Shown here: positions 1 through 64,000 of the stretch, in pieces
How the letters are laid out: the number at the start of each line of letters is the position of its first letter
How positions within the stretch are numbered: the first letter of the stretch is position 1
From: Closterium sp. NIES-65
Lineage: Eukaryota; Streptophyta; Zygnematophyceae; Desmidiales; Closteriaceae
NCBI GenBank assembly: GCA_948144175.1
Contig: CANXME010002149.1
Span: forward strand, 1,840,001-1,904,000
Direction of reading: 5' to 3'
DNA: 64,000 nt
Program-made: the position numbers and the translations under genes
Notes under the pieces: generated by a model
The model's database searches: none
Told to the model about the DNA's origin: nothing
What the model saw: the letters and a program-made list of their open reading frames with translations, nothing else

Positions 1-122
1 AACTCATGAGCTCAAAAGTAGCGCATCAATGAACTCATGAGCTCAAAAGTAGCGCATCAATGAACTCATGAGCTCAAAAGTAGCGCATCAATGAACTCAT
101 GAGCTCAAAAGTAGCGCATCAA
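1..122. repeat. 31-bp tandem repeat, about 4 copies
   Basis: Four head-to-tail copies start at 1, 32, 63 and 94. The unit includes AACTCATGAGCTCAAAAG, itself close to palindromic and related to the TTGAG...CTCAA palindromes scattered through introns of this window. It precedes the first visible exon-like copy of the PEP-mutase-family gene and probably lies in one of its introns. Confidence 0.9.
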
Positions 123-125
123 AAG

Positions 126-548
126 TACCTGGAGGACATGGGGCTCTGCCATCGCTGTCTACCCTCTCAAGATCTTCCCGCCTCCCCTCATCTCCTCGTT
201 TTTGAGACGTCTCAAAAACAACCTCGCTACACTCTGCCGTCACTGTCTACCCTCTCAAGGTCTTCCTGCCTCCCCTCATCTCCTCGTTTCTCCCCCCTTT
301 CCTCTCCCTCCTTCCCTGCACCGCGGCTTTTGAGTCATTTCACAAACTCCCCTCTGCACTTTCCCCCCTCCTCTTCCCTCGTTGCCCCTCCTTCGGCCTC
401 CTTCCCCCGCCTCCCACTCCTCCCTGACAATATCCGCAGATCAATCAGTTGGAGGGCGGGGGTAGAACGAGGATCAATATCCTCTCGCCACAGCAGCTTG
501 AGGACGTGGGCTTTGCTATTGCCGTCTACCCTCTCAAGATCTTCCCGC
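126..548 (+). repeat. Extra copies of the LEGGGRTP/YPLSL exon of the PEP-mutase gene
   Basis: A near-complete copy starts at 449, 300 bp before the functional exon at 749. It has the same GATCAATCAG acceptor context and encodes LEGGGRTRINILSPQQLEDV then GFAIAVYPL, with a 6-bp in-frame insertion; its 3' part diverges and lacks the GTATGC donor. Shorter 3'-half copies occur near 127-186 (CTGGAGGACATGGGGCTC) and 231-277. All share a CTACCCTCTCAAG(A/G)TCTTCC tail. They look like decayed tandem copies of one exon with its acceptor. Confidence 0.7.
198..219. repeat. 22-bp perfect palindrome of the TTTTGAG...CTCAAAA family
   Basis: A perfect inverted repeat centred between 208 and 209 with core TTTTTGAGACGTCTCAAAAA. 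It belongs to a family of short palindromes also found at 2108-2125, 2655-2676, 19337-19354, 21538-21553 and 21671-21684, all in inferred introns or exon-copy regions. Confidence 0.85.
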
Positions 549-748
549 CTCCCCCCCTCTCTTTCCTCGCCTGCTGCCTTCTCCCCCCTTCCCTCTCCTT
601 CCTTCCCAGCTCCTTTAGAGTCGTTTCACAAGCTCTCTTTCTCCACTGTTGCTCCCCCTCCCCTCCCCTCCCCTCCCCTCGCCTCTCCTCCCCTCTCCTC
701 GCCCCACTCCCCACTCCTCCCGGGCAATAATGAACGCAGATCAATCAG

Positions 749-1487
749 TTGGAGGGCGGTGGTCGAACGCCCATCCTCTCACCTCAGCAGCTGGAGGACA
801 TGGGCTTTGCCATTGCCGTCTATCCTCTCTCCCTCGTGGGCGTCTGCACTCGGGCCATGCAGGTATGCTGTTTCTCACAAGGAGCCCTGCTGGTATGCTC
901 TTTCACGAAACAAATTCATGCATGCAAGTGTGCTCTTTCACAACAATACATATCCTAGGTGTCCCATTATTATCACCCACCGGTAAGCCTCTCACCACAG
1001 GCCATGCCCACATGCCCTCTTTCTTTCTCTCTCTCATTTAACCCGCTCCACCTGGCACTGTGCCATTGGGTTATCTGCCCTTTGTTGCCTCGCACGCACA
1101 ATCTTTCCCTCTTCATCTCATCCCCACCCCACCCTGCCCTAACTGGCACTCGCACTCTCAGGACGCGCTGTCAGCATTGGCCTCCGGTCGACTACCCCGC
1201 CCTTCTCTCCTCCCTCCCTTTGAAGAACTCAAGGAGGCTGTTGGTTTCCCGGAGTACCTTGCTCTTGAGGAGCGGTACAAAACGGTGGAGGACGATGATG
1301 GGAGTAGCTGGAGCAGTGGGAGAAGCAGGAGGAGGAGCGATAGTGATGATGCGGATGCTGCTGCGGCTGCTGCTGCGTCGGCGCGAGTGGCGGCAGAAGC
1401 ACAAGCAGAGGAGGCAGCAGCAGCAGCCCGAGCAGCAGCGGCAGATGCAGCAGCAGCTGCTGCTGCAGCTGCAGCTGGTGCAAACTG

Positions 1488-1518
<31 letters not shown>

Positions 1519-1551
1519 CAATACCAGTCGCAGCAGCAACAATCCCAATCC

Positions 1552-1585
<34 letters not shown>

Positions 1586-3189
1586 GGGATGTGGTAGAGC
1601 CTGTGGTTATAGAACCCGATGAAACGCCAGGAACAGGAGGAGAAGGTTGGAAGAACCTCGAGAGGACCCGCAGCAGCAGTGGCGGCGGCGGCGGCGGTGG
1701 TGGGTGGGGAAACTGGACGCGCGTGCTGCGAGTGCAAGTGCTCGGCCAGAACAACATAACTAAGCTCGACTTCCGCGTACCGGTCAGTGCTTTGCTCGGT
1801 ATGCTTCTCGTTTCAGCTAGCCAGGCGACTTTTTAGCGGGCTCGAAGGTAACTGGACACGGGTGTTGCAAGTGCAAGTGCTAGGCCAGAACAACATCACC
1901 AAGCTCGACTTCCGCGTACCGGTCAGTGCAGTGCTTGGTTCTTTTCTCATCTCAGCTAGCCAGGTAACTTTTGAGTGGACTCAAAATTGACTGGAGATGC
2001 TGAGAGTGCAAGTGCTAAGCCCCGACAGCAAAACTAAGCTTGACTTTCGTGTTCCGGTCAATGTGCGGTTTGCTTCTCCTCTCAGCAAACCAGTTTCAGT
2101 CGGAGACTTTTGAGGCGCCTCAAAATTCAAACCAATCTCAGGAGGACCCCACGCCCTCCTACGCTCAGATCTATCCGCATGTGCACACCTCTTCATCTGC
2201 TGTCATATGAAAGTATACAACAGAGTATCGAAACGTCTCGAGACTCATTTTCCACCTCTACTTTGCTCTTCCGCCCACAAGCAACTGTCCAACTAGTCTT
2301 TTATATGCACACCCATTCTCCTCTCATATGGCATTGCTCTCATCTCATTTTCGATCTGTTTTTTTCCTCTCTCCCCTCGTCCTCTCTCTAACTTCCCCCC
2401 CTCCCCACCTTCCATCCATTGTACCCTTCCAACACCCACCAGGCTGGCTTTCTAGGAAGTCTTGCCAACACCATTCCAGGTTAGTCCCAAGGCTCATAAT
2501 GTCCCTCCTGCTGCTCCTCCTGCTGCTCCCCTCGCTGCCCCTGCTGCCTCCTGCTGTCTCGTGCTGACTAGAGCTGGCTGTTCGTTCTATCATTTAGTGT
2601 GCGCCGTGTTGGCTTGGCATGGCATGGAGGGTAGGAAAATTCGTTAGCCTGACAACTTTTGAGGCGCCTCAAAAGTCGGCATGTTGGCATGGCATGGCAT
2701 GGCATGGAGGGTAGGAGGATTTGTTAAACAAACCCTAAACCCTGTTAACCTGAGAGGACCGGCCTGCTACGAAGCGCAGCTGCAGCAGGTGCTTTATTCT
2801 GTCAGCACCCCACTCTTCTGGTCCTCCTTCCTCTCTCCCCAATCTCTCCCTCCCTACCCTTTCATCGTTCGATCTAAAACCCATCATCTGTGGCGGGTAT
2901 TGATTTGGCAATTACTTCAGCACAGCTGATGGAGCGAGCAGCGGCAGCAGCAGCAGCAGCAATAAAGTCTTCCATTCAACCCCCTCCCCTCCCCCCTACC
3001 ACTGCTTCCATTGTGCTGCACTCATTCCCCCACCGCACAGCCGTGGCGGGCATTGATCTGGCAGGACTGGTGGAGCGAGCAGCAGCGCGGGCGCAGTCAG
3101 AGGGGGGAGGCAAGGGGGATGACGAGGTGGTGGTGGTGGATTTCAAAGACAAGACCACGGGCGACCGCGTGCGCATCCTGCTTGAATGA
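749..3189 (+). CDS. PEP mutase/isocitrate lyase superfamily protein, 3' part of gene
   Basis: The 5' exons, with the catalytic core, lie left of the window. Proposed exons are 749-862, 1162-1782, 2755-2788 and 3041-3189 (TGA), all in phase with GT/AG borders. The first gives LEGGGRTPILSPQQLEDMG and YPLSLVGVCTRAMQ, which recall the GGGKTP...LEEIGF...YPLSL segment of plant carboxyphosphonoenolpyruvate mutase-like proteins. The second starts DALSALASGR and continues FEELKEAVGFPEY. The end (NWTRVLRVQVLGQ, KLDFRVP, GIDLAGLVERAA, VVDFKDKTTGDRVRILLE) resembles the C-terminal extension of the plant homologues, as I recall them. An Ala- then Gln-rich insert (encoded about 1350-1590) separates core and extension. 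Family members rearrange or cleave C-C/C-P bonds of small 2-oxo acids; the substrate here is unknown. Several exons have extra copies, listed separately. Confidence 0.7.
1340..1590 (+). repeat. GCN/CAG-rich low-complexity insert in coding exon
   Basis: Runs of GCA/GCT/GCG codons, then CAG codons with a few CAA, give long Ala and Gln tracts inside the 1162-1782 exon of the PEP-mutase gene. The frame stays open through it. It falls between the family core and the C-terminal extension, so it is probably a tolerated linker expansion. Confidence 0.85.
1700..2110 (+). repeat. Three tandem copies of the NWTRVLRVQVLGQ exon end and donor
   Basis: The end of the 1162-1782 exon and about 50 bp of following intron recur with period 139-140 bp; AACTGG or ACTGG starts at 1711, 1850 and 1990. 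Copy 1 is fused to the upstream exon. Copy 2 reads GNWTRVLQVQVLGQNNI and KLDFRVP with an identical donor region. Copy 3 is degraded (ACTGGAGATGCTGAGAGTG). Copy 2 is open and ends in the same CCG-GTCAG donor, so it is potentially spliceable. Confidence 0.8.
2108..2125. repeat. 18-bp perfect palindrome TTTTGAGGCGCCTCAAAA
   Basis: Perfect self-complementary sequence in the intron after the third copy of the NWTRV exon. The same core with NarI-type GGCGCC centre recurs at 2655 and in the mL45 gene near 21.6 kb. Confidence 0.9.
2655..2676. repeat. 22-bp perfect palindrome with TTTTGAGGCGCCTCAAAA core
   Basis: The same 18-bp core as at 2108-2125 is extended by AC/GT on both sides. It lies between two GGCATGGCATGG microsatellite patches in the intron preceding the 2755-2788 exon. 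Confidence 0.9.
2890..2965 (+). repeat. Extra copy of the GIDLA...ERAA exon start
   Basis: Encodes VAGIDLAITSAQLMERAAA, parallel to VAGIDLAGLVERAAA of the functional terminal exon at 3041. The acceptor AG found before 3041 (CGCACAG) is replaced by CATCTG here, so this copy is probably not used. Spacing is about 153 bp. Confidence 0.7.
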
Positions 3190-3257
3190 GTCCAGCGTGG
3201 TGCGGGGCTGTTGGGATAGGTGTAGGGACTGCAGGTGGGTGGGTGAATGACAATCCG

Positions 3258-3700
3258 GTGGGGGAGGCGGAGGGGATGACGAGGTGGTGGTGGTGGATTT
3301 CAAAGACAAAATCACGGGCGACCGCGTGCGCATCCTGCTGGAGTGATCCTAGCATGATGCAGAGCGGTTGGGATAGGTTGGGGGGGAAGTGTAGGGAATG
3401 CGGGACTGTAGTAGGTGGGTGGGTGAGTGAGTCGTTGACAAGATGGTAGGGGGAGGTGGAGGGGGTGATGAGGTGGTGGTGGATTTGAAGGACAAGACCA
3501 CGGGCGACCGCGTTCGTATTCTGCTTAAGTGATGCATAGCGGTTGGAATGGGTCGGGATGCGTTTGGATGGGTTGGGTTGGTTTGGATGGGTTGGGATGG
3601 GTTTGGCAGGAACTGCAGGGAACGCAGGGATGGACGAGGGGGGGGTGACGAAGTGGTGGAGGTAGATATTAGAAACATGAGGCCAGGTGGCCAGTGTGGG
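3258..3700 (+). repeat. Three downstream copies of the PEP-mutase terminal exon end
   Basis: After the gene's stop at 3187-3189, the segment coding for DDEVVVVDFKDK...GDRVRILLE recurs at about 3258-3346 (DFKDKITGDRVRILLE, TGA 3344-3346), 3449-3532 (DLKDKTTGDRVRILLK, TGA 3530-3532) and, degraded, 3628-3700. Each keeps about 70-100 bp of GTGGG-rich spacer. Copies 2 and 3 preserve frame and stop codon. Confidence 0.85.
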
Positions 3701-3931
3701 TTGCTTGTCGTAATTGTGAATTGTGAATAAGGTTGGTTGTAACACCCTCTTTCTCACTAGACTAGCATGGTAGAATGAACAACACGGTTTGTAGAAACAC
3801 AACGCACCCAGGAAGGTGCTATCACATGCGCTATAGTGACATACCGTAGGTACCGAACGATCCAAGGCAGTTCAGAAGTTACACACTTAAGACTGGTATC
3901 TTTTGCGCCAAAGCGGTGGGGAAGGGTATTC
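3701..3931. other. Intergenic, no gene seen
   Basis: Sequence between the last degraded exon copy of the PEP-mutase gene and the 3' LTR of copia-1. No motif was recognised; it may include the PEP-mutase 3' UTR or downstream flank. Confidence 0.5.
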
Positions 3932-4067
3932 TCTTAGAAACTATAGAAGAAAAGGTTGATGCATTAGGTCAAAGTTGGGGTACAATACTAGGGTGTTGAT
4001 AAGTTTTCTGTACCCCCTAAGGCTAGCCCCAATATAGCCTAGATAATAACATGCATATATTTTGACA
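3932..4067 (-). repeat. 3' LTR of copia-1
   Basis: A 136-bp copy matching 14372-14507 at about 96 percent by eye. On the minus strand it begins TGTCAAAATATATGCATG. It is directly followed (minus-strand upstream) by the CTATGGGGGTG polypurine tract. Confidence 0.88.
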
Positions 4068-4117
4068 CACCCCCATAGGCGAAATGGGGGATAGCCAGAG
4101 CAAGCAATGGTCACAAG

Positions 4118-5294
4118 CAGTGCCCTAGATATCAGACTTTAGAGTCCGAATCAGAGTCCGTTCAGACTTTTTTTTTTGTACCTAGTCCGAATCAGAGTCC
4201 GTTCAAAGAATTTATTTATATACCTTGTCTGATTTTCCAGAGTTTTTTCTTATGAGTTGTCTGAAATTTCAGCCTAATTTTACTAGGGTAGGCTGAGCCT
4301 CAGACTTGTATCAGGGGTACACTCTGCGCGCTTATCGGAGAGAAGTTTCCTAGAAGTTTTCTTCCGATATGCCCACTTCCGAGATGGCAGTGGAGTGCCA
4401 AGACGTGAGCAACACTCACTTCGACAGCTGGGACATCGAAATACACTCGTTCGTCGCGAATATCTTCCAGTTACGCTGAGGAAAGGGTTGCGTGATTACA
4501 AGATTTCTGAAGACAAAATCTCGTCACATGTAAGTTATCGCTTATGTACTGTAAGGAATAGGCGACTTTGATGCTGATTCGCTGTAAAAACATATGCAAC
4601 ACGCACTGGTGTGAATTGCGACGTTCCTAGTTCGTAGTGAAAGTTTCGTGTGGCACTGTCTGATGCTTACATGCCACGCCAAGCAACAGCTTCTGCCTGC
4701 TGCCAGCTCAGCTGCGTGACGCTTGGCCCACCTGATACAGATCGGGTGCTCTACTCGGGCCGAGGGTGTCGCGTGGCACTTGGCCCACCTGATACAGATC
4801 GGGTGCTCTATTCGGGCCGAGGGTGTCGCGTGGCACTTGGCCCACCTGATACAGATCAGGTGAACGATCGCATCGCTTGAAAAGCAAATCCAAAACTGAC
4901 AAAATCGGCACACATGCGAGAAAATGGGTACAGAACGGTAATAAAAAACACGACAAAACGAAATGAGATCAGCAGCAGAGCAGAAACAACCATGCGCTGC
5001 ATGTGACAAAAATACCGGAACGCCGCCGACATGAGCAGAGGCGATGCACGAGCACGAGCACGTTGCCTGATGCGTTGGTATTGTATGCTGTAATCAGCTT
5101 CAATGCTATTATAACTGCTTTTACGAAAGTGCATGAACATCTTAAAAATTGAAGTAACTCTGACAGTTCAGACAAAAAAAATTGTGCCTGTCTGAATTTT
5201 CAGACTAAAATTTTGAGGCACCTTTGACAGACAAAGTTCCATGAGGGGTGTACTCTGAGGCCTCAGACTACCTCAAAACGAATCTAGGGGCCTG
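4118..5294. mobile_element. Non-autonomous hAT-type DNA transposon in copia-1
   Basis: The ends are near-perfect inverted repeats: CAGTGCCCTAGAT at the left and the complement of CAGGCCCCTAGAT at the right. Both are flanked by the 8-bp direct duplication GTCACAAG (4110-4117, 5295-5302). Eight-bp duplications and CAG-starting ends are hallmarks of the hAT superfamily. The homologous position of copia-2 (50948-50955) carries one GTCACAAG, the empty site. The 1177-bp body has no transposase frame. It holds subterminal direct repeats (AGTCCGAATCAGAGTCCGTT near 4150 and 4185) and a 57-bp minisatellite. Confidence 0.88.
4715..4862. repeat. 57-bp minisatellite, about 2.6 copies
   Basis: CTTGGCCCACCTGATACAGAT starts at 4722, 4779 and 4836, separated by CGGGTGCTCTA(C/T)TCGGGCC and GAGGGTGTCGCGTGG. 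It lies within the hAT element. The short open frames across it are repeat by-products. Confidence 0.9.
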
Positions 5295-5437
5295 GTCACA
5301 AGACCAGTCCAGAGAAGAAACAAAACACAGCTCAGGGTAGATCACAACGTCACCACACACACTAAGTACAAGCAAACGGCCACAACGCCAGTCCACAGGC
5401 AGAGGTATATAAGCAACAAAAACAATACAGTGATCTC

Positions 5438-6746
5438 TGTCAGAATGTTATTATCTAGCCTGTAGCGGGGTGCTCTATAGCGAGTACAACCCTGTTAGGG
5501 TTTGCTATATGTATCCCAACTGCTGCTAGTGAAACCCATCCTTTCTTCATTTCTCTCTTGCCTAGCTAGCTAAACCCTAGCTATGGCTCCTCACTCTGCT
5601 TACTATCGTAACATGCTATCAGAGCATCTACGCTCCTGGCCTGTGGGCCCACCCAACTGCTTCCGCTGCTACTCTGTCTGTTGCACGCCCCGTGGCGTGC
5701 AACTCCTTCTTCCATTTTTTTTTCGGGTTTTCTGACTGCCGTGCGCTCGGGGCGCGTGGCGGTTTTCTGCCCGCCATGCGCCCCGAGGCGCGCGGCGATT
5801 TCCTACCTTGGGGACCCGCGCGCGGCCCCTGCCCTGCTCGTCGCGGCGCCCTCGAGAGCACGCGCGGCCCCCGCCCTTCACGTCGCGGCGCCCTGGAGAG
5901 CCGCGCGCGGCCCCTCGCTGCCCCGTGGTGGCGCCCTGGGGGCCGCGCGTCGTACTCCTCGCCGTCCCCCGCGCTCCTACCCCGTGCCACGCGCTTTAGG
6001 GTTTGGGGGTGGGGATTGTGGGGGGGGCGGTTGTGGGGGTGCCGGTTGTGTGCGCCGTCCCCTGCTCCTCCTCCTCGTCCGTCTCCCGCTGCTGCAGCTG
6101 CCGCTCACGGGGGTGGGTGTGTGGGAGCCGAAGGAGTGGTGCTAGGGGGGTGACGTGGGAGTGGAGTTAGGGGTTCAGCAGGGGGTGTGTGTCAAGGGTG
6201 TGGGTCAGTTGGAGGAGGTTGTGTGGAGGTAGCTGTCGTGTCGCCTGCAGCGCCTGTAGTCCGTCGCCCTTGCTTCGGTAGCCAGTCAGCCTGTTGCACC
6301 AGTCCCCAGTGGGTCCGTTGCTCCTGCCGCCCGTCTTAGCCGCGGAGCCAGTCACTCCAGTAGTCCGTCCCCCTTGCTTCGGTAGCCACTGAGTCAGCCG
6401 CTCCTGTGCCCGTGCCTCTGCAGCTTCAGTCGTTGCCTCCCATCTTCTCTCCGTCCGCAGTACTCTCCTCCTCCTCACTTGCCTTCTGTGATAGCCTCTA
6501 GCTTTGCTTGCCATTGTGAACCTGCTCTATGACTGTGTGCTCTGCTGATTACACCCCACTTTGGCTATGGGGGTGTGTCAGAATGTTATTATCTAGCCTG
6601 TAGTGGGGTGCTCTATAGCGAGTAGAACCCTGTTAGGGTTTGCTATATGTATCCCAGCTGCTGCTAGTGAAACCCCTCCTTTCTTCATTTCTCTCTTGCC
6701 TAGCTAGCTAAACCCTAGCTATGGCTCCTCACTCTGCTTACTATAA
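5438..6746 (+). mobile_element. Small non-autonomous LTR element 1 (TRIM-like)
   Basis: LTRs at 5438-5613 (176 bp) and 6576-6746 (171 bp) start TGTCAGAATGTTATTATC and differ at about four sites plus a 5-bp loss at the end of the 3' copy. A primer site TGCTATCAGAGCA follows the 5' LTR, and a CTATGGGGGTG tract precedes the 3' LTR. ATCTC flanks both sides (5433-5437, 6747-6751), a 5-bp target duplication. The 0.96-kb interior is GC-rich, with GTGCGC...CCCGAGGCGCGCGGC repeats, and has no gag or pol. It is inserted in the 3' untranslated region of copia-1. PPT and LTR starts match the Copia family here, so trans-mobilisation by such elements is inferred. Confidence 0.88.
5614..5626 (+). promoter_or_regulatory. 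Primer-binding site of LTR element 1
   Basis: TGCTATCAGAGCA directly after the 5' LTR resembles the TGGTATCAGAGC site complementary to plant initiator-Met tRNA, which primes most Copia elements. Confidence 0.75.
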
Positions 6747-6872
6747 ATCTCTACCTAGCAAGAGAAAGTATATATATACATATATATACATACATATACA
6801 TCACAGTACAAGCAGAGACTACAGCAAGTGAGGAAAAGTGGGCACAAGGCCTAACAAAGTGCAGAAACGCTG

Positions 6873-7415
6873 ATGATCACCAGACGGAAGTGCCTTGGTG
6901 AATACATCAGCAGTCTTGGCCCGAGTGGCCACGTGAGCAAAACGAAGCTAACCTCGCTGCTGCAACTCTCGACCCGGGAAGGAACACAGAGCGATGTGCT
7001 TCGTTATGTGCTCCAGTCTGTGCTCCTGACACAAGGCAATGGCGGCCTTGTTGTCTACGTACAGCATTGGAGGAGAACGAGGCCGCTCTCCCAGGTCGCT
7101 CAGCAGGTAGGTGAGCCAGCGTAGCTCCTGTGCAGCCATGGCTGAAGCGTACATCTCAGACTCACAATTGGAGCCGCGAACAAAAGACGAGCGTGTAGAC
7201 TGCCAAGAAACAGAGCCAGAGCCAAGGCTCAACGTGTAACCCTGTGACGACCACTGCGTAGCCAGATCGTCAACCCAAGAAGCGTCCGAGTGCCTAGTGA
7301 GGACCACCTCACTCCGCCCTCCAAGCACGAGCCCCATGCCCGATGTACTGCACAAGTAGCGTAGTACCCTCTTAGCAGCAGCCATATGGTCTGGTCGGTG
7401 CCTACCAGGAACCAC
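6873..7415 (-). pseudogene. RNase H end of copia-1 pol
   Basis: The minus strand encodes [46 protein letters not shown] and LYVDNKAAIALCQE, the Copia RNase H domain, closely parallel to copia-2 at about 51.3-51.7 kb. Glu in CEAEIYAG of copia-2 is retained here as CESEMYAS. The frame breaks shortly after ELQQRG and is not continuous with the RT remnant upstream. Confidence 0.85.
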
Positions 7416-7631
7416 GTAGTGAGCGAGAAGGCCAAGAGGTTACGCAAGGTCAGGACGAGTGCAGGTCATCAGGTACATGAGGCAGCCCACTAGCTCTGGG
7501 TAAGAACCACTCGGCTCTACGGACTCGACCGAAAGTGGAGCTGAGAGCGAGTGACCGGTAGCCAGAGGAGTGTGCTGTGGCAAGGATTAGGTGAAGCGGA
7601 AGCGCTGAAGGACCTGCTGCACCATGTGTGA

Positions 7632-8390
7632 CTAAGTCAGTATGGTGGTGCGACGTGCTCTGTCCCGAGTGATCTGCAAGCCAAGGTAACTGCGCAGTTC
7701 ACCCAGGTCTAGGCACGTGTGTCTCTTCTGCAGCTCGGACTTCACCAGGGCGAGAGCCTCAGTGTCAGCAGTGGCAAAGACCAAGTCGTCGACGTACACG
7801 AGGATGTAGAATGGCGGCAGCAAAGTGTCGGTGCGCAGAAACAGCGATGGGTCAGCAGTAGAAGGTGCGAACCCAAGAGCCGCAAGTGTCGTCCTCATTG
7901 TGTCGTGCCACTGAGAGGAGTACTCACCCGCAATCGCCTCAGCGTAAGAGCGCGGGGTCGGGATGTCTGGTGCATCCGGGTCTCCCTCAGGGGCAAGCAG
8001 CATGGCCACGAGATGAGGCGCAGCGGCCGCAAGACACTCAAGGTCCTCCTTTGTGTCCTCAAGGATGTCCGTGCTAAGAGCACACTCACCCCTGACAGAC
8101 GGAGGACAGAGAGACTCAGACTCAGCAATAAGACTAGCAGCGTAGTCTAGACGACAGGCAGCAGCAAAGTCAACCAGCTCTGCGACAAAGGCGGACGCAA
8201 CAGCAGACTCAAACGACGGGTCAGTGACAACAGTGGCTAGCAGACGCGTGACAGTAGGGAGCTCAGCACGAAACCGGTCAGACTCAGGGTCCGCAACGAC
8301 AGGCAGAGAAGACGGAGGAGGAGATGGCAGAGGAACCCGCTGCGGAGGAGAGGGAAGGACGAAGGACGACGAGGTGGGTGCCGGGGAGAG
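7632..8390 (-). pseudogene. Reverse transcriptase remnant of copia-1 with in-frame deletion
   Basis: Minus-strand [22 protein letters not shown] sequence runs through YSSQW directly into [13 protein letters not shown] and on to the catalytic ILVYVDDLV motif, ending at a stop after [12 protein letters not shown]. In copia-2 the YSSQW and WHDTLRT segments are about 429 bp apart. The first half of RT, including the [11 protein letters not shown] motif, has therefore been removed in frame, with TGCCACT shared by both break points. The RT cannot be functional. Confidence 0.85.
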
Positions 8391-9765
8391 CCGGCTGACG
8401 TGGACGAGGAACACAATGACCGGAACTACCAAAACGGACAGGCGAGATAGGACGGGACGCAGGCTCACGACGTTCAGTAAGACCCCCTGTCTGCTCAGTA
8501 TTAGGAGAAGGAGCAGGCAGCGGTGAGCCAGCCTGTAACGGAAGACCAGTAGACGAAGGGAGACTAAGAACCTGGTGAAGCACAGAGTCAGGCGGTGGCT
8601 GAGACGACGGAGACGGTGGAGCGAAGAATAGGCGTGGCTGTGCAGTGCCACTAGCACTAGCAGCTCCAGTACCCCCAGCAGCTCCAGTACCCCCAGGAGC
8701 TCCAGCACCTCCAGCAGCTCCAGAACCCTCAGCGCCAGCTCCTCCAGGACCACCTCCACTAGCGGAAGCACCCCCAAAACTGGCTCATCCAGTCCCAGGG
8801 TCTCCAGCCTCAGTGTCTCCAGCAGTTGCACCCCCAGACCCAGGGTCTCCAGTAGCAGCACCCTCAGGCTCAGCACCTCCAGCCCCAGCAGCTCCAGTAC
8901 CTCTAGTACGAGCACCTTCGAGGCCAGCACCACTCCCAGCGCCTGTGACGTCAGCAGAAGTACCTCCAACAGCAGAGCCTCGAGCTCCAAAAGCACGACC
9001 CTGACGGCGACCGTACCAGTCGTGCAGCTGCTTTCAGGTGAGAGGCACACGCGGACGAAGGCGGCTACTCCAAGGAGACCGCGCAGCAGCAGACTCAGAA
9101 ACCTCAGTGCCAGCACCCGCAGCAGCTCCACAACCTCCAGCGCCAGCACCCTCAGCAGCTCTAGAACCTCCTGCTCCAGCGCCACCAGCACCAGCACCTC
9201 CAGTAGCTCTAGAACCTCCAGCTCCAGCACCCTCAGCAGCCCCAGAACCTCCAGCAGAAGCAACTCCTATATCAGAGTCACCAGCTCCAACGCCTCCCGT
9301 AGCAGGGCCCCTAGCTCCAGCAGCGCGACCCTGACGGCCAACGTAACAGTCACGCAGCTGCTGTGGGGAGAGAGGTAGTCGACGACGAGAGTGCAGCGGT
9401 GAGGTACCAGCGGAGCGATTACGGAGACGTCTGCTCCAGGGAGACGGCTCACCAGATGCCTCAGCGCCCCCAGGTGCAGCACCCCTAGACTCAGTACCCC
9501 CAGGCTCAGCACCCCCAAACTCCTCACGCCCAGGCTCAGCACCTCCAGTCTCCACACCCCCAGGCTTCGCACCTCCAGGCTCCGCACCCCTTGGCTCAGC
9601 ACCCCCAGAAGCAGCACCCTGAGCAGGACCACCCTCAGCAGGACCTGAGTCACCAGTATCCTCAACAGGCGCAGTCAAGGGAGGAGGGTCTACCTGAGAC
9701 ACACCTGAAGGAGCAGGACCGGGAGCGGGGAGGGGGTCTAGGTGTAGCACCCCTAGACTCAGTAC
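8391..9765 (-). pseudogene. Pro/Gly/Ala-rich linker remnant of copia-1 pol
   Basis: Corresponds to the low-complexity linker between integrase and RT in copia-2 and copia-3. Minus-strand segments include [29 protein letters not shown] repeats (9440-9640) and AGAGGSRA-type repeats (about 9034-9330), in changing frames. The REWYA/RDCYVGRQG cassette found in gag also appears here (about 9340 and 9010), suggesting internal duplication. Confidence 0.65.
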
Positions 9766-10346
9766 CCAGTCTAGGGGTACCGAAAGGGGAAGACTGTGGT
9801 ATAACGCGTGTAGTTTTCGACGACCAACAAGAAAAACTGCTCGTGGCCCTGTCCACGGACGCGGGCTGGTCCCCACACGTCCAGGTGGAGAGTCTGCAGG
9901 GGAGCCTCTGTGGGAGGGAACGAGGAGTGAGGAGCGGCGCGCTGCCGCTCCTCGACACAGGGAAGAAAGGGAGGAGCAGGCGAGGGTGGAAGGGGAGGTA
10001 GAACCCTGGAAAGACCAGAGACTAGGACACGACGCTGCATGCTGCGAAGGCGCTGCACCGAGGGGTGACCAAGGCGGTGGTGCCAAAGGAGGGTCTAGTG
10101 CGACAAGGTGCGACACGAGCAGGGGACCGACAACTGACCTGACGTAGACGTAGACGCAACTACCTGAGGGGACTCAGTGGTCAGTGTGTACAGGCCCGAC
10201 CTCGGCTGCCGAGTGAAGGTAGCCAGGTTAAGACCCATGTGAGCACACGTGTAGTGTGTCACACGCTCGTAGGCAGGGGTGAACTGGTGAAGACCCGCGT
10301 CCTGTAGCACAGAACCCGCCACCAAGTTCATAGAGAACGAGGGGAG
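9766..10346 (-). pseudogene. GAG-pre-integrase and truncated integrase start of copia-1
   Basis: Minus-strand frames show [32 protein letters not shown], then [18 protein letters not shown] and NYTRYTTVFPF. The next expected integrase blocks ([15 protein letters not shown]) are absent, and sequence resumes in the Pro-rich linker. The DDE core is deleted. The block is cut at 10346 by LTR element 2; the other half lies beyond 11799. Confidence 0.85.
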
Positions 10347-10477
10347 GTAAATGTCAGAATATTATGCTCTAGCCTGTAGTGGGGTGCTCTATAGCGAGTA
10401 CAACCCTTCTAGGGTTTGCTATTTGTATCCTCATTCTTGCTAGTGCAACTCTCTCTTCTTTCTTCTAAACTCTTACA

Positions 10478-10490
10478 TGCTATCAGAGCA
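10478..10490 (+). promoter_or_regulatory. Primer-binding site of LTR element 2
   Basis: TGCTATCAGAGCA immediately follows the 5' LTR, identical to that of LTR element 1 and near-complementary to initiator-Met tRNA. Confidence 0.75.
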
Positions 10491-10610
10491 GGTCGATCCC
10501 CTTGGATCGATCCTGTGGGTGGACTTACCACCTCCTAGCTTCCGCTGCAACTCCTACCTCCACACTTGGTGCCGCACGCCTCATGGCGTGTGGCAGTTTT
10601 TCTTCCCGCC

Positions 10611-10710
10611 GTGCGCCCCGAGGCGCGCGGCGGTTTTCTGCCCGCCGTGCGCCCCGAGGCGCGCGGCAGTTCTCTGCCCGCTGTGCGCCCCGAGGCGCGC
10701 GGCGGGGGGC
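10611..10710. repeat. 36-bp repeat GTGCGCCCCGAGGCGCGCGG
   Basis: Three copies start at 10611, 10647 and 10683. Related sequence occurs in LTR element 1 near 5740-5800. There is no coding signal. Confidence 0.9.
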
Positions 10711-10769
10711 GATGCGACGGGCGACGGGGACCCGCGCGTCACCCCCTGTCACCCGTCGTGGCCTGCGCG

Positions 10770-10895
10770 CGGCCCGTACGGGCTGCGCCTGGCCCGCGCG
10801 CGGCCCGTACGCACTCCGCCAGGCCCGCGCGCGGCCCGTACGGGCTGCGCCAGGCCCGCGCGCGGCCCGTACGGGCGGCGCCAGGCCCGCGCGCG
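10770..10895. repeat. 31-bp GC repeat with GGCCCGTACGGGC palindromes
   Basis: Four copies (GGCCCGTACG at 10771, 10802, 10833 and 10864) of a unit containing GCGCGCGGCCCGTACGGGC. It lies inside LTR element 2. Confidence 0.9.
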
Positions 10896-11798
10896 GTTCG
10901 GGCCGCCTGCGTGCGGCTCGGGTGACCGTACCAGGCCCGTGGTGGGCCCGTTCCTTGCTGCCCCTGCCCTCCCCGCTGTCCCCCATGCTTCTACAAGCGC
11001 CCCACCCCTCCTACTCCCCATTCTCCTGCATTAGGGTTTGGGGGTGAGGGGTATGGGGGTGACCCACCTGTGTGCCGTTCCCTGCTCCTCCTCCTCCTCC
11101 GTCTCCTTGTGCTGCAGCTGCCGCTGAGGGGGGGGGTGGACTTGTTGGAGCCGGTGGAGTGGTACTAAGGGGGGGTGAACGGGGAGTGGAGCTAGGCGTG
11201 TCGCAGCGGGTGTGTGTCAGGGGGAGTGGGATAGTTTGGGGAAGCTGAATGGAGGTTGTCGTCGTGTCGCCAGCAGCACCTGTATTCCGGAGAGTTGCTC
11301 TGGTAGCCCAGTCGTAGCCAGCTGTGCCAGTCGCCCGTGGGTCCGTTGCTCGTCTGCCGCTACTTTAGCCGCGGGGCCAGTTACTCCAGTATTCCGGAGC
11401 GTTGTTCCGGTAGCCACTGTGCCAGTGTGCCTCCTGTTGCCCGTGTGTCTGCAGCTTCAGCCGTCGCCTCCTATCTCCTCTCCTCTCACTCTCTCTCCTC
11501 CTCCTCACTTGCCCTATGCGATAGCTCTTAGCTTTGCTCATAATTGTGAACTTAAACTATTGCTTCTTGAACTTGTGCTCAGAATGTGTGGTGACATTGT
11601 GATCCACCCTGAGCTTGTACTGCTTTGCTTGCGCTGCTGATTACACCCCACTTTGGCTATGGGGGTGTGTTAGAATATTATGCTCTAGCCTGTAGTGGGG
11701 TGCTCTATAGCAAGTACAACCCTTCTAGAGTTTGCTATTTGTATCCTCATTTTTGCTATTGCAACTCTCTCTTCTTTCTTCTAAACTCTTTCAGTAAA

Positions 11799-12153
11799 GA
11801 CCCGATAGTGTGCCGGACGGGACAGCAGGACAAGGGAGGACAGTGGAGGAGGTCGCACGGACTGGACCCCCAGAGGGGTTTGCCAGGGAGACTGGAACCG
11901 GCCGACTGAGCGGCGTGAGGGTGGTGTTGTTGCGAAAGAAGGAGCGAGAAGCACCATAGTCAATTGTGAAGGTGTACAAGGCCTCAGCAGGCGCAGTACC
12001 AGAGACAGCAGACTTACCTGCACCTGGAGCAGGAGACACACTAGCCCCTAGAGCAGCAGCCTCACCAGCACCTAGAGCAGCAAGCTCTATACATGGGTCA
12101 GGCGGTATGCACAGGTAACAGGCACGGTCAACACTAGTAGGCAATGCATACAT
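11799..12153 (-). pseudogene. Aspartic protease region of copia-1
   Basis: The minus strand encodes [19 protein letters not shown], aligning with [17 protein letters not shown] of copia-2 and copia-3. The catalytic DSGA is DYGA here. It continues to PCPAVPSGTLSGLY, where LTR element 2 interrupts; the sequence resumes at 10346. Confidence 0.85.
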
Positions 12154-12198
12154 GGCAGTGAGAATAGCATAATAGTCAAGAGCAAATATATCTACCCT

Positions 12199-12591
12199 CT
12201 ACCCAAGCAGCTCCACCCAGTCGGGGAGCTCAGCCTCGTCGCCAAACTCGGCACGCCAGGCGTCGCTCAAACGGGCGAAGCAGCGGGACTGTGTGTGACT
12301 AAGCGTCCCGCAAGTCTGACCAGTCTGAGCACCAGTGCGAATGACGTACGGGCAGCGAACGGTACTCAGAGACCCTCTACTCTGAGCGTACCACTCACGA
12401 AGCTGCTCGGGCATGAGAGACTCGCGCGGACGTCGCTGGAGCTGCATCTGGCCACCGCCAATAGCAGCAGTAGCAGCAGTAACAGCAGTAGCAGCAGTTG
12501 TAGCACGACCACCCCTACAACCCCAACCAGCGTACCACTCACGAAGATGCTGGGGCGGGAAAGACTCGCGTGGACGTTGCTGGAGCAGCAT
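12199..12591 (-). pseudogene. gag C-terminal remnant of copia-1 with zinc-knuckle-like motif
   Basis: Encodes two related cassettes, RPRESFPPQHLREWYA and RPRESLMPEQLREWYA, then CPYVIRTGAQTGQTCGTLSH and SRCFARLSDAWRAEF, matching the gag C-termini of copia-2 and copia-3. The N-terminal gag domain (MATPNV/MASAPV) is missing; CAG and CAGG repeats replace it upstream. Confidence 0.8.
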
Positions 12592-12679
12592 CTGGCCACC
12601 ACCAGTAGCAGCAGTAGCAATAGCAGTAGCCTAGCAGTAGTAACAGAAGTAGCAGCAGTAGCAGCACGGGCAGGGCAGG

Positions 12680-13990
12680 CGCGGCAGGCATGCAGGCAGA
12701 CAGGCAGGCAGGGAGACAAGCAGGTAGGCAGACAGGCAGGCAGGCAGACACGCACGCAGGTAGGCAGGCAGGCAGATGGCGCGGCAACGCGTTAACAAGG
12801 CAGGTGCTCACCAATGGCAGGAAGAGCAGGCACTTGCCGGGCAAGCAGGGCCGGCACACGGCGGGCGGCTGCACGGGGTCCAGGGGCTGCGTCGCGGGTC
12901 CAGGGGCGGCGTCGCGGGGTCCAGGGGCGGCTGCACGGAGTCCAGGGGCGGCTGCACCAGGGGCGGCTGCTACAGCGGCCGGGGGCGGCTGCTCGGGGTC
13001 CAGGGGCGGCTGCCCGGGGTGTAGGGGCGGCTGCTCGGGATCCAGGGGCAGCTGCTCCAAGGGCGGCTGCTGCAGGGGCCAGGGGCGGCTGCTCTGGGTC
13101 CAGGGGCGGCTGCTCGAGGGTCCAGGGGCGGCTGCACCAGGGGCGGCTGCTCGGGGTCCAGGGGCGGCTGCTGCAGGGGCCAGGGGCGGCTGCTCTGGGT
13201 CCAGGGGCGGCTGCTCCAGGGGCGGCTGCTGCAGGGGCCAGGGGCGGCTGCTCTGGGTCCAGGGGCGGCTGCTCGAGGGTCCAGGGGCGGCTGCACCAGG
13301 GGCGGCTGCTTCAGGGGCCAGGGGCGGCTGCTCGGGGTCCAGGGGCGGCTGCTCGGGGTCCAGGGGCGGCTGCTGCAGGGGCCAGGGGCGGCTGCTCTGG
13401 GTCCAAGGGCGGCTGCTCGAGGGTCCAGGGGCGGCTGCTTCAGGGGCCAGGGGCGGCTGCTCGGGGTCCAGGGGCGGCTGCTGCAGGGGCCAGGGGCGGC
13501 TGCTCTGGGTCCAGGAGCGGCTGCTCAAGGGTCCAAGGGCGGCTGCACCAGGGGCGGCTGCTTCAGGGGCCAGGGGTGGCTGCTCGGGGTCCAGGGGCGG
13601 CTGCTCCAGGGGCGGCTGCTGCAGGGGCCAGGGGCGGCTGCTCTGGGTCCAGGGGCAGCTGCTCAAGGGTCCAGGGGCGGCTGCACCAGGGGCGGCTGCT
13701 GCAGGGGCCAGGGGCGGCTGCTCGGGGTCCAGGGGCGGCTGCTGCAGGGGCCAGGGGCGGCTGCTCTGGGTCCAGGGGCGGCTGCTCAAGGGTCCAGGGG
13801 CGGCTGCACCAGGGGCGGCTGCTTCAGGGGCCAGGGGTGGCTGCTCGGGGTCCAGGGGCGGCTGCTCCAGGGGCGGCTGCTGCAGGGGCCAGGGGCGGCT
13901 GCTCTGGGTCCAGGGGCGGCTGCTCGGGGTCCAGGGGCGGCTGCTCTGGGTCTAGGGGCGCCTGCTCCAGGGGCGGCGTAGCTGGTGCAG
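12680..13990. repeat. Leader minisatellite of copia-1
   Basis: 12680-12790 is a CAGG/CAGA microsatellite. From about 12850 to 13990, units of GGGGCGGCTGCT(C/G)(G/C)... with GGTCCAGGGGC and GCAGGGGCCAGG spacers repeat in a complex higher-order order. The long open frames on both strands (416-461 codons) are by-products of periodicity. It occupies the interval between primer site and gag. Confidence 0.85.
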
Positions 13991-14358
13991 GGCAGCGCGC
14001 GGGTCACACAGGCGCCGTGAAGGGCGACGGGGGGCAGCGCGCCGTCACCGGAGGAGGCGACGCGCGGGGCCGGCGACAGGCTGCGCGGGCGGCTGACGTA
14101 GCGCGCGGGGCCGAAAACGGGCTACGCGGGCGGCGGACGCGGCGCGCGGGGCCTAAGCGGGCTGTGCGCGGGCCGGCGGCAGGCTGCGCGGGCGGCTGAC
14201 GTGGCGCGCGGGGCCGAAAACGTGCCTAAACGGGCTGCGCACGGGCTGCTTAAGCGACGCGCGCAGGAAAAAAAAGGGCCGCGCGTGTGCAGCAGGCAAG
14301 GCAGGTGAAGTAACGTGGTAACGGGTGGGCCCTTATCTTAGGTCCTAAAGACCTCTAG

Positions 14359-14371
14359 GCTCTAGATACCA
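14359..14371 (-). promoter_or_regulatory. Primer-binding site of copia-1
   Basis: The minus-strand sequence TGGTATCTAGAGC adjoins the 5' LTR. It matches the tRNA-iMet primer consensus TGGTATCAGAGC apart from one inserted base. Confidence 0.75.
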
Positions 14372-14507
14372 TCTTAGAAACTATAGAAGAAAAGGTTGAT
14401 GCATTAGGTCAAAGTTGGGGTACAAGACTAGGGTGTCTAGAAGTTTTCTGTACCCCCTTAGGCTAGCCCCAATATAGCCTAGATAATAACATGCATATAT
14501 TTTGACA
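14372..14507 (-). repeat. 5' LTR of copia-1
   Basis: 136 bp, matching 3932-4067. Begins TGTCAAAATATATGCATG on the minus strand and abuts the primer site at 14371. Confidence 0.88.
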
Positions 14508-14950
14508 TTCAGCATGAACGGAACTTCCCAAGGCACGCTCGTCGCCTCGCACAACCAGCCCGCTAAAACCAAACACTGTAGCAAGTTCCTCCTCTAATGA
14601 GGTGGTCTAAAATGAGGGTGCATTCCAGGTTTGGCCACTGGCAACAAATGCTGACTGACTGCAACAACTGTCAATCCGTACCGTACCAGCAATGTACCAC
14701 CCATGGAGGCTCACTGACAGTAGCATATGAACAGTCAGTCAGGTCAAAATATTTGCCTTCAGCATACAGATATTCCCTTACCCGACCGTATCATTCAAAC
14801 TCTTCGAGCACCCAAAACAACGACGGTGTACAGTCTGAGTAACTGTCTAACCTAGTTCAAAATTACTCAAGCAGAGTATCCAGTCAATGCTGATTGCACA
14901 CGTGCAAGCTACTCCCGAGAGCTTGTATAAGAATACTGGAATACACGTCA
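14508..14950. other. Intergenic, probable parvulin 3' flank
   Basis: Mixed-composition unique sequence between copia-1 and the stop of the parvulin gene. No gene was recognised; it presumably contains the parvulin 3' UTR. Confidence 0.5.
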
Positions 14951-17747
14951 TCAGTTCTTACGCCCTTCCACGAGAATTACATGGTAACCGTGCCTGTAAG
15001 GGGGGGTATGCGATTGTATGCAACGAGGCCATGATGCGAGGGAAAGAGAGACCAGGAAAAGAACATAAAGCAGCAAATTAAGGGAGCAGTGAAGAGAGAA
15101 ATTTCCCCTCACAAACGATGGGCAGCACAGCACAGCGGCTCTGGGAAACAAATGTAGAAGTGGTACAGTAGTATTGAACCAAACACCATGCTTTTCCCCA
15201 AAAGACAACATTTGTACCCCTTGCTCCATCCACTGGCCTAAGCATGGGCATTTGACCCGACCCGGCCCGACCCGTCCCGTTGAGGGCGACCCGTTAGCTT
15301 AACGGGTCGGGTCGGGTCGGGTTAGCGGGTCGGGTTTGACTCTGTTTTGGTGACCCGACCCGCCCCGTGGGAACGGGTATTTGTGACCCGTTACCGGGTC
15401 GGTTACACCACGGGTCGGGTCGGGTCGGATCAAAATATGTTACATAGCAGCAGGGTATGGGGGTTAGGTCTGAATTGCTACATTGTAAACTACATGTTAC
15501 AACTATATTCTTAAGTTTATACGTACCTTACGTACCCTGTCATTTGACTGGGTACGCGACCCGGACGAGACGGGTCAACCTGACCCGACGGGTCGCAAAT
15601 ACCCGTCACTAAATCACAATGACGGGTCACAGGTCGACCCGACCCGTCCGGGTTTTCCCGACCCGACCCGGGCGGGTCAGCCTTCTCAGCATTCCTGACC
15701 CGACCCGTCCGGGTCAAATGCCCATCCCTACACTGGCCTGCCACCCAGATAGGCAAGGCCTCAGCAGCCCACCTGTTCATTACTGATCCATCCACTGGCC
15801 TGTCACCCAGATAGGCAAGGCCTCAGCAGCCCACCTGTTCGTTACTGATCCATCCACTGGCCTGCCACCCAGATAGGCAAGGCCTCAGCAGCCCACCTGT
15901 TCATTACTGATCCATCCACTGGCCTGTCACCCAGATAGGCAAGGCCTCAGCAGCCCACCTGTTCGTTACTGATCCATCCACTGGCCTGCCACCCAGATAG
16001 GCAAGGCCTCAGCAGCCCACCTGTTCATTACTGATCCATCCACTGGCCTGTCACCCAGATAGGCAAGGCCTCAGCAGCCCACCTGTTCGTTACTGATCCA
16101 TCCACTGGCCTGCCACCCAGATAGGCAAGGCCTCAGCAGCCCACCTGTTCGTTACTGATCCATCCACTGGCCTGCCACCCAGATAGGCAAGGCCTCAGCA
16201 GCCCACCTGTTCGTTACTGATCCATCCACTGGCCTGCCACCCAGATAGGCAAGGCCTCAGCAGCCCACCTGTTCGTTACTGATCCATCCACTGGCCTGCC
16301 ACCCAGATACGTAATCCCTGTTGACTTGACTCACGTTGACTTGAAGGGTGCTGACGTGGCGCCAATGGGCGTGGCGAAGGCAACGTCCTGGAAAGGCCCG
16401 GCCATCTTGCCCCGGGGGAACCAGCCCAAATCGCCGCCCTTCTTGCCCGATGGACACTCTGAATAGGCTTGGGCTATCTGCAAAGGGGGGGGAGGGAAGA
16501 GGGGGAGGGGGGAGGGGAGGGGGGAAGGGGGAGGGGAGGGGGGAAGGGGGAAGGGAGGCGAGGAGAAGGGGAGCCTTTAGGCCAGCAACATCTGAACACC
16601 TCCCATCGCATTCAACCAACTGGAACCGCCCAGCTCACCTCGTTCCAAAAAAACACTCTGATAATCATCCATCTTCCTCCTCCCCTCCCCCCCCCCCAAA
16701 CAACCGCTTGCACAGCACCCCACCACCCCCACCTAACCACCGTTCCCTCTGGTCCCACCTTTTGCACCACACCACCATACCCCACCACACTGCACCACAC
16801 CCACCGTACCCACACATCCACACTCCAGACTCACTTCGCCGAACTTGGCGGGCGGCACCTTATCCCCCGCGTCCAGCCACCCCTCCTGCAGCTTCTTGTA
16901 CGCCTCGTTGATCTTCCCCTGCTTCTCGCACAGTATGTGGCGCGCTGGGGGGGGAGAGAGGGGGGAGGGGCAGAGGGAGAGGGGGAGAGGGAGGGGGAGG
17001 TGGTAGAGGAGAGGGGGAAGGAGAAAAGGAAGAGGTGGATGGGGAGGGGGACTCGAGAAAGTGGGTGGAATGCGGGGGAAAGGGGAATTGCGGGGGAGCA
17101 GAGGGGGTTGAAAGCAGCAGAGAGCATGAATGGGTGGCAGAAAAGCAGCGGAAACGGTGCCACCCCTCCTGCAGCTTCTTGTACGCCTCGTTGATCTTCC
17201 CCTGCTTCTCGCACAGTATGTGGCGCGCTTTGGGGGCGATAGGGGGGAGTGGGAGGGGGGAGAGTGTAAAGGAGGTGGAAAGGGGAAGGAAAGGCGGAGG
17301 AAAGGGAACGGGGAAGGGAAGGGGGAGGGGGGAAGGGACGCAAGGCGACAACAAGGACGCTGGGTGCCCAAACGGCAGTGAATTTGACTTGGTTGAGTCG
17401 ATTAAAGAGAGCAAACTAAAATGGATGCACTCTTTAGAGCTCTTGCGATAGTGCTCTTGATCGAGAAAGGCAGGCTACGATGTATGTAGTCGTTGTGTGC
17501 GGATCGCCCTTCGCTAGTCAACGTAACCCAGCGACGGAACACCGCGAGGTGTCGCTGAGTGAATCACCCGAAAAAGAACCCGAATTCCTTCCGAAATCGC
17601 AAAGAAGAAACTTTGAAGGGATGCTTACAACGTACCTTTAACGTACGTGCAAGTACCGAGCTCGCCCTTTCCCCCGCCCTTTCCGCCTTTCCCCTTGTCG
17701 TCGCCGCCGCCGCCTCCCCCGGCCTTGCCCTTACCCTTGGGCGGCAT
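14951..17747 (-). CDS. PIN4: Parvulin-type peptidyl-prolyl cis-trans isomerase (PIN4/Par14-like)
   Basis: Four minus-strand exons, 17657-17747, 16835-16944, 16335-16477 and 14951-14993, have consistent phases (1, 0, 2) and GT-AG borders. They give 128 aa, against about 131 for human PIN4. The N-terminus MPPKGKGKAGGGG with Lys/Gly-rich tail is the basic, DNA-binding-type start of Par14. The isomerase domain shows ARHILCEKQGKINEAYKKLQ, GGDLGWFPRGKMAGPFQDVA, FATPIG and the terminal HGYHVILVEGRKN. Par14 isomerises X-Pro bonds and is linked to ribosome biogenesis and chromatin. Intron 1 holds an extra exon 2 copy; intron 3 holds a hAT MITE and a 62-bp minisatellite. It is divergent from mL45. Confidence 0.92.
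15227..16311. repeat. 62-bp minisatellite in parvulin intron 3, about 10 copies
   Basis: CACTGGCCTG starts at 15731 and recurs every 62 bp to 16289. The unit continues CCACCCAGATAGGCAAGGCC then TCAGCAGCCCACCTGTTC. The first six copies alternate CCTGCC/TTCATT with CCTGTC/TTCGTT variants, a 124-bp dimeric order; later copies are uniform. The array begins at 15227 but is split by the hAT MITE at 15239-15730. Confidence 0.95.
15239..15730. mobile_element. hAT-like MITE built of GACCCG repeats
   Basis: 492 bp with terminal inverted repeats: TAAGCATGGGCATTTGACCC at the left and the complement of TAGGGATGGGCATTTGACCC at the right. The perfect 8-bp duplication CACTGGCC lies on both sides (15231-15238, 15731-15738). 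Long subterminal stretches are (GACCC)n / (GGGTC)n. It has no coding capacity. An 8-bp duplication and TAGGG-type ends suit hAT. Confidence 0.88.
17158..17230 (-). repeat. Partial extra copy of parvulin exon 2
   Basis: Encodes ARHILCEKQGKINEAYKKLQ and EGW exactly as in exon 2, then diverges before LDAGDKVPPAKFGE, so the donor is missing. Spacing is 283 bp from the functional exon. Purine-rich intron sequence next to each copy is also similar. It lies in intron 1. Confidence 0.9.
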
Positions 17748-18515
17748 TGGCGCGCAGGGACTCGCACCGCACGAAAGGAATGCGAAGGCTATGCGACGTT
17801 TGCGAGTGCCGCGAGCGACTGAACGATATGCGGACTAGCGAGGAACACGATTGGGAGGGCAGCAGGAACTGGGATTTGGGAAAAAATAACTTGGCTTAGT
17901 GAAGGGGAAGGTTAGCTGGAAGGGAAGTAAGGGACCGTGGGATCTAGAGACACTTCACCAATCGGTTAATTTGTGTGCGGTTGAATCAGGTGTCGCTAGA
18001 TCGTCCACGGTTTTAGGAGTTTATACAGCGTTGAGATGAGGTTCTGAGCAGTTATGAAACTGAACAGCACACAAACTTGCAAATGCAAACTGGAAGCTAA
18101 CTAAAATGTACGCAAGTATATGCGTTTCTTGAAGTAACATTTTACTAGTCACATGGAAGGCGCTTGTTACGCGTACAAATTGTGGTTTCATCAGCCGGGC
18201 AGGAGAAAATGCTTCCAGAAGGTTTTTTGTCCCTCGTGACCACCCACGCTTTGCCTCGCTCGTGGCACACGCAGCAGCAAGGGGCGAATAGCAGCGGGGG
18301 AAGAAAGTGAGGGCATGGATTGTAGCTATAGGCGTCCGCGCTGCTCTTCGCTCGCCTTTAATCGCCGGATTGTCCGATCGTCGCCGGATCGCCGTTGTGT
18401 CAAGTCGTGATGGGTTTGCCGTGTACTTGATTCGGACGCCGTGCTGTGCTCGGTCCGTAACCGCACGATCTGAGAAGTTCACTCTCTTTCCGATCTCGAC
18501 CGTCCATTTGTCGCG
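17748..18515. promoter_or_regulatory. Divergent promoter region between parvulin and mL45
   Basis: 768 bp separate the two ATGs, which point away from each other, so both promoters and 5' UTRs must lie here. I see no clear TATA box. The mL45-proximal third is GC-rich with CGATCG/GATCG patches. Confidence 0.6.
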
Positions 18516-21500
18516 ATGAGATTTGCGGCACGAGATCTGCTTCGGGCAGCATGCCGGCCCCTCCGGGTTGCATCCGTCCCCGAACCTCCGGCTCGCGCCT
18601 TCCTCCCGACCCGCCACGCCCTCTCGCCCGCGCTCGGCGGCGCCGTTGGCGGCGGTGTTCGCGGCGCCAGTGGCGGCGCAGGTTCAGACATCCTTCCCGC
18701 CGCCGCCGCTGCCACGATCTGCTACCAACCGAGGCAACATCAGCAGCAACACCACCACCACCACTACTACCCCCACCAGGACTGTCACTCTCGTCATAAT
18801 CACCTTCACCACAGCGCGCAATGCTCGCAGTCGCTCGTAGTTTCTCGTTCCTCCTCCTCTCCCTCCTCTCCTTCCTCTCCCTCCTCTCCCTCCTCTACCT
18901 TCTTCCCCTCGTTCTCCTCCCATCCCATCCTCTCTACGGCTGCCGCTGCTGCCGCTGCTGCTCCCGCCGGCCTCCTCTCTTCCCATGCGCGTCAGTTCCT
19001 GGTACCGCATTCGGCGCCGCATTTTCCGCCGCATCGCCCGGCGGCCATGGCGACGCAGGCGCCTAGAGGTCCCGTGCAGACGCAGCCCCCGCGAGGGCCG
19101 GTGCACATGCAGCAGCAGGTGCGGGAAGGGGTATAATGGCCGGTGCAAGAGGGGTATAGCAGCAGGTGCGCGAAGGGGGATATAGTATCATTGCTGGTGC
19201 GAGAGAGGGAATTGCGTTTCGATAGCAGGTGCGGGAGGGCATGCAGCAGCAAGTGCGCGAGGAGGTGTTACATTGAAAGGGGTTTGGAGGGGTTTGCGCG
19301 AAAGGGTAGTGAGGGGGGACGAGAATACCCGTCTGGTTTCGAGGCGACTCGAAAGGGGTTTTGACGAGCTTTGGCTGGATTTAGAGGGGTTTGGATTGGT
19401 TGGAGGCGCCCTTTTCCACTCTCCTCTCCCCCTCTTTCCGATCTCCCCGCCCCTCCCACTCCCCTCTCTCCCAGCGACTCTTATTGCCGGCATTCTAGAA
19501 ACACTCATCGCTCCCACTTGCCAATGTATTCCTCCCCTCTTCCCCCTCTCTCCTCTCCCCTCCAATTCCCCCCTTCCCCAGGCTCGTCTGCGCGTGTATC
19601 TGCAGAGCCCGGGGGTGATAGGTGACCCCTACCGCCCTCTTCCGCCAATGCCCTTCCTTACCAGGTGAACCCACCGCCCCCTCCGCCCCCGCCTCCGCCG
19701 CCGCCACCGCTGCTGCTGCAGCTGCTGTCACTCCTGCCCCAATCGTCCGTCCCCTTTCGCCTGTATTCCCTCCCACACCCTCTCTCCCTTCAACCTCCCA
19801 CCTTGTTCCCCCTTTTCATGCTCCTTTGCAAGGCTGCACTGGAAGGAGAGCCTCTGATTTGCCTCCTTTCCCGTCACCTCGAAAGCCGCATGCAAAGTTG
19901 CTAATCTGATTCCGTCTCCTCCCCACCTCCAAGCTTTTTCTTCCAGGCTTGCCTCTTCCCCTGCTTGCTTCCCCCGCGCCCCGTACCATCCCGTACCCTC
20001 ACTGATCCTCCCTGAACCTCCCTGCTCCCCCCCAGCTGGTTCACAAAGGCGGGGTGGAAGAGACGCTAGGTCAAGTGGAGTGATGCGGTGAGGCTCAAAT
20101 CACGTGTGGCGTGCGGTGGGATGGGATGGGCTGAACCCTCGCCTCTTCCCTGCGTTTCCCTCGCCCCTTACCCTCCCGTACCCTCCCGTACCCTCCCTGA
20201 ACCTCCCTGCCCCCCCAGCTGGTTCACAAAGGCGGGGTGGAAGAGACGCTGGGTCAAGTGGAGTGATGTGGTGAGGAACACGTGTGGCGTGCGGTGGGAT
20301 TGGGTGGGATGGGGTGGGATGGGGTGGGATGGGGTGGGGTGGGATGGTGGTGTGGGGTGGGATGGGATGGGGTGGCGTGATGTGGTAAGATGTGGCATCG
20401 CATGGCATGGCATGGCATGGCATGGTAGCCAGCTCTACCAGATGTAGCCATTGCCCTTTGCTTCTCTCTCTTTAGATCATCCCTTGTCGACTGCCTTTCG
20501 TTTCTTCTCTCCGCACCCATCGCTACCACACCCACCACACCACCATACCCCCATGCAATGCACCCTTTTCAGAGTTCCTTGTTAAAAGCGTGATTCAGAA
20601 TACATTGTACCTGTCTCTTGCGCCGCCATCCATACATACTCCTCTCCTCCTTTCCCCCTCTCCCTTCTCCCGTTTCCCCCTCTCCTTTCTCCCTTTTTCC
20701 CCTCTCCCTTCTCCCTTTTCCCCTCTCCCTTCTCCCTTTTCCCCTCTCCCTTCTCCTTTTTCCGCTCTCCCTTCTCCCGAATCACCATAGCTAGTTTCAT
20801 TTCAACACACTCAAATCTCCCCTCTTCCCACTCCCATCTCCCCTATCCCTCCTTTTCTCTCCTTCCTCTCTTCTCCCTTCCTCCCCATCCCACCTCCTCC
20901 TCGTCTCCAGCTGAAGACAAGGTACACGATTGCTATGCTGAGGCGCCACAAAAGGGGAATTCTTTTGCACAGGTTCTGCTGGGGGCTGGCATGTATTTAT
21001 CCATTTCAGCTTTCTTTCCCGTTCCCCTCTTCCCCCCTTTCCCTCCCTTCTCCAGCTGAAGACAGGGTACACGATTGCTATGCTGAGGCGTCACAACAGG
21101 GGATACTCCCGGCACGGGCTTTACCGGGAGCTTGCCGGCACATACAAACAGGTGCTGTATGTCCCGCTGTGCTAGGTGTGATGCTACATGTCATGCAGCG
21201 TTCCATGCCATGCCATGCCATGCCATGCCATGCCATGTCTGCATCAAACGGAGTTCATTCTTCACCATGGTTTGTCTGCTGTTCAGTGGTCATTTCTCCA
21301 TTTTTCTCCCTCCGTCTCTCCCTCCCCCCCTCTCTCCCTCCCTCCCTCCCTCCCTCCCTCCCTCCCTCCCCCCCCCCTACATCCCTCCCTCTCTCCCACC
21401 TGCCCTCAATCCGTCGTGTGTCACGCAGATCAATCGTGCCATTGCAGCAGATGATCGCACCGCATTGCGGCATCTGGTCACCGAGAGCGCCTTCACGGTA

Positions 21501-23152
21501 CGTTCTTTCTTGAGTCATCTTCATCTTTGAGACACTGTTTGAGGCGCCTTAAATGTCAAACGGCATTGCAGCATTTGGTCACCGAGAGCGCCTTCACGGT
21601 ACGTTCTTTCTTGAGCCGCCTCAATCTTTTCACACAATGTTTGAGGCGCCTAGAAAGATTGAGATGACTTTTGAGGCGCCTCAACAATGGCACATCTTTG
21701 CAGCATCTGGTCACAGAGAGCGCCTTCTCTGTATGCTGCACCATCAGCTTAACCCCCACCCACCCAACTCACCCTCTTCACTATTCCTCCATCTCTCCAG
21801 TCACTGAAGAGTTCCCTCAAGCATCGGGCTGAGAGCGGCATAGCTCAGGTGGAGTGGCACCTCGTGGGGACGTCTACGGCAGCAGCAAGGCCGTTGTTCC
21901 TGCTAAGTCAGCAATAAAGTCATTTCTTTCCTCCCCTCTCTCTCCAGTCACTGAAGAGTTCGCTCAAGCATCGGGCTGAGAGTGGCATAGCCCGGGTGGA
22001 CTGGCACCTGGTGGGGACGTCTGAAGGAAACAGCAAGGCCGTTGTTCCATCCAGCAACAAGCCTCCCCTTTCGTTTAAGACCTTGCAAGCACGCTTGGTG
22101 CGTGGGTGTGTAGTCTATGTGGGTCTCTTGTCAGCTTTTTTTTTTTTTTCATAAATTTTTATAACCTGTTTTGGTCCCCCCTGCGTGCATCCCCCCCACC
22201 CCCTCTTTTTTCCCCTTGTTTCTCAATGTGGCTCGGTCTCTTCTCTTCCCCCCACATGCTTCATCCCACACCATAATCCCCTCTTTCTACGCCGCTCTCC
22301 CCAACCCCTTTCGCCCCTCAATACGTCCAACCCGTATATCGTGGTAATCTTGAGATGTGCTAAATCTGCCTCTTTGGTTGTACTGTGTGGGTGGGACTAT
22401 GCTGTGACTTGTGTTTCCCTGTCAGATTTCGCTTGAGAAGAGCAAACCAGAGAATGGCTTCGTGCAGCTCACTCTTGAAATTAAGAGCAAGCAGGTGAGG
22501 CTCTTCTTTCTTACATCATTGACTTTCATCCCTGATGCACGCCTTCCTCTTTTCCCTCCTCCCTGCCCCGTTGTTCTGTTATCACCTGTGTTCACTTGTC
22601 CGTCTCATATTCCTCCTCCCTACAACAATGCCTCTATCTGCCTGTTTTTTTTTTTGCTTCATGTGAACCTCTTGCCTACAGCGCATTGCGGCATATGATA
22701 AGCGCAAGAAGCTGATCAGTGGGGATCCAGATGCTGAGGTGTGTGTCCTTTTTTGCCACTTTTATAATGCCTGTAAGCTCAAGATCGGTCTAGCACGAGC
22801 AGAATGCTATGCTGCAATTCGCTGATTGTGTTGATTTGCACCAAATTTGCCAATGACCTTGCTGTGTTATCCACCTGTCATGTACTTGCTTGCTTGACCT
22901 AATTCTTCATTTTTCATTACACCACCCAATGCTTGCTATCAGTTGACCATTACTGACTGGCTTTTTCTTAACTTTTTTTACCGTAATTTATGCATACATC
23001 AGGTCGATGTGAAGGACATCTGGGTGTTTGAGCGACACATGCTGCACCCAGAGCTCCCATGGAGGCTCTGTGGGCAGCTGGTAGCACCCCCCCCACAAAC
23101 AGACAAATCTGGAAAGCAAAATCAAGCTGCTGCTAGCAGTGGCAGGCGATAG
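18516..23152 (+). CDS. mL45: Mitochondrial large ribosomal subunit protein mL45 (Tim44-like domain)
   Basis: Nine exons: 18516-19118, 19582-19664, 20219-20270, 21056-21151, 21429-21497, 21948-22097, 22426-22494, 22682-22738 and 23003-23152. Phases are consistent, giving about 442 aa. The start MRFAARDLLRAACRPLR is Arg-rich without acids, as in mitochondrial presequences. The Ser/His/Ala-rich stretch is low complexity. The conserved part includes SPGVIGDPYRPLPPMPF, WFTKAGWKRRWVKWSD, YTIAMLRRHNRGYSRHGLY, DDRTALRHLVTESAFT, GFVQLTLEIKSKQ, RIAAYDKRKKLISGD and VKDIWVFERHM...PWRLCG, the mL45/Tim44-like pattern of plant homologues. mL45 sits near the mitoribosome exit tunnel and helps membrane docking. 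Exons 3-6 have extra defective copies, and the exon 1 donor is multiplied. Confidence 0.88.
19110..19262 (+). repeat. Four copies of the mL45 exon 1 end and donor
   Basis: CAGCAG-GTGCGGGAAGG at the exon 1 end (donor 19119) is followed by related AGCAG-GTGCG(C/G)GA(A/G)GG sequences near 19155-19180, 19221-19240 and 19241-19262. In the last the donor is AAGTGCG. Several intact GT donors in similar context are therefore available. Confidence 0.65.
20036..20087 (+). repeat. Defective copy of mL45 exon 3
   Basis: 52-bp copy with the CCCCCCCAG acceptor and GTGAGG donor region, 183 bp before functional exon 3. It differs by TAG for TGG at 20067-20069 (a premature stop in frame) and GCG for GTG at the end. 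Functional exon 3 encodes WFTKAGWKRRWVKWSDV. Confidence 0.9.
20640..20780. repeat. CCCTCTCCCTTCTCC pyrimidine repeat in mL45 intron 3
   Basis: About ten copies of TCTCCCTTCTCCCTTTTCCCC-like units, 18-20 bp each. Preceded at 20297-20390 by a GGGATGGGGT repeat and at 20400-20424 by CATGG pentamers. Confidence 0.8.
20911..20960 (+). repeat. Partial copy of mL45 exon 4
   Basis: Follows a TCTCCAG acceptor and encodes LKTRYTIAMLRRHKRG before diverging. Functional exon 4 at 21056 encodes LKTGYTIAMLRRHNRG. Spacing is 145 bp. No donor is retained. It keeps Arg where the functional exon has Gly. Confidence 0.88.
21538..21684. repeat. TTGAGGCGCCTCAA palindromes between exon 5 copies
   Basis: TTTGAGGCGCCTTAAA at 21538-21553 (one mismatch), TTGAGGCGCC near 21641, and a perfect TTGAGGCGCCTCAA at 21671-21684. 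They are of the same family as 2108-2125 and 2655-2676 in the PEP-mutase introns. Confidence 0.85.
21562..21731 (+). repeat. Two partial copies of mL45 exon 5
   Basis: At about 21562-21603, ATTGCAGCATTTGGTCACC continues with GAGAGCGCCTTCACG and the GTACGTTCTTTCTTGAG donor. At about 21694-21731, CAGCATCTGGTCACAGAGAG is followed by GCGCCTTCTCTGTATGC. Both retain only the HLVTESAF part of exon 5 (21429-21497). TTGAGGCGCCTCAA-type palindromes separate them. Confidence 0.88.
21801..21917 (+). repeat. Defective copy of mL45 exon 6
   Basis: Follows a CTCTCCAG acceptor and encodes SLKSSLKHRAESGIAQVEWH and LVGTS like functional exon 6 at 21948, then diverges and stops at TAA 21915-21917. Spacing is 147 bp. 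Functional exon 6 has IARVDWHLVGTS and continues to a GTGCGT donor at 22098. Confidence 0.92.
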
Positions 23153-23537
23153 TGGCAGGGGGTCATCCTAGATCAAATACGGTATCCAATTTTGTGTTGA
23201 CATGGAGTGGCATTGTTGCAGCTGGCAACTCACTGCCTGGTCTGATGGAAATAACAACCTGAGCATGTTGTCTGATAAACTCCTGCCTCCCACCTTCTTT
23301 AAGTGCACCTGACATGTCATTTGATGGTACACCTTCAGTTCCTGAATGTCACACACTCACAGGTAGGGTTTTGCTGTGTACCACAGCCTTCCAAACGTAG
23401 GCTGTTGTGAAACATCAATTGCTATTGCTCTATTGACAAATACAGCATGATACAAATAACAACACGCCAGCTAATCCACTTCTCTGGTTGTCACTATGAT
23501 GCTGCGCGATACAACAATGCTCCATCACATTCATTGT
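23153..23537. other. Convergent intergenic region mL45/RHM
   Basis: 385 bp between the mL45 stop and the RHM stop, so it should contain both 3' UTRs and termination signals. No other feature was recognised. Confidence 0.6.
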
Positions 23538-25955
23538 TTACTTGGCTACCTTCGCGTTTGCTTCGAAGACATACTTGATCACAGACGCCTTGATGTCGAG
23601 AAGCTCCGGAAATTCCGCCTTCAGCTTTGATGCATCAAGCTCGTTATTGCTGCGAGCAGCCACAATGACCTTCGCCTGCGTGACAATAGGAACGCAGTCA
23701 TTAGTTGTTTAGTTAACGGCAACACCACGGACGAGATATGCAGCGGCGAAGTGCGTCGTTCTCACCTGATCCTCGATGGTGAAATTGGTGTACGTGAACG
23801 CAGGATCGATGTACTTCTTGTAAAGGTCGAGAATCTCGTTGTGGCTGATCACTCCAGGGTTTGTGAAGTTCCAGATCCCTGTCAGGTTTCGTTTCGCCAT
23901 CTCAATCGCGATTGGTAAAAGTTCATCAAGCACCGTCATGGAGTTCGGAATGTTCACGACCTACACAGCATCCAGGTTAGTCAGTCCTTATTGTGAGAGG
24001 AGATCACGAAACGGGAAGGCTTTGCGGTGAGTCATATTACAAAAACATTTCGCCTTACCTTCTGGTAGCGGGTGATCTTGGTGATGAAGTTTCTTGGATT
24101 GGACAAGTCGGAAGAGATGGGCATGCGAACCCGCAGAGTGCAGACGTTGTCATACGATTTCAGCAGCTCCTCCACCTGCTCACACCCAGAAAAATGTCAG
24201 GGCCGTAACAACGCGTAATCATGCATGAGTGATGTGCAGGAGCCTCCGCTCAGAACCTACCATTCCTTTGGTCCTAGAGTAGAAGGATCCAAAGAAATTT
24301 GCGGAATCTGTCTCCTTGAAGCCAACCCCACTTCCCGTCGGATGAGATTCGTCGTACTCGAAGATGCAGCCAGTTGCAAAGTTCACTACCAGAGCTCCAT
24401 GGTTCCTGCACAAAATAATCGTCTCGATTGTTAGAGATAGTAGACAAGTGGATTAAAAAAAGCTGGACAAACGGGATCCACTTTACACACCTTGCGACAT
24501 CAGCGAGGGTCAAAACACCAACAACGTTTGCTCGAATCGTTTCAACCTGATGGCTCTCGCACCAGTCCACGTTCGGACGGCCTGTAACTCCTGCTGCGTT
24601 GAAGATGTGCGTTGGCTCAGCCCGAAGGATGTCCGCTTCAATTGCACGCCGGTCTTCCAGTCTCGCGAGGCCATATTCAAACGGAATCCCCTTCTCCTTG
24701 CACAAATTTCCCAGCAGGCCACCGATCCATCCAGTTTTACCGTAAATCAGAAACTTCGTCTCCTTGACTTGACAATCTGGAGCACCGGATTCTTCCAGTG
24801 AATCGGGATTTGATGACGACCTTCCGATGCTGTACCCTGTGAGCATCCTGGGGTGCGGTACAAGAGCACCAGAGATGTCTCCCCAATATCCAACGTTGTT
24901 CTTGTACCAATTGAGAGTCTTCTTGAGCCCTACCTCCCACGAAGTTCTCTCTTCCCAGCCAAGAGACTTGAGCTTCTGATCGTTCAAGTAGTATCTTTGG
25001 TCGTTGAATGGCCTATTCTCAACAAACTTGACAATCTGCTCTGGGTCTAGGCCAACCATTCGGCAAATATCCCGAGCGACGTCGATGACACGCCTTTCCT
25101 TGCGTGTCCCAATGTTGTACACTTCACCAACAGTACCCTGCAAATACGGTTCAGAAGATTTAGTACACCGCAAAAAAAAATGAAGCAACGCAACAAGCAA
25201 TTAAGAGATCTGGAAATTCATCAGTCAATTACCTTGTGAAGGACCACATCGAATGCCTCGGCAACATCCTCGCAATACAAATAGCTTCTGACGTTGGAGC
25301 CGTCTCCATGGATCGGCAAGGGTTTCCCTTGCATGGCGAGGAGAAGGAACTTGGGGATGAGCTTCTCGGGGAACTGGTTCGGGCCGTAAACGTTGTTTCC
25401 TCGGGTGGTGATGCAGGGAATATTGTAGGACTGACCGTAGGCCATTACAAGCATTTCCGCTCCAGCCTTGGTGGCGGAGTACGGATTTGTTGGAAGCAGT
25501 TGAGACCCCTCATGGTTACCCACAAGTGAGTCCAGGCTTGTCTCTCCGTACACCTCGTCGGTGCTGACGTGGATGAAACGTTTGATGGTTCCAGCAACCT
25601 TGCAGGCCTCGAGGAGGACGTGCGTTCCGTAGATGTTGTTCTTGGTGAACTCAAAGCTGTTGCCGAACGAGTTGTCGACATGCGTCTGAGCTGCGAAGTG
25701 CATGATGGTGTCGATGCCTTCCGTCAGGAGGAGGTAGTTCACAAGATCCGCACTTGCAATGTCTCCCTTGACAAACTTGAAGTTCGGAGATGACCTGCAT
25801 GGTTCCAGGTTTCTCAAGCTTGAGCAGTAGTCCAGCTTATCCAGCACGACGACCTTGTACTGAGGATAGAAACGAACAATTCTGTTAGCAACATGTGAAG
25901 CAATGAAACCAGCAGCTCCAGTGATAAGAATGGCCTTCGGAGTGTAAGTCGCCAT
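23538..25955 (-). CDS. RHM: Trifunctional UDP-rhamnose synthase
   Basis: Six minus-strand exons (25233-25955, 24491-25137, 24261-24405, 24059-24175, 23766-23960, 23538-23675) join in phase to 654 aa, against 669 for Arabidopsis RHM1. RHM turns UDP-glucose into UDP-L-rhamnose in the cytosol, using NAD then NADPH, for pectin and glycosides. The N-terminal 4,6-dehydratase has AILITGAAGFIASHV (NAD loop), STDEVYGET, the YSATK catalytic Tyr/Lys and RGNNVYGPNQFPEKLIPKF. The C-terminal epimerase/reductase half starts around KFLIYGKTGWIGGLLG (NADP loop) and has NAAGVTGRPNVDWCE, YSRTKGM, RMPISSDLSNPRNFITKI and VVNIPNSMTVLDELLPIAI. Introns are short (about 85-100 bp), with no exon duplication, unlike the neighbouring mL45. 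Both NAD(P) loops and YxxxK motifs are intact. Confidence 0.97.
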
Positions 25956-26674
25956 GGTGTGTAAATTGGCCGGCCTAGTCCGTCTGAGCAGGTTCAGGAA
26001 TTACAAGAGCGGGAGTCACCAGAACTCACGAATCATTCTTCAGTTGAGTATGGTAGATGTAGTGAGTTAGCAAAGTGGCTGCTATCTCAAGGAGTAGCGT
26101 CATGCAACCTCAAGGTTCGCCTCGCCACGCCCACGCGCCTCGATGTTGGCTTCACAACCAGCATCTGGGACATCGGAAAAGCCCGGCGATATTCAATAAA
26201 CCAGGCGATACACTTCAGTACATCATTTATGTGAGCTTAGAGAAAGTGGATGAGAACTCAGAGTGAAACAAAGTATAAATATATATGCCTTGACTCGGAG
26301 GCAGACATCTTGGCCAAGTGGCCTTGTACATGACTCTTTATAAGTAGCCACCATCTTTTCTATCAAGAGAACAAAACTTAGAGAAAGTGACAAGAGCATC
26401 GTGCTTCGTTTAACCACGCTCCGCGTGTCTATGGAAAGAGAACTCGTTTTAGCATTTGATAGTAGATACGATACATGGCATCCCATGCATGCATTTGAAA
26501 GATAGGCTGACTGACACCATTCAACCAAACCAGCACAAGACCAATATGGCCCATGTTAGTTGCAATCCATCAGCTGCAACGCGTTAAACGCCGAGGAACT
26601 TGAGCTCCAATGCTTATGCAAACCCCGATTATTCACACCATGTTGGTTAGCACGCAGTCAGCAAGTCACCATGA
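25956..26674. other. RHM 5' flank and hydrolase 3' flank
   Basis: Both neighbours are on the minus strand, so this should contain the RHM promoter/5' UTR and the hydrolase 3' UTR. No coding signal was recognised. Confidence 0.55.
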
Positions 26675-27410
26675 CTACCATTTTCTTCCTCCCCTGGACA
26701 GAGAAGCAGGAGACGGCGGAGTCGAGACAAAATTCCTTGGTTTGGGGAGCAGAAGCGCCAGCTTGCCATGCCGTGCTGTAGCGCACACTGCCACAGCACC
26801 GACATGCTCACAGCCATGTGGAGCGTGCAGGAAGTAGCGAACCAGGGAGGCAAACTCTTTGGGGCACTGTGCGTGTGGCATGTGGCGTGCGTCGTTCACC
26901 AGTACCAGCCTTGAGCTGACGCCCAGGTGTCTGAGAGGTTAGAGGGCAGAATTGAGGAAAGGCAGGCAGAGTTTAAATAAACAACAGTTAAGAAAGCTAA
27001 GCATGAAATATGCACCAGAAGCATGTAAATAATGAGCCTGCAGGCATGAAGGGCTATTTGTCACACGGACTATGCATAGGGAATTAAAGAGGTCAAAGCA
27101 TGCAGAGCATCAGACAAATTAACTTATACAAGAAGTGATCTAATGAATGGGGTTTGAGTGGGATGTAAGGGCTTACTGCAAGAGCATTTTCCCGAATGGC
27201 AAAGGAGCGATCGGATCCTTCCTTCCACACACGATGAGAACCTCCTGTTGCACACCAGCAACGACAACAAAGACACACACAAAAGGGATTCGCATTCGCT
27301 CATAGAAACTACCTGCGAAAAGGAACCAACCAGCCATTATTGTTCAACTTTCCGACAGCCAGACGAAGCACCCATCAGGTAAAGCAACAGCACCAACCAA
27401 CAACAACCAC

Positions 27411-27442
<32 letters not shown>

Positions 27443-30072
27443 ACCAGGCGCCATACCTGCTTCAGCACTGGATTCAGCCACGGATTCAGCGGCCTGTCTC
27501 GAATGTACTCGTCCAAGCAGTGCTGCTGCTGGGTGCGGCTGCCAGAAAACAGCACCTTGAGCAGATCCCGGTACAGGAACGCAGGCGCCCAGAATGTGCC
27601 TTCAAACGCTGCGTGCTGCGCTTGCCGCAACTCAGCCACAGTTTCCGGTAGCCGCGGGGAAGATGGCGCTGAAAACGAGTCAGGGGTGGGAGTAGAGTCA
27701 GCAGCGTCAGCACAAGCAGTAGCAGTGGCAGTGGATAGGCCGTGCTCCATCACACCGTCACTGCTCCGCCTCCGCCTGTTGTCATTGCTGCTCCTGCTGT
27801 TGCTGCTACTGCTGCTGTCGCTGCTGCCGCTGCTAGTGCTGCTGCTGCTGCTGCTTCTGGTATGCGCCGAGTTAGTGCACTTAGGCTGAAGTGTCGCTTC
27901 CAGGTCATGCTGAGTCATCATTGTTGTTGGAGACGTGAGAATCACCCTTCGGATGATTCCCGGGTGCTGCGCTGCCATGCGGTATGCAATGCTCGCACCG
28001 TAACCAAACCCCAGAACGTCGAACCTGGACAAATTGAGCAGCGGACGCACATACAAGGGGGTGTGAAGATGCGAAGGAGCAAACGGCAGGAAAGGGACGA
28101 AGAAAAGAAGCAAGGGACCAGCTAAGAATGGCTGACACAGTGCAGAGTTGAGCTGGCAAGAGAAAGCTGCAGAGCTGTGCAGGGAAATGTTGTCCAAATG
28201 TAGGGGTCTTGGGAGGTGTGTGTATTATGTATACCTTGACAATCCGAGTATTCTTGCCAGCCGCATCATGCAATTGGCTTGGAACTGTATCGAGTACTTT
28301 GAGCTCTCATCCCTGCTCCTCTCCTCTTCTCCCACCCTCACCTCCTCCCCGTTCTCTTCCTCCTCGCTCCCCTCCTTGTCCTCCTCCCCTTCTTCCACCT
28401 CCACCGACTCTTCCACCTCCCCACTCACTCCGTCCCTCCTCCTCCCTTCCAGTTCTTCACAGTCCTCCACACCAGACTCTCCAAACCACACCAGGTTCGG
28501 CACATACAACTCGAAATCCCGAGACAAGCTCCCAACCAGCTGGTGCCAGTGCACTGTGGCGGCGTCCCCCGCCGAACCACATTTCGACTCTCCCGAATTG
28601 TCATGGTTGCGCGCATCGTCTCCACCCCTGCCTCCCTGCTCCCCCTGCTGGTGACCCGGTCCCCCAAACCCGTGCAGCAGCAGCAGCGGCGGGTTGCGCT
28701 CCCACCGCGCCTGCTGCTGCGCGCGCCTGCGCGAGGCGGCCGCGGCGGTAGCGGCGGCGGCGGCGGCGGCGGCGGACGCGGGGAGCCAGCAGCGGATGGA
28801 GGTAGACGCGTCGAGGTCGACGCGGAGGGGGCGCAGGCCCGCGGAGAGGAAGCGGGATTGCGCGAGGCGGAGGAAGAGTGAAGCGGGGCTCACCGCCGGC
28901 CACTGGGGGAGCAAGGGGAGCAAGCGCGGGGTGGAAGGAAGAAAATCATGAGATTAACAAATGGGAACCCCAAAATGAAGACTTTCCAAGTGCAGAAATC
29001 AATCAAACAGGCTTTAGAGAGGCAACCTGGAGCAGGAATATAAGGCAGTCAACTCTCCCCCCACCACCCCCAAAAAAAACATGTCTTCTGAAATGTCCCA
29101 GACCCGGGGGCCGGAACATACCGGAGAGGCAGGTAGGCGAAAAAAACTCTTCCTGGCGCTGCTGCCGCGGTCACTGCTGCTGCTGCTGCTGTTGTCGCCA
29201 TTGTCGCTGCTGCTCCCGCTCGACGTGTTGCTTGAAACGCTGCTGCTTCTAGCGAAGCCTTTTCCTCTGATTATACTGCTTCCCGCGCTACTGCAGCTGC
29301 TGCGGCCGACGCTGCTAGTGGTGCTGCTGACACTGATCCTCCGTGTCCCGATCTCTCGACGCTTTCCGTCTTCCGTTGGTTGGTTTCCGTCAAGCATTCC
29401 GTCGCTGTCGTTCGGCTGCGCGTAGTTGCACACGGATTCGGTCAATGTCGACGCATCTCTGCTGCATCTTCTGTTGGCAAAAATCCCGTCAAAATTCCCG
29501 TCAAGCGTTCCGACATCGGCGCTGCTGCGCTCAGCGCATTCCCCGGAGCACATTCCGGCAGGGTCTTCGCGCGGAGAAATGTGCGCCTCGGGGAGAGGAA
29601 CGAGACGCGTTCTTGAGGAGGCCGAGGGGAGGGACTCGACCTCAGGCAGTTGCGTTGGGTGTGACGCTGGAGGTGACGTGGAGGGTGACGTGGATTCGGG
29701 GAGAGACGCCGGGTCCGGTGTGGCATGAGAAGCCGCGGGAGTCGCGGCGAGGAGGAAAGGCGGGGTAAGGGACAATGGTGACGTTGATCTGGACGAGGGT
29801 GAGGAGGAAATTGAGGTGGCGCGGGAGGAGGATGACGCGGTAGAAGGGGAGGAGAGGGAGGAGGAGGCAGACGGAAAAGAGGAGGACGACGCGGAGGAAG
29901 CGGAGGTGGAGAGATCGCGAATCACGAGCGGCTCATTCGATGAACGGTCAGCTGGACGCGAACAAGGAAGGGGATGAGAGAGAATGCGGACAGGAGATTC
30001 TTCGGGCAGGAACGCCTCGCGGTGCGGTTTGCCGCTCTGCCGCTTGTTGCGCGCGAACACGGTGAACGGCAT
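26675..30072 (-). CDS. Alpha/beta-hydrolase-fold protein with Gly in place of the nucleophile Ser
   Basis: Five minus-strand exons (29122-30072, 28235-28902, 27457-28024, 27177-27244, 26675-26930) are in consistent phase, giving about 836 aa. A CTGTGTAG acceptor-like site near 30108 allows a further upstream exon. The N-terminal 317 residues are Ser-rich low complexity, perhaps with a targeting peptide. The fold appears as LLLLHGFGGPG, LYVPNLVWFGESG, FDVLGFGYGASIAYRMAAQH, RRVILTSPT, VLIVCGRKDPIAP (acid) and LVNDARHMPHAQCPKEFASL (His). The usual G-x-S-x-G elbow is G-F-G-Y-G, with GGT where AGT or TCN is expected. Acidic and Ser/Arg-rich inserts interrupt cap and core. Loss of Ser suggests a non-hydrolytic or altered role; the substrate is unknown. 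Confidence 0.8.
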
Positions 30073-32166
30073 CGGTCTGATCCCTTGCGGCGTGCTGCTT
30101 CGACGGCCTACACAGATTGGGAATAGAAGAGACTTCACTCGTTGCCCGTTAGGGGTTTTTGGGGACTGACAGGGAGCATGCTAGGATTATGCTGTTCTAC
30201 GAGTAGTAAATACGGGTGTGTGACCAACGAGGGCTAGCTCGAGCGAGCAAGACTTTGTTGGGATGACAGCTGCAGCTGAGGAAGGTCTTATGCGTGTGCC
30301 CGAGGGGGAAGAGGTTGCAGGAGCGGTTGGATTGGAAAAGGTGGTCAGAAGTCACTGGTTTGTAAACTCTTTGCACCGTACAGAACTGAACTTATTGACC
30401 TTTTGAACCGAATTAAAACTGGGAGAAATTTTGAAATACGAAAGAGGCCATCAGCTCATGACGAGTCGAGTCGAGCCCGACCAGACACACGAGGGCAGAT
30501 CCGCAGCGACCAGTCAGCGTTGAGCAAGGGTGTAGGGGGCACTGAGGGGTGCGGCGCGCGGATTGTGCGGTGGGGAGGGAGGGAGATTTCGGAACCTGGA
30601 TGGGCACGCTGTACAGGCGGAAGTGGAAGTGGGTGTGTAATGGGGGCGGGGAAGGAGGCGGTGTGGTGTGATGTGTGCGTGGTGGAGACGAGGGCGAACA
30701 GCGGATGAAGGGCGGAAAGAAGTGTGTGGGGCAGGAGAGTAATCTCAGCGGAAAAATGGCATCTGACACTAGGCGGCGGCGCGAGGGATCATTAGGGGAG
30801 GATTGAGATGAGTGGATGAGGACGGTCCAACCAGAGAGGGGTGCGGTGAAAACGGGGTGGGAGAAATGCCGCAATAGCATGACAGCCTCGTGTTTTCCGC
30901 GACTCTCGTGAGGCCGGTGCGATGTCGATCGGTCAGGGGGGCCTGTACTGGCGAATCATTTGGAGTGTGAGGACGAGCGGATTGGTCGAAACGAGAAACG
31001 TGGATCCGGAGGCTTGCCTCTTTCGAGAGTCAATGGACAAAGGTCGGAGGCAAAGCTTCAATGAATCGAGACGAGACGCGTCATGACAAACCATCCAGCA
31101 CTGCAGTTTCGGCAGCTTCGCGTGGCGAAATGTGGTTTGGGCTGGATGACAAGAAGCTTGCATTTCATGCATTGCATTGCAGGGATAAGGGCGCGTCCCT
31201 ACCCTCGATCGATCCTGCCCTAGGTCATTCGAGGGCAGCTACAAAGCAACCGTAGCTTTGCAATTTACTAGTGAACCAGGTTTCGTGGCCAGTCGCGGAA
31301 GTACAGTGAAGGGGGGCCAGCGATCTTTGTCACCTGCCCTCGATGACGATTGATGTGCTACTGTACCGCGCCTGCACCGATCTGGGATTTTATGAGGATC
31401 GACGGTTTTTTCCCCCTAAAACTGTCGACCCTGTCACCATGGGCTCTAAATTGATCCGCGATCGCAAGGCTGCTGTCACATCCTACCAATCTTGCCCCGA
31501 ACCTGCAATCGGGTGCCCTTTTGGGTTTTTGACAGCGACCCTGCGATCGATCGAGGGAGGGGACGCGGTATAAGGGGGAGGACGACACCTTGGTCCGTCC
31601 GCCCCGCCCGCAATGTGGAAGATGGCTCGGAGAAACAGTGAAAGGGTGAGATGAGCAGCAGCCACGTAGATTTCAGTGGAGTAAGGTTGGGTTCATTTGA
31701 AAGGGGAGATATCGGCCAGAATCTTCCTAGGGAAAGTTTAGGCAGACGACCCCCCACGCTTCCAAAAGTCGAGGGACGAGTCTTATCGGTAAATACGAGT
31801 CGCTCGTTCTTGCGTGTAATTTCAAATATCTGAGGTGGACAGTTTCATGCACACTGATTCGAGAAGGAGATCTGTGTCAGCAAGGAAGTTTGCGGCATAT
31901 TCCGTCCACAATCACCGAATATTTTCAGGTGCACTTGTACGTTGTGGCAAAGGGAATCCATCCGTCAGTCGCGAAATAGAGCAGAGGAAGTGGACACATG
32001 TTTGGCGGTTCGGGGGACTCAGGGAAAGGGGTATATCGGAAGGGGTGTCGGAAAGGTGCTGACGGATAATGGAATGCTGACAGAGCTGTTGGGCAACAAA
32101 AGATTGCACATGTACCTGCAGTTCAAGAACCGTTATCTAGTAATTGAATCAAGCTTCAGCATTTAC
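30073..32166. other. Long intergenic region, no gene recognised
   Basis: Unique sequence between the hydrolase gene and the 9-bp duplication at 32167. Open frames here are short and of biased composition, with no recognisable domain. The first part should contain the hydrolase promoter or an upstream exon. Confidence 0.5.
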
Positions 32167-32175
32167 TAACAAATA
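32167..32175. repeat. 9-bp direct duplication TAACAAATA, left
   Basis: Identical to 49991-49999, immediately outside the GGGAAAAT inverted-repeat end. Confidence 0.85.
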
Positions 32176-32335
32176 GGGAAAATATGTCACAGGTAACCAT
32201 CATGTGACCCGATAACGTCAATGGTAAAAAAAAAAAAGCGTACGGTAACTGTATCGAGTGTCCTGACGGGCTTGGTAAGCGGGGTCACGGAATCAGTCAC
32301 CATCAACAGCTAGGGCTTCACGCGAATGGTAACAC

Positions 32336-32641
32336 ATGAAACCCCCGCCAGAAATTCCTGAAACCAGGCCGATTTCCCGCTCGCGCCAACTCGTGCGGAG
32401 AGGTTTGATGCACGCTTGTACCGTCGAGCCTCCAGCCCACCGTAACCACACCACGACCCGACGTGCTGTACAACCCCATGTCCGCTACGGTTCCAACCAA
32501 GTACAGAACCTTGACCCCAGCGCAGCTCTCCAACTTACTTCCCGCCATCAGCTATTCCTCACGCTATTACTAGTAGCTATCATACCTTTCGCCAGCTGCC
32601 TTCCCCGTCACGCATCCAAGGCGTTCGTTAGCAGCATCTGA
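32336..32641 (+). CDS. Hypothetical 101-aa frame in left arm
   Basis: Starts MKPPPEIPETRPISRSRQ and contains a hydrophobic LFLTLLLVAIIPFASCLP segment followed by Arg/Lys. The copy in the right arm (49526-49831) is open too, with only about three residue changes. No family was recognised. Near-identity of the arms explains its survival without selection, so coding status is doubtful. Confidence 0.2.
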   Translation: MKPPPEIPETRPISRSRQLVRRGLMHACTVEPPAHRNHTTTRRAVQPHVRYGSNQVQNLDPSAALQLTSRHQLFLTLLLVAIIPFASCLPRHASKAFVSSI

Positions 32642-32816
32642 CTTCCTATCAACGGTGCGTGCCTTAGCCCTAAAGCCTTTCCCCATCCATTCACGTTTAG
32701 TCCCTTGTTACTCGAAAATTACTACTAATATGAATGAATAAAGTCGATCAGACCGCTGTCGCGATGCACCCACAAACCGGCGCGCCGAACAGCGCATCGC
32801 CCGATGCATCGGGCCC

Positions 32817-32846
32817 GATCGTCGCGAGATGCATCTCGCGACGATC
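32817..32846. repeat. 30-bp perfect palindrome in left arm
   Basis: Self-complementary around ATGCAT: GATCGTCGCGAGATG followed by its complement. A 16-bp palindrome GCCCGATGCATCGGGC lies just before it (32799-32814). The same pair occurs in the right arm, with the 30-mer at 49321-49350. Confidence 0.95.
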
Positions 32847-32859
32847 AGGAGCAGCCGCC

Positions 32860-33045
32860 GCCGCGATGCGCATTGCGGCCAGCTTCGGGCCGCAAAGCGC
32901 ATCGCGCCGACCGGGCCGCCGCCGCCGCGATGCGCATTGCGTCCTGCTTTTGGCCGCTCCGCGCATCGCGCCGACCAGGCCGCCGCCGTCGCAATGCGCA
33001 ATGCGGCCACCCTGCCGGCCGCATTGCGACGATCCGCCACCGTGA
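32860..33045. repeat. 64-bp GC-rich repeat, 3 copies
   Basis: TGCGCATTGCGG-type units recur at 64-bp spacing (TGCGCA at 32867, 32931 and 32995), with GCGCATCGCGCCGACC in between. It forms the border between unique arm and satellite. Mirrored at about 49120-49310. Confidence 0.85.
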
Positions 33046-33059
33046 TGCGCTAACCCGCC

Positions 33060-35090
33060 GCTCCCATACGCTCTCATTCCCTCTCACCCACTCTCTTACG
33101 CTCTCATTCCCTCTCACCCACTCTCTTACGCTCTCATTCCCTCTCACCCCCTCTCTTACGCTCTCATTCCCTCTCACCCCCTCTCTTACGCTCTCATTCC
33201 CTCTCACCCACTCTCGCACCCTCTCATTCCCTCTCACCCACTCTCATACGCTCTCATTCCCCCCACCCACTCTCATACGCTCTCATTCCCTCTCACCCAC
33301 TCTCATACGCTCTCATTCCCTCTCACCCACTCTCATACGCTCTCATTCCCTCTCACCCACTCCCATACGCTCTCATTCCCTCTCACCCTCTCTCATACGC
33401 TCTCACTCCCTCTCACCCACTCTCATACGCTCTCACTCCCTCTCACCCACTCTCTCACGCTCTCATTCCCTCTCACACAATCTCATACGCTCTCATTCCC
33501 TCTCACCCACTCTCATACGCTATCCTTCCCTCTCACCCACTCTCATACGCTCTCATTCCCTCTCATCCCTTCTCATCCCCTCTCATTCACTCTCATACAC
33601 TCTCCTATACCTTCATACTCTCTCATCATCCCTTATCATACACTCTCATTCACTCTCATCCCCTCTCATCCTCTCCCATCCCATGTCATTCCCTCTCATA
33701 TACTCTCACACCCTCTCGTACCCACTCATATGCACTCATATACACTCTCATCCCCTCTTATACACTCCCACACACACTCATACACTCTCATACACTCTCA
33801 TTCACACTCATCCCCTCTAATCCCCTCATATCCCCTCTCATCCCCTCCCATTCCCTCTCATACACTCTCACACACTCTCATACACTCTCTTACACACTCT
33901 CATCACTCCTCATCCACTCGCATACACTCTCAACCCCTCTCATGCTCTCTCATACACTCACATATACCCTTATTCACTCTCATCCCTCCTCATCCACTCT
34001 CATATACTCTCAACCCCTCTCATCCTCTCTCATACACTCACATACACCCTTATTCACTCTCATCCCCTCTCATACAAACTCATACCCCCTAATCCGCTCT
34101 CATCCACTCTCATACAACTCAATTACACTCTCATTCCCACCCATCCCCTCTTATCCCCTCACATCCTCTCTCATACACTCTCATCCCCTCTCATACACTC
34201 TCATACACTCTTGTACACACTCATACCCTCCCATACACTATCATATACGCTATCATCCCGTCATACTCTCCCGTACACACTCATACACTCTCATCCCTTC
34301 CCATATACTCTCATACACTCTCATCATCCCTTATCATACACTCTCATTCACTCTCATCCCCTCTCCTCCCCTCTCATCCCATCTCATTCCCTCTCATACA
34401 CTCTCATACACTCTCGTACCCACACATACCCACTCATAGACTATCATATACACTCTCATCCCCTCTTATACACTCCCCAACACACTCATACACTCTCATC
34501 CCTGCTCATCCCCTATCATCCCCTCTCATCCCCTCTCATCCCCTATCATCCCATCTTATACACTCTCACCCACTCTCATACGCTCTCATTCCCTCTCACC
34601 CACTCTCATACGCTCTCATTCCCTCTCACCCACTCTCATACTCTCTCATTCCCTCTCACCCACTCTCATACGCTCTCATTCCCTCTCACCCACACTCATA
34701 CGCTCTCATTCCCTCTCACCCACTCTCATACGCTCTCATTCCCTCTCACCCACTCTCATACGCTCTCATTCCCTCTCACCCACTATCATACTCTCTCATT
34801 CCCTCTCACCCACACTCATACGCTCTCATTCCCTCTCACCCACACTCATACGCTCTCATTCCCTCTCACCCACACTCATACGCTCCCATTCCCTCTCACC
34901 CACTCTCATACGCTCTCATTCCCTCTCACCCACTCTCATACGCTCTCATTCCCTCTCACCCACTCTCATACTCTCTCATTCCCTCTCACCCACTCTCATA
35001 CGCTCTCATTCCCTCTCACCCACTCTCATACTCTCTCATTCCCTCTCATCCACTCTCATCAACTCTCATACGCTCTCAACCCCTCTCAGA
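33060..35090. repeat. Satellite, pyrimidine-strand orientation
   Basis: 30-bp units (complement of AGAGCGTATG, AGAGTGGGTG, AGAGGGAATG) at 33060-33560 and 34561-35090. A diverged but still 10-bp-based stretch lies between (33560-34560, CTCTCATCCC / CTCATACA). Orientation flips at about 35085-35095. Confidence 0.95.
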
Positions 35091-38000
35091 GCGTATGAGT
35101 GTGGGTGAGAGGGAATGAGAGCGTATGAGTGTGGGTGAGAGGGAATGAGAGAGTATGAGAGTGGGTGAGAGGGAATGAGAGCGTATGAGAGTGGGTGAGA
35201 GGGAATGAGAGCGTAAGAGAGGGGGTGAGAGGGAATGAGAGCGTATGAGTGTGGGTGAGAGGGAATGAGAGCGTATGAGAGTGGGTGAGAGGGAATGAGA
35301 GAGTATGAGAGTGGGTGAGAGGGAATGAGAGGGTATGAGAGTGGGTGAGAGGGAATGAGAGCGTATGAGAGTGTGTGAGAGGGAATGCGAGGGTGTGAGG
35401 GTGGGTGAGAGGGAATGAGAGCGTATGAGTGTGGGTGAGAGGGAATGAGAGCGTATGAGTGTGGGTGAGAGGGAATGAGAGCGTATGAGTGTGGGTGAGA
35501 GGGAATGAGAGAGTATGAGAGTGGGTGAGAGGGAATGAGAGCGTATGAGAGTGGGTGAGAGGGAATGAGAGCGTATGAGAGTGGGTGAGAGGGAATGAGA
35601 GCGTATGAGTGTGGGTGAGAGGGAATGAGAGCGTATGAGAGTGGGTGAGAGGGAATGAGAGAGTATGAGAGTGGGTGAGAGGGAATGAGAGGGTATGAGA
35701 GTGGGTGAGAGGGAATGAGAGCGTATGAGAGTGTGTGAGAGGGAATGAGAGGGTGTGAGGGTGGGTGAGAGGGAATGAGTGCGTATGAGAGTGGATGAGA
35801 GGGGATGAGAGAGGATGAAAGGGGATGAACGTGAATGAGAGGGGATGAGAGGGAACGAGAGTGAATGAGAGGGGATGAGTTGAAATGAGAGTGTATGAGA
35901 GGGGATTAGAGTGTAGGAGAGGGGATGAGAGGGAATGAGAGTGGAAGAGATGGGATGAGAGGGGTTGAGAGTGGAAGAGAAGGGATGAGAGGGAATGTGA
36001 GTGGAAGAGAGGGTACGAGAGTGTATGAGAGGGAACGAGAGTGTGTGAGAGGGGATGAGGGGGGATGAGAGCTTATGAGAGTGAATGAGAGTGGGTGAGA
36101 GGGAATGAGAGCGTGTGAGGGTGGGTGAGAGGGAATGAGAGCGTATGAGAGTGGGTGAGAGGGAATGAGAGGGTATGAGAGTGGGTGAGAGGGAATGAGA
36201 GCGTATGAGAGTGTGTGAGAGGGAATGAGAGGGTGTGAGGGTGGGTGAGAGGGAATGAGAGCGTATGAGAATGGATGAGAGGGGATGAGAGGGGATGAAA
36301 GGGGATGAACGTGAATGAGAGGGGATGAGAGGGAACGAGAGTGAATGAGAGGGAATGAGAGCGTATGAGAGTGTGTGAGAGGGAATGAGAGGGTGTGAGG
36401 GTGGGTGAGAGGGAATGAGAGCGTATGAGAGTGGATGAGAGGGGATGAGAGAGGATGAAAGGGGATGAACGTGAATGAGAGGGGATGAGAGGGAACGAGA
36501 GTGAATGAGAGGGGATGAGTTGAAATGAGAGTGTATGAGAGGGGATTAGAGTGCATGAGAGGGGATGAGAGGGAATGAGAGTGGAAGAGATGGGATGAGA
36601 GGGTTTGAGAGTGGAAGAGAAGGGATGAGAGGGAATGTGAGTGGAAGAGAGGGTACGAGAGTGTATGAGAGGGAACGAGAGTGTGTGAGAGGGGATGAGG
36701 GGGGATGAGAGCTTATGAGAGTGAATGAGAGTGGGTGAGAGGGAATGAGAGCGTGTGAGGGTGGGTGAGAGGGAATGAGAGCGTATGGGTGTGAGGGAAT
36801 GAGAGGGTATGAGATGGGTGAGAGGGAATGAGAGCGTATGAGAGTGTGTGAGAGGGAATGAGAGGGTGTGAGGGTGGGTGAGAGGGAATGAGAGCGTATG
36901 AGAGTGGATGAGAGGGGATGAGAGGGGATGAAAGGGGATGAACGTGAATGAGAGGGGATGAGAGGGAACGAGAGTGAATGAGAGGGGATGAGTGGAAATG
37001 AGAGTGTATGAGAGGGGATTAGAGTGTAGGAGAGGGGATGAGAGGGAATAAGAGTGGAAGAGATGGGATGAGAGGGGTTGAGAGTGGAAGAGAAGGGATG
37101 AGAGGGAATGTGAGTGGAAGAGAGGGTACGAGAGTGTATGAGAGAGAATGAGAGTGTGTGAAGGGGAACGAGAGTGGATGAGAGGGGATGAGAGTGGATG
37201 AGAGGGGATGAGAGGGGATGAGAGTGAATATGAGTGTATAATAGTAGATGAGAGTGAATGTGGGGGAATGATAGTGTGTGAGATAGGACGAGAGGAGATG
37301 AGTGGGAATGAGAGTGTGTGAGAGGGGATGAGAGGGGATGAGAGTGGATGGGAGGGGTTGAGAGCGTATGAGAGTTGATGAGAGTGGATGAGAGGGAATG
37401 AGAGAGTATGAGAGTGGGTGAGAGGGAATAAAAGCGTATGAGAGTGGGTGAGAGGGAATGAGAGCGTATGAGAGTGGGTGAGAGGGAATGGGAGCGTATG
37501 AGTGTGGGTGAGAGGGAATGAGAGCGTATGAGTGTGGGTGAGAGGGAATGAGAGCGTATGAGTGTGGGTGAGAGGGAATGAGAGAGTATGAGAGTGGGTG
37601 AGAGGGAATGAGAGCGTATGAGAGTGGGTGAGAGGGAATGAGAGTGTATGAGAGTGGGTGAGAGGGAATGAGAGCGTATGAGTGTGGGTGAGAGGGAATG
37701 AGAGCGTATGAGAGTGGGTGAGAGGGAATGAGAGAGTATGAGAGTGGGTGAGAGGGAATGAGAGCGTATGAGAGTGGGTGAGAGGGAATGAGAGCGTATG
37801 AGAGTGGGTGAGAGGGAATGGGAGCGTATGAGTGTGGGTGAGAGGGAATGAGAGCGTATGAGTGTGGGTGAGAGGGAATGAGAGCGTATGAGTGTGGGTG
37901 AGAGGGAATGAGAGAGTATGAGAGTGGGTGAGAGGGAATGAGAGCGTATGAGAGTGGGTGAGAGGGAATGAGAGCGTATGAGAGTGGGTGAGAGGGAATG

Positions 38001-41000
38001 AGAGCGTATGAGTGTGGGTGAGAGGGAATGAGAGCGTATGAGAGTGGGTGAGAGGGAATGAGAGAGTATGAGAGTGGGTGAGAGGGAATGAGAGCGTATG
38101 AGAGTGGGTGAGAGGGAATGAGAGCGTATGAGAGTGGGTGAGAGGGAATGGGAGCGTATGAGTGTGGGTGAGAGGGAATGAGAGCGTATGAGTGTGGGTG
38201 AGAGGGAATGAGAGCGTATGAGTGTGGGTGAGAGGGAATGAGAGAGTATGAGAGTGGGTGAGAGGGAATGAGAGCGTATGAGAGTGGATGAGAGGGGATG
38301 AGAGGGGATGAAAGGGGATGAACGTGAATGAGAGGGGATGAGAGGGAATGAGAGTGAATGAGAGGGGATGAGTGGGAATGAGAGTGTATGAGAGGGGATT
38401 AGAGTGTAGGAGAGGGGATGAGAGGGAATGAGAGTGGAAGAGATGGGATGAGAGGGGTTGAGAGTGGAAGAGAAGAGATGAGAGGGAATGTGAGTGGAAG
38501 AGAGGGTACGAGAGTGTATGAGAGGGAATGAGAGTGTGTGAAGGGGAACGAGAGTGGATGAGAGGGGATGAGAGTGGATGAGAGGGGATGAGAGGGGATG
38601 AGAGTGAATATGAGTGTATGATAGTAGATGAGAGTGAATGTGGGGGAATGATAGTGTGTGAGATAGGACGAGAGGAGATGAGTGGGAATGAGAGTGTGTG
38701 AGAGGGGATGAGAGGGGATGAGAGTGGATGGGAGGGGTTGAGAGCGTATGAGAGTTGATGAGAGTGGATGAGAGGGAATGAGAGAGTATGAGAGTGGGTG
38801 AGAGGGAATGAGAGCGTATGAGAGTGGGTGAGAGGGAATGAGAGCGTATGAGAGTGGGTGAGAGGGAATGGGAGCGTATGAGTGTGGGTGAGAGGGAATG
38901 AGAGCGTATGAGTGTGGGTGAGAGGGAATGAGAGCGTATGAGTGTGGGTGAGAGGGAATGAGAGAGTATGAGAGTGGGTGAGAGGGAATGAGAGCGTATG
39001 AGAGTGGGTGAGAGGGAATGAGAGCGTATGAGAGTGGGTGAGAGGGAATGAGAGCGTATGAGTGTGGGTGAGAGGGAATGAGAGCGTATGAGAGTGGGTG
39101 AGAGGGAATGAGAGAGTATGAGAGTGGGTGAGAGGGAATGAGAGCGTATGAGAGTGGGTGAGAGGGAATGAGAGCGTATGAGAGTGGGTGAGAGGGAATG
39201 GGAGCGTATGAGTGTGGGTGAGAGGGAATGAGAGTGTATGAGTGTGGGTGAGAGGGAATGAGAGCGTATGAGTGTGGGTGAGAGGGAATGAGAGAGTATG
39301 AGAGTGGGTGGGAGGGAATGAGAGCGTATGAGAGTGGGTGAGAGGGAATGAGAGCGTATGAGAGTGGGTGAGAGGGAATGAGAGCGTATGAGTGTGGGTG
39401 AGAGGGAATGAGAGCGTATGAGAGTGGGTGAGAGGGAATGAGAGAGTATGAGAGTGGGTGAGAGGGAATGAGAGCGTATGAGAGTGGGTGAGAGGGAATG
39501 AGAGCGTATGAGAGTGGGTGAGAGGGAATGGGAGCGTATGAGTGTGGGTGCGAGGGAATGAGAGCGTATGAGTGTGGGTGAGAGGGAATGAGAGCGTATG
39601 AGTGTGGGTGAGAGGGAATGAGAGAGTATGAGAGTGGGTGAGAGGGAATGAGAGCGTATGAGAGTGGATGAGAGGGGATGAGAGGGGATGAAAGGGGATG
39701 AACGTGAATGAGAGGGGATGAGAGGGAACGAGAGTGAATGAGAGGGGATGAGTGGAAATGAGAGTGTATGAGGGGGGATTAGAGTGTAGGAGAGGGGATG
39801 AGAGGGAATGAGAGTGGAAGAGATGGGATGAGAGGGGTTGAGAGTGGAAGAGAAGGGATGAGAGGGAATGTGAGTGGAAGAGAGGGTACGAGAGTGTATG
39901 AGAGGGAATGAGAGTGTGTGAAGGTGAACGAGAGTGGATGAGAGGGGATGAGAGTGGATGAGAGGGGATGAGAGGGGATGAGAGTGAATATGAGTGTATG
40001 ATAGTAGATGAGAGTGAATGTGGGGGAATGATAGTGTGTGAGATAGGACGAGAGGAGATGAGTGGGAATGAGAGTGTGTGAGAGGGGATGAGAGGGGATG
40101 AGAGTGGATGGGAGGGGTTGAGAGCGTATGAGAGTTGATGAGAGTGGATGAGAGGGAATGAGAGAGTATGAGAGTGGGTGAGAGGGAATGAGAGCGTATG
40201 AGAGTGGGTGAGAGGGAATGAGAGCGTATGAGAGTGGGTGAAAGGGAATGGGAGCGTATGAGTGTGGGTGAGAAGGAATGAGAGCGTATGAGTGTGGGTG
40301 AGAGGGAATGAGAGCGTATGAGTGTGGGTGAGAGGGAATGAGAGAGTATGAGAGTGGGTGAGAGGGAATGAGAGCGTATGAGAGTGGGTGAGAGGGAATG
40401 AGAGCGTATCAGAGTGGGTGAGAGGGAATGAGAGCGTATGAGTGTGGGTGAGAGGGAATGAGAGCGTATGAGAGTGGGTGAGAGGGAATGAGAGAGTATG
40501 AGAGTGGGTGAGAGGGAATGAGAGCGTATGAGAGTGGGTGAGAGGGAATGAGAGCGTATGAGAGTGGGTGAGAGGGAATGGGAGCGTATGAGTGTGGGTG
40601 AGAGGGAATGAGAGCCTATGAGTGTGGGTGAGAGGGAATGAGAGCGTATGAGTGTGGGTGAGAGGGAATGAGAGAGTATGAGAGTGGGTGAGAGGGAATG
40701 AGAGCGTATGAGAGTGGGTGAGAGGGAATAAGAGCGTATGAGAGTGGGTGAGAGGGAATGAGAGCGTATGAGTGTGGGTGAGAGGGAATGAGAGCGTATG
40801 AGAGTGGGTGAGAGGGAATGAGAGAGTATGAGAGTGGGTGAGAGGGAATGAGAGCGTATGAGAGTGGGTGAGAGGGAATGAGAGCGTATGAGAGTGGGTG
40901 AGAGGGAATGGGAGCGTATGAGTGTGGGTGAGAGGGAATGAGAGCGTATGAGTGTGGGTGAGAGGGAATGAGAGCGTATGAGTGTGGGTGAGAGGGAATG

Positions 41001-44000
41001 AGAGAGTATGAGAGTGGGTGGGAGGGAATGAGAGCGTATGAGAGTGGGTGAGAGGGAATGAGAGCGTATGAGAGTGGGTGAGAGGGAATGAGAGCGTATG
41101 AGTGTGGGTGAGAGGGAATGAGAGCGTATGAGAGTGGGTGAGAGGGAATGAGAGAGTATGAGAGTGGGTGAGAGGGAATGAGAGCGTATGAGAGTGGGTG
41201 AGAGGGAATGAGAGCGTATGAGAGTGGGTGAGAGGGAATGGGAGCGTATGAGTGTGGGTGAGAGGGAATGAGAGCGTATGAGTGTGGGTGAGAGGGAATG
41301 AGAGCGTATGAGTGTGGGTGAGAGGGAATGAGAGAGTATGAGAGTGGGTGAGAGGGAATGAGAGCGTATGAGAGTGGATGAGAGGGGATGAGAGGGGATG
41401 AAAGGGGATGAACGTGAATGAGAGGGGATGAGAGGGAACGAGAGTGAATGAGAGGGGATGAGTGGAAATGAGAGTGTATGAGGGGGGATTAGAGTGTAGG
41501 AGAGGGGATGAGAGGGAATGAGAGTGGAAGAGATGGGATGAGAGGGGTTGAGAGTGGAAGAGAAGGGATGAGAGGGAATGTGAGTGGAAGAGAGGGTACG
41601 AGAGTGTATGAGAGGGAATGAGAGTGTGTGAAGGTGAACGAGAGTGGATGAGAGGGGATGAGAGTGGATGAGAGGGGATGAGAGGGGATGAGAGTGAATA
41701 TGAGTGTATGATAGTAGATGAGAGTGAATGTGGGGGAATGATAGTGTGTGAGATAGGACGAGAGGAGATGAGTGGGAATGAGAGTGTGTGAGAGGGGATG
41801 AGAGGGGATGAGAGTGGATGGGAGGGGTTGAGAGCGTATGAGAGTTGATGAGAGTGGATGAGAGGGAATGAGAGAGTATGAGAGTGGGTGAGAGGGAATG
41901 AGAGCGTATGAGAGTGGGTGAGAGGGAATGAGAGCGTATGAGAGTGGGTGAGAGGGAATGGGAGCGTATGAGTGTGGGTGAGAGGGAATGAGAGCGTATG
42001 AGTGTGGGTGAGAGGGAATGAGAGCGTATGAGTGTGGGTGAGAGGGAATGAGAGAGTATGAGAGTGGGTGAGAGGGAATGAGAGCGTATGAGAGTGGGTG
42101 AGAGGGAATGAGAGCGTATGAGTGTGGGTGAGAGGGAATGAGAGCGTATGAGTGTGGGTGAGAGGGAATGAGAGCGTATGAGTGTGGGTGAGAGGGAATG
42201 AGAGAGTATGAGAGTGGGTGAGAGGGAATGAGAGCGTATGAGAGTGGATGAGAGGGGATGAGAGGGGATGAAAGGGGATGAACGTGAATGAGAGGGGATG
42301 AGAGGGAACGAGAGTGAATGAGAGGGGATGAGTGGAAATGAGAGTGTATGAGGGGGGATTAGAGTGTAGGAGAGGGGATGAGAGGGAATGAGAGTGGAAG
42401 AGATGGGATGAGAGGGGTTGAGAGTGGAAGAGAAGGGATGAGAGGGAATGTGAGTGGAAGAGAGGGTACGAGAGTGTATGAGAGGGAATGAGAGTGTGTG
42501 AAGGTGAACGAGAGTGGATGAGAGGGGATGAGAGTGGATGAGAGGGGATGAGAGCGGATGAGAGTGAATATGAGTGTATGATAGTAGATGAGAGTGAATG
42601 TGGGGGAATGATAGTGTGTGAGATAGGACGAGAGGAGATGAGTGGGAATGAGAGTGTGTGAGAGGGGATGAGAGGGGATGAGAGTGGATGGGAGGGGTTG
42701 AGAGCGTATGAGAGTTGATGAGAGTGGATGAGAGGGAATGAGAGAGTATGAGAGTGGGTGAGAGGGAATGAGAGCGTATGAGAGTGGGTGAGAGGGAATG
42801 GGAGCGTATGAGTGTGGGTGAGAGGGAATGAGAGCGTATGAGTGTGGGTGAGAGGGAATGAGAGCGTATGAGTGTGGGTGAGAGGGAATGAGAGAGTATG
42901 AGAGTGGGTGAGAGGGAATGAGAGCGTATGAGAGTGGGTGAGAGGGAATGAGAGCGTATGAGAGTGGGTGAGAGGGAATGAGAGCGTATGAGTGTGGGTG
43001 AGAGGGAATGAGAGCGTATGAGAGTGGGTGAGAGGGAATGAGAGAGTATGAGAGTGGGTGAGAGGGAATGAGAGCGTATGAGAGTGGGTGAGAGGGAATG
43101 AGAGCGTATGAGAGTGGGTGAGAGGGAATGGGAGCGTATGAGTGTGGGTGAGAGGGAATGAGAGCGTATGAGTGTGGGTGAGAGGGAATGAGAGCGTATG
43201 AGTGTGGGTGAGAGGGAATGAGAGAGTATGAGAGTGGGTGAGAGGGAATGAGAGCGTATGAGAGTGGGTGAGAGGGAATGAGAGCGTATGAGAGTGGGTG
43301 AGAGGGAATGAGAGCGTATGAGTGTGGGTGAGAGGGAATGAGAGCGTATGAGAGTGGGTGAGAGGGAATGAGAGAGTATGAGAGTGGGTGAGAGGGAATG
43401 AGAGGGTATGAGAGTGGGTGAGAGGGAATGAGAGCGTATGAGAGTGTGTGAGAGGGAATGAGAGGGTGTGAGGGTGGGTGAGAGGGAATGAGAGCGTATG
43501 AGAGTGGATGAGAGGGGATGAGAGCGTATGAGAGTGGGTGAGAGGGAATGAGAGCGTATGAGAGTGGGTGAGAGGGAATGGGAGCGTATGAGTGTGGGTG
43601 AGAGGGAATGAGAGCGTATGAGTGTGGGTGAGAGGGAATGAGAGCGTATGAGTGTGGGTGAGAGGGAATGAGAGAGTATGAGAGTGGGTGAGAGGGAATG
43701 AGAGCGTATGAGAGTGGGTGAGAGGGAATGAGAGCGTATGAGAGTGGGTGAGAGGGAATGAGAGCGTATGAGTGTGGGTGAGAGGGAATGAGAGCGTATG
43801 AGAGTGGGTGAGAGGGAATGAGAGTGGATGAGAGGGGATGAGAGTGGATGAGAGGGGATGAGAGGGGATGAGAGTGAATATGAGTGTATGATAGTAGATG
43901 AGAGTGAATGTGGGGGAATGATAGTGTGTGAGATAGGACGAGAGGAGATGAGTGGGAATGAGAGTGTGTGAGAGGGGATGAGAGGGGATGAGAGTGGGTG

Positions 44001-47000
44001 GGAGGGGTTGAGAGCGTATGAGAGTTGATGAGAGTGGATAAGAGGGAATGAGAGAGTATGAGAGTGGGTGAGAGGGAATGAGAGCGTATGAGAGTGGGTG
44101 AGAGGGAATGAGAGCGTATGAGAGTGGGTGAGAGGGAATGGGAGCGTATGAGTGTGGGTGAGAGGGAATGAGAGCGTATGAGTGTGGGTGAGAGGGAATG
44201 AGAGCGTATGAGTGTGGGTGAGAGGGAATGAGAGAGTATGAGAGTGGGTGAGAGGGAATGAGAGCGTATGAGTGTGGGTGAGAGGGAATGAGAGAGTATG
44301 AGAGTGGGTGAGAGGGAATGAGAGCGTATGAGAGTGGATGAGAGGGGATGAGAGGGGATGAAAGGGGATGAACGTGAATGAGAGGGGATGAGAGGGAACG
44401 AGAGTGAATGAGAGGGGATGAGTGGAAATGAGAGTGTATGAGGGGGGATTAGAGTGTAGGAGAGGGGATGAGAGGGAATGAGAGTGGAAGAGATGGGATG
44501 AGAGGGGTTGAGAGTGGAAGAGAAGGGATGAGAGGGAATGTGAGTGGAAGAGAGGGTACGAGAGTGTATGAGAGGGAATGAGAGTGTGTGAAGGTGAACG
44601 AGAGTGGATGAGAGGGGATGAGAGTGGATGAGAGGGGATGAGAGCGGATGAGAGTGAATATGAGTGTATGATAGTAGATGAGAGTGAATGTGGGGGAATG
44701 ATAGTGTGTGAGATAGGACGAGAGGAGATGAGTGGGAATGAGAGTGTGTGAGAGGGGATGAGAGGGGATGAGAGTGGATGGGAGGGGTTGAGAGCGTATG
44801 AGAGTTGATGAGAGTGGATGAGAGGGAATGAGAGAGTATGAGAGTGGGTGAGAGGGAATGAGAGCGTATGAGAGTGGGTGAGAGGGAATGGGAGCGTATG
44901 AGTGTGGGTGAGAGGGAATGAGAGCGTATGAGTGTGGGTGAGAGGGAATGAGAGCGTATGAGTGTGGGTGAGAGGGAATGAGAGAGTATGAGAGTGGGTG
45001 AGAGGGAATGAGAGCGTATGAGAGTGGGTGAGAGGGAATGAGAGCGTATGAGAGTGGGTGAGAGGGAATGAGAGCGTATGAGTGTGGGTGAGAGGGAATG
45101 AGAGCGTATGAGAGTGGGTGAGAGGGAATGAGAGAGTATGAGAGTGGGTGAGAGGGAATGAGAGCGTATGAGAGTGGGTGAGAGGGAATGAGAGCGTATG
45201 AGAGTGGGTGAGAGGGAATGGGAGCGTATGAGTGTGGGTGAGAGGGAATGAGAGCGTATGAGTGTGGGTGAGAGGGAATGAGAGCGTATGAGTGTGGGTG
45301 AGAGGGAATGAGAGAGTATGAGAGTGGGTGAGAGGGAATGAGAGCGTATGAGAGTGGGTGAGAGGGAATGAGAGCGTATGAGAGTGGGTGAGAGGGAATG
45401 AGAGCGTATGAGTGTGGGTGAGAGGGAATGAGAGCGTATGAGAGTGGGTGAGAGGGAATGAGAGAGTATGAGAGTGGGTGAGAGGGAATGAGAGGGTATG
45501 AGAGTGGGTGAGAGGGAATGAGAGCGTATGAGAGTGTGTGAGAGGGAATGAGAGGGTGTGAGGGTGGGTGAGAGGGAATGAGAGCGTATGAGAGTGGATG
45601 AGAGGGGATGAGAGCGTATGAGAGTGGGTGAGAGGGAATGAGAGCGTATGAGAGTGGGTGAGAGGGAATGGGAGCGTATGAGTGTGGGTGAGAGGGAATG
45701 AGAGCGTATGAGTGTGGGTGAGAGGGAATGAGAGCGTATGAGTGTGGGTGAGAGGGAATGAGAGAGTATGAGAGTGGGTGAGAGGGAATGAGAGCGTATG
45801 AGAGTGGGTGAGAGGGAATGAGAGCGTATGAGAGTGGGTGAGAGGGAATGAGAGCGTATGAGTGTGGGTGAGAGGGAATGAGAGCGTATGAGAGTGGGTG
45901 AGAGGGAATGAGAGTGGATGAGAGGGGATGAGAGTGGATGAGAGGGGATGAGAGGGGATGAGAGTGAATATGAGTGTATGATAGTAGATGAGAGTGAATG
46001 TGGGGGAATGATAGTGTGTGAGATAGGACGAGAGGAGATGAGTGGGAATGAGAGTGTGTGAGAGGGGATGAGAGGGGATGAGAGTGGGTGGGAGGGGTTG
46101 AGAGCGTATGAGAGTTGATGAGAGTGGATGAGAGGGAATGAGAGAGTATGAGAGTGGGTGAGAGGGAATGAGAGCGTATGAGAGTGGGTGAGAGGGAATG
46201 AGAGCGTATGAGAGTGGGTGAGAGGGAATGGGAGCGTATGAGTGTGGGTGAGAGGGAATGAGAGCGTATGAGTGTGGGTGAGAGGGAATGAGAGCGTATG
46301 AGTGTGGGTGAGAGGGAATGAGAGAGTATGAGAGTGGGTGAGAGGGAATGAGAGCGTATGAGAGTGGGTGAGAGGGAATGAGAGCGTATGAGAGTGGGTG
46401 AGAGGGAATGAGAGCGTAGGAGTGTGGGTGAGAGGGAATGAGAGCGTATGAGAGTGGGTGAGAGGGAATGAGAGAGTATGAGAGTGGGTGAGAGGGAATG
46501 AGAGGGTATGAGAGTGGGTGAGAGGGAATGAGAGCGTATGAGAGTGTGTGAGAGGGAATGAGAGGGTGTGAGGGTGGGTGAGAGGGAATGAGAGCATATG
46601 AGAGTGGATGAGAGGGGATGAGAGCGTATGAGAGTGGGTGAGAGGGAATGAGAGCGTATGAGAGTGGGTGAGAGGGAATGGGAGCGTATGAGTGTGGGTG
46701 AGAGGGAATGAGAGCGTATGAGTGTGGGTGAGAGGGAATGAGAGCGTATGAGTGTGGGTGAGAGGGAATGAGAGAGTATGAGAGTGGGTGAGAGGGAATG
46801 AGAGCGTATGAGAGTGGGTGAGAGGGAATGAGAGCGTATGAGAGTGGGTGAGAGGGAATGAGAGCGTATGAGTGTGGGTGAGAGGGAATGAGAGCGTATG
46901 AGAGTGGGTGAGAGGGAATGAGAGTGGATGAGAGGGGATGAGAGTGGATGAGAGGGGATGAGAGGGGATGAGAGTGAATATGAGTGTATGATAGTAGATG

Positions 47001-49090
47001 AGAGTGAATGTGGGGGAATGATAGTGTGTGAGATAGGACGAGAGGAGATGAGTGGGAATGAGAGTGTGTGAGAGGGGATGAGAGGGGATGAGAGTGGGTG
47101 GGAGGGGTTGAGAGCGTATGAGAGTTGATGAGAGTGGATGAGAGGGAATGAGAGAGTATGAGAGTGGGTGAGAGGGAATGAGAGCGTATGAGAGTGGGTG
47201 AGAGGGAATGAGAGAGTATGAGAGTGGGTGAGAGGGAATGAGAGCGTATGAGAGTGGGTGAGAGGGAATGAGAGCGTATGAGAGTGGGTGAGAGGGAATG
47301 GGAGCGTATGAGTGTGGGTGAGAGGGAATGAGAGCGTATGAGTGTGGGTGAGAGGGAATGAGAGCGTATGAGTGTGGGTGAGAGGGAATGAGAGAGTATG
47401 AGAGTGGGTGAGAGGGAATGAGAGCGTATGAGAGTGGGTGAGAGGGAATGAGAGCGTATGAGAGTGGGTGAGAGGGAATGAGAGCGTATGAGAGTGGGTG
47501 AGAGGGAATGAGAGAGTATGAGAGTGGGTGAGAGGGAATGAGAGCGTATGAGAGTGGGTGAGAGGGAATGAGAGCGTATGAGAGTGGGTGAGAGTGTATA
47601 AGATGGGATGATAGGGGATGAGAGGGGATGAGAGGGGATGAGAGGGGATGATAGGGGATGAGCAGGGATGAGAGTGTATGAGTGTGTTGGGGAGTGTATA
47701 AGAGGGGATGAGAGTGTATATGATAGTCTATGAGTGGGTATGTGTGGGTACGAGAGTGTATGAGAGTGTATGAGAGGGAATGAGATGGGATGAGAGGGGA
47801 GGAGAGGGGATGAGAGTGAATGAGAGTGTATGATAAGGGATGATGAGAGTGTATGAGAGTATATGGGAAGGGATGAGAGTGTATGAGTGTGTACGGGAGA
47901 GTATGGCGGGATGATAGCGTATATGATAGTGTATGGGAGGGTATGAGTGTGTACAAGAGTGTATGAGAGTGTATGAGAGGGGATGAGAGTGTATGAGAGA
48001 GGATGTGAGGGGATAAGAGGGGATGGGTGTGAATGAGAGTGTAATTGAGTTGTATGAGAGTGGATGAGAGCGGATTAGGGGGTATGAGTTTGTATGAGAG
48101 GGGATGAGAGTGAATAAGGGTGTATGTGAGTTTATGAGAGAGGATGAGAGGGGTTGAGAGTATATGAGAGTGGATGAGGAGGGATGAGAGTGAATAAGGG
48201 TGTATGTGAGTGTATGAGAGAGCATGAGAGGGGTTGAGAGTGTATGCGAGTGGATGAGGAGTGATGAGAGTGTGTAAGAGAGTGTATGAGAGTGTGTGAG
48301 AGTGTATGAGAGGGAATGGGAGGGGATGAGAGGGGATATGAGGGGATTAGAGGGGATGAGTGTGAATGAGAGTGTATGAGAGTGTATGAGTGTGTGTGGG
48401 AGTGTATAAGAGGGGATGAGAGTGTATATGAGTGCATATGAGTGGGTACGAGAGGGTGTGAGAGTATATGAGAGGGAATGACATGGGATGGGAGAGGATG
48501 AGAGGGGATGAGAGTGAATGAGAGTGTATGATAAGGGATGATGAGAGAGTATGAAGGTATAGGAGAGTGTATGAGAGTGAATGAGAGGGGATGAGAAGGG
48601 ATGAGAGGGAATGAGAGCGTATGAGAGTGGGTGAGAGGGAAGGATAGCGTATGAGAGTGGGTGAGAGGGAATGAGAGCGTATGAGAGTGGGTGAGAGGGA
48701 ATGAGAGCGTGAGAGAGTGGGTGAGAGGGAGTGAGAGCGTATGAGAGTGGGTGAGAGGGAGTGAGAGCGTATGAGAGAGGGTGAGAGGGAATGAGAGCGT
48801 ATGGGAGTGGGTGAGAGGGAATGAGAGCGTATGAGAGTGGGTGAGAGGGAATGAGAGCGTATGAGAGTGGGTGAGAGGGAATGAGAGCGTATGAGAGTGG
48901 GTGGGGGGAAAGAGAGCGTATGAGAGTGGGTGAGAGGGAATGAGAGGGTGCGAGAGTGGGTGAGAGGGAATGAGAGCGTAAGAGAGGGGGTGAGAGGGAA
49001 TGAGAGCGTAAGAGAGGGGGTGAGAGGGAATGAGAGCGTAAGAGAGTGGGTGAGAGGGAATGAGAGCGTAAGAGAGTGGGTGAGAGGGAA
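35091..49090. repeat. Satellite, purine-strand orientation, with higher-order structure
   Basis: 14 kb of 30-bp units made of AGAGCGTATG, AGAGTGGGTG and AGAGGGAATG; all sub-units fit AGAGNNNNTG. The AGAGAGTATG variant recurs at alternating 180 and 150 bp (37401, 37581, 37731, 37911, 38061, 38241), a 330-bp 11-unit order. An interrupting block with AGATAGGACG recurs at 37281, 38661, 40041, 41751, 42621, 43931, 44711, 46021 and 47031, giving 1380-, 1710- (plus one 330), 870-, 1310-, 780- and 1010-bp super-units. The very long open frame 42359-47956 (minus) is a by-product of the period being divisible by three. Confidence 0.97.
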
Positions 49091-49990
49091 TGAGAGCGTA
49101 TGGGAGCGGCGGGTTAGCGCATCACGGTGGCGGATCGTCGCAATGCGGCCGGCAGGGTGGCCGCATTGCGCATTGCGACGGCGGCGGCCTGGTCGGCGCG
49201 ATGCGCGGAGCGGCCAAAAGCAGGACGCAATGCGCATCGCGGCGGCGGCGGCCCGGTCGGCGCGATGCGCTTTGCGGCTCGAAGCTGGCCGCAATGCGCA
49301 TCGCGGCGGCGGCTGCTCCTGATCGTCGCGAGATGCATCTCGCGACGATCGGGCCCGATGCATCGGGCGATGCGCTGTTCGGCGCGCCGGTTTGTGGGTG
49401 CATCGCGACAGCGGTCTGATCGACTTTATTCATTCATATTAGTAGTAATTTTCGAGTAACAAGGGACTAAACGTGAATGGATGGGGAAAGGCTTTAGGGC
49501 TAAGGCACGCACCGTTGATAGGAAGTCAGGTGCTGCTAACGAACGCCTTGGATGCGTGACGGGGAAGGCAGCTGGCGAAAGGTATGATAGCTACTAGTAA
49601 TAGCGTGAGGAATAGCTGATGGCGGGAAGTAAGTTGGAGAGCTGCGCTGGGGTCAAGGTTCTGTACTTGGTTGGAACCGTAGCGGGCATGGGGGTGTACA
49701 GCACGTCGGGTCGTGGTGTGGTTACGGTGGGCTGGAGGCTCGACGGTACAAGCGTGCATCAAACCTCTCCGCACGAGTTGGCGCGAGCGGGAAATCGGCC
49801 TGGTTTCAGGAATTTCTGGCGGGGGTTTCATGTGTTACCATTCGCGTGAAACCCTAGCTGTTGATGGTGACTGATTCCGTGACCCCGCTTACCAAGCCCG
49901 TCAGGACACTCGATACAGTTACCGTACGCTTTTTGTTTTTGCCATTGACGTTATCGGGTCACATGATGGTTACCTGTGACATATTTTCCC
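49090..49990. repeat. Right inverted-repeat arm, unique part
   Basis: Complement of 32176-33060, including the 64-bp repeats, the 30-bp palindrome (49321-49350) and the 101-aa frame. It ends at ...ATATTTTCCC before the 9-bp duplication. Confidence 0.92.
49526..49831 (-). CDS. Hypothetical 101-aa frame in right arm
   Basis: Inverted copy of the frame at 32336-32641, with changes such as RAVHPHARYG for RAVQPHVRYG and a final Thr for Ile. The possible membrane segment is retained. Doubtful as a gene. Confidence 0.2.
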   Translation of the reverse strand: MKPPPEIPETRPISRSRQLVRRGLMHACTVEPPAHRNHTTTRRAVHPHARYGSNQVQNLDPSAALQLTSRHQLFLTLLLVAIIPFASCLPRHASKAFVSST

Positions 49991-49999
49991 TAACAAATA
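49991..49999. repeat. 9-bp direct duplication TAACAAATA, right
   Basis: Identical to 32167-32175, immediately outside the right inverted-repeat end (...ATATTTTCCC). Confidence 0.85.
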
Positions 50000-50785
<786 letters not shown>

Positions 50786-50789
50786 TGAA

Positions 50790-50914
50790 TGAACAGGAAT
50801 GTGTGAACTATGAATGAAGGCAGTACAAATATGAAACCCTAACTGGGTTGTACCCCCTATGGGATACCCCACTACAGCCTACACAATAGTATAAGCTATA
50901 GATATGTTCTGACA
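50790..50914 (-). repeat. 3' LTR of copia-2, outer edge uncertain
   Basis: Shares TGTAGTGGGGT...GGGTACAACCC...TTAGGGTTT order with LTRs of the small LTR elements. Only the inner boundary (50914/50915, next to CACCCCCATAG) is certain; the outer edge is estimated from the 134-136-bp LTRs of relatives. Confidence 0.6.
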
Positions 50915-51130
50915 CACCCCCATAGGCAAAGTGGGGGAGAACAAGGGGTCACAAGACCAGTCAAGCAAAGCAAAGCAAAGCAAGCTCGGGGTGGATCACA
51001 AAGTCACCACGCATTCCGAGCACAAGTTCAAAGGCCAGACGGCCAGTTCACATGCAAGATCATATATAGAGATATACAAGAGTCAAGCAAGCAAGAGCAA
51101 GAGTATATATAGGCGAAGGTACAAGCAAGG

Positions 51131-54100
51131 TCAAGAGGAGAGCAAGTGAGGCAAGACAGGCACAAGACCCAACTGCGTGCAACAACGCTGATGATCACAA
51201 GGCGCAAGTGCCTTGGTGAAGACATCAGCAGTGTTGGCCTCAGAGGCCACGTACGCAAGTCGCAACTGTCCACGCTGCTGTAGCTCACGAGCAAGAAAGT
51301 AGCGGAGAGCAATGTGCTTCGTTCTGTGCTCCAGTCGCTGCTCTCGACACAAGGCCAGCATGGCCTTGTTGTCTACGTACAGGACTGGAGGAGAACGAGG
51401 CTGCTCTCCAAGGTCGGTCAGCAGGTAGGTGAGCCAGCGTAACTCCTGCGCAGCCATAGCCCCAGCGTAGATCTCAGCCTCACAACTGGAGCCGAGAACA
51501 GAAGACGAGCGGGTAGCCCGCCACGAGACAGAGCCGGAACCAAGGCTGAAGGTGTAACCCTGTGACGACCGCTGCGTAGCCTGGTCGTCAGCCCAAGAAG
51601 CGTCTGCGTGCCCAGTGAGGACCACTGGACTGCGCCCTCCAAGCACTAGCCCCATGCCCGACGTACTGCACAAGTAACGCAACACCCTCTTCGCTGCAGC
51701 CATGTGCTCTGGTCGGTGTCTCCCAGGAGCAACAAAGCGTGCGAGAATGCTAAGAGGGTATGCGAGGTCAGGTCGTGTGCAGGTCATCAGGTACATGAGG
51801 CAGCCAACAAGCTCTGCAAACGGACCACTCGACTCTACGGACTCATCCGAAGGCAGAGCTGAGAGCGAGTGGCGAGTAGGCAGAGGAGTGGCCTGAGGCG
51901 AGGAGTACGTGAAGCCGAAGCGCTGAAGGACCTGCTGCACCATGTGTGACTGAGTCAGGGTAATGGTGCGGCGTGCTCTGTCCCGGGTGATCTGCAAGCC
52001 AAGGTAGCTACGCAGTTCACCTAGGTCAGTGCACGTGTGTCTCTTCTGCAGCTCGGACTTCACGTAGGCGAGTCCAGCAGTGTCAGCTGTGGCAGAGACC
52101 AAGTCGTCGACGTACACGAGGATGTAGAACGGCGGCAGAGAGGTGTCGGTGCGCAGAAACAGCGACGGGTCGGCAGTAGAAGGAGCAAACCCAAGTGCCG
52201 CGAGCGTAGTCCTCAGTGTGTCGTGCCACTCACGTGGCGCCTGGCGGAGACCGTAGACTGGACGCCGCAGACTCCACTGGGTACCAGGAGGGAAAGACCC
52301 AGTGAAGCCAGGTGGGCGACGCAGCCAGATCTCCTCGTGCAGGCTGCCCTGCAAGAAAGCTGTGCTGAAGTCGAGAGAGTGCAGCTCGTAGTCGCGGTGA
52401 GCAGCAACGTGCAGCAGAACCCGAAGAGTGGTCATCTTAGGGGTGGGGGAGAAGGTCTGAAAGTAGTCAACCCCCTGCCGCTGACTGAAGCCACGAGCCA
52501 CGTAACGCGCCTTGAAGACAGGCGGAGAACCCGGCGGCCGCTTCACCCTGAAAATCCACATGCCACTGACGATGTTCGCCCCAGGAGGGGGAACAGCGTC
52601 AACGTAGGTGCCTGTGGACTTCCAGGAAGCCATCTCTGCATCCATAGCTGCCTGCCACTGAGAGGAGTAGGGACCCTCTATCGCCTCCGCGTAAGAGCGC
52701 GGAGTCGGGATGTCTGGTGCATCCGGGTCTCCCTCAGGGGCTAGCAGTACAGACGCGAGACGAGGTGAAGCAGCGGCTAGACACTGGAACTCCTCCTGCC
52801 TGTCCTCAAGGACGTCCGTGCCAAGGGCACACTCACCCCCGACGGACGGAGGACAGGCGGACTCAGACTCAGTGACAAGACGAGCAGCGTAGTCTAGACG
52901 ACAGCGCGCAGCAAAGTCGACAAGCTCAGTGACAAGGGCAGACGCAGCAGACGACTCGAAGGAAGGGTCAGTGACAGCAGTAGCAAGGAGACGCGTGACA
53001 GTAGGACTGGCAGCACGAAGAGAGTCCGACTCCGGGTCGGCAAGAGCAGGAAGAGAGGAAGCAGGAGGAGAAGGCAAAGGGGCACGCAGAGGAGCAGTGG
53101 ACGGACGCAGTGACATCCGGTGCGTGCCAGGGACAGGAGGAGGACGCTGACGCGACCCGCGACCACTAGCGCGCTCAGTACGAACAGGCGACGCAGGACG
53201 AGACGCAGGCTCACGACGCTCAGTAAGACCTCCATTCGGACCAGCGTAGGGAGAAGGAGCAGGCAAAGGGGAGGCATGCTGTAGCTGTGGCTGTGACCGG
53301 ACAGGCTGCGGACCCTCTAAGGGAGGAGGAGGAGGTGCAAGACCAAGAACCTGCTGCAGGAGCGGAACGAAGTACGGTCGGGGCCGCGCGGCGACGCCAG
53401 AAACAGCAGGAACAGCACCAGCAGGCCCGTCAGGAGCACCCACTCCAGCAGCACCTCCAGCAGAACCACCAGAAGCTCCAGAACCTCCAGCAGCAGCACC
53501 AGGAGTACTCTCAGTCGGACCTCCAACCGCAGGCTCAGCGCCAACACCCTCAGCAGTACCAGCTCCAGGAGAGCTCTCAGACCCAGCAGCTCCAGCACCC
53601 ACAGTACGAGCACCGCCAGGACGCGTGGCAGCAGTACCCTCTGCAGCCGAAGAACCACCAGCACCAGCAGCACGCCTCCAGCGCCGGGCAAACCACTCAC
53701 GCAGCTCCTGTGAGGAGAGTGGCTCCCGGCGAGACGAAGCACCCCCAGGCACAGCACCCCCAGGCTCAGCACCCCCAGGAACAGCACCCCCAGGCTCAGC
53801 ACCCCCAGGCTCACCACCCCCAGGCACAGCACCCCCAGGCGCAGCACCCCCAGGAACAGCACCCCCAGGCTCAGCACCCCCAGGCACAGCACCCCCAGGC
53901 TCGACACCTCCAGGCTCAGCACCCCCAGGCACAGCACCCCCAGGCTCAGCACCCCCAGACTCCGCACCCCCAGGCTCAGCTCCCGCAGCAGCACCAGACT
54001 CACCAGTGACCTCGACAGGCTCAACCGCGTCTACCTGGGACACACCTGAAGGGGCAGGACCCTGAGGGGGGAGGGGGACTACCGGGGGGGGACCTGGTAC

Positions 54101-55991
54101 CAAGAAGAGCGGGGGTGGGGGGAGGGACGGAGTGCGGTAGGGGAAGAGGCGGTAGTAGGGTACCGACTCGTCGAACGTGACGTCCTGGGAGGACAGAACA
54201 CGTCGAGAGGTGGGGTGGTAAAACTGCCACCCAGGGGCGTCGGGGGGGAACCCCAGGAAGACGCAGGGAGAAGCACGAGGGGACAGCTTGTCCGCAGACA
54301 GGTCGCGAACAAACGCCCGAGATCCCCAGACTCGGAACGCCGACGCATCGCCAACCTTCCCAGTCCACAGCAGAGCTGGGGAGGTCTCCGCTCGAGAGAC
54401 CCTGGGGTGGAGGTTGATCTGGTGCGCAGCGTACCTGACCGCAAACGGCCACAGAAAATGGGGAGCAGCCGCATGCATCATGGACGTACGAGCGACGTCC
54501 ATGACCATGCCAATGCGGCGCTCAGCAATCCCATTCTGCTGTGGTGAGTCCGGAAGCGTGAAGGTCTGACGGATGCCTCGCACACGACAGTAGGCACTCA
54601 GGAGGGCAGAGGAGAACTCTCCGCCTCTGTCCGAGTGCAGACGCAAAACAGGGAAGTCAGAGCCAAAGCTCCTCCGAAGCTGGAGACGAGCTGCGCGGAT
54701 CCAGTCGATCAACACCTCAGTGACCTCACCCTTGCTGCGCAAGGGGAAGACTGTGGTGTAACGCGAGTAGTCGTCAACCACCAGCAGGAAGTAGCGCTCC
54801 TGACCCTGGCCACGGACGCGGGCTGGGCCCCACACGTCCATGTGAAGCGTCTGCAACGGGGCCTCTGTCGGAGGAAACTGGGAGGAGTGAGGGGCAGCAC
54901 GCTGGCGCCCCTCGACACAGGGGACACAGGCAGGGCCAGGGCCCGGAGGGAGGGGAGGGAGGGACCGGGGAAGACCAGACACAAGGACTCGCGAGGCCAT
55001 GCCTCTGAGCCGAAGCAGAGAGGGGTGGCCAAGGCGGTGGTGCCAGAGGAGGGTCTCGTGAGACAGACGACGACACGAACAGGGGGCAGACTCAGGACCA
55101 GACCTGGACGCTGCAGCAAACACCTGACCAGACGAAGGGACCCTACCAGACGCAGTACCTGGAGGAGAAGCAGTGGTCAGTGTGTACAGGCTCGACCCTG
55201 GCTGACGTGTAAACGTAGCCAGGTGGCGACCTGTATCCGCCTCCGTGCAGTGGGTCACCCGCTGACGAGCAGGGGTGAACTGGTGGACACCCGCATCCTG
55301 AAGGTCAGCACCACTCACCAAGTTCGTCGAGAACGAGGGGAGGTAGAGACCAGTCAGGGTGCCAGAGGGGGCCGCCGGACACGGGAGGACAGTGGAGAAG
55401 CGAGACAGGACAGGCCCCCCAGAGGGGTCAGCCAGGGACACCGCAACAGGCCGACTTAGCGGCGTGAGAGTGGTGCGGTCCCTAAAGAAGGAGCGAGACG
55501 CTCCAGAGTCAAGGGTGAAGGTGTGAGAGGCCGAAGCCGACACAGTACCTGAGAGGGCGGACTCACCAGTACCTGAGAGCACAGACGCACTGGCACCTAG
55601 AGCAGCAGCCTCACTAGTACCTGACGCGGCAGTACCAATGCCCGGGTCGGGCGGGAAACACCGGTAACAGTCATCCTCATCACTACCAGTCACAGCATAC
55701 ATAGCAGAGAGAATAGCATCAAAGTCAAGATCATAAATAGCTACACCAGCCCTAGACAGCTCTCCCCAGCGGGGGATCTCAGCGGCCTCCGGAAACTGCT
55801 GACGCCAGGCGTCGGTCAGGCGGCCAAAGCAGCGACGGGCTGTGTGGGCGCCTCCACACCTCTCCCCTGCACGGTCACCAGTGCGAAGAACGTAGGGGCA
55901 GGGACCAAGCGCACCACCGCGCTGACGCTGCAAGTACCACTCACGGAGCTGCTGAGGGCCGGGGACGGTGCGAGAGCGCTGCTGCTGCTGC

Positions 55992-56029
<38 letters not shown>

Positions 56030-57101
56030 CTGACCACCCCCAGAGCTGCTCCGCTGGGACGAGCCACTCCGACCCCCGCCTCCACCGCCACCCCCGCCTC
56101 CACCGCCACCCCCGTCTCCACCGCCACCTCCCCCACCAGGACCGTCGCTCCCACCGCTCCCACCGCCTCCTCCGCTACCACCTCCGCCGCCACCTCCGCC
56201 TCCACCGCCGCCACTAGTACCTCCACTCCCGCCACCACCCCCACCGCTACCCCCACTCCCCCCTCCACCCCCACCGCCTCCTCCACCGCCCCCTCTAGCT
56301 CCACCCGCTCCCTTGCCCCCCTTGCCCTTGCCAGAGCGGCGTCTGCCGCTGGGGGCAGACGCCGCGCCGACCGACTCAAAACCAGCGAGGTCGGCCGCAG
56401 CGGCAGAGGCGACAGAGGGCAGCAGGGGGGAAGGACCACACCCCTCAAAGATGGGGGTGCGAGGGTCACCCCGAGAGGCCCCTACAGCGACAATACTCTT
56501 CTCAGCCGCTAGCAGGGACTCCTCAAGGAGGTCGTCAGTGAGAGTGGTGGGACAGACAGAGAGAAACTGGTCCCTAACGACACGAAGGGACGCAGGGAGA
56601 CGGGTGACGAGAAAGTAGAGAGTGATGTACATGGGAGGAGGGTTCGCAGCGCGGAACTCAGCAGGAAGGGCAGCACGGTAGCGGGTGTCACTAGCGCGGA
56701 GGTGGGTAACGAGGTCAGCAACAGTGGGAAAGGAAGCGAGGTCAGGGAAGAGAAAGCAGCATGAGGCGGCTAAGGGTAGCGGAGGAAGGGGAGGAGTAGC
56801 GTGCAACTACAGCGTCGTACAAGGCCTGAGCGGTCTTGCACTGACTAAAGTGGGCACGCTCAGAGGAAGGGAGGTGGCGACGCACAGCAAGACGTGCAGC
56901 AGCATCGCGGGTCGCCCACTTGGAGCGAGCAGCAGAGTCAGCATCAGCAGGCGGGGCAGGGACAGCACCAGAGACAAAGTCAAAGAGAGAGACCTCATCT
57001 ATCGCATCACACAGTAAGTACAGCTGCAGGTCTTCAATCCAGACGGCAAAGTCAATGGCCCTCCCCTCAGCGTCAAAAGTAAGAACATTGGGGGTGGCCA
57101 T
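51131..57101 (-). CDS. Copia gag-pol polyprotein with one gag frameshift (copia-2)
   Basis: Starts [17 protein letters not shown] at 57101. By comparison with copia-3, a net 2-nt loss near 56765 shifts the frame at about residue 113; the remaining 5.6 kb is open to the stop at 51131. Domains in order: gag N-domain, Gly-rich and Gln-rich stretch, zinc-knuckle-like [19 protein letters not shown] plus [12 protein letters not shown], protease [13 protein letters not shown]-pre-integrase [10 protein letters not shown] and [10 protein letters not shown], integrase [11 protein letters not shown] / HSDRGGEF / [11 protein letters not shown], a [14 protein letters not shown] linker, [14 protein letters not shown] and ILVYVDDLV, and RNase [12 protein letters not shown] to CEAEIYAG. 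Catalytic motifs of all enzymes are intact. The frameshift could be decay or programmed; decay is simpler. Confidence 0.92.
53740..53990 (-). repeat. 15-bp coding repeat in copia-2 linker
   Basis: CAGGCTCAGCACCCC / CAGGCACAGCACCCC units about 17 times, encoding GGAEP and GGAVP pentapeptides on the minus strand. A similar array lies in copia-1 (9440-9640), and GGAEPGGTEP occurs in copia-3 near 62.3 kb. Confidence 0.92.
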
Positions 57102-57179
57102 GGCAGCAGCTGAAAGTCTCACCGGGCTAGGAGAGTCGGGTAGGTCTGCAGTAGAGGAACACAGCGCAGGAACAGCAGC

Positions 57180-57790
57180 ACGGCTCCTCAGGTGGCTCGG
57201 GCGGCTCGGGCTGCTGGGGCGGCTCGGGCGGCTCGGGCGGCTCGGGCGGCTCGGCTGCTGGGGCGGCTCGGCTGCTGGGGCGGCTCGGGCGGCTCGGGCG
57301 GCTCGGGCGGCTCGGGCGGCTCGGCTGCTGGGGCGGCTTGGCTGCTGGGGCGGCTCGGCAGCTAGGGCGGCTCGGCTGCTGGGAGATGCAGCTGCGGGGC
57401 CGTCAGGCGCAGCGGCGGGCCGGCAGGTGCAGTGGCGGGGCCGTCAGGCGAAGCGGCGGGCCGCCGGGTGCAGGGGCGGGCAGGCAGGTGCAGCGGCGGG
57501 GCCGGCAGGTGTAGCGGCGGGCCGCTGGGTGCAGTGGCGGGCCGGCAGGTGCAGCAGCGGGGCCTTAGGGTGCAGCGGCGGGCCGTCAGGTGAGGCGGCG
57601 GGGCCGTCAGGTGAGGTGGCGGGCCAGCAGGCGAGGCGGCGGGCCGTCAGGTGAGGCGGCGGGGCCGTCAGGTGAGGTGGCGGGCCAGTAGGTGAGGCGG
57701 CGGGCCGCCAGGTGAGGCGGCGGGGCCGTCAGGTGAGGTGGTGGGCCAGCAGGCGAGGCGGCGGGCCGTCAGGTGATGCGGCGGGCCGGC
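57180..57790. repeat. Leader minisatellite of copia-2
   Basis: 57185-57375 is built of GGCGGCTCGG decamers with GCTGCTGGGG interruptions. 57395-57785 is built of roughly 30-bp GCGGGCC(G/A)(G/T)CAGGTG(A/C)(A/G)G units. It lies upstream of gag in the same position as the unrelated arrays of copia-1 and copia-3. Confidence 0.88.
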
Positions 57791-57792
57791 AG

Positions 57793-57926
57793 TGTCAAAT
57801 TATATGATTTATATAATTTAGGTTTAGGTTTTGTAGGGGTGTTTCTTAGGGGGTACAACTTTTCTCTCGTCACTTTTGTACCCCATGCCCCAAACTAGTC
57901 GACATCATTCCTCTCTCACCTTGACA
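57793..57926 (+). repeat. 5' LTR of copia-3
   Basis: TG...CA ends, 134 bp, AT-rich start and pyrimidine-rich end, directly followed by the primer site. Confidence 0.82.
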
Positions 57927-57940
57927 TGGTATAGAGCAGG
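57927..57940 (+). promoter_or_regulatory. Primer-binding site of copia-3
   Basis: TGGTATAGAGCAGG, close to TGGTATCAGAGC, complementary to initiator-Met tRNA. Confidence 0.78.
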
Positions 57941-58249
57941 AAGGTTCCTAGGAAGGGCCCACCACGTTTAAGAAATTTTTTTCTGCCCGGAGCGCGCTTT
58001 GCGTTTCCCCTAGTCGCGCCACGGGCGCTTTCTCCTCGACGGCCAGTTGCGGCCGTTTCTTTCTTCGTTTTTCCCGGCCCCTTTGTTGGCCCCGCGCGAC
58101 TCTCTCACGGCCTCCCCCCCCCCTCCCTTTTTTTTTCCACGGCCGTGTCGTGACTCTGTCGCGCCTTTTGCGGCGTCGCTGCCGCCCGGCCGCGGCCTCG
58201 TCGCCGCCGATTCGCGGCCTTGTTGCCGCCGGTTTGCGGCCTGGTCGCC

Positions 58250-59000
58250 ACTGCAGCTGCAGCAGCAGCAGCCGCCGCGCCATCTGCAGCAGCCGCCGCT
58301 GCATCTCCAGCAGCAGCCGCAGCCACACCTTCTGCAGCGGCCGCCGCGTCATTTCCTGCAGCATCAACGGCCGCATTGTCTGCAGCAGCCGCCGCTGCAT
58401 TTTCAGCAGCAGCAACTGCCGCTTCTTCTGCAGCAACTGCCGCTGCATTTCCAGCAGCAGCAACTACTGCACCCTCTTCAGCGGCAACTGCCGCATCTTC
58501 AGCAGCAGCCGCCGCTGCATCTACAACAGCAGCAGCTGCTGCATCTTCTCCAGCGGCTCCTTCCGCATCTTCAGCAGCAGCCGCCGCAGCATCTCCTGCA
58601 GCAGCAGCTGCCGCATCTTCATCAGCAGCCGCCGCAGCATCTACTGCAGCAGCAGCTGCCGCATCTTCATCAGCAGCCGCCGCAGCATCTACTGCAGCAG
58701 CAGCTGCCGCATCTTCAGCAGCAGCCGCCGCAGCATCTACTGCAGCAGCAGCTGCCGCATCTTCAGCAGCAGCCGCCGCAGCATCTCCTGCAGCAGCAGC
58801 TGCCGCACCTTCTGCAGCAGCAGCCGCCGCCACCTCCTGCAGCGACAACTGCCGCATCTACTGTAGCAGCAGCCGCCGCCACATCCTACAGCGGCAACTG
58901 CCGCATCTTCACCAGCAGCCGCCGCAGCATCTACTGCAGCAGCAGCTGCCACATCTTCTGCAGCAGCAGCCGCCGCTATCTCCTGCAGCGGCCGCCGTAG
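58250..59000. repeat. Leader minisatellite of copia-3, 48-bp core unit
   Basis: CAGCAGCAGCTGCCGCATCT and CAGCAGCCGCCGCAGCATCT blocks alternate; ATCTACTGCAG recurs at 58639 and 58687 (48 bp). All three frames are open for long stretches on both strands. It lies between primer site and gag. Confidence 0.88.
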
Positions 59001-59206
59001 CTACATCAGCATCAGCCGCCGCTGCCTCTGCAGCAGTGGCCGCCGCCGACCCAGCAACGACCGCCTCCGCATCTCCAGCAGCGGCAACAGCCGCACCTCC
59101 TGCAGCAGCTGCCGTCGCCGACTCAACTGCAGCAACTGCCGCAGCTGTCCCAACTGCTGCTGTTCCTGTTATCCTTCCATTTTCGACTGTTCCTCCTCCT
59201 GCTATC

Positions 59207-62200
59207 ATGGCTAGCGCTCCTGTCCTAGCCTTCGATGCTGAGGGTCGCCCAGTGAAATTTGACATCTGGCTTGAGGATCTCCACCTCTTCCTACAGCTCA
59301 CTGCCAAGGAAGACATCTCCCTGTATGATCATGCCCTCGGCCATGCTACTGCCCCTGACTCCTCTGCTGCCAGCACGCTACGCTCCCAGTGGCAGACCCG
59401 CGACGCGCATGCTCGCTTTGCTATCCGCAACTCGCTACCGCTAGATGAGCGCGAGCACTTCGGCCAGTGCAAGACTGCTCAGGACCTGTACACAGCCGTC
59501 GTTGCCCGCTACTCCTCGCCTGCGTCTGCCACCCTAGGCCGCCTCACCCTACCCTACCTCTTCCCTGACCTGGCCTCTTTTCAGACCGTTGCCGATCTCA
59601 TTACTCACCTTAAGACCAGTGAGGCCCGCTTTCGCGCTGCTATGCCTGCCGAGTTCCTCGCCAGCAACCCCCCACCGCTCTGGCTCACGCTCTACCACAT
59701 TGTCACCCGCCTCCCTGACTCACTGCGCGCAGTCAGGGACTCTCTTCTTGCTCGCTCCCCTACTGAGCTCACCATCGCCATCCTTGAGAAGGATCTACTT
59801 GCAGCTGAGGCGAGCATCGTCGCCGTAGGTGCCTCTCGTGGCGAGCCCCGCCACCCCTTCTTTGAGGGGTGTTCCCCTTCCCCCCTTCTCCCCTCTGTCG
59901 CCACTGCTGCTGCTGTCGACCTCCTTGGTGCTGAGAAGGTCGGGGCTGCGTCTGCCTCGAGCGGGCGTCGCAAGAGCAGGGGGGGCAAGGGTGGGGGTGG
60001 AGGCGGGGGCGGTGGGGGTGGCGGCAGTGGGGGTGGCGGTGGGTCTGGAGACACTGGTGGTGGCAGTGGGGGTGGTGACAGCGGCGGCGGGAGTAGTGGC
60101 GGCAGCGGCGGTAGCAGCGGCGGCGGTGGTGGTCGTGGTCGCGGCAGGGGTGGAGGTGGCCGAGGCGGTGGCGGTGGCGGTGGTGGTCGTGGAGACGCTG
60201 GTGGTGGCCAGGGTCAGCAGCACGCCCCGACCCTCCAGGCCGCCCGTGAGTGGTACGCACAGCGTGGTTCCACTTGCACGTACGTCCACCGCACTGGTGA
60301 CCGCAAGGGCCTGCCGTGTGGGAGGCCGCACCCCACGCAGCGCTGCTACCAGCGCCTTACTGACGCGTGGCGCGCCCAGTTTACTGGGGGTGTTGAGCTG
60401 CCCCACTGGCCTGAGCTGGAAAAGAAGGGTGTTGATATTTGGGCTTTAGACTTTGATGCTATTCTCACTGCCATGTATGCGATGTCTATTAGTGGAGAGA
60501 GTGCTCAGTACCTGCGTGTTCCGCCCGACCCGGGCATTGTGACTTGTCAGGCTCCCGCTCTCAGTACTTGTGAGACTGCTGTCCCAGGTTCTGGTGAGGC
60601 TGCTGCTCTAGGTGCTAGTGTGTCTGCTGCCCTAGGTTCTGGTGAGGCTGCTGCCCTAGGTACTAGTGTGTCTGCTGCCCCAGGTCCTGGTGAGGCTGCT
60701 GCCCTAGGTGCTATAGCCCCAGTCGCCCCTGGTACTGAGCCGACCGCCGCACTCCACACCTTCACTCTTGACTCAGGTGCTTCCCGCTCCTTCTTTCGTG
60801 ACCGCACTGTCCTTGAGCCTCTTGCTCGGCCGGTTGCAGTCTTGCTAGCTGACCCCACTGGGGGTCCAGTCGTTGCGACTCACTCCACTGTCCTCCCTTG
60901 TCCTGCAGTCCCGTCCGGCACGCTGTCGGGTCTCTACCTCCCCTCGTTCTCTACGAACTTGGTGGCAGGATGTGAGCTACAGGATGGGGGTGTTCACCAG
61001 ACCACCCCTGCCTACGAGCGAGTGACCCACTGCACGTGTGCCCGGACGGGTCGCCACCTGGCTACCTTTACTCGGGAGCCGGGGTCGGACCTGTACACAC
61101 TGACCACTGAGTCCCCTCAGGTAGCTGCGTCCGCGTCTGCGTCGGCGTCAGGTCAGCTGTCCGCCCCCTGCTCGTGTCGCTCTCTGGCGCACGACACTGT
61201 CCTCTGGCACCACCAACTTGGCCACCCGTCTGTGCAGCGCCTTCGTGCCATGCACAAGCGGCAGCTTGTCTCTGGTCTCCCTCGGGTTCTCCCTCCCCTC
61301 CCCCCCTCACCTGCTCCCGACTGCATTCCCTGTGTTGAGGGGCGGCAGCGCACCGCTCCCCACTCCTCCTCCTTCCCCCCGACGACTGCTCCTTTGCAGA
61401 CGCTACACATGGACGTGTGGGGCCCAGCCCGCGTCCGTGGTCAGGGTCAGGAGCGGTACTTCCTGATAGTTGTCGACGACTACTCGCGCTACACCACGGT
61501 CTTCCCCTTGCGCAGCAAGGGTGACGTCCCTGATGTCTTGATCCCCTGGATCAGCCGAGCCCGTCTCCAGCTAGGCAAGCGCTTTCGCTCGGACTTTCCA
61601 GTCCTACGCCTGCACTCTGACAGAGGTGGTGAGTTCGCCTCCGACCTCTTGGCAGCCTACTGTGCTGAGCACGGCATCGAGCAGTCGTTCACGCTTCCGG
61701 CCTCTCCACAGCAGAATGGGGTCGCTGAGCGCCGCATTGGCTTGGTCATGGAGGTCGCTCGTACCTCCCTGACCCATGCGGCTGCTCCCCACTTTCTGTG
61801 GCCGTTTGCGGTCCGTTACGCAGCGCATCAGCTCAACCTCTGGCCCCGTGTCTCCTTCCCGGAGACTTCCCCGACTCTGCGCTGGACGGGAGAGGTTGGT
61901 GATGCGTCGCGTTTCCGGGTGTGGGGATCCCGAGCCTTTGTCCGCGATACGTCTGCGGACAAGATCTCGCGTCGCGCTGTTCCCTGTGTCTTTCTTGGCT
62001 TTGTCCCCGACGCGCCTGGCTGGCAGTTTTACCACGTCGCCTCGCGCCGGGTTCTGGCCTCTCAGGACGTCACTTTTGACGAGTCTGTCCCCTTCTACCG
62101 CCTCTTCCCCTACCGCACTGCCCCACTCCCCCCACCGCCGCTCTTCCTCGCACCAGGTGCTGCTGTGGTAGACCCCCTCCCCCCTCAGGGTGCCGCTCCC

Positions 62201-64000
62201 TCAGGTGTGTCCCAGGTAGACCCGGTTGACCCTGTTGAGGTAGCTGTCGAGTCCCGCCCTGCCAGAGGTGCTGAGCCTGAGAGTGCGGAGCCTGACAGTC
62301 CCGAGCCTGGGGGTGCGGAGCCTGGGGGTACTGAGCCTGGGGGTGCGGAGCCTGGGGGTGTGGCGACTGGGGGTGCTGCGTCTGGGGGTGTTGAGCCTGA
62401 GCGCACTACGTCTGGAGGAGCTCTCTCCTCCCAGCAGCTGCAGGAGAGGTACCTACAGTACTGCCGCCTCCGGAGCGGAGCTTCTGGAGCTCGTCCAAGT
62501 ACTTCCCCTCCTGCCCAGGAGCTCCCCCCCATTCAGCAGATCCGAGAGTGGTACGCGCGGCGCTGCAGTCTCCGGAGTGGTGCCCCTGGTGCTGAGGACC
62601 TGGACGTTGGCGTTGTCGCTGGTGCTGAGGACCCGGGCGTTGGAGCTGCTGCTGGTGCTGCGGACCCGGACGCTGGTGTTGTCACTGGTGCTGCGGACCC
62701 GGGCGTTGGAGCTGCTGCTGGTGCTGCGGACCCGGACACTGGCGTTGTCGCTGGTGCTGAGGACCCGGACGTTGGCGTTGTCGCTGGTGCTGAGGACCCG
62801 GGCGTTGGAGCTGCTGCTGGTGCTGAGGACCCGGACGTTGGCGTTGTCGCTGGTGCTGAGGACCCGGGCGTTGGAGCTGCTGCTGGTGCTGCGGACCCGG
62901 ACGTTGGCGTTGTCGCTGGTGCTGAGGACCCCGCCGCTGCTGTCTCTACTGGTTCTGGAGCCGCTACGCGGCCGCGACCCTACTTTGTCCCGCTCCTTCA
63001 GCAGGTTCTTGGTCTCACGCCAGTCCAGTCGCAGTCACAGTTACCGCCCGCCTCCCCTCTCCCTGGTCCCTCTCCCTACAGTGGTCCCACGGGAGGCCTT
63101 ACTGAGCGTCGTGCGCCTGAGTCACGTCCAGCGTCGCCTGTCCGTACTGCGCGCACCGGTCGTCGTGCCCCGTGTGAGCGTCCTCCTCCTGTCCCGGGCA
63201 CTCACTATATGACTCTGCGTCCCTCCACTGCTCCGCAGCGTGTCCCGCTGCCGTCTCCTCCTGAGTCTTCGCTGCCTACTCTTCCTGACCCGGAGTCTGA
63301 CTCCCGTCGTGCTGCCAGTCCCACTGTCACGCGTTTTCTCGCTACTGTCGTCACTGACCCGTCTTTTGAGTCCGCTGCTGCGTCTGCTCTGGTCGCTGAG
63401 CTGGTTGACTTTGCTTCTCGCTTTCGCCTGGACTACGCTGCTAGCCTAGTTGCTGAGTCTGAGTCTGCCTGTCCTCCGTCCGTCGGGGGTGAGTGTGCTC
63501 TTGGCACGGACGTCCTTGAGGACAGACAGGAGGAGTTTCACTGCTTTGCTGCTGCTGTGCCTCATCTCGTGTCCATGCTTGTTGCCCCTGAGGGAGACCC
63601 GGATGCACCAGACATCCCGACCCCGCGCTCCTACACTGAGGCGATGGCGGGTCCCTACTCCTCTCAGTGGCAGACAGCCATGGACGCAGAGATGGCTTCC
63701 TGGAAGTCCACTGGCACTTACGTCGACGAGGTTCCCCCTCCTGGGGCGAACATCGTCAGTGGCATGTGGATTTTCAGGGTGAAGCGACCGCCGGGTTCTC
63801 CGCCTGTCTTCAAGGCGCGCTACGTGGCTAGGGGCTTCAGTCAGCGAGAGGGAGTCGACTTCTTTCAGACCTTCTCCCCCACCCCGAAGATGACTACTCT
63901 TCGGGTGCTGCTGCACATAGCCGCTCAGCGCGACTACGAGCTTCACTCTCTTGACTTCAGCACAGCTTTCTTGCAGGGCAGCCTGCACGAGGAGATCTGG
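59207..64000 (+). CDS. Copia gag-pol polyprotein (copia-3), truncated by window end
   Basis: One frame appears open from ATG 59207 to 64000 (1598 codons); my checks at 60770, 61775, 63239 and 63998 agree in phase. Start MASAPVLAFDAEGRPVKFD is the gag N-domain. Then a Gly-rich segment (59970-60200), the zinc-knuckle-like CTYVHRTGDRKGLPCGRPH plus QRCYQRLTDAWR, protease [11 protein letters not shown] (60765), GAG-pre-integrase WHHQLGHPS / [10 protein letters not shown], and integrase [19 protein letters not shown] and QQNGVAERRIG. A repeat-rich linker (GAEDPDVGVVAGAEDPGVG, 62590-62935) follows, then the RT start to [18 protein letters not shown] at the window end. No lesion was seen, so this copy may be competent. 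Confidence 0.92.
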   Translation, partial: MASAPVLAFDAEGRPVKFDIWLEDLHLFLQLTAKEDISLYDHALGHATAPDSSAASTLRSQWQTRDAHARFAIRNSLPLDEREHFGQCKTAQDLYTAVVARYSSPASATLGRLTLPYLFPDLASFQTVADLITHLKTSEARFRAAMPAEFLASNPPPLWLTLYHIVTRLPDSLRAVRDSLLARSPTELTIAILEKDLLAAEASIVAVGASRGEPRHPFFEGCSPSPLLPSVATAAAVDLLGAEKVGAASASSGRRKSRGGKGGGGGGGGGGGGSGGGGGSGDTGGGSGGGDSGGGSSGGSGGSSGGGGGRGRGRGGGGRGGGGGGGGRGDAGGGQGQQHAPTLQAAREWYAQRGSTCTYVHRTGDRKGLPCGRPHPTQRCYQRLTDAWRAQFTGGVELPHWPELEKKGVDIWALDFDAILTAMYAMSISGESAQYLRVPPDPGIVTCQAPALSTCETAVPGSGEAAALGASVSAALGSGEAAALGTSVSAAPGPGEAAALGAIAPVAPGTEPTAALHTFTLDSGASRSFFRDRTVLEPLARPVAVLLADPTGGPVVATHSTVLPCPAVPSGTLSGLYLPSFSTNLVAGCELQDGGVHQTTPAYERVTHCTCARTGRHLATFTREPGSDLYTLTTESPQVAASASASASGQLSAPCSCRSLAHDTVLWHHQLGHPSVQRLRAMHKRQLVSGLPRVLPPLPPSPAPDCIPCVEGRQRTAPHSSSFPPTTAPLQTLHMDVWGPARVRGQGQERYFLIVVDDYSRYTTVFPLRSKGDVPDVLIPWISRARLQLGKRFRSDFPVLRLHSDRGGEFASDLLAAYCAEHGIEQSFTLPASPQQNGVAERRIGLVMEVARTSLTHAAAPHFLWPFAVRYAAHQLNLWPRVSFPETSPTLRWTGEVGDASRFRVWGSRAFVRDTSADKISRRAVPCVFLGFVPDAPGWQFYHVASRRVLASQDVTFDESVPFYRLFPYRTAPLPPPPLFLAPGAAVVDPLPPQGAAPSGVSQVDPVDPVEVAVESRPARGAEPESAEPDSPEPGGAEPGGTEPGGAEPGGVATGGAASGGVEPERTTSGGALSSQQLQERYLQYCRLRSGASGARPSTSPPAQELPPIQQIREWYARRCSLRSGAPGAEDLDVGVVAGAEDPGVGAAAGAADPDAGVVTGAADPGVGAAAGAADPDTGVVAGAEDPDVGVVAGAEDPGVGAAAGAEDPDVGVVAGAEDPGVGAAAGAADPDVGVVAGAEDPAAAVSTGSGAATRPRPYFVPLLQQVLGLTPVQSQSQLPPASPLPGPSPYSGPTGGLTERRAPESRPASPVRTARTGRRAPCERPPPVPGTHYMTLRPSTAPQRVPLPSPPESSLPTLPDPESDSRRAASPTVTRFLATVVTDPSFESAAASALVAELVDFASRFRLDYAASLVAESESACPPSVGGECALGTDVLEDRQEEFHCFAAAVPHLVSMLVAPEGDPDAPDIPTPRSYTEAMAGPYSSQWQTAMDAEMASWKSTGTYVDEVPPPGANIVSGMWIFRVKRPPGSPPVFKARYVARGFSQREGVDFFQTFSPTPKMTTLRVLLHIAAQRDYELHSLDFSTAFLQGSLHEEIW
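62590..62935 (+). repeat. 33/60-bp coding repeat in copia-3 linker
   Basis: GGTGCTG(A/C)GGACCCGG(G/A)CG units alternate GTTGGCGTTGTC and GTTGGAGCTGCT variants, encoding GAEDPDVGVVA / GAEDPGVGAAA. It is in frame with gag-pol. Confidence 0.92.

Follow-up and report, generated by a model that had tools for sequence, protein, structure and literature searches.

Satellite arrays in the inverted arms of a probable foldback-type MULE family in the unicellular alga Closterium

How satellite arrays start, and how they reach new chromosomal places, are parts of a long-standing question. At one locus of Closterium sp. NIES-65, a block consisting mostly of a single 30-bp satellite lies between matching inverted ends. 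The locus falls within a 64,000-nucleotide stretch of contig CANXME010002149.1 (the window), for which an earlier note, made from the sequence alone, had proposed a transposon with a perfect 9-bp target duplication at 32167-49999. There is an element at this position, but the proposed span counts in both duplications, and the element proper occupies 32176-49990 (17,815 bp; C1851:1872176-1889990). Its features, in window coordinates, are:

32167..32175, no strand: left target site duplication, 9 bp, TAACAAATA
32176..33060, plus strand: left terminal inverted repeat (TIR), unique part, 885 bp, starting GGGAAAATATG
33061..35087, plus strand: left satellite array, 30-bp unit CTCTCATACGCTCTCATTCCCTCTCACCCA directed inward, colinear with the right arm
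35080..35095, no strand: inversion junction without spacer, where the coding interior of relatives is missing
35088..49106, minus strand: right satellite array, 14.0 kb, CTCTCATACGCTCTCATTCCCTCTCACCCA unit on the opposite strand
49107..49990, minus strand: right terminal inverted repeat, unique part, 884 bp
49991..49999, no strand: right target site duplication, 9 bp, TAACAAATA

The sequence TAACAAATA has two exact occurrences in the window (32167 and 49991), each directly outside the inverted ends, and its reverse complement is absent from the whole window. The outermost 50 bases of the two ends are identical at 49 positions, as had been described, but the inverted repeat is really approximately 2.85 kb long, consisting of 885 unique bp followed by approximately 1.9 kb of satellite in which variant units run in matching order on the left and right. 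The unique arms differ by seven substitutions and a 1-base indel (99.21% identity over 884), and identity between left and right drops at approximately 35,000-35,030 and 47,127-47,155, respectively. In the inner part of the left unique arm lie 64-bp GC-rich subrepeats that are predicted to fold strongly (DNA fold z-score of -4.62 for 32750-33080). Outside the element, the window contains arm matches of at most 20 bases; the arm has no match in a plasmid comparison, and the window has no Rfam match and no tRNA.

Between its two 885-bp arms the window copy is all satellite, with a period of 30 and a 10-bp ancestry, spanning 33061-49105 (16,045 of 17,815 bp, or 90.1%) and directed inward from both sides (2.0 kb on the left and 14.0 kb on the right), which bears out the original description. 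As assembled, the inversion point lies at 35,087/35,088, and the right array contains a 1.11-1.14-kb block in six placements, two of which overlap, from 36815 to 45356, at 95.1-96.4% identity. A 1,865-aa frame is open on the minus strand at 42359-47956. A coding role for the satellite was nevertheless rejected, because the pyrimidine-rich strand yields such open runs by composition alone; the longest open run in the right array is 3,842, and 50 dinucleotide shuffles gave 2,020-4,672. An inverted join that lacks a spacer and sits within repeats could also mean that the palindrome is partly an assembly artefact, in which a complete element was misjoined across its arrays. We consider this improbable, as the sequences flanking the two ends, with their unique arms and duplication, are unlike each other, and as past 2 kb the two arrays no longer agree in content or length.

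The window copy is not solitary, belonging to a family within the 874-Mb Closterium genome in which the 885-bp arm has at least 52 matches (best 40 of 165 candidates scored). Thirteen members with common ends were recovered: ten paired-end copies spanning 15-71 kb, nested insertions included, and three copies of approximately 536 bp. Since two pairs of the paired-end copies have common flanks, the ten represent eight independent sites. Exact duplications of 9 bp flank ten of the 13 members and an exact duplication of 10 bp flanks one, while the remaining two match at 8 of 9 positions; 18 of the 40 exact ends found in the genome fall outside these 13 members. When left and right flanks were cross-paired among the 13, none of 152 pairs reached 8 of 9 and the highest reached 5, so the duplications are not due to chance. 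The search for further duplication-flanked copies that the earlier note had advised was thus productive (exact 9 or 10 bp in 11 of 13), and its reading of the window copy as a transposon with inverted ends and a perfect duplication is upheld by the same control.

An array is present in at least one of the arms seen in every paired copy (10/10), with lengths among copies of 0.7-38 kb, or 23 to approximately 1,280 copies of the 30-bp unit in the arrays read. This constancy favors the idea that the arrays are functional arms under selection, serving for example in transposase binding or promoter insulation, rather than products of inert growth, and Galileo elements have additional transposase sites in their tandem repeats, according to the available text of PMC4079207. 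We regard selection on the arms as possible but doubtful, given the wide range of array lengths, the replacement of some arms, and the three same-ended copies of approximately 536 bp, which carry no satellite and two of which have perfect duplications.

The coding members of the family have the layout TIR - satellite - genes - inverted satellite - TIR. The MULE domain PF10551 was found within eight of the ten paired copies, all above the cut-off in a genome scan (best 150 of 171 candidates scored), and the transposase exon is stop-free in these eight (best 85 of 234 candidates scored), providing the MULE-bearing partner copies that had been called for. Four more near-full-length exons among the matches listed contain stops, and one exon scored alone fell just below the Pfam cut-off (26.4 vs 27.6 bits). 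Residues D242, D306, and E405, together with C327xxH330, are invariant in all six aligned transposase proteins; D242, D306, and E405, positioned by MULE motifs, are the candidate DDE residues. Transposase relatives at 31-72% exist, including ones at 68%, 58%, 49%, and 35%, and a single PDB match (E 0.74) was taken as chance. Three of the four coding copies taken whole contain an extra stretch with an 18-bp minisatellite, in which SWIM- and knuckle-like motifs were read for the C1712 copy; the minisatellite was not seen in the C1770 copy, and an open exon therefore need not mean an autonomous copy. For the window copy and a second paired copy, C1266, neither PF10551 nor a transposase match appears among the matches listed. 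C1266 keeps interior pieces all the same, and its likeness to the window copy in lacking a transposase match is a further point against misjoining. The C1712 copy retains a 5.8-kb interior, of which only the satellite edges match the window among the matches listed.

Target duplications of MULEs are 8-11 bp long, typically 9. Relatives of the window copy with the same ends combine such 9-bp duplications with a MULE DDE domain and long inverted repeats; the TIRs are mostly short tandem repeats, and the window copy has no interior and no transposase among the matches listed. We therefore classify it, with high confidence, as a non-autonomous, internally deleted member of a foldback-type MULE family with satellite arms, for which transposase would be provided in trans, in keeping with the non-autonomous MULE/foldback-like element originally proposed. 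It is far less probable that the mover belongs to another superfamily (P/Galileo type, Rehavkus, hAT, or other) and that the MULE genes are passengers. Galileo, of the P superfamily, also has foldback arms with tandem repeats (PMC4079207, available text) and Rehavkus likewise has 9-bp duplications and a minisatellite (PMC6446971, available text), but the MULE exon is present in eight of ten paired copies and open in all eight, the duplications of 9-10 bp are MULE-like, and the remaining long frames look copia-like on visual inspection and vary from copy to copy.

Read as a deletion derivative of this MULE family, the window copy would have lost its interior, leaving the left and right arrays directly joined, after which the right array may have grown via duplicated 1.1-kb blocks. 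The earlier suggestion that the element captured or generated a satellite and may seed it at new loci holds as regards carriage to new loci, but capture by the window copy is not needed, since members with a transposase have the satellite in their arms as well.

Evidence for such carriage comes from arms at different sites and from unoccupied sites. Eight of 21 other arms, namely the window's own right arm and others at four other sites, match the window left arm colinearly along 1,480 bp (98.6-99.5% identity), scoring 1388-1466 compared to 520-662 for five unit-shuffled controls each. The other 13 lack colinearity at the 99% level, so the arrays turn over; twelve of them align at 82-89%, still exceeding shuffled controls, and the left arm of C105 gives no alignment with the window left arm. 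The whole left array, all 2027 bp, is 98.1% like the left arm of C1712. An empty site was located in the assembly for two of three insertions searched: for C697 at C1450:3783804-3784305 (99% over query positions 1-500 of 500) and for C1266 at C783:682058-682557 (99% over 1-500 of 500), the array in both cases being absent from a near-identical unoccupied site. The window insertion lies at a site without a second copy in the assembly, hence no empty site. Because of the shared ends, the duplications, the arrays colinear between sites, and the two empty sites, the satellite, judged by sequence comparison, travels with the transposon. An active transposase working in trans would move any copy having the ends, satellite included, and each insertion would leave a 9-bp (once 10-bp) duplication.

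The following comparisons draw on the available portions of the papers cited. Muta1, a 3.2-kb MULE of Aedes aegypti with a 504-residue transposase and 8-9 bp duplications, is termed a type-2 foldback element, has numerous non-autonomous derivatives, and carries in its 145-bp TIR a short end motif and subterminal tandem repeats (nine copies of a 12-bp repeat; PMC5225508). The Closterium family shares the MULE transposase, the end motif followed by tandem repeats in the TIR, and the non-autonomous derivatives, but differs in its 30-bp unit, present in 23 to approximately 1,280 copies in the arrays read, its higher-order blocks, and its total length of 15-71 kb. Tetris of Drosophila virilis, the nearest case, likewise has a unique outer domain (up to 866 bp) followed by tandem repeats inside its TIRs, with copy-dependent array length, 8-10 bp duplications, and derived satellite arrays (PMC4079207); its repeats are approximately 220 bp long, its satellite arrays reach 66 copies, and no transposase-encoding copy was found, whereas the Closterium family has a 30-bp unit and a transposase exon between its arms. 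Rehavkus and aphid Phantom, which are MULE-related with 8-10 bp duplications, have one internal minisatellite near the transposase end (PMC6446971), rather than inverted arrays in both arms, and the PHD finger of Rehavkus was not found in a Pfam scan of two C1712 frames, which returned MULE and a sub-threshold CCHC knuckle. Galileo, a Drosophila foldback element with long arms and internal tandem repeats (cited in PMC4079207), encodes a THAP-domain transposase of the P superfamily as opposed to a MULE transposase. Helitron-borne satellites also form arrays both inside and outside the transposon, but Helitrons are rolling-circle elements with central arrays and no inverted arms (PMC12628747).

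Helitrons are not known to make a target duplication. Among the open-access papers listed, none described a MULE whose arms reach satellite scale or dealt with such elements in Closterium, and neither 'MULE' nor 'DNA transposon' occurs in the available text of the Closterium genome paper (PMC10407611). The statement that no such element was known thus stands for satellite-scale size but not for the kind of element, of which Muta1 (PMC5225508) and Tetris (PMC4079207) are smaller precedents in the text available; the novelty is arrays of up to 38 kb joined with an intact transposase exon. Coding, deleted, and truncated copies co-occur in one Closterium genome, which combines array, arms, open transposase exon, and both occupied and empty sites. 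The seeding, growth, and homogenization of a satellite could thereby be tested in a unicellular organism related to land plants, for which sister strains (NIES-64, Naga37s-1, and Yama58-4) are available.

The family may also be the source of long arrays outside elements, a reading to which we give slightly less than even odds: the MULE family would act as a satellite factory, planting complete 30-bp arrays at new sites, with arms that lengthen by block duplication (to 38 kb in one copy) and end-less copies that seed homogeneous arrays, such that the very long homogeneous arrays elsewhere would have grown out of element arms. If so, transposon arms would be the origin of much of the 30-bp satellite in the Closterium genome, and C465 and its duplicates would be end-less, fixed seeds of arrays reaching at least tens of kilobases. 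A less probable history is one of capture first, whereby large genomic arrays predate the element and an ancestral MULE took the satellite into its arms, as a vehicle and not a source. The genome indeed has 10,247 exact units (1,595 + 8,652), of which 683 are in the five satellite-bearing elements counted whole, and C443, where the units listed fall in two stretches between 50514 and 98102, has no exact element end, no inner arm stretch, and no arm or transposase among the matches listed. However, C465, which carries part of the runs of six perfect units (99 + 5,062), also has a transposase exon of the MULE family and one of its arms in truncated form, fitting growth from an element. Further arrays are on C885, C985, and C2075. 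Within the element copies themselves, the longest perfect run is three units in four of five and 11 in C1770; with runs this short, element-borne arrays are more diverse and presumably older.

The element at window 32176-49990 is bounded by inverted copies of a sequence beginning GGGAAAATATGTCACAGGTA, and TAACAAATA adjoins the outer edges of both ends, occurring exactly at 32167 and 49991 and nowhere else in the window. The unique parts of the two arms (885 bp and 884 bp) are 99.21% identical, and directly inside them starts a 30-bp satellite with 10-bp ancestry, which points inward from both sides as a left array of about 2.0 kb and a right array of about 14.0 kb. The earlier note had claimed an element with inverted ends, a 9-bp target duplication and an inward-pointing satellite filling nearly everything between; these claims hold, the satellite accounting for 16,045 of 17,815 bp. 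When the arrays were split into variant units, unit order counted from the arm inward was common to both, and the arm-to-arm alignment, followed some 2.8 kb inward, stays at or above 96% per 100 columns except in one block, where there is a 10-bp indel. Counting the satellite, the inverted repeat is thus about 2.85 kb long. The left array ends at an inversion point without a spacer, while the right array extends about 12 kb further and contains a 1.1-kb block placed six times. Two proteins of Closterium sp. NIES-65 match an open frame that crosses from the arm into the satellite. A perfect TC dinucleotide tract (45.5 copies, 50261-50351) lies about 270 bp beyond the right end.

Searching the assembly (874 Mb, 2,400 contigs, here designated C plus a number; the window is C1851:1840001-1904000) with the 885-bp arm gave at least 52 matches (best 40 of 165 candidates scored), with paired inverted ends at ten loci.

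Paired copies, named by contig
C1851 (window), 17.8 kb
C1266, 20.1 kb
C1712, 19.9 kb
C697, 24.1 kb
C2079 and C1680, 14.9 kb each, flanks common to both
C105 and C2360, 21.6 and 21.4 kb, flanks common to both
C1872, 40.4 kb
C1770, 71.3 kb

The members of each pair, C105/C2360 and C2079/C1680, share their insertion, have almost identical flanks and are duplicated segments or haplotypes, so that the ten paired loci represent eight sites; this agrees with the copy-number variation reported for the Closterium species complex (PMC10407611). Nested insertions lie inside the large copies, and inserts split some arms. In the C697 copy, an insert at about C697:790268-790609, possibly a tRNA-derived SINE, interrupts the left arm; it holds GGTTCGAATCCC, which we take to be a tRNA-like promoter box. 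Three short elements of 535-537 bp share the family's ends and contain no satellite.

The other copies with 9-bp duplications that the earlier note proposed to look for are present: among 13 elements, the target duplication is an exact 9 bp in ten and an exact 10 bp in C1872, and matches at 8 of 9 positions in C1712 and in C1834, whereas none of 152 control pairings of left and right flanks from different loci reached 8 or more. A 35-base end pattern has 40 exact places in the genome (control 0), 22 belonging to these 13 elements and 18 lying outside them. A stretch from the inner arm, specific to the subfamily of the window copy, occurs with at most one mismatch at 13 places in seven loci (control 0), and the two arms within one copy are 97.2-99.9% alike in the eight copies compared.

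The MULE transposase domain PF10551 has at least 149 matches genome-wide (best 150 of 171 candidates scored); the ten paired copies contain eight of these, each in a different copy. From end to end, C1712 consists of a TIR, a 5.9-kb satellite array, an interior of 5.8 kb, a 6.4-kb inverted satellite array and the second TIR. Its interior holds a 506-aa exon in which the transposase domain scores 26.4 bits, slightly under the cut-off of 27.6. Downstream lies an 825-aa frame with a SWIM-like motif assigned by eye, an 18-bp minisatellite not seen in C1770, and a zinc knuckle that scores below cut-off; we infer that exon and frame are two exons of one gene. Residues D242, D306 and E405, presumably the MULE catalytic positions, and C327xxH330, presumably the C-x2-H position, are invariant in all six aligned proteins, the other five being 48-96% identical to the first.

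A tblastn search with the exon gave at least 86 matches (best 85 of 234 candidates scored); among those listed, 12 cover nearly the whole exon with identities of 91-100%, and the eight of these without stops all sit inside paired copies. The MULE transposase partner sought since the earlier note is thus found as an open exon inside eight paired copies, C1712 among them. Neither search listed a transposase match in the window copy, nor was one listed in C1266, where the ends plus 10 kb were read; we therefore take both as non-autonomous, in line with the non-autonomous MULE-type element first proposed for the window. A transposase match at 96% identity occurs in Closterium sp. Naga37s-1. Transposase relatives at 31-72% identity lie on C222, C350, C1440, C1673, C430, C2051, C995 and others, many as open frames of about 500-560 aa. 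C1872 also carries a second, convergent frame of 203 aa (C1872:2533132-2533740, + strand), which resembles the N-terminal region of the transposase at about 42%, with counterparts at 40-43% in C105, C2360 and, interrupted by a stop, C1770, and one cut short in C1712. Maize MuDR has two convergent genes, an arrangement that this frame recalls.

Twenty-one other arms (none from C1770, nor the left one of C1680 or C2360) were aligned with the outermost 1,480 bp of the window's left satellite array. Eight were colinear from the arm inward at 98.6-99.5% (window right; C1712 and C697 left and right; C2079, C1680 and C783 right), scoring 1388-1466 against 520-662 with 30-bp pieces shuffled; they come from the window site and four others. 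The other 13, which include both C1266 arms and C2079 left, were not colinear: 12 align at 82-89% and C105 left aligns nowhere. The window's left array matches that of C1712 at 98.1% over its full 2,027 bp. On these alignments, the satellite travels with the transposon. The shortest array (0.7 kb) lies next to the split left arm of C1872 and the longest (38 kb) is in C1770, a span of 23-1,280 copies of the unit. Joined flanks with one duplication copy aligned over query positions 1-500 of 500 at 99% to unoccupied sites for the C697 insertion (C1450) and the C1266 insertion (C783:682058-682557); for the window insertion the assembly gave no second copy of the site, both candidates being the window's own flanks.

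MULE transposases bind element ends and move copies with 9-bp duplications. Here, the transposase would bind the shared ends and move copies, generating such duplications, and the long inverted satellite arms would probably be carried passively, since short copies with the same ends lack satellite. Between moves the arrays change, probably through unequal exchange or slippage: blocks were duplicated in the right arm of the window copy, C1266 had its arrays replaced, and C1770 reached 38 kb. In the window copy the interior would have been lost, directly joining left and right arrays.

The satellite is also abundant elsewhere. The exact 30-base unit gave 1,595 + 8,652 occurrences in the genome (reversed-pattern control 0), 683 of them in the five satellite-bearing elements counted whole, and six perfect units in a row gave 99 + 5,062 (control 0). 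Among the first 100 places listed per pattern, units lie at 50514-59461 and 76915-98102 on C443 and at 33087-37248 on C465. On C443 neither the exact 35-base end nor the inner arm stretch was found, and no arm or transposase was among the matches listed; its long array (50514-98102) is a candidate free satellite, and the element may have captured an older satellite. On C465 there is an arm that lacks 269 bases at its start, as well as a transposase exon interrupted by two stops; arms on C885, C985 and C2075 are cut at the same base. Of eight arms cut there, six have nearly the same 100 neighbouring bases and two share only the last 35 or so; C465, C885, C985 and C2075 thus look like copies of one immobilised element whose far arm grew. 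Our reading is that the long arrays grew out of element arms. Outward-facing arm pairs cut at TIR base 270 occur at C2284:93429-105660 and C2075:195456-207678, with 11 kb between arms and about 35 bases common at the cut.

Foldback MULEs with subterminal tandem repeats have been described, so the Closterium family belongs to a known kind, of which it is a larger-scale form. In PMC5225508, Muta1, called a type-2 foldback element, has nine copies of a 12-bp repeat within a 145-bp TIR, and 10 of 12 Aedes long-TIR MULE families have subterminal tandem repeats; the Closterium arrays, in contrast, run from kilobases to 38 kb. For Tetris, PMC4079207 describes an outer domain reaching up to 866 bp together with 220-bp repeats, duplications of 8-10 bp and satellite arrays derived from the element, with no transposase found, whereas in Closterium an open transposase exon is linked to the arrays. 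Rehavkus and aphid Phantom have one minisatellite (PMC6446971). The earlier note knew of no described element of this size made almost entirely of satellite; this stands as regards scale, since no description of arrays that measure kilobases to 38 kb and contain higher-order blocks was found in the open-access literature, and gives way as regards kind, with Muta1 and Tetris as smaller precedents. Nor were such arrays linked to an open transposase exon, or such elements on the land-plant side of algae, found described there.

Other features of the window are as follows.

1-122, window start: minisatellite, 31-bp unit, 3.9 perfect copies
7632-9263, minus strand: Copia-type polyprotein frame with RVT_2
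15724-16309: minisatellite, 62-bp unit, 9.5 copies, 97%
24274-25955, minus strand: plant-type rhamnose synthase gene (NDP-sugar dehydratase/epimerase), from protein matches
51131-56806, minus strand: Copia-type polyprotein frame with RVT_2, integrase and gag pre-integrase domains

Among the similar-length proteins searched, the rhamnose synthase has its best match, to an unnamed protein, at 91%, with named land-plant proteins at up to 87% and chlorophyte ones at about 70-73%. Copia-like stretches resembling each other flank the element on both sides.
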